IMG/VR virus record: IMGVR_UViG_3300021138_002083
Location: 1 to 22,412 of that record
Source: a virus
Length of the DNA stretch: 22,412 nucleotides
Direction: 5' to 3' (one strand)
Below, piece after piece: positions 1 to 22,412 of the stretch (position 1 is its first letter; each line of letters opens with the position of its first letter). The notes under the pieces are model-generated. The model did not search any database, was not told the origin of the DNA, and worked only from the letters and a program-made list of their open reading frames with translations. The translations under genes and the position numbers were made by a program.

Positions 1-158
1 GAGTCGCACTCCGAGCAAGAACCAAACGATCCTTCGATCCAACCACGCTCACCATTCCAATCGACCATAGCGTACCAAGAACCCTGATACGATCCAAACG
101 ACTGGAAAGCCAAAACAGTAGCGCCTGCCGCCACCAAACTTGATTCATATCCGCTCAT
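1..158 (-). CDS. Small phage protein of unknown function, partial (C-terminus beyond the left edge)
   Basis: The ATG at 158 opens a frame that runs off the left edge, leaving 52 codons. The visible protein begins MSGYESSLVAAGATVLAFQS and is followed by Gly-, Ser-, Tyr- and Trp-rich stretches (QGSWYAMVDWNGERGW) and a CSEC cysteine pair at the cut end. I do not recognise a domain. The start is supported by a GGAGA-type Shine-Dalgarno sequence and by the sigma70-like promoter at 190-217, which would give a leader of about 25 bases. This is the same arrangement as in three other genes of the window. An early-expressed accessory phage protein is a reasonable inference; no biochemical role can be given. 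Confidence 0.7.
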   Translation of the reverse strand, partial: MSGYESSLVAAGATVLAFQSFGSYQGSWYAMVDWNGERGWIEGSFGSCSECD

Positions 159-189
159 ATCGCTCTCCGTTTCACTAACCTATATATCT

Positions 190-217
190 ATTATACGGAT
201 TTTTGGGCGGGATGCAA
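190..217 (-). promoter_or_regulatory. Sigma70-like promoter, repeated cassette copy A
   Basis: Read on the minus strand: -35 TTGCAT (217-212), a 16-base spacer ending AAAATCCG, and -10 TATAAT (195-190). The same -10, spacer end and downstream A+T/GTGAAACGGA leader occur in three further copies in the window. It drives the partial gene that starts at 158. Paired 16-base motifs at 244-284 lie just upstream. Confidence 0.85.
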
Positions 218-243
218 CCTTTTTTGCAAACTAAATTGCCAAG

Positions 244-284
244 AAAATCAATGACTTACGATCCTAATAAAATCAATGACTTAC
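244..284 (-). repeat. Paired 16-base direct repeat upstream of promoter copy A
   Basis: Two identical copies of GTAAGTCATTGATTTT (minus strand) lie at 269-284 and 244-259, a 25-base period. They sit about 27 bases upstream of the -35 box and just beyond the stop codon of the preceding gene. The pair recurs at 1784-1824 and 16102-16142, and as an inverted pair at 14246-14285. It may be a regulator-binding site; this is inferred from position only. Confidence 0.8.
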
Positions 285-292
285 ACAGGGTA

Positions 293-583
293 TTAGTCCC
301 CGCTGTCCACCGTGAAATAGTCCCCGCAATGCTTGCAAGTGTAGCCGTGATAGCATCGACCCAGTGACTCATGCTTGTACTGATGAACACACGGTTCACC
401 GTTGTCCTTGCGAAGTCGGACCTTACCTGTGGACTTTCCGTACATATACTGCCCACCGCAGTTGTCACAAGGACCGTGCGTTTTGCCTGCGTTCCAAGAA
501 TACCCTCGTTGCTGATCTGTGAGAGGAAGTTCCCCTGTACCATTGCAAACGGGGCAAGTACCAAGCACTACATTCGTCTTCAT
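293..583 (-). CDS. Small cysteine-rich zinc-binding protein
   Basis: This 96-residue protein contains several paired cysteines: CPVC near residue 10, CDNC near residue 39, and C...CKHC near the C-terminus (CYHGYTCKHCGDYF). The pattern CPVCNGTG resembles the CxxCxGxG units of DnaJ-type zinc ribbons, so one or two structural zinc sites are likely. The ATG at 583 has a clear TAGGAG Shine-Dalgarno sequence nine bases upstream, and the gene lies 17 bases downstream of the Pth2 gene, suggesting one transcript. The specific role is unknown; small zinc-ribbon proteins in phages can bind nucleic acid or protein partners, but nothing here decides between them. Confidence 0.75.
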   Translation of the reverse strand: MKTNVVLGTCPVCNGTGELPLTDQQRGYSWNAGKTHGPCDNCGGQYMYGKSTGKVRLRKDNGEPCVHQYKHESLGRCYHGYTCKHCGDYFTVDSGD

Positions 584-600
584 CTTATTAAACTCCTAAA

Positions 601-969
601 TCAAGTAAAAGTTTTGAGGACTTTCAAATCGTCCCCAATCATAGTTTCGGGCAAGGGGCCCAAACCCAAACAAGTAGTCGTGGGCTCCGTAAACACCGTG
701 AACCCTTTGTCGGTGATCAGTTTAGTAGCGCACACTGTCTTGTACGCTTCCTGAATAGCCTTAAGTTGGTCTACCGTATCTACGATCAAGGTAATCTTGA
801 ACGCATGGGCGCTGTTCAGATAGTCCTCCGCCAATTGGGGGAACTCTTTAGTAGCCTGCAAGAAGGTGTGAAGATATGCATGGCCTGCTTGCGTACACAT
901 TTTGCCACGCACCCCGCTCATCTTTTGAACGGCTTCCTTGGCAAAGATACAATACATTTTGTGCTTCAT
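601..969 (-). CDS. pth2: Peptidyl-tRNA hydrolase, Pth2 (archaeal/eukaryotic) family
   Basis: The 122-residue product matches the Pth2 fold, which releases peptidyl-tRNAs that drop off ribosomes. Landmarks in order are the first beta strand (MYCIFAKE, 5-12), GKMCTQAGHAYL (22-33) corresponding to the family GK-AAQ-HA segment, a central strand and helix pair, LITDKGFT (84-91) corresponding to LI-DAGRT, and TTTCLGLGP (97-105) matching T-TVLGIGP. The usual Arg of AGRTQ is replaced by Phe. Bacteria normally use the unrelated Pth1, so a phage Pth2 is notable. The frame is open to 1101, but I chose the ATG at 969 because the family homology begins there and the preceding gene stops at 973-971, one base away. 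Confidence 0.85.
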   Translation of the reverse strand: MKHKMYCIFAKEAVQKMSGVRGKMCTQAGHAYLHTFLQATKEFPQLAEDYLNSAHAFKITLIVDTVDQLKAIQEAYKTVCATKLITDKGFTVFTEPTTTCLGLGPLPETMIGDDLKVLKTFT

Positions 970-970
970 A

Positions 971-1333
971 CTAGCCTGCCAAATAATCAAAAATGAATTC
1001 CGCAGCCCGATCAGCCTTGTTGTAGTCAAAAAACTTCCTAGATGCATACACCTTATCACTAGGAATGTTGGTGTTCTGCTCAAAGTCAAGTGCAGTACCA
1101 AAGTAGACTACGATATCGTCGCTGTTGCGATTTTCAGAAAAAGCCACTTTTCTACGAGTTAGATTAACACCCGCGTCCAGAGCATATCCCTGCTCTCTGC
1201 CATTGGTGTAAGAATAAAGAGCCACAGTCAAATCCAAGTCACTAATACGCGCCAACTTCTTGAACTCCTTAAGAACCAAGTTGGCGGTCTTGTTGTTGAT
1301 CATGCTGTAGACTTTCATCTTACTATTAGCCAT
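971..1333 (-). CDS. Hypothetical phage protein
   Basis: This protein has 120 residues (MANSKMKVYSMINN at the N-terminus) and no domain I recognise. It is mixed alpha/beta by composition, soluble, and ends in an aromatic-rich helix (AAEFIFDYLAG). Its start overlaps the 3' end of the gene at 1326-1685 by eight bases and its stop is one base before the Pth2 start, so the three genes are probably one translationally coupled operon. A second Met at residue 6 (ATG at 1318) is an alternative start. No function can be inferred. Confidence 0.75.
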   Translation of the reverse strand: MANSKMKVYSMINNKTANLVLKEFKKLARISDLDLTVALYSYTNGREQGYALDAGVNLTRRKVAFSENRNSDDIVVYFGTALDFEQNTNIPSDKVYASRKFFDYNKADRAAEFIFDYLAG

Positions 1334-1685
1334 TGATGCTCACCTCAGTGAAGCCGATACCATCGACCATCATGTAGCGACCGGTGTCAACGCGAATGAT
1401 ATCGCCCACGCTCACCGAGTGCATACGAGCCAGTCGCGTGATCTTAGACTGATCACCGTAACCGTTACCGATTTCGAAAACTTCCTCAAGACCATCGGCC
1501 TCGACTTCGGCGACTTTGTTGTAGTACTTGAGATACTGGGGCTTGAAACGCTTGCTGCCAAAGAAACTAACGTCGCTCTCTGCTGCAAAGTCGGGATACA
1601 GTTCAGACGCCTTAGTGCGGCCCAAAAGATTCACGGCGTCGTAAACGCTGTCTGCTAACCGAATCTGAAAAACTTCGTACTTCAT
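1326..1685 (-). CDS. Hypothetical phage protein with a YodL-like C-terminal signature
   Basis: The 119-residue product begins MKYEVFQIRLADSVYDAVNL. Its C-terminal half carries SKITRLARMHSVSVGDIIRV, then Y-MVDGIGFTEV. The order 'hydrophobic-SVSVGD-II ... GF' resembles the YodL-type domain found in plasmid and phage antirestriction-associated proteins, but I recognise this by motif only. It is the first gene of the operon transcribed from promoter copy B, with an ACGGAAAG ribosome site upstream of the ATG at 1685. Its position suggests early expression. Confidence that the gene is real is high; the domain call is tentative. Confidence 0.8.
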   Translation of the reverse strand: MKYEVFQIRLADSVYDAVNLLGRTKASELYPDFAAESDVSFFGSKRFKPQYLKYYNKVAEVEADGLEEVFEIGNGYGDQSKITRLARMHSVSVGDIIRVDTGRYMMVDGIGFTEVSING

Positions 1686-1718
1686 AATTTGCTTTCCGTT
1701 TCACTACCCTATATATCT

Positions 1719-1746
1719 ATTATACGGATTTTGGAACGGGATGCAA
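1719..1746 (-). promoter_or_regulatory. Sigma70-like promoter, repeated cassette copy B
   Basis: Minus strand: -35 TTGCAT (1746-1741), 16-base spacer, -10 TATAAT (1724-1719). It precedes the three-gene operon 1685-601. The predicted leader ends in GTGAAACGGAAAGC before the ATG, nearly identical to the other copies. Confidence 0.87.
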
Positions 1747-1783
1747 CCCTTTTTTTGAGGAATTTTACAACTAAATTTCCAAC

Positions 1784-1824
1784 AAAATCAATGACTTACG
1801 ATCCTAATAAAATCAATGACTTAC
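1784..1824 (-). repeat. Paired 16-base direct repeat upstream of promoter copy B
   Basis: GTAAGTCATTGATTTT occurs at 1809-1824 and 1784-1799 (minus strand), a 25-base period, with the same intervening ATTAGGATC as in copies A and D. Here it is 38 bases, rather than 26-27, from the -35 box, because of a short insertion. The repeat begins four bases beyond the stop codon of the 1829-2374 gene. Confidence 0.8.
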
Positions 1825-1828
1825 AAAA

Positions 1829-2374
1829 CTAGGGATTTTGAGGAGTGTCTTCTGGAGGAACTTTGAGTACGCTTTTTTTATTCCTTGATCTAGGGTCATC
1901 CGTTACGAAAGGACGGCCCGGGCCATTTCTAGGATCTCCTTTTCCTGCGAAAGGTTTGCCGCGAGGAAGTTTTTTGACCTTCTTAGCAGGTTCGGGAATA
2001 CTGGGCGCTAAAAGTTTTTGAGCAGCCCTCGTAATTATTTCACGCTGAATGGGATCAAAGTTTATTATCTCATTTCCTACGTAGGTCTTGATATCTTTAT
2101 TGATATTGACATTCCCCTCATTGTCAATACTGCCTACTGGTTGTTGCATTCCCGGAATTGGTGAATGATGACTGCCTGTTTCTAGACTGATGTTGTACTG
2201 ACTATTATTTTGCCAAGAGCCGGGATACAGTGCAACATAGAACTTATAAAGGTTAGCCTTTGGTGCTAGTTTTCTTAACAGTGTTGCAGCAATACCCGAA
2301 AGGATAGCATTGTTAGTGATATCTATTCTGCTTATTGCCCCGATGTTTTCGTTTAAGATTTCTTTAATACGCAT
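1829..2374 (-). CDS. Candidate capsid-packaged internal protein, unknown function
   Basis: This is a 181-residue soluble protein. Its N-terminus MRIKEILNE-N has the form of a T4 capsid-targeting sequence (T4 internal proteins begin MKTYQEFIAE, cut after Glu by the prohead protease at L/I-x-E); here L-N-E occupies residues 7-9. The C-terminal 50 residues are basic and proline-rich, including PRGKPFAGKGDPRNGPGRPF, which resembles the short GKPF...G-P-GRP motif of DUF5681-like phage proteins. The gene is preceded by the late-type box CATAAATA four bases before the ATG and has no Shine-Dalgarno sequence. The packaging role is inferred from these two signals together; enzymatic function is unknown. 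Confidence 0.75.
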   Translation of the reverse strand: MRIKEILNENIGAISRIDITNNAILSGIAATLLRKLAPKANLYKFYVALYPGSWQNNSQYNISLETGSHHSPIPGMQQPVGSIDNEGNVNINKDIKTYVGNEIINFDPIQREIITRAAQKLLAPSIPEPAKKVKKLPRGKPFAGKGDPRNGPGRPFVTDDPRSRNKKSVLKVPPEDTPQNP

Positions 2375-2378
2375 GTAT

Positions 2379-2386
2379 TATTTATG
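2379..2386 (-). promoter_or_regulatory. T4-like late promoter box (CATAAATA-N4-ATG)
   Basis: CATAAATA lies exactly four bases before the ATG at 2374. T4 late promoters use TATAAATA as their -10 element. A start five to seven bases downstream would fall at the initiation codon, giving a leaderless or nearly leaderless mRNA. Confidence 0.7.
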
Positions 2387-2395
2387 CGCGAGATT

Positions 2396-2878
2396 TCAAT
2401 AATAGAAAGTTGAAACAATGTGTATGACTGCTGCCATGATTAACATGCCAACAAAGGGCAAGTGTGCAACGTGCCACCACTTGAAAGGCTTTTCCCATCC
2501 AACGCGGTTGTACATGAACTTGCCAACGAACCCGCTAGCGAAAACAATCAACATGCTCCAAAGAGCCATGTTGCTATTAGTTGCTCCCAGATGGTAGCCA
2601 CAATGATATAGAATTGCAATAGGGCCATAAATGCCCAAAAACATATGAACATTAAACCATTCACCCAGTGGCGGGGTCTTTTCCAACCAAGCCCACTTAA
2701 AGCGACGCTTAATGCTATATGAAAATAGCAAAGTCATCATTATGGCACCCAGCCAACCTAAAGCATAACCTAACCCCGTTTTAGGGGTTAGGTAATCTTG
2801 TAGAGGAAGCATCCAACCTACAAGTATTAAGATTTCTGCTATGGCTATGACTATTAAATCGCTAGTCTTCCATCCCAT
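2396..2878 (-). CDS. Four-helix membrane protein with a di-haem cytochrome b (ferric-reductase-like) histidine pattern
   Basis: The 160-residue product has hydrophobic helices near residues 8-24, 36-54, 78-95, 104-121 and 139-157, joined by short basic loops. Two helices each carry a His-X13-His pair: H78/H92 and H139/H153. Two such pairs across two neighbouring helices is the haem-binding signature of ferric reductase, NADPH oxidase and other di-haem cytochromes b. H96 and H136 lie nearby. There is no attached flavin or NAD domain, so any electron partner must come from elsewhere. The gene ends up one base from clpP (stop 2880), so it is probably cotranscribed with it. The redox role is inferred from motif spacing. 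A chance His pattern in an unrelated membrane protein remains possible. Confidence 0.75.
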   Translation of the reverse strand: MGWKTSDLIVIAIAEILILVGWMLPLQDYLTPKTGLGYALGWLGAIMMTLLFSYSIKRRFKWAWLEKTPPLGEWFNVHMFLGIYGPIAILYHCGYHLGATNSNMALWSMLIVFASGFVGKFMYNRVGWEKPFKWWHVAHLPFVGMLIMAAVIHIVSTFYY

Positions 2879-2879
2879 C

Positions 2880-3470
2880 TTATTCTCGTTTAGAGATCAC
2901 CTTATCAGCCAAGCCGTACTCAACTGCCTCTTCTGCGCTCATGTAATTATCACGTTCCATATCCTGAGTTAGTTGATCAAAAGTCTTACCTGCACTGTTA
3001 TGCTTTACATAGATGCTAGTAAGATTCTTTTTCAGTTCTAGAATTTCTTCTACAACAATCAACATATCAGTAGCCTGACCTCTAGCACCACCACTGGGCT
3101 GGTGAATCATGTGGCGAGCATTGGGTAGAATCAAACGTTTGCCTGGTGCACCTGCTTGTGCCAATAAACTACCCATTGAGCAAGCCTGTCCCATAACAAT
3201 GGTTTGTACATCGGGTTTGACAAACTGCATAGAATCATAGATAGCCATACCAGCAGTTACGCTGCCACCTGGAGAATTGATATAAAGATAGATATCCTTA
3301 TCTGGATTATCACTCTCCAAATATAACAACTGCGCCACAATCAAATTAGCCATTTGATCATGCACTTCGCCTTCAAGTAGAATAACTCGGTCGCGCAATA
3401 AGCGACTGTAAATATCATAGCTGCGTTCGCCGCGGCTAGTTTGCTCTAAAACCATTGGAACTAAATTCAT
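2880..3470 (-). CDS. clpP: ATP-dependent Clp protease proteolytic subunit ClpP
   Basis: The 196-residue product is full length for mature ClpP and begins at the mature N-terminus ([23 protein letters not shown]), without the propeptide of E. coli ClpP. The catalytic triad is visible: Ser98 in GQACSMGS, His123 in MIHQPSGG, Asp174 in [11 protein letters not shown]. The substrate-binding strand [11 protein letters not shown] (65-75) is intact. It forms a tetradecameric barrel that degrades polypeptides fed by an AAA+ unfoldase; a ClpX is encoded at 7770-8975. A strong promoter (3489-3516) and a GAGAGG ribosome site precede the ATG at 3470. The N-terminal axial-loop region is close to the bacterial form, so it could work alone or mix with host subunits. 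Confidence 0.97.
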
Positions 3471-3488
3471 AATGTACCTCTCTGATAC

Positions 3489-3516
3489 ATTATATATGAA
3501 TGATTTGTGTAGTCAA
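3489..3516 (-). promoter_or_regulatory. Strong sigma70-like promoter of clpP
   Basis: Minus strand: -35 TTGACT (3516-3511), 16-base spacer, -10 TATAAT (3494-3489), followed by GAGAGG and the clpP ATG at 3470, so the leader is only about 12 bases. It sits in the 55-base gap between clpP and the 514-residue gene. Confidence 0.88.
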
Positions 3517-3525
3517 ATTATTTGG

Positions 3526-5070
3526 CTATCTTTTACGCTTTTCTCTACCAATATTTGCCGGAGACAAAACGGGCTTTTTCTTTTTAAGTTTGGGTTCAAT
3601 AATTGATCTGGCTGCTTTGGCTAGCGCAGTAGTAGACACGCTAGTTTCAGGTTCTGCCTTTTCAACTTCATTATCATTATCTGTATCTTTGGACTTGCTT
3701 GATCCTTTATCAATCTTGAATGTAAAGTTGCCCTTAATGCCCGTGCTATAATAAGTCTTACCCGCAGACAAGAATACACCCTTGATACTTTCGCCAGGAT
3801 ATACTGTATCAAAACTATCTAGCGACCAATTAACAGCACCTTGCTTTGCTTTAGTGTAAACTTGCACTAGCGCGCCATTGTTCAAGATATCAGCAGCGGC
3901 TTTGCTAAAATCAGTTTCGTCATTTATCTTGATTGCTGCTTTGTGTGCTACTGCTGCCATCAAGTGATAATACATGTTGGTATTTTCGGGATCGTTAGTT
4001 TCGCGCTTAAGTGCTAAGTCTTCTAGATTCTTACCCAACTTTAACTCTTTAATCTTACTAAGTTTAATGGGCTTGTGATTCTTCAAGTCTCTGATCTTAT
4101 CTGCTTCTTTTTCAGTAATGATATTGAATTTCGTGCCCAACATTAACGGGGCACCTGCTTGGCCTGCACTTGAAATCTTTTCTACCAATTCAATTTCATC
4201 TTTGTATTTCTTAAGCAGTTTTTTACCGGCTGGCGTGCCCTTCAATTCATTCACGCTATCGATTAAGTTCTTTGCGCTAGCCTGCGCACCTTTTCCACCT
4301 TTAGTACTAATCTTAACAAACTTACCATCTGAGTTAGTCATGATACTATCACTCAAACCTGCGGTCTTAGTTGTATCAAAAGAAATAACAGTATCGCCAA
4401 AATCTCCATCTAAGAATATCTCAGCAGCCTCGCCCGCATTACCTGTGTATTGACCATTTTGCAAAGCCATTGGCTGTAAGATTTCGCAAAAGTAATCTCT
4501 GAATGCAGTAAAACTAATACCTTCTGGTGCGGGAAATTCTATAGGCAGTGATTCACCTGAAGCAATTTTAAATGCTACTAAGTAAAGTGGGTTATCGGTA
4601 CCCAATGAAGTGCTTAACTGTTTTACAATCTCTTTAGAAGTTAAGTTATCTTTCTTAGTGAGCAAGTCTTGCGGAGATAAGCCTGCTTGTGCTTTGGCTG
4701 CAGCCTTGCCAGCAAATCTATAACCATTTACTTCATTTGGTATATAGTTATCGGTAGCAGATGGTTTAATACTTTCTAAGTATCTGCCAAAATAGATAGG
4801 TCCTTCTGCGGTATTAAATGCTGCTACAGCAAATCCACCAGTTCTACCTGACTTTAGATTCATCCATTTGATATCTTGTTCAGCGTTGATTGTATCTAAT
4901 GCTTGTTCTAATTCTTTTGGTGAAAACTTGCCGCCGCTTTCTGGGAAGAACTTTAAGTCGGAAAAAATGATTTCGTCACCTTCAGGATTACGAAAGGTGT
5001 CTCCGGGCTTTCTGCCCGCTAGCCCAGTGCTTTCTGATAGCACCGCTAAGAAGTTTATAATATCACGCAT
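3526..5070 (-). CDS. Large candidate capsid-packaged protein, unknown function
   Basis: This is the second longest protein in the window (514 residues). The N-terminus MRDIINFLAVLSE-S has a short amphipathic leader ending in L-S-E, as expected of a T4-type capsid-targeting sequence. It is followed by GRKPGDTFRNPEGDEIIF, which looks like a small beta-rich domain. The middle contains GDTVISFDTTKTAGLSDSIM and then GKFVKISTKGGKGAQASA (around 225-265). The acidic residues followed by a STK segment could fit a PD-(D/E)xK nuclease-like core, but this is only suggestive. The C-terminus is Ser/Asp-rich and then very basic (KLKKKKPVLSPANIGREKRKR region). The late-type box CATAAATA sits four bases before the ATG and no Shine-Dalgarno sequence is seen. 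Packaging and injection into the host are inferred; the activity is unknown. Confidence 0.8.
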   Translation of the reverse strand: MRDIINFLAVLSESTGLAGRKPGDTFRNPEGDEIIFSDLKFFPESGGKFSPKELEQALDTINAEQDIKWMNLKSGRTGGFAVAAFNTAEGPIYFGRYLESIKPSATDNYIPNEVNGYRFAGKAAAKAQAGLSPQDLLTKKDNLTSKEIVKQLSTSLGTDNPLYLVAFKIASGESLPIEFPAPEGISFTAFRDYFCEILQPMALQNGQYTGNAGEAAEIFLDGDFGDTVISFDTTKTAGLSDSIMTNSDGKFVKISTKGGKGAQASAKNLIDSVNELKGTPAGKKLLKKYKDEIELVEKISSAGQAGAPLMLGTKFNIITEKEADKIRDLKNHKPIKLSKIKELKLGKNLEDLALKRETNDPENTNMYYHLMAAVAHKAAIKINDETDFSKAAADILNNGALVQVYTKAKQGAVNWSLDSFDTVYPGESIKGVFLSAGKTYYSTGIKGNFTFKIDKGSSKSKDTDNDNEVEKAEPETSVSTTALAKAARSIIEPKLKKKKPVLSPANIGREKRKR

Positions 5071-5074
5071 CTAG

Positions 5075-5082
5075 TATTTATG
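5075..5082 (-). promoter_or_regulatory. T4-like late promoter box (CATAAATA-N4-ATG)
   Basis: CATAAATA followed by CTAG and the ATG at 5070, the same four-base spacing as at 2379 and 10348. It overlaps the stop codon of the sprT-like gene (5078-5080). A further exact TATAAATA lies at 5130-5137 inside the sprT-like coding region. Confidence 0.72.
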
Positions 5083-5536
5083 TACAATTAAAAAAGTCTT
5101 GTGTTCTAAACCAAGAACTCACGCTAAGATATTTATATAGAGGGATACCTTTTCTTTTGAAAAGTTTTCTGAATTTGTAGAAAGTAGGACCATGGCTCAT
5201 ATCGCGTTCTAGTATATCCCATTGATATTGATGTACCATTTCATGTGCTAAAGTAATCAAACACCACTGCTTGCAGTACCAACGATCGGTAAGTACAATT
5301 TCACAACTAGAACGATTTTTTCTTGGGGTTACTACATTTGCTTCGCAGTGTGCTAATGCAGTTCTATAAGATTCTTTGATAGTTAATTTGGGAGTGGGTA
5401 ATGCGTTGTCGAATAACTCTTCATTAAGCATTTTATACATTTTTTTGATTTGATATTTTGAGAGTTTATAAGGTAATCTTCGTTGTTCTGCTTTTGATGG
5501 CAGTTTAATAGCCATCAACTCTCGTATTTTGGTCAT
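5078..5536 (-). CDS. SprT-like zinc metalloprotease domain protein
   Basis: The 152-residue protein carries the zincin motif HEMVH (H98, E99, H102) in TLAHEMVHQYQW, and a downstream third ligand candidate H115 in SHGPTFYKFRKLF, the layout of SprT/Spartan-type domains. N-terminal helices (YKLSKYQIKKMYKMLNEELF) precede the core. The eukaryotic relative Spartan degrades DNA-protein crosslinks; phage SprT-like proteins are common but their substrate is not established. The ATG at 5536 has a GGAGG ribosome site at 5547-5551 and a possible late-type box GATAAATA at 5592-5599. A second Met at residue 8 is an alternative start. The gene is divergent from 5656. Confidence 0.9.
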   Translation of the reverse strand: MTKIRELMAIKLPSKAEQRRLPYKLSKYQIKKMYKMLNEELFDNALPTPKLTIKESYRTALAHCEANVVTPRKNRSSCEIVLTDRWYCKQWCLITLAHEMVHQYQWDILERDMSHGPTFYKFRKLFKRKGIPLYKYLSVSSWFRTQDFFNCT

Positions 5537-5591
5537 TTCGCAGTATCCTCCAGATGTTGAAAAATATAACTCAATTGTCTACCCTTTATAG

Positions 5592-5599
5592 TATTTATC
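5592..5599 (-). promoter_or_regulatory. Possible late-type promoter box for the sprT-like gene
   Basis: GATAAATA on the minus strand, about 55 bases upstream of the ATG at 5536, in the divergent gap. Unlike the leaderless boxes, this leaves room for a leader with a normal GGAGG ribosome site. It is a single AT-rich octamer, so a chance match cannot be excluded. Confidence 0.4.
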
Positions 5600-5655
5600 G
5601 TAAAAATATACCCGTCCATTTCAAAAATGTTAAATATCAGTTTAGGAGAAGAAAA

Positions 5656-5940
5656 ATGGAAGAAATCGCAATTTACGGGGTATTATGGGCTATTGCTGTT
5701 GGGTTTGTCGTCCTTTTTACCCGATACTTGATATCGCTTAGAAAGGCTAGAGAAGAGAATCTAACACTAGCAGAACCGGAAGAAACCCCAAAACAAGAGT
5801 TAAAACTAGAAGTAGTTAAGGCTGCTCCACCAGAAAAACCAGTCAAAGTAGCCAAGAAAAAGACTGCTGCCAAAAAGACTGCTGCCAAAAAGACTACTAA
5901 GAAAAAGGCAACGTCCGCTCCTCCCGCAGACAATCCATAA
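5656..5940 (+). CDS. Membrane-anchored protein with a histone-H1-like Lys/Ala tail
   Basis: The 94-residue product has one N-terminal transmembrane helix (residues 6-24, AIYGVLWAIAVGFVVLF), a short basic collar (RYLISLRKAR), an acidic linker, and a C-terminal tail made of KKTAAKKTAAKKTTKKKA (68-85). Such KTAAKK repeats occur in histone H1 and bacterial H1-like or AlgP-like proteins and bind nucleic acid through charge. I expect the tail on the cytoplasmic side by the positive-inside rule. The frame is open from 5554, but AGGAGAAGAAAA immediately before the ATG at 5656 fixes the start. The stop overlaps the next start in TAATG, so the two genes are coupled. Tethering DNA or RNA to the membrane is a hypothesis only. 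Confidence 0.8.
   Translation: MEEIAIYGVLWAIAVGFVVLFTRYLISLRKAREENLTLAEPEETPKQELKLEVVKAAPPEKPVKVAKKKTAAKKTAAKKTTKKKATSAPPADNP
5857..5895 (+). repeat. 15-base tandem repeat encoding the KKTAA units
   Basis: AAAAAGACTGCTGCC is present twice head to tail (5857-5871, 5872-5886) and partly a third time (5887-5895). It keeps the reading frame and encodes the H1-like tail. The near-identical DNA copies suggest recent slippage expansion. Confidence 0.85.
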
Positions 5941-6641
5941 TGTCTATAGGGTTTGATATAATCAGTGACTTGTATCTTACCCCGGAAGAAAGTTTCAACT
6001 GGGAAAACAAAGCTACTAGTTTATACTGTATAGTAGCGGGAAACATTACATCAGATGCCCGCACTTTATATCAAACCCTAGGACATTTAACTAGATTTTA
6101 TCAAGGAGTTTTTTACGTTCCTGGACCGCTAGAATACAAGGATTGTATTAATATCAATGTTAGAACCCAGGAACTTGCTAATCTTTGCAAGCATATACCC
6201 AAAGTGGCTATGCTTTATCAGCATGTGGTTATTATAGACGGGGTAGCAGTTTTGGGCTGTAACGGATGGTCCGTAGACCCCGATTCCCTACTCAGCGTGC
6301 CTGAACAACAGATTGACAGTGCCAGATATGAAGATATACTTTACATGAAGAAAAGTATAGCCAAATTGCAAACACATTTGGACGTAAAAAAGATAGTGAT
6401 TGTGACTAGTTCAGTACCTAAAAAAGAACTTTATTTTGGGGAAGTACCCAGCTTTTATGACGACAGAATACAATTAGACTTTGGATTAGGTGCTGATACT
6501 GAGTCTAAAGTTACCAAATGGGTGTTTGGCACATATGAAAAAATAGTTGATACTACTCTTGATAGTATCAACTATGTTAATAACCCATATTATAAAGTAA
6601 AGCCCTATTGGGCTAAAAGAATTGATATAAGTCTCAAGTAG
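5940..6641 (+). CDS. Calcineurin-like metallophosphoesterase-fold protein with degenerate metal site
   Basis: The 233-residue protein follows the layout of calcineurin-like phosphoesterases, but the usual ligands are changed at nearly every motif: DxH reads D10-L-Y12, GD reads GN (G34, N35), GNHE reads GPLE (62-65), the HH motif reads TSS (156-158), and GHxH reads GTYE (197-200). The surrounding strands remain family-like (IISDLYL, CIVAGNI, VFYVPGPLEY, KIVIVTSS, KWVFG), and the fold appears conserved. Loss of five or six ligands argues that it is not a phosphoesterase and may instead bind a partner or ligand. It is coupled to the preceding gene (TAATG) and its 3' end overlaps the convergent clpS by eight bases. 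Confidence 0.75.
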   Translation: MSIGFDIISDLYLTPEESFNWENKATSLYCIVAGNITSDARTLYQTLGHLTRFYQGVFYVPGPLEYKDCININVRTQELANLCKHIPKVAMLYQHVVIIDGVAVLGCNGWSVDPDSLLSVPEQQIDSARYEDILYMKKSIAKLQTHLDVKKIVIVTSSVPKKELYFGEVPSFYDDRIQLDFGLGADTESKVTKWVFGTYEKIVDTTLDSINYVNNPYYKVKPYWAKRIDISLK

Positions 6642-6942
6642 TTTCAGGTTCTACTTTTACTTGAAGTGGGTAGCCCTGAGCCCTAGCATCCATTGCTACT
6701 TCGATCCCACGCTGTTCTGCAATTTCATAGGGTAGTACGGCAACCGTTGCAGCGCCGTCAGTATGGATATTCTGCGTAATATTAAATGCAGTTTCTTCTG
6801 TGTAGTTAAAATAATCTACTAGTGAATTAATTACAAAGTCCATAGTAGTTACATCGTCGTTAAGGTAAATAACCTTAAACATTGGGGGTTCGCGTAGTGC
6901 GGTGTTAGGCACAATCTTTTGTCGGGTATCTGCGTTTGCCAT
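6634..6942 (-). CDS. clpS: ATP-dependent Clp protease adaptor ClpS
   Basis: The 102-residue product matches ClpS, which binds N-degron substrates (bulky N-terminal residues) and delivers them to an AAA+ unfoldase. Landmarks are PPMFKVIYLNDDVTTMDFV (19-37), containing the N28-D29-D30 and M34 pocket residues, H60 in NIHTDGAATVAV (corresponding to E. coli H66), and the C-terminal YPLQVKVE strand. The flexible N-terminal tail needed for delivery is present (residues 1-18). In bacteria ClpS partners ClpA, not ClpX; no ClpA lies in this window, so it may redirect host ClpAP. An AAAGG ribosome site precedes the ATG, and a hairpin occupies the leader. Confidence 0.95.
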   Translation of the reverse strand: MANADTRQKIVPNTALREPPMFKVIYLNDDVTTMDFVINSLVDYFNYTEETAFNITQNIHTDGAATVAVLPYEIAEQRGIEVAMDARAQGYPLQVKVEPETT

Positions 6943-6960
6943 TGTTTTTATCCTTTAAAA

Positions 6961-6988
6961 AGTTCGCGGTCATAATCGACCGCGAACT
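6961..6988 (-). terminator. Perfect 11-bp hairpin with U-tract between hsp20 and clpS
   Basis: AGTTCGCGGTC pairs with GACCGCGAACT across a six-base loop (6972-6977). On the minus strand it is followed by TTTTT, the form of an intrinsic terminator for hsp20. Because the clpS ribosome site lies immediately after it, it could also act as an attenuator or 5' stabiliser of clpS mRNA. An AATAAATA box just upstream (7003-7010) could start a clpS transcript that includes the hairpin. Confidence 0.75.
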
Positions 6989-7001
6989 ATGTACTACTAT
7001 A

Positions 7002-7457
7002 CTATTTATTATAAGCAATAGCAATTTTCTTGGGCTTCTGCTCTTCTGGGATTTCCCTGACTAAGTTAATAGTCAAGATGCCATCAGACAGATCGGCTGC
7101 TGAGACCTTGACATGCTCTGCCAACGGAAACACCCTAATGAAGTTTCGTGCCCCAATGCCACGATGCAAGTACTCAACTTCTTCTTCAAACTGATCAGCC
7201 GCTTGCGAACCTTCAATGATAAGATGATTTTTATCCAAAGTAATATTAATATCACTTTCTGAAAAACCGGCTACAGCAAGTTCAATAGCAAAGTGATCAT
7301 CATCAAATTTCAGATGGTTGTACGGTGGATAATTGGTCTCAGTTTGCTGAGTAGAAATACGCATTAGTTCATCAAGCATGGATTCAAAGCCGATTCCAAA
7401 CTTTGTAATGCGCGGGATATCTAAGGAACGTAGGGTAAGGGTGTGTGAATGTGTCAT
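7002..7457 (-). CDS. hsp20: Small heat-shock protein, IbpA-like (Hsp20/alpha-crystallin family)
   Basis: This ATP-independent holdase has 151 residues. The N-terminal arm contains FGIGFESMLDEL and ends in YPPYNHLK, close to the YPPYNIEK of proteobacterial IbpA. The alpha-crystallin domain runs from about residue 48 to 135, with FAIELAVAGF, HLIIEGSQ, YLHRGIGARNFIRVFPLAEHV, and GILTINLVREIPE. The C-terminal KKIAI supplies the I-x-I anchor that docks into a neighbouring subunit. The ATG at 7457 has AAGGAG eight bases upstream, but that site is predicted to be folded away in a ROSE-like hairpin (7465-7481), suggesting temperature control. Small heat-shock genes occur in many T4-like aquatic phages; a role in virion assembly is proposed for the family. 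Confidence 0.95.
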   Translation of the reverse strand: MTHSHTLTLRSLDIPRITKFGIGFESMLDELMRISTQQTETNYPPYNHLKFDDDHFAIELAVAGFSESDINITLDKNHLIIEGSQAADQFEEEVEYLHRGIGARNFIRVFPLAEHVKVSAADLSDGILTINLVREIPEEQKPKKIAIAYNK

Positions 7458-7520
7458 TTGTTTTCTCCTTTAATAAGCAAGATGACTATAGTTGTAGACC
7501 CGACTACCGGCATCTACAAC
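7458..7520 (-). promoter_or_regulatory. ROSE-like RNA thermometer in the hsp20 leader
   Basis: The leader folds into two hairpins. Hairpin I pairs GTTGTAGA (7520-7513) with TCTACAAC (7498-7491), with an inner CCG/CGG stem. Hairpin II pairs CUU-G-CUU (7481-7475) with the Shine-Dalgarno AAGGAG (7470-7465) across the loop AUUA; the G opposite the Shine-Dalgarno strand is unpaired and one pair is U-G. That is the arrangement of ROSE elements, where a U-U/C-G-C-U strand with a special G masks AGGA and melts on warming. Family knowledge: ROSE thermometers control small heat-shock genes in proteobacteria. The structure was folded by hand. Confidence 0.65.
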
Positions 7521-7523
7521 ATA

Positions 7524-7531
7524 TATTTATT
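7524..7531 (-). promoter_or_regulatory. Late-type promoter box of hsp20
   Basis: AATAAATA (7531-7524) would place the start near 7518, exactly at the 5' edge of leader hairpin I. A second box, CATAAATA, lies 34 bases upstream at 7558-7565, overlapping the bS21 stop codon. Confidence 0.5.
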
Positions 7532-7557
7532 CTATCAGATTACGCAAAAAATAATAT

Positions 7558-7565
7558 TATTTATG
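7558..7565 (-). promoter_or_regulatory. Second late-type box upstream of hsp20
   Basis: CATAAATA on the minus strand (7565-7558), overlapping the TAA stop of the bS21 gene at 7561-7563. It could give an hsp20 transcript with a longer leader. Identical in sequence to the three leaderless boxes elsewhere. Confidence 0.4.
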
Positions 7566-7773
7566 GGTTAATTGTATTCTGTGCTGCTAAGAACTTTTTC
7601 CAACGCTTCTTAGCCATAGCCCTAGCGATCTTACGGGCTACACAAGGTTTGGTGTAAGTCTGGCGCTCTTGAACTTCCATTAGTACGCCGGACTCGGCTA
7701 CTTTCTTTTTGAGTTTTCTAAGGGCTTTTTCAACGTTACCATCTTTTACAAAAACTTTTCTACCTGAAATCAT
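7561..7773 (-). CDS. rpsU: Ribosomal protein bS21 homologue
   Basis: This 70-residue, strongly basic protein matches bS21 of the 30S subunit: VFVKDGNVEKALRKLKKKV (7-25), SGVLMEVQERQTYTKP (28-43) corresponding to GVL-E-R-RE-Y-KP, then the basic helix RKIARAMAKKRWKKFL. bS21 sits near the 3' end of 16S rRNA, where Shine-Dalgarno pairing occurs, and affects initiation. Phage-encoded bS21 is established in aquatic phages and is thought to exchange into host ribosomes to favour phage mRNAs. The start overlaps the clpX stop in ATGA (7773-7770), with AAAGG ahead of it inside clpX. A possible late box GATAAATA lies inside clpX at 7811-7818. Confidence 0.93.
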   Translation of the reverse strand: MISGRKVFVKDGNVEKALRKLKKKVAESGVLMEVQERQTYTKPCVARKIARAMAKKRWKKFLAAQNTINP

Positions 7774-8975
7774 ATAATTACCTTTGGGTTATCCACTAAT
7801 TCTTGATTAATATTTATCTTCTTAACATCCGCTTCTTTATATTTTGAGATATTGAACATATGAGGTAATAGCACACGCTCTATCTCACTTTGCAGACCTC
7901 TAGCACCAGTTTTTAATTTCAAACAATTTTCGGCTATTTGTGCAATAGCGTCTTTGTTGAAAGATAATTTGATGCCATCCAATTCAAATAGATACTTGTA
8001 TTGATCGATAAAGTTATTCTTGATATCGGTCAATACTTTTATCAACTGGTCCTTGGTTAAGTCATCTACATTGATAGTAGTAGCAAATCTACCCACAAAT
8101 TCTGGGATCATACCAAACTTAGTTAAGTCTTCAGGTATAACTTCGCTTAAGAAACTTTTATCTTCTGCGCTAACAATCTGTGCTCCAAATCCTAATGACG
8201 AACCTTTAGAGCGGCGCTTGATAATATCGTTCAAGCCCACGAATGCTCCACCGGCGATAAACAAAATGTTTCTAGTATCTACTACAGTCATTTCACTTGA
8301 AGGATGCTTTCTTCCGCCAGATGGTTGCACTCGGCACTTAGTGCCTTCAATTAGTTTAAGAAGAGCTTGTTGTACACCTTCGCCCGAAACGTCACGACTA
8401 ATGTTAGCACTTTCACCTTTGCGGGCTATCTTGTCGATCTCGTCAATAAAGACAATTCCCCTTTCGGCTAGTGCTACATCTCCTTTTGCTTCGGCTAACA
8501 ACATAGAAATCATACTTTCAACGTCATCGCCAACATATCCTGCTTCAGTTAGGCTAGTAGCATCTGCAACGATGAAAGGAACATCTAGCAGTCTTGCTAC
8601 TGATTTGGCTAAGAGTGTTTTGCCGGACCCAGTAGGACCAATTAGTAATACATTACCCTTCTGCATTTCTAAGTTTTTAGGAGGGCTAGTGATTCGCTTG
8701 TAGTGATTAGCAATAGCAACACTAAGTACAATCTTAGCGTTTTCTTGCCCAATTACATGCTCGTCTAAATGAGTTTTGATTGTAATAGGATCATAGATTT
8801 TAGGAGAATTTTTAGATTCTTCATCTTCGTGTTCTTTGATCGTTTGAGTACAAAACTCAATACACTCGTTGCAAATCGCAACTGTGGTAGCTGTTACCAA
8901 CAACTTTACTGAATTTTTGTTTTTACCGCAAAAACTACATGTAGTTGCGGCAGCCTTTTCTTTCTCTGTGTCCAT
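7770..8975 (-). CDS. clpX: ATP-dependent Clp protease unfoldase subunit ClpX
   Basis: The 401-residue AAA+ protein has all ClpX landmarks: the N-terminal zinc-binding domain with C13, C16, C35 and C38; Walker A GPTGSGKT (113-120); pore loop GYVG (146-149); Walker B VFIDEID (175-181); RKH loop (222-224); the ClpP-docking loop LGF (261-263, IGF in E. coli); then sensor and small domain (GARGLQSEIERVL). Keeping both the zinc domain and the LGF loop indicates a working unfoldase that can dock on ClpP, phage or host. It is slightly shorter than the E. coli protein (424). It lies nine bases downstream of the 452-residue membrane protein and overlaps rpsU by four bases, suggesting an operon. Confidence 0.97.
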   Translation of the reverse strand: MDTEKEKAAATTCSFCGKNKNSVKLLVTATTVAICNECIEFCTQTIKEHEDEESKNSPKIYDPITIKTHLDEHVIGQENAKIVLSVAIANHYKRITSPPKNLEMQKGNVLLIGPTGSGKTLLAKSVARLLDVPFIVADATSLTEAGYVGDDVESMISMLLAEAKGDVALAERGIVFIDEIDKIARKGESANISRDVSGEGVQQALLKLIEGTKCRVQPSGGRKHPSSEMTVVDTRNILFIAGGAFVGLNDIIKRRSKGSSLGFGAQIVSAEDKSFLSEVIPEDLTKFGMIPEFVGRFATTINVDDLTKDQLIKVLTDIKNNFIDQYKYLFELDGIKLSFNKDAIAQIAENCLKLKTGARGLQSEIERVLLPHMFNISKYKEADVKKININQELVDNPKVII

Positions 8976-8984
8976 TTAAAACTC

Positions 8985-10343
8985 TTATTTTTTGTTCTTC
9001 AAATAATTTTCTATTGCACCAGTTTCTGCTTCTGTAAGTTGTTCTACATCGTACTCGCCTTTATCAATTTTGTCAATTAAGAATTGCACATAATCATTGT
9101 TATCTAAGTGATCACCACTCATGTTCTTATTTAACTCGATCCACTTGTGACCGTCAAATTTAAATACTTTGTTTGGCAGGGCATCAACTCTAACAAAAAC
9201 ATCTCCTTTATTTGCAATTGCAGGAAAGGCAGTACCAAAGTCTGTTCTATTCTGCAAAGCAGTGTCTACATGCAGAGATAGATCAGGTCTTAATTGTCTT
9301 AATGCGTTTTCTTGATATAGTTTGTTACTGTATCTTACATAACCGCCATCTGATGTAGTAACTGGGTTTTCTTCAGTAACACCTTCAGTTTCGATAGGTG
9401 CGTAGTCTACCGTGATTTCCTTATCCGCGGACACTACAGCAGGTTCGGTAGGTTGAGTGGGTTCTGCTTCCTGCACTTCATTTTTTACCCGTTCTTTGAT
9501 TGCGTCTAACAGCTCATCGCTTACAGGCCCATCATCTGGCTCGTATGCCGGTGTTTCTTTTTTCCATGCTTCTTGATCCCATTCTCGGCTTGTGATAGCG
9601 GCAACTACTAAGCACAATGCTAGCGGGTCGAATACCAACACCAGAATAATAATTACCCAACGAACTGCCCTTTCTAATAAGTTTTGGTCAGGATTGTCTC
9701 CGTACAATAGAGCAGCAATATACTTGATTGGTCCTACTTCTGCTTCTACCTTACGCAACTTACTAGCGATAGGTGCTCGTTCTTCGTTTAGTTGAACTAT
9801 CTTATTTTGTGAATCTTGTATATCTTTTTGTAATGCGGCGCGCTCTTTGGCTTGTTGCTTTCTAATAGCGACTGCTCGTTCGGCACCCTTATCGTTGTCG
9901 GTGCGGCTAAGCATTTGGTCAACTTGTGCATCCATTTGTTGCAAGGCTTTTTTGCTTGCATCAATCGTGTCACGCTCGGTTTTTATTTTTTCATCTAAGA
10001 TAGAAACTTGTGCAGCAACATCACCTGATGGCACTGCTTGGTCCATGTGTGCTTTTGACAAGAAGCCAAATATACCCATGCTAGTAATCAATGCTAGTAT
10101 GATTACTGCGGGTACTAAGTATGACTTTACTGCCCAAGAAGCACGATTCCAATAGTAGTGTAACCAAACTGTAGTTACAACTTTGGCAACTTCTAGTGCG
10201 CCTCCCATGATGATAATGGGCAGAACAGCGGCAGCAAAGATTGCCATCAAGCCCTGAATACTGTACCAGGCAGCAATGGCACTAAGGACTAACGCGGTTA
10301 GTAGCGCATAGTTGGATATGTTGAATAATTTTTTTAAGAACAT
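8985..10343 (-). CDS. Multi-pass membrane protein with central coiled coil, unknown function
   Basis: This protein has 452 residues. Three hydrophobic segments lie near residues 12-29, 31-51 and 74-95. They are followed by a long charged coiled coil at about 108-208 (VSILDEKIKTERDTIDASKK onward), a further helix near 228-251 (VRWVIIILVLVFDPLALCLV) and an acidic C-terminal region. The segment RWVII--VLVFDPLA--L recurs in large coiled-coil proteins annotated in T4-like aquatic phages, by recollection. The late-type box CATAAATA lies four bases before the ATG at 10343 and there is no Shine-Dalgarno sequence, so late expression is likely. Possible roles are a virion-associated or host-envelope protein; none is established. 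Unlike the other two late genes, its N-terminus has no capsid-targeting L-x-E. Confidence 0.85.
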   Translation of the reverse strand: MFLKKLFNISNYALLTALVLSAIAAWYSIQGLMAIFAAAVLPIIIMGGALEVAKVVTTVWLHYYWNRASWAVKSYLVPAVIILALITSMGIFGFLSKAHMDQAVPSGDVAAQVSILDEKIKTERDTIDASKKALQQMDAQVDQMLSRTDNDKGAERAVAIRKQQAKERAALQKDIQDSQNKIVQLNEERAPIASKLRKVEAEVGPIKYIAALLYGDNPDQNLLERAVRWVIIILVLVFDPLALCLVVAAITSREWDQEAWKKETPAYEPDDGPVSDELLDAIKERVKNEVQEAEPTQPTEPAVVSADKEITVDYAPIETEGVTEENPVTTSDGGYVRYSNKLYQENALRQLRPDLSLHVDTALQNRTDFGTAFPAIANKGDVFVRVDALPNKVFKFDGHKWIELNKNMSGDHLDNNDYVQFLIDKIDKGEYDVEQLTEAETGAIENYLKNKK

Positions 10344-10347
10344 GTAC

Positions 10348-10355
10348 TATTTATG
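10348..10355 (-). promoter_or_regulatory. T4-like late promoter box (CATAAATA-N4-ATG)
   Basis: CATAAATA, then GTAC, then the ATG at 10343. This is the third instance in the window of the same octamer at the same distance from a start codon lacking a ribosome site. Confidence 0.72.
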
Positions 10356-10360
10356 AATAG

Positions 10361-10606
10361 TCACCCCGAAATTACGGGTTTTGATTCTAGTTTCTTAGCG
10401 TTAGGCCTAAACAAATGCCCGTAGTATTCTTGAAATTGCTCGTAGTGAAATACAAGTTTTCTGGGAATACCCGGGCCTTGATGAATCAAAACGGTGACCA
10501 GATGATACTGGTCACTACGTTCTTTGATCTGTACAATTTCGATACTATCTCCATCGTCAAATTCATATTTTTTACCGACTAGTGTAGGATCTACTTCATA
10601 TTTCAT
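10361..10606 (-). CDS. Hypothetical phage protein
   Basis: The frame is open to 10666, but the upstream part lies within the ligase gene. I chose the ATG at 10606, just after the ligase stop (10613-10611), giving 81 residues beginning MKYEVDPTLVGKKYEFDDGD. The protein looks like a small beta-rich domain (YEFDDGDSIEIVQIKE, QYHLVTVLIHQG) ending in a basic tail. No family is recognised. It is probably translated from the ligase transcript, as the gap is four bases and the ribosome site is weak. Confidence 0.65.
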   Translation of the reverse strand: MKYEVDPTLVGKKYEFDDGDSIEIVQIKERSDQYHLVTVLIHQGPGIPRKLVFHYEQFQEYYGHLFRPNAKKLESKPVISG

Positions 10607-10610
10607 ACTA

Positions 10611-11939
10611 CTACTTATCATCACGGAATCGAACAAAGCGGGGGAACCTAAGCGAATAAGTTCCATCTTGATTCTTAGTGATTACGTCGCAAAGTACTTC
10701 AGCAGTACGGCCAACAACAGCATCAGGATTGGCCCAGTACTCGTCACGATCCTCATCAGAGAATCCAGAGCCAACATTAACCGAAATTTGCTTACCATCG
10801 TCTTCTCCTTCGCAAACAAGTGCGCCAAGTCTACCTTCATTACGACCAGTTCCTTCTTCAAGGCGAACAACGGTCAAGTCAACTGTGATAGTGGGCTTCC
10901 ACTTCATCCAGTTAGTGTTACGCTTGCACTCATAAGGAGCAAGCGTATCTTTGATCATGATACCCTCGAATCCAGAACTAACGCAATCTCTAGCATAACG
11001 CTCAAGTTGATTGCGGCCTTCGTGCGTGTCGAGGTCTACATTGATATGCGGAAGCAACTCAACGTTGGGCATTTGATCAAAAATTGGACGCATCTTTTCA
11101 AGAAGATTCATGCGATCCTTTAGACTTTTGTTCCAACGGCCTGCTTGAAACTCACGCAGAGGAATAACATCAAAGACATTGAATACTGAATCGGTAGCCT
11201 CTACATTTTCTTTGCGTCGAGCCTGACGCATAAGTTCTTGGAAAGAGTTACCAATCACTTCTCCGTCAAGAACAAAGCCTTCACTCATAGACCTGTCCAA
11301 CTTGCACAATTGGTCGTAGTTATCTATGATCTGATATTCAATGTGTGAGAAGTTTTCAAACACTTTACCATTTCGGCTATAGCAAATAGCAGTAGCGTCG
11401 AACTGTCTTGGATACACGGTAAGCAACACGCGAACACCGTCTAGTTTAGGTTCGATTCGCTTTTTGCCTTCCATCTCGGGCCGGCCTTCGCTATTAGTTG
11501 CCAACTGGCAAGCAAAGACAGGAATTTCGTATTTGGTCTTTTTGCAAATCTTGTTGATAGTCTTGTCGCTGACGCCAGCCCGCAAGTCGCGGCGAATAAC
11601 ATTGCGACAAAAGTTATTCCACTCATCACTATCAAATCGCTTGCTTATAGATTCGATTGCGTCTCTAGCAGCATTACCAGTGATTCTCCGGTCATTAAGA
11701 GAATCAAGCAAATCATAAAAATCTTGCCAGGGGTTTTCAGCACCGGTAATACCTGAAGTTTCGGGAACTTGCCTGACTCCAAAAGTATTATACGGGTTAT
11801 ATGTCACACTGGTGAAAGCAAGAAAAAGGTGAGCATTATCGTTGCCAAGTTTAGCAGCGGTCAATGCTTGACTGATAACAGCCTCTTTGTGAAGGCGGCT
11901 GTCGCTCTCGTTCAGTTTGTGAATCCAACTAGCACTCAT
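10611..11939 (-). CDS. ATP-dependent DNA ligase, phage type
   Basis: The 442-residue product is a single-chain nucleotidyltransferase ligase of about the T4 gp30 size. Motif I is EPKLDGVR (163-170) with the AMP-accepting Lys165; motif III is FVLDGEV; motif IV EGIMIKD; motif V WMKWKP. The N-terminal helical DNA-binding domain (including FCRNVIRRDLRAGVSDKTIN, 110-129) resembles that of T4-like and archaeal ligases, and the C-terminal OB domain includes VGRTAEVLCD and the final SLRFPRFVRFR. It seals nicks in phage replication and repair, using ATP, whereas bacterial LigA uses NAD. The start overlaps the 71-residue upstream gene in ATGA (11939-11936), indicating translational coupling. Confidence 0.95.
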   Translation of the reverse strand: MSASWIHKLNESDSRLHKEAVISQALTAAKLGNDNAHLFLAFTSVTYNPYNTFGVRQVPETSGITGAENPWQDFYDLLDSLNDRRITGNAARDAIESISKRFDSDEWNNFCRNVIRRDLRAGVSDKTINKICKKTKYEIPVFACQLATNSEGRPEMEGKKRIEPKLDGVRVLLTVYPRQFDATAICYSRNGKVFENFSHIEYQIIDNYDQLCKLDRSMSEGFVLDGEVIGNSFQELMRQARRKENVEATDSVFNVFDVIPLREFQAGRWNKSLKDRMNLLEKMRPIFDQMPNVELLPHINVDLDTHEGRNQLERYARDCVSSGFEGIMIKDTLAPYECKRNTNWMKWKPTITVDLTVVRLEEGTGRNEGRLGALVCEGEDDGKQISVNVGSGFSDEDRDEYWANPDAVVGRTAEVLCDVITKNQDGTYSLRFPRFVRFRDDK

Positions 11940-12151
11940 CGCTTAACTCCAAAATATATAAACAGATCCTCAGCCAACAGATGACCATGTTCCCAATTGC
12001 GAGAAGCATAGTCAGCACAAGACTCAATAAGCAATTCAGAAAACTTTTCCAAACTCATACCGTCTAAGACGGGCGGCTTGTAATCTCCACCACTTAGCAC
12101 TTCGCAATATGCGCCAGCTTGCTCAGCTAATACGTAAATCTTATTGTCCAC
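11936..12151 (-). CDS. Small hypothetical phage protein
   Basis: The 71-residue, acidic product (MDNKIYVLAEQAGAYCEVLS) has a probable helical C-terminal half (SLEKFSELLIESCADYASRN). No domain is recognised. It overlaps the ligase start by four bases and the upstream gene stop by 11 bases, so it belongs to the same operon. Such small proteins ahead of replication genes are common in large phages; the function is unknown. Confidence 0.72.
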   Translation of the reverse strand: MDNKIYVLAEQAGAYCEVLSGGDYKPPVLDGMSLEKFSELLIESCADYASRNWEHGHLLAEDLFIYFGVKR

Positions 12152-12500
12152 TGCCTAACAATCCTTCTTTCTCTTCTTTGAGAATCTTGACTAATTGCTT
12201 GTTACGAAAATCCTGCTCTTTGCGTGAGCGGGCAGAATCGCTACTGATCTTAAGCATAGTATCATAGTTTCTTGCCCAACGCAATCCCTTTATCCAAATT
12301 TCAATTGACTCAATCGAACCAACAAAAAGTTCTGCCTCTCTGTGATAAATGGGCAAACTATCATTGTCTTTTGGGACAACTGCGGCTGAGCCGTGATCGT
12401 CAGTCCAATCAGTGAACCTTGAACCTGCAAGCTTCATACCAAGTTCATCTAACTCTTTTTCAATACTGCGAATCTTCTGAATTGTATGCCATCCTGACAT
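12141..12500 (-). CDS. Hypothetical phage protein
   Basis: This 119-residue protein (MSGWHTIQKIRSIEKELDEL) is mostly helical by composition, with charged helices at both ends and a central segment SLPIYHREAELFVGSIESIEIWIKGLRWARNY. No catalytic motif is visible and no family is recognised. The ATG at 12500 has an AAGGTG ribosome site. The 12-base gap to the upstream gene suggests cotranscription. Confidence 0.72.
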   Translation of the reverse strand: MSGWHTIQKIRSIEKELDELGMKLAGSRFTDWTDDHGSAAVVPKDNDSLPIYHREAELFVGSIESIEIWIKGLRWARNYDTMLKISSDSARSRKEQDFRNKQLVKILKEEKEGLLGSGQ

Positions 12501-12512
12501 AATTTTTACACC

Positions 12513-12743
12513 TTACTTTTTAAGCAAATACCAGATAAGCCCAGGCCCTTCAATCTTGATTGTGTCTTTTGCATACTTTCTAATGGACCATGAATTGTTG
12601 TTACATAGTTTAACTGCCAGCACTTTTGGTGACAACTTATGGACTACTCCCAATTGCAACCGTTTATAGTAAGTGAATGCAACATAGTCTCCTACTGAGA
12701 GGACACTGCCTAATTTATCTTTGTGGATAGGAATCTCTTTCAT
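12513..12743 (-). CDS. Small basic hypothetical protein, SH3/KOW-like by appearance
   Basis: The 76-residue, basic, beta-rich protein contains GSVLSVGDYVAFTYYKRLQLGVVHKLSPKVLAV in one run (residues 12-44; shown here in outline: VGDYVAF, then LGVVHKL). The pattern 'GD-VAF...G-V' is typical of small SH3-like or KOW barrels that bind RNA or protein. This is recognition by shape, not by family membership. It lies eight bases after the WGR-like gene, in the same operon. Confidence 0.65.
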   Translation of the reverse strand: MKEIPIHKDKLGSVLSVGDYVAFTYYKRLQLGVVHKLSPKVLAVKLCNNNSWSIRKYAKDTIKIEGPGLIWYLLKK

Positions 12744-12750
12744 AACCGTT

Positions 12751-13044
12751 TTATCGTTTAAGTTTTGCTATGATAACACACTTTTCAATATCTGTTTCAA
12801 ATTCTGGGTAAACAGTATGCAATTCTTCTTTATTGATTTGCTGATAACCTTTACCCCGTTTTTCATAAACCAAGTCAGAAAGAAAGCGATTATCTTTACT
12901 AAGGATATATTGCAGTTTGCGACTGCGCCTACCCCAAAAGACTAATACTTCAGACCCCCACCCAGTATCATGATCCAAATAAACAGCACCCCACACTTTA
13001 TCGTGACCAGAGCCTTTGTTCCATCCTACAAATTTATACTTCAT
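12751..13044 (-). CDS. Free-standing WGR-like domain protein
   Basis: The whole 97-residue protein corresponds to one WGR-like domain. A first strand pair (KVWGAVYL) leads to VFWGRRSRKLQY, containing the diagnostic W37-G38-R39, and is followed by FLSDLVYEKRGKGYQQI, matching the K--KGY segment that closes the domain. WGR domains occur in DNA-dependent PARPs, where they contact DNA ends and couple binding to catalysis, and in a few bacterial proteins. Here no catalytic domain is attached or adjacent. A DNA-end or nick binding role is inferred from the family and from proximity to the ligase operon. It overlaps the next gene upstream by four bases (ATGA). Confidence 0.7.
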   Translation of the reverse strand: MKYKFVGWNKGSGHDKVWGAVYLDHDTGWGSEVLVFWGRRSRKLQYILSKDNRFLSDLVYEKRGKGYQQINKEELHTVYPEFETDIEKCVIIAKLKR

Positions 13045-13319
13045 AGATACTTAAGTCTAAACCAGAGGCATTCTTTGTCATCGTTAAAGATTAGGTAATA
13101 CTTAGAAGTACTAGACCCATCAACATTACGCTGACTCTCCTCTTCAACCTTAACCCCATAGGTCTGACGCGCATACCCTTTGATTACTGACAAGTATACC
13201 TGATTAGCGTTAAGATGGTTAATACGCCTTTCTAATTCTTTATCGGTAGCTACAATGTCAATTGTCTTTTTAAAGAGATGGCTAAGAAATTCTGTGCCAG
13301 TGATATCTACTTTAATCAT
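13041..13319 (-). CDS. Hypothetical phage protein
   Basis: The 92-residue protein (MIKVDITGTEFLSHLFKKTI) has an alpha/beta composition and ends in a strand pair (SKYYLIFNDDKECLWFRLKYL). No family is recognised. It overlaps the WGR-like gene by four bases and begins five bases after the 13324-13509 gene, so it is part of the run of small genes ahead of the ligase. Confidence 0.7.
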   Translation of the reverse strand: MIKVDITGTEFLSHLFKKTIDIVATDKELERRINHLNANQVYLSVIKGYARQTYGVKVEEESQRNVDGSSTSKYYLIFNDDKECLWFRLKYL

Positions 13320-13323
13320 GAGT

Positions 13324-13509
13324 TTATCCGACTCGTTTCAGATCCCGTTCAATGGAATCACCGTTGCTAACAGTCACGCGAATGATATCCGGGTGCGAGA
13401 CCAACCCTGTTCGGTTGATGAAATCATAGCACTCATCCTTTGAATCGAAGGCTTTGTGCCACTCATGGTCATTCTTAAAAACCCAAGTAACCTTGAAAGT
13501 AGGAGTCAT
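13324..13509 (-). CDS. Small hypothetical phage protein
   Basis: The frame extends to 13665, but that part lies inside the preceding gene. The ATG at 13509, two bases after that gene's TAA, gives a 61-residue protein starting MTPTFKVTWVFKNDHEWHKA. Features include FDSKDECYDFINRTGL and a final strand SIERDLKRV. It resembles small one-domain phage proteins built of a strand-helix-strand unit; no function is known. Confidence 0.68.
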   Translation of the reverse strand: MTPTFKVTWVFKNDHEWHKAFDSKDECYDFINRTGLVSHPDIIRVTVSNGDSIERDLKRVG

Positions 13510-13510
13510 A

Positions 13511-14161
13511 TTAGAGCACCATAGTGCGAGTAAGTTGAGTGGAGTTGTCACGATGGGCCTTGACAGTAGCGCAAACCTGGATCTTAGTGCCACGCACAAT
13601 CGGCTCACGATAAGAGAAGAACACCACCTGCTCTTGTTCGGTGATGCCAGTAACAAAGTGAACATTGTAGTTCACCGAATAGACGGACTTAACCACTTCG
13701 ATATCGATAGTCACCTTGTCACCCACCTTACCAATGAACCCGCCCTTAGCCCAAGTAACTCGCTGATTGGCAGAGTCACGGACAACGGCGCGCTCATGAC
13801 AAGAAGGAAGCGAGGCGATCACCGCGATATCCAAGAAAGAAGTGATAGAGTCCTGAGTAGCAGCCTTGAGTGCGCTACGGTCAAAGTCCGAGAGGGACTT
13901 GCCCTTGATGATGCTGAACTCCAGCGCCTGATAGTAGCGACGAACCACTTCCGCCTGATCACGATCTGCCTGAGTAATCTCCTCAGGGTTGGTCGTCAAG
14001 AAGCCCATCAGGAGTTCGCGGTTGGGCGTCCCGTTAGTGGGCATCACACCGTACATGTTTTTCTGAGCGGGCTTGACATAAGAGCCATTGACTCGCTGGG
14101 CAGCACAAGCAGCAGCCCAAACATCCGACGCCTGAAATTCAATCTTGTTCGCCTTAGCCAT
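13511..14161 (-). CDS. Hypothetical phage protein, possibly with a C-terminal OB-like barrel
   Basis: The 216-residue product has a helical N-terminal region (ASDVWAAACAAQRVNG, RELLMGFLTT, EVVRRYYQALEFSI) and a beta-rich C-terminal third (GGFIGKVGDKVTIDIEVV onwards, with VVFFSYREPIVRGTKIQVCA). The second part looks like a small OB-type barrel, so nucleic-acid binding is possible, but I do not recognise the family. The ATG at 14161 follows a GCGGAGAAC ribosome site and the sigma70-like promoter copy C (14193-14220), indicating host-polymerase, probably early, expression. GC content is clearly higher than in the clp region. Confidence 0.78.
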   Translation of the reverse strand: MAKANKIEFQASDVWAAACAAQRVNGSYVKPAQKNMYGVMPTNGTPNRELLMGFLTTNPEEITQADRDQAEVVRRYYQALEFSIIKGKSLSDFDRSALKAATQDSITSFLDIAVIASLPSCHERAVVRDSANQRVTWAKGGFIGKVGDKVTIDIEVVKSVYSVNYNVHFVTGITEQEQVVFFSYREPIVRGTKIQVCATVKAHRDNSTQLTRTMVL

Positions 14162-14192
14162 TCTGTTCTCCGCTTCACTACCCTATATATCT

Positions 14193-14220
14193 ATTATACG
14201 GATTTTGGGACTAGATGCAA
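14193..14220 (-). promoter_or_regulatory. Sigma70-like promoter, repeated cassette copy C
   Basis: Minus strand: -35 TTGCAT (14220-14215), 16-base spacer ending AAAATCCG, -10 TATAAT (14198-14193). It drives the 216-residue gene at 14161. Confidence 0.87.
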
Positions 14221-14245
14221 CCTTTTTTAAAACTAAAATTCCAAT

Positions 14246-14285
14246 AGAATCAATAACTTACAAACCTACGTAAGTCATTGATTTT
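14246..14285 (-). repeat. Inverted version of the 16-base motif pair, copy C
   Basis: The first motif (14246-14261, two changes) is followed by an inverted copy at 14270-14285, unlike the direct pairs elsewhere. The two halves form a near-perfect dyad (CCAA-flanked outer ends, eight-base loop). It could be a hairpin in RNA or a dyad operator in DNA. Confidence 0.75.
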
Positions 14286-14299
14286 GTTGGGATCTCTCA

Positions 14300-14392
14300 G
14301 GACCTGCTAGGACCAGCTAGGACCGGATCAGTTTTGACTGATACTAGCACTCAGCTCGGGCTAGATATCCGGTCCTAGCAGGTCCTGCTAGG
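14300..14392 (-). other. Structured intergenic element built from GCTAGGACC repeats
   Basis: An 18-base arm at 14311-14328 pairs with 14367-14384 with one mismatch, and pairing continues imperfectly to about 14300/14392. Inside it are two more hairpins: TCAGT-TTTG-ACTGA (14328-14341) and CTAGC/GCTAG (14344-14364), giving a three-way-junction outline. The unit GCTAGGAC also recurs at the 3' end of the upstream coding region (14403-14410). No U-tract follows on the minus strand, so it is not a standard intrinsic terminator. It fills the gap between the (p)ppGpp hydrolase gene and promoter copy C. Confidence 0.6.
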
Positions 14393-14403
14393 GGCGATTA
14401 CTG

Positions 14404-14904
14404 CTAGGACAGGAAAGACTCTGCCATAGCCCTTAGGGTCGGGTCGCCCTTATCCATAAGGGTCAGCAGAAGACTCTTCTCCTGCAGGTACACTTGGGCA
14501 AAGTTGGGATCGTGCACCAGGATCGACTTGCTGTTGGATATCAGGTCCGCCAGCTTGACCGTCTGCGCCTCTGCAGGTGCTGCGGCTGAGTGCCGCGCGT
14601 CGATCGCTTTCCTAACTGCTCGATTACCATCCTCGGGCTTGCTAACATCAGTCAGCCAAGCAACCAGTTCGGCAACTTCCGCACCGAACTCAGCTCTCAC
14701 CTGCGCCAGCGTGACCCCAGTATCCTCGACTACATCGTGCAGCCAAGCCGCAGCCAGCATCTCTTCAGTATGTGGCACTGACATGACCAGGTCCACAACC
14801 TCAGCCGGGTGAACAATGTAGTCCTCGCCGGTGTACTTGCGCTTCTGACCAACTGCCGCGTGGGCAGCAGTAGCGAACACTCGGGCTTTTTCTACCACGT
14901 TCAT
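14404..14904 (-). CDS. Small HD-domain (p)ppGpp hydrolase, MESH1/SpoT-hydrolase type
   Basis: The 166-residue product matches the hydrolase domain of RelA/SpoT homologues: HAAVGQKRKYTGEDYIVHPAEV (15-36) with metal ligand H32, AAWLHDVVEDTG (52-63) with H56-D57 and catalytic E60-D61, and VKLADLISNS (116-125) with D120 and N124. It lacks the synthetase, TGS and ACT domains, so it is a stand-alone small alarmone hydrolase converting (p)ppGpp to GDP/GTP and pyrophosphate. In infection it could suppress the stringent response and keep host transcription and translation active; that role is inferred. Base composition is markedly GC-rich compared with the flanks, suggesting recent acquisition. An AGGAGTTC ribosome site precedes the ATG. 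Confidence 0.9.
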   Translation of the reverse strand: MNVVEKARVFATAAHAAVGQKRKYTGEDYIVHPAEVVDLVMSVPHTEEMLAAAWLHDVVEDTGVTLAQVRAEFGAEVAELVAWLTDVSKPEDGNRAVRKAIDARHSAAAPAEAQTVKLADLISNSKSILVHDPNFAQVYLQEKSLLLTLMDKGDPTLRAMAESFLS

Positions 14905-14939
14905 AATGAACTCCTAACTAACTTTTAACTCAGGGTTGA

Positions 14940-15122
14940 TTATTCTTCACAACCGCCGATACCAATATCCGCTGTCCAAATGCCATTGTCGTCTTGCCAA
15001 GCCTGGACTTGGTAGTCTCCGCGATAGCATTGAACGTTGTAGCCATCGGTCATTAAGACTTCCACATCACCGTGTTGTTTGTAAATCTTAAGTAGTTGCT
15101 CAACCAGTTCTAGGGTTTGCAT
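14940..15122 (-). CDS. Small hypothetical phage protein
   Basis: The ATG at 15122 gives 60 residues (MQTLELVEQLLKIYKQHGDV, then EVLMTDGYNVQCYRGDYQVQ). It combines an N-terminal helix with a short beta region, a shape common among small phage proteins. A TTG at 15146 in the same frame is an alternative start that would overlap the upstream gene by 14 bases; neither has a strong ribosome site. No function is recognised. Confidence 0.65.
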   Translation of the reverse strand: MQTLELVEQLLKIYKQHGDVEVLMTDGYNVQCYRGDYQVQAWQDDNGIWTADIGIGGCEE

Positions 15123-15132
15123 ATAGTAGATA

Positions 15133-15354
15133 TTACTCAATTCCAAAATGGTTTTTCAAATCTTCGACACACCGGCGAACTTCCCTATCCTCGCGATTCA
15201 TATCTCCCATGAATCGCCGGTTCACCACAGCAATAGCGTCCTTAATAAGGAACTGGGCGAACCGTTCAATAAACTGTTCTTGTGTATCCCAATTATCTGG
15301 ATCAGAATCTTCTCTGGCCGCTTTGATCCAAACTTCTCTAATTCGTTCGTTCAT
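15133..15354 (-). CDS. Small hypothetical phage protein
   Basis: The 73-residue, charged, mostly helical protein begins MNERIREVWIKAAREDSDPD and continues with FIERFAQFLIKDAIAVVNRR. No catalytic motif is visible. Short MNERI-type proteins are frequent in large aquatic phages, but no function is known to me. It has an AAGGAGC ribosome site and its own sigma70-like promoter at 15381-15408. Confidence 0.75.
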   Translation of the reverse strand: MNERIREVWIKAAREDSDPDNWDTQEQFIERFAQFLIKDAIAVVNRRFMGDMNREDREVRRCVEDLKNHFGIE

Positions 15355-15380
15355 TTTCTGCTCCTTGCTAGTGAGTTTAT

Positions 15381-15408
15381 AGTATAGCAGGTTTTACCCA
15401 AATGTCAA
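15381..15408 (-). promoter_or_regulatory. Sigma70-like promoter overlapping a stop codon
   Basis: Minus strand: -35 TTGACA (15408-15403), 16-base spacer containing AAAACCTGC, -10 TATACT (15386-15381). The TGA within the -35 box is the stop codon of the upstream gene. It drives the 73-residue gene. Confidence 0.88.
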
Positions 15409-15779
15409 CCTTTCTTTACCTTCGCCTTCGCCAGACCCGCTGCCTTACGGGCTGCCTTCTTGTCCAGCGTCTCCAACTTTTGCTGAAGTTTGGCGATGTC
15501 CTTAGCAATCTGATCACGCGCCTTTTGGTCACGTTGGGCTTGTTCTTCGCGCCGCTTAGCGTCGGCAGTCTGATGTTCACGCCACCAGTTCATATGCTGC
15601 CGCTTGGTAATCCCAACTTCCTTCCAGTCGATCTGTTCGGTAATCTGAGGATTTACCGTCATGACGCCGCAAAGCACTGCTTCAAACCGTTCTACAGTCT
15701 TACGCAACTGCCGAACTTCCTCTTCCAGGACGTAGTCTCTGCTACCACCTTCACCCCATCCACCATCATAGCAAGGCAT
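15405..15779 (-). CDS. Hypothetical phage protein with C-terminal coiled coil
   Basis: The 124-residue product starts MPCYDGGWGEGGSRDYVLEE; the MPCYD opening is shared by many short phage proteins. From about residue 70 the sequence becomes a charged coiled coil (RREEQAQRDQKARDQIAKDI) and ends in a Lys/Ala-rich tail (KKAARKAAGLAKAKVKKG). Oligomerisation and perhaps nucleic-acid contact by the tail are possible. An AAGGAG ribosome site and its own promoter (15812-15839) precede the ATG. Confidence 0.75.
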   Translation of the reverse strand: MPCYDGGWGEGGSRDYVLEEEVRQLRKTVERFEAVLCGVMTVNPQITEQIDWKEVGITKRQHMNWWREHQTADAKRREEQAQRDQKARDQIAKDIAKLQQKLETLDKKAARKAAGLAKAKVKKG

Positions 15780-15811
15780 GTTCTTTCTCCTTATCTTTAA
15801 CTTGTGATTCT

Positions 15812-15839
15812 ATTATAGCAGGTTTTGCCCGAAAGTCAA
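15812..15839 (-). promoter_or_regulatory. Sigma70-like promoter overlapping a stop codon
   Basis: Minus strand: -35 TTGACT (15839-15834), 16-base spacer containing AAAACCTGC, -10 TATAAT (15817-15812). As at 15403, the TGA in the -35 box is the stop codon of the gene upstream. It drives the MPCYD gene. Confidence 0.88.
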
Positions 15840-16021
15840 GCCTGCATCTTCTGGGCGTGCAAGCGGTATGCTTCGCGGATCTTCAGGGCCATCTTTCGGG
15901 CCAACTGGGAGTCTTCCTCAGCAACATGACTGAGGGCGTCGAGGATTCGACCAAGTGCGGGAATTTCTAGCTTTTCCTGGTCAAGAATTTCCCAAATCGT
16001 CTGTTTGATCTGCACTTGCAT
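15836..16021 (-). CDS. Small hypothetical phage protein
   Basis: The product of the ATG at 16021 has 61 residues (MQVQIKQTIWEILDQEKLEI), mostly helical, with LARKMALKIREAYRLHAQKM near the C-terminus. A GTG at 16033 in the same frame is an alternative start, but it would use up the conserved GTGAAACGGAGA leader whose GGAGA serves as the ribosome site. No function is recognised. It is transcribed from promoter copy D. Confidence 0.7.
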   Translation of the reverse strand: MQVQIKQTIWEILDQEKLEIPALGRILDALSHVAEEDSQLARKMALKIREAYRLHAQKMQA

Positions 16022-16047
16022 TCTCCGTTTCACTACCCTATATAACT

Positions 16048-16075
16048 ATTATACGGATTTTTGGGCAGAACGCAA
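16048..16075 (-). promoter_or_regulatory. Sigma70-like promoter, repeated cassette copy D
   Basis: Minus strand: -35 TTGCGT (16075-16070, one base off the other copies), 16-base spacer ending AAAATCCG, -10 TATAAT (16053-16048). It drives the 61-residue gene at 16021 and lies in the divergent gap before the plus-strand sugar operon. Confidence 0.83.
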
Positions 16076-16101
16076 CCTTTTCCTAGAAATAAAATTCCAA
16101 G

Positions 16102-16142
16102 GAAATCAATCACTTACGATCCTAATAAAATCAATGACTTAC
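16102..16142 (-). repeat. Paired 16-base direct repeat upstream of promoter copy D
   Basis: GTAAGTCATTGATTTT at 16127-16142 and a two-mismatch copy at 16102-16117, with the same 25-base period and intervening ATTAGGATC as copies A and B. Here no gene ends next to it, since the next gene is divergent. This argues against a purely terminator function. Confidence 0.78.
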
Positions 16143-16201
16143 GTTTTGTCTAGTAATCTCGTAACTTACCCCGGCAAAAAATTTATATATGCAACTATTA
16201 T

Positions 16202-16209
16202 GATATATA
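16202..16209 (+). promoter_or_regulatory. Tentative late-type box before the sugar operon
   Basis: GATATATA lies four bases before the ATG at 16214, the same spacing as the CATAAATA boxes, and no Shine-Dalgarno sequence is present. The match to the octamer is imperfect, and no convincing sigma70 promoter was found between 16143 and 16213. Confidence 0.3.
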
Positions 16210-16213
16210 CATC

Positions 16214-17530
16214 ATGAAAGAAATACTAGAACAAATTAGAAAATACATAGATAGTAAACAAGCGGAAAAGACTTGGGTAGCCGGCAAAGATTTTGTTAAT
16301 TACGCCGGACCGCATTTTACTTCTGATGAGTTCGTAGCAGCCGCAGAAGCATTACTGAACGGATGGTTAGTAATGGGCAATAAGAGCTTACGCTTTGAAC
16401 ATGAGTTCCCCAAGATGTTAGGTAAGACTAACGGAGTGTTAACTAACAGTGGTTCATCTGCTAATTTGCTTATGATGTCCGCAATGAAGTCAAAGCGCGG
16501 GCACAATTTTCCAATTGGTACTAAAGTTTTAATGCCTATTGCAGGATTTCCAACAACTTTAAACCCTACTATACAAAACGGATTTATTCCAGTATTTTGT
16601 GATATCGAAGTAGATACACTAAACATTGATTTAAATCATGCAGAGCAGTTACTGGAAAATGATCCAGATATCAAGATCATGACTTTTGCTCATGTATTGG
16701 GAAATCCTCCTAATATGGACAAGGTTGTAGAATTAGTTAAGAAATACAATTTGGTTCTTTTAGAAGATTGCTGTGATGGACTAGGAACTACTTATGACGG
16801 CAAGCCCTTAGGTAGTTTTGGTGAAATGTCATCGTGTTCATTCTATCCAGCGCATCATATTACAATGGGGGAAGGTGGCTTTGTTGCTATGAATGATCCT
16901 CAACAGGAAATCATTGTACGCAGTTTACGTGAATGGGGAAGAGGGTGTTACTGTGTAGGGCCAAAAGCCAACAAGTTAAAATGCGGTACTTGTAAAAAGC
17001 GATTTAGCAAATGGATTCCAGAAATGCCTGATGATACATTTGATCATAAGTATGTCTACGATGAAATCGGATACAATTTAAAACCAATCGAAATACAAAG
17101 TGCTATTGGTCTAGAACAGATTAAAAAACTTCCAGAAATACACAAGTTGCGTCAACGTAACTATAACTTGTTGTTTAGCATTTATGAAAAATATGAAGAG
17201 TTTTTTCACTTACCCAGAGCTACAAATAAAGCAGATGTAAGTTGGTTTGCTTTTCCGCTAACTATTCGTGAAGGTGCGCCCTTTACACGTATGGACATCG
17301 TTGACTATTTAGAAGAAAATCTAATACAGACTCGCCCTTATTTCGCCGGTAATATTATGCTACAACCAGCGTATAGCCATTTGATGAACCCATCAGATGC
17401 TAAAAGCAATTTTCCAGTAGCTACATTTACGATGAAAAATACTTTTTTTCATGGATGTAGCCCCGTAGTTACAGAAGAGCAAATTAAATATATTGGCGAA
17501 GTCGTTGACAGTTTTATGAAAGCTTTATAA
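16214..17530 (+). CDS. rfbH: CDP-4-keto-6-deoxy-D-glucose 3-dehydrase (E1), RfbH/DdhC family
   Basis: The 438-residue protein has the size of RfbH/DdhC (about 437). It is a DegT/AHBA-fold, PMP-dependent enzyme that removes the C3 hydroxyl of a CDP-4-keto-6-deoxyhexose. The key sign is FYPAHHITMGEGG (210-222): where aminotransferases have the PLP-binding Lys, this has His (H214), the hallmark of the dehydrase. It also carries cysteines for the [2Fe-2S] cluster (C245, C247, C257, C260; C186/C187 nearby), absent from the GDP-sugar enzyme ColD. The CxC-X9-CxxC spacing differs from the compact form I recall in Salmonella RfbH. Its reductase partner (DdhD/E3) is not in the window. First gene of the operon. 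Confidence 0.93.
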   Translation: MKEILEQIRKYIDSKQAEKTWVAGKDFVNYAGPHFTSDEFVAAAEALLNGWLVMGNKSLRFEHEFPKMLGKTNGVLTNSGSSANLLMMSAMKSKRGHNFPIGTKVLMPIAGFPTTLNPTIQNGFIPVFCDIEVDTLNIDLNHAEQLLENDPDIKIMTFAHVLGNPPNMDKVVELVKKYNLVLLEDCCDGLGTTYDGKPLGSFGEMSSCSFYPAHHITMGEGGFVAMNDPQQEIIVRSLREWGRGCYCVGPKANKLKCGTCKKRFSKWIPEMPDDTFDHKYVYDEIGYNLKPIEIQSAIGLEQIKKLPEIHKLRQRNYNLLFSIYEKYEEFFHLPRATNKADVSWFAFPLTIREGAPFTRMDIVDYLEENLIQTRPYFAGNIMLQPAYSHLMNPSDAKSNFPVATFTMKNTFFHGCSPVVTEEQIKYIGEVVDSFMKAL

Positions 17531-17544
17531 AGAGGTTAGTTATA

Positions 17545-18222
17545 GTGAAGAATATTAAGGATTTGATATATTTAAACAAGCATGGTTGGTATTGGCCAAA
17601 AATTGACCCGTCAGACATTGCAGATAGCACATGGAGTTTTTTACATGACAAATATCCTGACACACCAGAAAAAATTGCGAACTATGTTCCTTTAAAAAGA
17701 GTTGCAGTGCAAGCCGGCGGCAATTGTGGGTTATACGTAAAAAAATTATCTGACTTATTTGAAACTGTTTATACTTTTGAACCTGACCCACTAAATTTTG
17801 CCTGTTTAAATTTAAACGTAATCAAAGATAATGTCTATAAGTTTCCAACTGGGTTAGGCAATGAGCATGTCGCAATTGCAATGGCTGATTATAACGCACA
17901 ACTTGGTTGCGGTGGTAATCATATTTCAAATTCAAAAAAAAGCGGTACTATACCTACTTTAAAAATTGATGATTTGAATTTACAAGTTTGCGATTTAATT
18001 ATGTTAGATGTTGAAGGATACGAACTATTTGCACTGCAAGGTGGTAAAAAAACTATTCAACGATGCAAACCGGTTATTACTTTAGAACTGGCAAATTATA
18101 CTGGAAGATATGGGTATTCTTTAGAAGATTTATTTAATTTTCTTTCATCTATTAATTACAAACATATGGGTGCAATTGCAGATACAATGTCAGATCATTT
18201 ATTTATGCACATCGGAGTTTAA
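17545..18222 (+). CDS. FkbM-family SAM-dependent methyltransferase
   Basis: The 225-residue protein begins at GTG 17545, with AGAGG upstream. It shows the FkbM fold: KRVAVQAGGNCGLYVKKL (51-68) forms the SAM-binding loop, VYTFEPDPLNF (75-85) holds the acidic ribose ligand, CDLIMLDVEGYELFALQGG (149-167) is the diagnostic D-xEG-E--L-G segment, and CKPVITLEL closes the core. FkbM enzymes O-methylate sugars or other glycan hydroxyls. The gene lies 14 bases after rfbH and directly abuts the TPP-enzyme ATG (18223). Methylation of the branched sugar, of a glycan end or of another target cannot be distinguished. Confidence 0.9.
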   Translation: MKNIKDLIYLNKHGWYWPKIDPSDIADSTWSFLHDKYPDTPEKIANYVPLKRVAVQAGGNCGLYVKKLSDLFETVYTFEPDPLNFACLNLNVIKDNVYKFPTGLGNEHVAIAMADYNAQLGCGGNHISNSKKSGTIPTLKIDDLNLQVCDLIMLDVEGYELFALQGGKKTIQRCKPVITLELANYTGRYGYSLEDLFNFLSSINYKHMGAIADTMSDHLFMHIGV

Positions 18223-20034
18223 ATGGACAATATAAAAGCAAGTGACTTTTTAGCAGAAACTTTAGAAAATTTAGGAATAACGCACGCTTTCGGAATTATT
18301 GGAGCGGGGAACGTACATTTATTCGAATCGATTGCTAGTAGAGGCTACACAAAAATAATTTGTGTTCATCACGAACAAGCTGCAACAATGGCGATGCAAA
18401 CCTATTATCGTATTAGCGGAAAAATAGCAGCGTGTTTACTAACGACTGGCGCCGGATCAACTAACGGAGTTACTGGAGTAGTTTCGGCATGGGCTGATTC
18501 TATTCCCGGTATTGTCATTGCAGGAAATGAAAACTCTAAGTATACACTACCATATAGTCCTTATAGAATGTGGGGAGTTCAAGGATATGATTCGGTAGAT
18601 ATGATTAAAAAAGTAACTAAGTACTCAAATCGTGTAGTCGCTCCTGAAAATATTCAATACGAGTTAGAAAAAGCCAAGCATATCTCATTACATCAAAGAC
18701 CGGGCCCAGTTTGGATTGAAATTCCTATGGACATTCAGAGTAGCTTTGTATCTAAAGAAAAATGTGAGCATTACGTTCCTCCTATAGATGGTACTTTTAT
18801 TAATAATCAATTAAACTTGCAAATCGATAACATAATAAATTCTTTAATAGAATCTGAAAGACCAATTCTTTGGCTAGGTCACGGGATACGATTAGCAAAT
18901 GCAGAAAAAAAGATTAAAACATTACTAGAAGTGTTAGAGATACCTTCTCTAGTTTCTTGGGCCGGTATTGACATGATCGATTCTAACCACCCATTGGTAT
19001 ATGGTAGAGCGGGTGTATACGGACAAAGGGCAGCAAACTTTATTTTACAAAATAGCGATTATGTATTAACAATTGGTACTAGATTAGCATTACCTCAAAT
19101 TGGATACAACCTTACAGAATTAGCTAGAGACGCAACGATTGATGTGGTCGATATTGATCCAAACGAGGCAACCAAAAATAAATCAAGAACCAGAGAATCA
19201 GTTGTCTGTGATGCTGGATTGTTTTTAGATATTCTTATTGAAAGAGTTAGTAACCTTAAAATTTCTAAAAAGAATTGGATAAAGCAATGCGACAAATACA
19301 GAGATCAATTTCCATGGGTAGATACTGAACATGCTGATAAGGAAGGGTTTATTAATTCTTATAGATTTATGCAAGAATTAAACAAACACTTTAAACCAAA
19401 TCAGATTGTAGTAACTGACATGGGAACTGCGCTACTGTCAGGACACCAGGTCTTAAAGATAAACTCGGGACAACGGTTGTTAACATCTACTGGTTTAGGA
19501 GAAATGGGGTATGGATTACCCGGAGCGATTGGTGCCAGCGTTGCTACAGATTACGGCGAAGTAATGTGTTTAAATTGCGACGGTGGAATGATGCTAAATT
19601 TACAAGAATTACAAACAATGGCTCATTTTAAACTTCCTATTAAACTTTTTATTTTTAACAATGACGGATATCTAATGATTAAGCATACACAAAATGCTTT
19701 ATTTAAGACTAACAGTGTTGGTGTTGATGCATCGACCGGAGTAACATGTCCCGATTTTAGTCGCTTAGCCGATGCATTTGAAATTCCGTCATATCAAATC
19801 AGATCATGGGACGACTTTAATGAAGTTATTCCTAAAGTTCAAGCTGAACTTGGTCCTGTAATATGCGAAGTTTTTATGCACCCAAAACAACTATTTTCTC
19901 CTAAATTAGGTATGACAATGAGAGAAGATGGAACTTTAGTTTCTTCACCACTTGAAGACTTGTCCCCCTTACTGCCTCGCGATGTACTGAAAGAAGTAAT
20001 GATTGTTGGTTTACACAAAAAATCAATCACTTAA
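18223..20034 (+). CDS. TPP-dependent acetolactate-synthase-like enzyme (YerE-like 2-ketoacid acyl transferase)
   Basis: The 603-residue protein has the three-domain ThDP-enzyme layout. The Pyr domain has the proton-relay Glu (E51 in CVHHEQAATMAM), then TTGAGSTNGVTGVVSAWADS. A central TH3-like domain runs from about 200 to 340. The PP domain has the C-D453-G-G ... N479-N480 motif binding ThDP and metal. With an rfbH two genes upstream, the closest functional parallel is YerE of Yersinia, which decarboxylates pyruvate and adds the acetyl unit to C4 of CDP-3,6-dideoxy-4-keto-glucose, giving yersiniose. True acetolactate synthase is less likely, as no regulatory subunit or branched-chain amino-acid genes are nearby. 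The donor ketoacid here is open: see the DmpFG-like genes next to it. Confidence 0.85.
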   Translation: MDNIKASDFLAETLENLGITHAFGIIGAGNVHLFESIASRGYTKIICVHHEQAATMAMQTYYRISGKIAACLLTTGAGSTNGVTGVVSAWADSIPGIVIAGNENSKYTLPYSPYRMWGVQGYDSVDMIKKVTKYSNRVVAPENIQYELEKAKHISLHQRPGPVWIEIPMDIQSSFVSKEKCEHYVPPIDGTFINNQLNLQIDNIINSLIESERPILWLGHGIRLANAEKKIKTLLEVLEIPSLVSWAGIDMIDSNHPLVYGRAGVYGQRAANFILQNSDYVLTIGTRLALPQIGYNLTELARDATIDVVDIDPNEATKNKSRTRESVVCDAGLFLDILIERVSNLKISKKNWIKQCDKYRDQFPWVDTEHADKEGFINSYRFMQELNKHFKPNQIVVTDMGTALLSGHQVLKINSGQRLLTSTGLGEMGYGLPGAIGASVATDYGEVMCLNCDGGMMLNLQELQTMAHFKLPIKLFIFNNDGYLMIKHTQNALFKTNSVGVDASTGVTCPDFSRLADAFEIPSYQIRSWDDFNEVIPKVQAELGPVICEVFMHPKQLFSPKLGMTMREDGTLVSSPLEDLSPLLPRDVLKEVMIVGLHKKSIT

Positions 20035-20035
20035 C

Positions 20036-20914
20036 ATGAGCAAACTTAAAGTAGCAATTCTAGGAACAGGAAATATCGGGACTGACTTGTTAGTGAAAAT
20101 TACCAAATCAGAATATCTGTCTTGCACAATGTTTACTGGGAGAAATTTAAATTCTGTTGGAATGCGTAGAGCAAAGTCTTTGGGTATTGCTATTTCGGAT
20201 CAAGGAATTAACGAAATTGTTAATGATCCTAGCATATGTGATGTAGTAGTAGACTGCACTTCAGCGCAAGCACATCATGATCACTGGCCTATCTGTCATA
20301 GTTTAGGAAAAACGGTTATTGACCTTACCCCTGCTAAACTGGGTAGTTTCTGTGTTCCGGCTGTAGCAAATGAATCTTGGAACGACAATGAAACAAAGAA
20401 TATTAACATGATCACTTGTGGTGGGCAAACGAGCATTCCAATAGCATTTGCCCTAAGCAGAGTTCATAAAGATATAGAATACATTGAAGTAGTATCAAAT
20501 ATCGCGTCACTAAGTGCAGGCCCGGCAACAAGGCAAAATCTTGATGAGTATGTGGAAACTACACAACTGGCACTTTGTGAATTATCAGGAGCAAAAAGTG
20601 CTAAAGCGATATTAATTTTAAATCCAGCAAATCCTCCTATATATATGATAACAACCATCTATGCAAAGATTAAACATCCTAACTTAGAAATGATAAAAAA
20701 ATCGGTAGAAGAAATGGTCGATCATGTTCGTCAGTATGTTCCGGGGTATCAGTTGGTTGTGCCACCTTTAGTCAGAGACAATACGGTAATTTTAACAGTT
20801 AAGGTATTAGGTGCCGGAGACCACTTACCTCAATATGCCGGTAACTTAGATATAATCAATTGTGCGGCTATTGCAATCTTAGATTCGATAGCAAAGTCAA
20901 AATTAGGGATATGA
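20036..20914 (+). CDS. Acylating acetaldehyde dehydrogenase, DmpF/MhpF family
   Basis: The 292-residue product shows GTGNIG (10-15) for NAD binding, catalytic Cys128 in MITCGGQTSIP, and the family segment VSNIASLSAGPATRQNLDEY. It interconverts acetaldehyde + CoA + NAD and acetyl-CoA + NADH. I chose the ATG at 20036, one base after the TPP-enzyme stop; the frame is open from 20003 but lies inside that gene. DmpF forms a channelled complex with the aldolase DmpG, encoded one base downstream, in catechol meta-cleavage pathways. No other genes of that pathway are present, so a biosynthetic use in sugar-branch formation is more likely here. Confidence 0.93.
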   Translation: MSKLKVAILGTGNIGTDLLVKITKSEYLSCTMFTGRNLNSVGMRRAKSLGIAISDQGINEIVNDPSICDVVVDCTSAQAHHDHWPICHSLGKTVIDLTPAKLGSFCVPAVANESWNDNETKNINMITCGGQTSIPIAFALSRVHKDIEYIEVVSNIASLSAGPATRQNLDEYVETTQLALCELSGAKSAKAILILNPANPPIYMITTIYAKIKHPNLEMIKKSVEEMVDHVRQYVPGYQLVVPPLVRDNTVILTVKVLGAGDHLPQYAGNLDIINCAAIAILDSIAKSKLGI

Positions 20915-20915
20915 T

Positions 20916-21944
20916 ATGAAAAAAATACTTATTACCGACCCAACACTGCGTGATGGAAATCATGCTATAAGACATCAACTTAAAAAAGAACACTTTGCTA
21001 TGTATTGCCGAGCTGCTGACTTAGCAGGAATTCCGATCGTTGAAGTTGGGCATGGAAACGGATTAGGAGCATCGTCTCTACTAGTAGGTGAATCAGCAAC
21101 TAGTGACTATGATATCTTGTCGATCAGCAGAGAAAATTTAAAAAAATCAAAACTATCTATACATGTTATCCCAGGTTTTTGCACGATAAAGCAACACTTG
21201 AATATGGCAATCGACTTGGGAGTAGATATATTTAGAGTAGGCAGCCATGTTACAGAAGCAGATGTTACTAAACGCCATATTGAATATATTAGGCATTCAG
21301 GAAAAACAGTCTGGGGAGTATTGATGATGAGTCATATGGCCCCTATTTCTCAACTAGTTAACGAATCTAAGAAAATGGAGTCGTACGGAGCCCAGGCTAT
21401 TGTTATCATGGATTCATCTGGGAATTACTTAGAAGAAGATGTTTATTCTAGAATTAATGCACTAGTTTCCGAATTGCCGATTCCAATAGGATTTCATGGA
21501 CACAATAATTTAGGATTAGCCGTGGGAAATTCAGTTTCTGCTATCAAGGCCGGTGCATCGATTATTGACGGAACAGTAAGAGGGTTTGGTGCAGGTGCCG
21601 GTAACACACAACTAGAAGCTATTGTTGCGGTATTAGAGCGAATAGGTTACGACACCGGGATTGATTTATATAAACTCCTAGATTTGGCAGACTTAGTTGA
21701 AAAAGAATTTAATCCAGTTCCACCTCACATTTCGCCTATATCAATAATTAGTGGATTAGCCGGAGTTTTTTCTGGATTTGCTAAACAAGTTACTTCAGTG
21801 GCTCGTGATTACCGAGTTGACCCCAGGGATATATTTATGGAATTAGGTAAAAGGAAAGCGGTAGCAGGTCAAGAAAGTTTAATTATTGAAGTTGCACAAG
21901 AGTTGGCAGCAGCAAAAAGTAAAGAAGAGTATCATGGATTCTAA
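20916..21944 (+). CDS. 4-hydroxy-2-oxovalerate aldolase, DmpG/BphI family
   Basis: The 342-residue class II TIM-barrel aldolase shows TDPTLRDGNHA (7-17) with R12, D13 and H16, the metal ligands H194 and H196 in GFHGHNNLGLAVGNS, and GTVRGFGAGAGNTQLE. It cleaves or forms 4-hydroxy-2-oxopentanoate from pyruvate and acetaldehyde. Together with the DmpF-like gene one base upstream it makes the standard aldolase-dehydrogenase pair. The stop overlaps the next gene by 11 bases. In this setting it may run in the synthetic direction to supply a 4-hydroxy-2-oxoacid; that is my inference, not known. Confidence 0.93.
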   Translation: MKKILITDPTLRDGNHAIRHQLKKEHFAMYCRAADLAGIPIVEVGHGNGLGASSLLVGESATSDYDILSISRENLKKSKLSIHVIPGFCTIKQHLNMAIDLGVDIFRVGSHVTEADVTKRHIEYIRHSGKTVWGVLMMSHMAPISQLVNESKKMESYGAQAIVIMDSSGNYLEEDVYSRINALVSELPIPIGFHGHNNLGLAVGNSVSAIKAGASIIDGTVRGFGAGAGNTQLEAIVAVLERIGYDTGIDLYKLLDLADLVEKEFNPVPPHISPISIISGLAGVFSGFAKQVTSVARDYRVDPRDIFMELGKRKAVAGQESLIIEVAQELAAAKSKEEYHGF

Positions 21945-22412
21945 AGTAAAAACAGTATTAATTACCGGGGCTACAGGTTTTATTGGTTATTTTTTAGTTA
22001 AAGAATTTATTAAAGACTATAATGTTATTTGTATAGTACGTCCGAATTCTAGAAATTTAATAAGGCTTGAAGAATTTAAAAATAAAATTACTTTAATCGA
22101 ACATAACTTAAAGGACAGTTATGATTCTATCTTTAATAAGTTAAAAAATGTAAACCTGATCTTACACGCCGGGGGAAACCCGAGTTCAGAAGATAGCGTC
22201 AACAATCCAGTTCCTCTTATTACTGATAACATACTCGGGACTTTGCAGGTATTAGAATTGTCAAGGAAGTTAAGTTTAGATAGGTTTTTTTACTATGCAG
22301 CCGGAGAATCTTTTGGGCCTGTGCTAAAAAACCAAGATTCCCTAGAAACTGACCCATACAATAGTTTAAGTCCATATGCAGCCGCTAAAGCGGGCGGTGA
22401 AGAGTTATGTAC
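21934..22412 (+). CDS. NAD-dependent epimerase/dehydratase (extended SDR), partial
   Basis: The ATG at 21934 overlaps the aldolase 3' end by 11 bases; the frame stays open to the right edge (159 residues seen). VLITGATGFIGYFLVKEF (8-25) is the Rossmann GxxGxxG motif, VRPNSRN follows, LILHAGG is the typical fourth strand, and SPYAAAKAGGEEL carries the Y-x3-K catalytic pair. It is an extended SDR acting on a nucleotide sugar. It does not look like RfbG (CDP-glucose 4,6-dehydratase). Reduction or epimerisation of the branched sugar is plausible. The C-terminal substrate domain is outside the window. Confidence 0.9.
   Translation, partial: MDSKVKTVLITGATGFIGYFLVKEFIKDYNVICIVRPNSRNLIRLEEFKNKITLIEHNLKDSYDSIFNKLKNVNLILHAGGNPSSEDSVNNPVPLITDNILGTLQVLELSRKLSLDRFFYYAAGESFGPVLKNQDSLETDPYNSLSPYAAAKAGGEELC

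Follow-up and report, generated by a model that had tools for sequence, protein, structure and literature searches.

In a 22,412-base virus fragment (IMG/VR record IMGVR_UViG_3300021138_002083; the window, meaning the whole stretch of DNA analysed), positions 16214-22412 are occupied by an operon of phage DNA that probably encodes a phage-borne pathway of the erwiniose type. Erwiniose is a known sugar of plant pathogens, in which a 3,6-dideoxy-4-ketohexose carries a decarboxylated 4-hydroxy-2-oxopentanoate unit. The six genes, all on the plus strand, encode an RfbH-type dehydrase, an FkbM-family methyltransferase, a thiamine diphosphate (ThDP) enzyme, DmpF, DmpG and a short-chain dehydrogenase/reductase (SDR). 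A preliminary description of this DNA had them separated by 0-14 bases or overlapping, and all were confirmed at that spacing: 14 bases between RfbH and FkbM, none between FkbM and the ThDP enzyme, and one base at each of the ThDP/DmpF and DmpF/DmpG junctions. The DmpF frame starts with the ATG at 20036, and that of the SDR with the ATG at 21934, overlapping DmpG by 11 bases. A promoter scan gave no excess over shuffled sequence, and a search for RNA families and tRNAs found none.

The operon had been proposed to be phage-linked, and comparison with other contigs bears this out. Four further phage contigs carry RfbH, ThDP enzyme, DmpF and DmpG in the same order as the window, and T4-type genes for capsid, portal, clamp or tail sheath lie on contigs of the window's group. 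In G001, L004 and L005, the module shares its contig with structural or replication genes of the T4 type. In the window itself, the sole phage genes are a phage-type DNA ligase (phrog_114, E 5e-93) and the flank genes held in common with a 141-kb phage contig, G002. This flank, which lies outside the pathway on the minus strand (2880-11939), encodes ClpP, a 514-aa protein, ClpS, Hsp20, ClpX and the ligase, the Clp and Hsp20 names being assigned by reading the translations. The operon might instead be bacterial O-antigen DNA that was misbinned or misjoined to a phage contig. The window is a 22-kb fragment with a shift of strand and G+C near 16.0 kb, and its ThDP and DmpG sequences sit near Burkholderiales sequences in the trees, as this alternative would have it. 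It is extremely unlikely, however, since the module recurs in other phage surroundings: T4-type portal and capsid genes share a 326-kb contig with it, its neighbours in L004 include tail sheath and virion genes, and those in L005 include clamp and clamp-loader genes. The 141-kb contig, moreover, has both the module and homologues of four of the window's flank genes (ClpP, the 514-aa protein, ClpS and Hsp20), and the window RfbH falls with nine other viral RfbH sequences in a single clade of their own (SH-aLRT 99).

The first gene (16214-17530, plus strand) encodes an RfbH-type NDP-4-keto-6-deoxyglucose C3-dehydrase (PMP/[2Fe-2S]), which scored 444 bits against the NCBIfam equivalog profile NF011936 (cut-off 423). 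Alignment to E1 (3bcx/3bb8) agreed with the earlier reading that histidine replaces the PLP lysine (FYPAHHITMGEGG). This residue is the equivalent of E1 His220, and the [2Fe-2S] cysteines 193, 251, 253 and 261 are conserved. By its family, the enzyme would take O-3 off NDP-4-keto-6-deoxyglucose and generate NDP-3,6-dideoxy-4-ketoglucose. The preliminary description had supposed a CDP-linked acceptor, which for the phages is now doubtful. In 14 phage records, which are fragments, neither DdhA nor DdhB scored above cut-off, and an RmlB-type dehydratase, adjoining the module, was present there instead; the RfbH reductase (E3) is absent from the phage modules. The carrier in the phages could plausibly be dTDP. 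Their 4,6-dehydration step would probably fall to the adjacent RmlB-type enzyme, perhaps acting on dTDP-glucose, in replacement of the bacterial CDP-glucose enzymes. There is no RmlB in the window because the window ends too soon, and the corresponding gene of its phage would lie past the right edge.

The third gene (18223-20034, plus strand) encodes a YerE-like ThDP carboligase of the JanthE type, with all three ThDP domains supported by Pfam and 68% identity to JanthE (PDB 8rph) over 576 aa. It has the rare CDG motif of JanthE (C452-D453-G454), the catalytic Glu51 and the JanthE pocket residues V119, Y266, P291, Y295 and K561, and four phage enzymes join it in a clade (SH-aLRT 97). In vitro, JanthE works with pyruvate as well as with other 2-oxo acids, so the enzyme type does not by itself settle the donor, and the natural substrates of JanthE were reported as not yet identified. 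JanthE also accepts 4-hydroxy-2-oxovalerate with benzaldehyde (PMC12188165). The related ErwE is reported to favour 4-hydroxy-2-oxo acids as donors and to leave pyruvate unused (PMC12247030); the enzyme for caryophyllose, a longer relative of erwiniose, has a similar donor preference.

The proposal that DmpFG makes the donor depended on the pair being linked to the other genes in related genomes, and the linkage was found. Among 54 bacterial genome loci, fetched by their ThDP enzyme, we counted RfbH in 49, DmpF in 46, DmpG in 45, DdhA in 45, DdhB in 44 and the SDR in 43. The DmpFG pair stands beside the ThDP enzyme in 45 of these loci and in 10 of 19 viral loci, in addition to the window. The gene order, which the preliminary description had marked for a search in other genomes, is RfbH-ThDP-DmpF-DmpG in every viral locus that has ThDP, DmpF and DmpG (10/10). 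The locus of a JanthE orthologue (98.6%; L017) reads DdhA-DdhB-RfbH-ThDP-DmpF-DmpG-SDR. In the ThDP tree, DmpFG linkage coincides with a single clade (in 54 of 58 non-reference rows, with four changes overall); the clade members that lack DmpFG in the fetched stretch are L006, L026, L044 and L045, and the contig of L026 stops after DmpF. The CDG motif is present in all 55 DmpFG-linked ThDP enzymes and GDG in all 14 unlinked ones.

These data bear on whether the window enzyme uses pyruvate, as YerE does, to build a two-carbon branch of the yersiniose type, with DmpFG topping up pyruvate or acetyl-CoA or serving another reaction. The acceptance of pyruvate by JanthE in vitro is compatible with this, as are four phage loci (L063, L064, L068, L071) with RfbH, an RmlB-type enzyme and a distant ThDP enzyme in the absence of DmpFG. 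Yet DmpFG goes with the CDG clade and is missing beside GDG enzymes, ErwE is reported not to use pyruvate, and the active-site change in DmpG, described below, is fixed across the sugar-linked set. We regard a pyruvate donor as unlikely, and the predicted physiological donor for the JanthE group is 4(R)-hydroxy-2-oxopentanoate.

The two genes that would supply this donor are adjacent, both on the plus strand. DmpF (20036-20914) is an acylating acetaldehyde dehydrogenase (TIGR03215, 376 bits; cut-off 282) with the catalytic cysteine motif TCGGQ, its nearest solved chain being 7z3s. DmpG (20916-21944) is a class II pyruvate aldolase of the 4-hydroxy-2-oxovalerate type (TIGR03217, 372 bits; cut-off 286), in which the communication domain (PF07836), the catalytic Arg/His pair (R16, H20) and the metal site (D17, H199, H201) are conserved. 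DmpF would reduce acetyl-CoA to acetaldehyde, which would be channelled through the protein to DmpG and there joined to pyruvate, with formation of 4(R)-hydroxy-2-oxopentanoate. The 4R assignment is read from the active site. In BphI numbering, the window DmpG has His87/Phe290 rather than the Leu87/Tyr290 signature of the catabolic 4S-type enzymes. His87/Phe290 is found in all 56 resolved sugar-linked DmpG sequences and Leu87/Tyr290 in eight catabolic references; catabolic homologues overall have Leu or Ile at 87 and Tyr at 290. An independent sample of 369 genomes, all from a single class, was also examined; no listed genome in it had a long rpoB match above 73% identity to E. coli. There, His87/Phe290 was confined to the three genomes whose ThDP enzyme matched the CDG type (57-68% identity), and the 24 other DmpF-linked DmpG sequences had Leu/Ile87 and Tyr290. 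Plasmids searched with DmpG yielded pairs of the catabolic kind, plus a single Streptomyces copy carrying Phe87/Phe290.

In BphI, the L87N/Y290F substitution switches the specificity from 4S to 4R, and the L87N/Y290F and L87W/Y290F variants use the 4R enantiomer only (PMC3962088). From this switch and the His87/Phe290 signature, the sugar-linked aldolases should therefore make 4(R)-hydroxy-2-oxopentanoate. The residue pair appears to be a sign of a biosynthetic, probably 4R-specific DmpG, and a natural counterpart of the published engineered switch. Position 87 is Asn or Trp in the BphI mutants and His in the natural sugar-linked enzymes. The configuration at C7 of erwiniose fits a 4R donor.

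Two other roles for the pair were weighed. DmpFG could run catabolically, as an auxiliary metabolic module, and provide the phage with acetyl-CoA, its position in the operon being incidental. It is in meta-cleavage catabolism that the family is chiefly known (MhpE/MhpF with MhpC/D in E. coli; DmpE/DmpH in Achromobacter), but we saw neither a hydratase nor a ring-cleavage gene in the window, the bacterial relatives lie in nucleotide-sugar clusters, and a fully supported branch separates sugar-linked from catabolic DmpG, the two kinds being distinct at positions 87 and 290 as well. We judge this role very improbable. Alternatively, the aldolase might take a longer or hydroxylated aldehyde and lead to a caryophyllose-like branch, as the donor preference of the caryophyllose enzyme and the departure of pocket residues 87-89 from catabolic DmpG could suggest. 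This too has very little probability: the coupled DmpF, with its acetyl-CoA route, supplies acetaldehyde, and the sugar-linked copies have Ile, Met or Val at residue 89, with no opening comparable to L89A, which widens the BphI pocket for long aldehydes (PMC3962088).

With 4(R)-hydroxy-2-oxopentanoate as donor, the CDG-type ThDP enzyme would, by analogy with JanthE and ErwE, decarboxylate it and place the four-carbon unit on the 4-ketone, and the product would be a tertiary alcohol bearing a 3-hydroxybutanoyl branch. The SDR (21934-22412, plus strand, cut by the record end; PF01370, E 5e-24), NAD-dependent by family and about 30% identical to an SDR of the bacterial clusters (L034, L013, L007), is a candidate reductase for the branch ketone and could give erwiniose or a stereoisomer. 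The FkbM-family protein (17545-18222, plus strand; PF05050, E 3e-13; TIGR01444 above cut-off), which has relatives close to the module in four viral loci (L060, L061, L062 and L070), is probably a sugar O-methyltransferase and may methylate the product. The longer-branched sugar of the preliminary description gains support in silico from the linkage, the donor preference of ErwE and the DmpG active site; its chemistry is not new and matches that of erwiniose. In this virus, a bacterial cassette for making the branch seems to have been joined to viral genes for making the sugar. Our more specific proposal is tentative: phage-lineage RmlB-type and RfbH enzymes may make a dTDP-linked 3,6-dideoxy-4-keto sugar, to which a Burkholderiales-derived cassette (CDG ThDP enzyme, DmpF, DmpG) may add the branch, changing the glycan of the cell or virion. 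As the most likely destination of the sugar, we infer a surface glycan of the infected cell, or the virion. Large phages would then possess a module that builds the branch and also makes the donor for it, beyond genes for trimming or transferring sugars.

Among known systems, the sugar islands of cyanophages (Synechococcus phages RN05-S and S-CAM7) are likewise T4-type and hold RfbH/ColD-like dehydrases, SDRs, FkbM proteins and glycosyltransferases, but searches of the 50,697 phage records of INPHARED with the ThDP enzyme and DmpG returned no close match and no named phage with the module; the matches were distant acetolactate synthase-like or aldolase/synthase-family proteins, many in unannotated or bacterial-looking records. 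The DmpFG, BphIJ and MhpEF pairs share families, catalytic and metal residues and the communication domain with the window pair, which differs in its His87/Phe290 (Leu/Ile87 and Tyr290 in the others) and in its place in a sugar operon. YerE, of the yersiniose A pathway, is alike in enzyme class and type of acceptor sugar; it prefers pyruvate and transfers a C3 chain at most, and the DmpFG-linked enzymes have CDG for its GDG. JanthE of Janthinobacterium sp. HH01 (PDB 8rph, 8rpi, 8rpj) shares identity, motif and pocket with the window enzyme, which is a phage copy, whereas the bacterial clusters include DdhA and DdhB. The erwiniose pathway of Pectobacterium atrosepticum is bacterial and CDP-linked, and its ErwE, with an implied canonical GDG motif, may fall outside the CDG clade. 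Yet the pathway has the same RfbH-type 3,6-dideoxy-4-keto acceptor, 4-hydroxy-2-oxo acid donor and YerE-like ThDP enzyme to join them (PMC12247030).

The IMG/VR virus record comprises 22,412 bases, and the window spans all of it. Its operon consists of RfbH (16214-17530), FkbM (17545-18222), the ThDP enzyme (18223-20034), DmpF (20036-20914), DmpG (20916-21944) and an SDR that begins at 21934 and is truncated by the record end. The successive gaps are 14, 0, 1 and 1 bases, the last pair overlapping by 11 bases; the six genes and their tight spacing were all found as the preliminary description had them. RfbH scored above the NF011936 cut-off and keeps the E1 residue His220 and four iron-sulphur cysteines. 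The ThDP enzyme shares 68% identity, the unusual CDG motif and the pocket residues with JanthE of Janthinobacterium sp. HH01 (PDB 8rph), and by these features is assigned to the JanthE-type YerE-like enzymes. DmpF and DmpG both exceeded their equivalog cut-offs, with catalytic residues in place, and by sequence are members of their families; the window DmpG lacks the catabolic 4S signature.

Independent evidence establishes that the operon is phage DNA. Relatives, with 65-73% identity in the ThDP enzyme, are present on four further viral contigs of 326, 141, 27 and 57 kb. T4-type major head and portal proteins are encoded on the 326-kb contig, tail-sheath and virion proteins at locus L004, and a sliding clamp with its loader in the stretch fetched as L005. 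Besides the module, the 141-kb contig and the window have in common ClpP (65%), a 514-aa protein (29-30%), ClpS (40%) and Hsp20 (39%). More distant ThDP relatives occur in fifteen additional viral loci, some with DmpFG. Searches of 50,697 phage records with the ThDP enzyme or DmpG returned distant families only, apart from bacterial-looking records; isolated cyanophages carry RfbH-like genes inside sugar islands. The left 15 kb of the window, mostly on the strand opposite to the operon, holds a phage-type DNA ligase and, from translations read by eye, ClpP, ClpS, ClpX, Hsp20 and unknown genes. These phage-encoded ClpP, ClpS, Hsp20 and ClpX genes lie in a single stretch (2880-8975, minus strand); the 141-kb contig has ClpP, ClpS and Hsp20 with a GroEL-like ORF (L092:278-1900) and a ClpA-like ORF (L095). 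A metal-dependent HD phosphohydrolase (phrog_990) with SpoT/MESH1-type likeness is found at 14404-14904 (minus strand).

The gene order in other genomes bears out the linkage of DmpFG to the ThDP enzyme. With the ThDP enzyme as query, 54 genome loci were retrieved, chosen by similarity and so not an unbiased census: DmpF was present in 46, DmpG in 45, RfbH in 49, DdhA in 45, DdhB in 44 and an SDR in 43. These loci span Burkholderiales, Pseudomonas, Bacteroidota and others. The order RfbH-ThDP-DmpF-DmpG was seen in 24 bacterial loci and in all 10 viral loci having the set, the window among them; RfbH came last in 13 other bacterial loci. In the ThDP tree (our trees are quick searches supported by SH-aLRT only), DmpFG-linked rows formed approximately one group (4 changes). 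The motif was CDG in 55/55 DmpFG-linked rows and GDG in 14/14 unlinked rows; these counts exclude four members of the clade whose fetched stretch showed no DmpFG pair. The link may already have been proposed in the ErwE/JanthE literature. Three Candidatus Nitrosopelagicus contigs combine RfbH with a ThDP enzyme of the GDG type (35-36% identical); two of the three have DdhA/DdhB and lack DmpFG. They may reflect a route of the yersiniose type in archaea, or else DNA assigned to the wrong bin. In four viral contigs (L063, L064, L068, L071), phage-type RfbH and RmlB are combined with a distant ThDP enzyme of the GDG type, and DmpFG is absent, a set that might make a shorter branch.

The aldolase carries a residue pattern of its own. 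BphI makes and uses only the 4S compound; Y290F abolishes stereocontrol, and L87N/Y290F and L87W/Y290F use only 4R (PMC3962088). In our alignment (BphI numbering; window counted once), His87 was found in 57/57 sugar-linked DmpG and Phe290 in 56/56 where the position is present; eight catabolic references have Leu87 and Tyr290. A second sample, drawn separately and comprising 369 genomes of a single class, contained H87/F290 in three genomes, the same three that gave a CDG-type ThDP match (57-68% identity). Another 24 DmpF-linked DmpG carry Leu87 or Ile87 together with Tyr290, and two distant copies depart in other ways. From His87/Phe290, taken with the BphI 4R mutants, we infer a 4R product for the sugar-linked enzymes. 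Erwiniose is a D-gulo-octose derivative with R at C7; this carbon presumably derives from C4 of the donor acid, and by our matching by hand its configuration would fit 4R. A Streptomyces plasmid DmpG (L103:8001-9008; Phe87/Phe290, 54.6% identical to the window DmpG) falls between the sugar-linked and catabolic groups, its neighbours being without annotation.

For the CDP-linked acceptor of the preliminary description, RfbH was confirmed, but the CDP carrier is doubtful in the phages. A search of 14 phage records gave no DdhA or DdhB above cut-off, and neither gene was found among 19 viral loci; instead, an RmlB-type dehydratase lies near the module in 12 viral loci. Three of these enzymes scored 290-301 bits against TIGR01181 (cut-off 365) versus 58-71 against the CDP family, and the TDEVYG motif is kept in the four checked. 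A dTDP carrier in the phages is suggested by inference only, and CDP-sugars could still come from the host. Ten viral RfbH form one clade (SH-aLRT 99), separate from E1 and from bacterial RfbH linked to DdhAB. On the ThDP tree, the window's enzyme and four from other phages form a clade (97) nested in a Burkholderiales-dominated group. The most likely course of events is that a ThDP-DmpF-DmpG cassette of Burkholderiales origin was added to a phage core of RfbH and RmlB. The sugar island of the 326-kb contig also holds a RuBisCO-like gene (L002:2686-3879, minus strand; 396 aa) adjoining a nucleotidyltransferase and glycosyltransferases; its closest NCBIfam models are form III RuBisCO and OiaX, all below cut-off. 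In L005 (3079-6178), genes resembling those for GDP-mannose dehydratase, GDP-fucose synthase and ColD/RfbH follow one another and suggest that a sugar of the colitose type is also encoded by this phage island; the annotation of cyanophage S-CAM7 (L112) includes three comparable genes.

The branch donor brings the operon to a known system. ErwE of P. atrosepticum joins a hydroxy-functionalised 2-oxo acid to CDP-4-keto-3,6-dideoxyglucose, giving erwiniose; 4-hydroxy-2-oxopentanoate is among the donors it prefers, and pyruvate is not used (PMC12247030). The longer-branched sugar proposed in the preliminary description therefore matches a known one. The physiological substrates of JanthE were stated as not yet identified (PMC12188165). 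An enzyme 98.6% identical to it (locus L017) lies in the order DdhA-DdhB-RfbH-ThDP-DmpF-DmpG-SDR, a setting that points to 4-hydroxy-2-oxopentanoate as the donor of JanthE-type enzymes. By our proposal, the window pathway would work like that of erwiniose.
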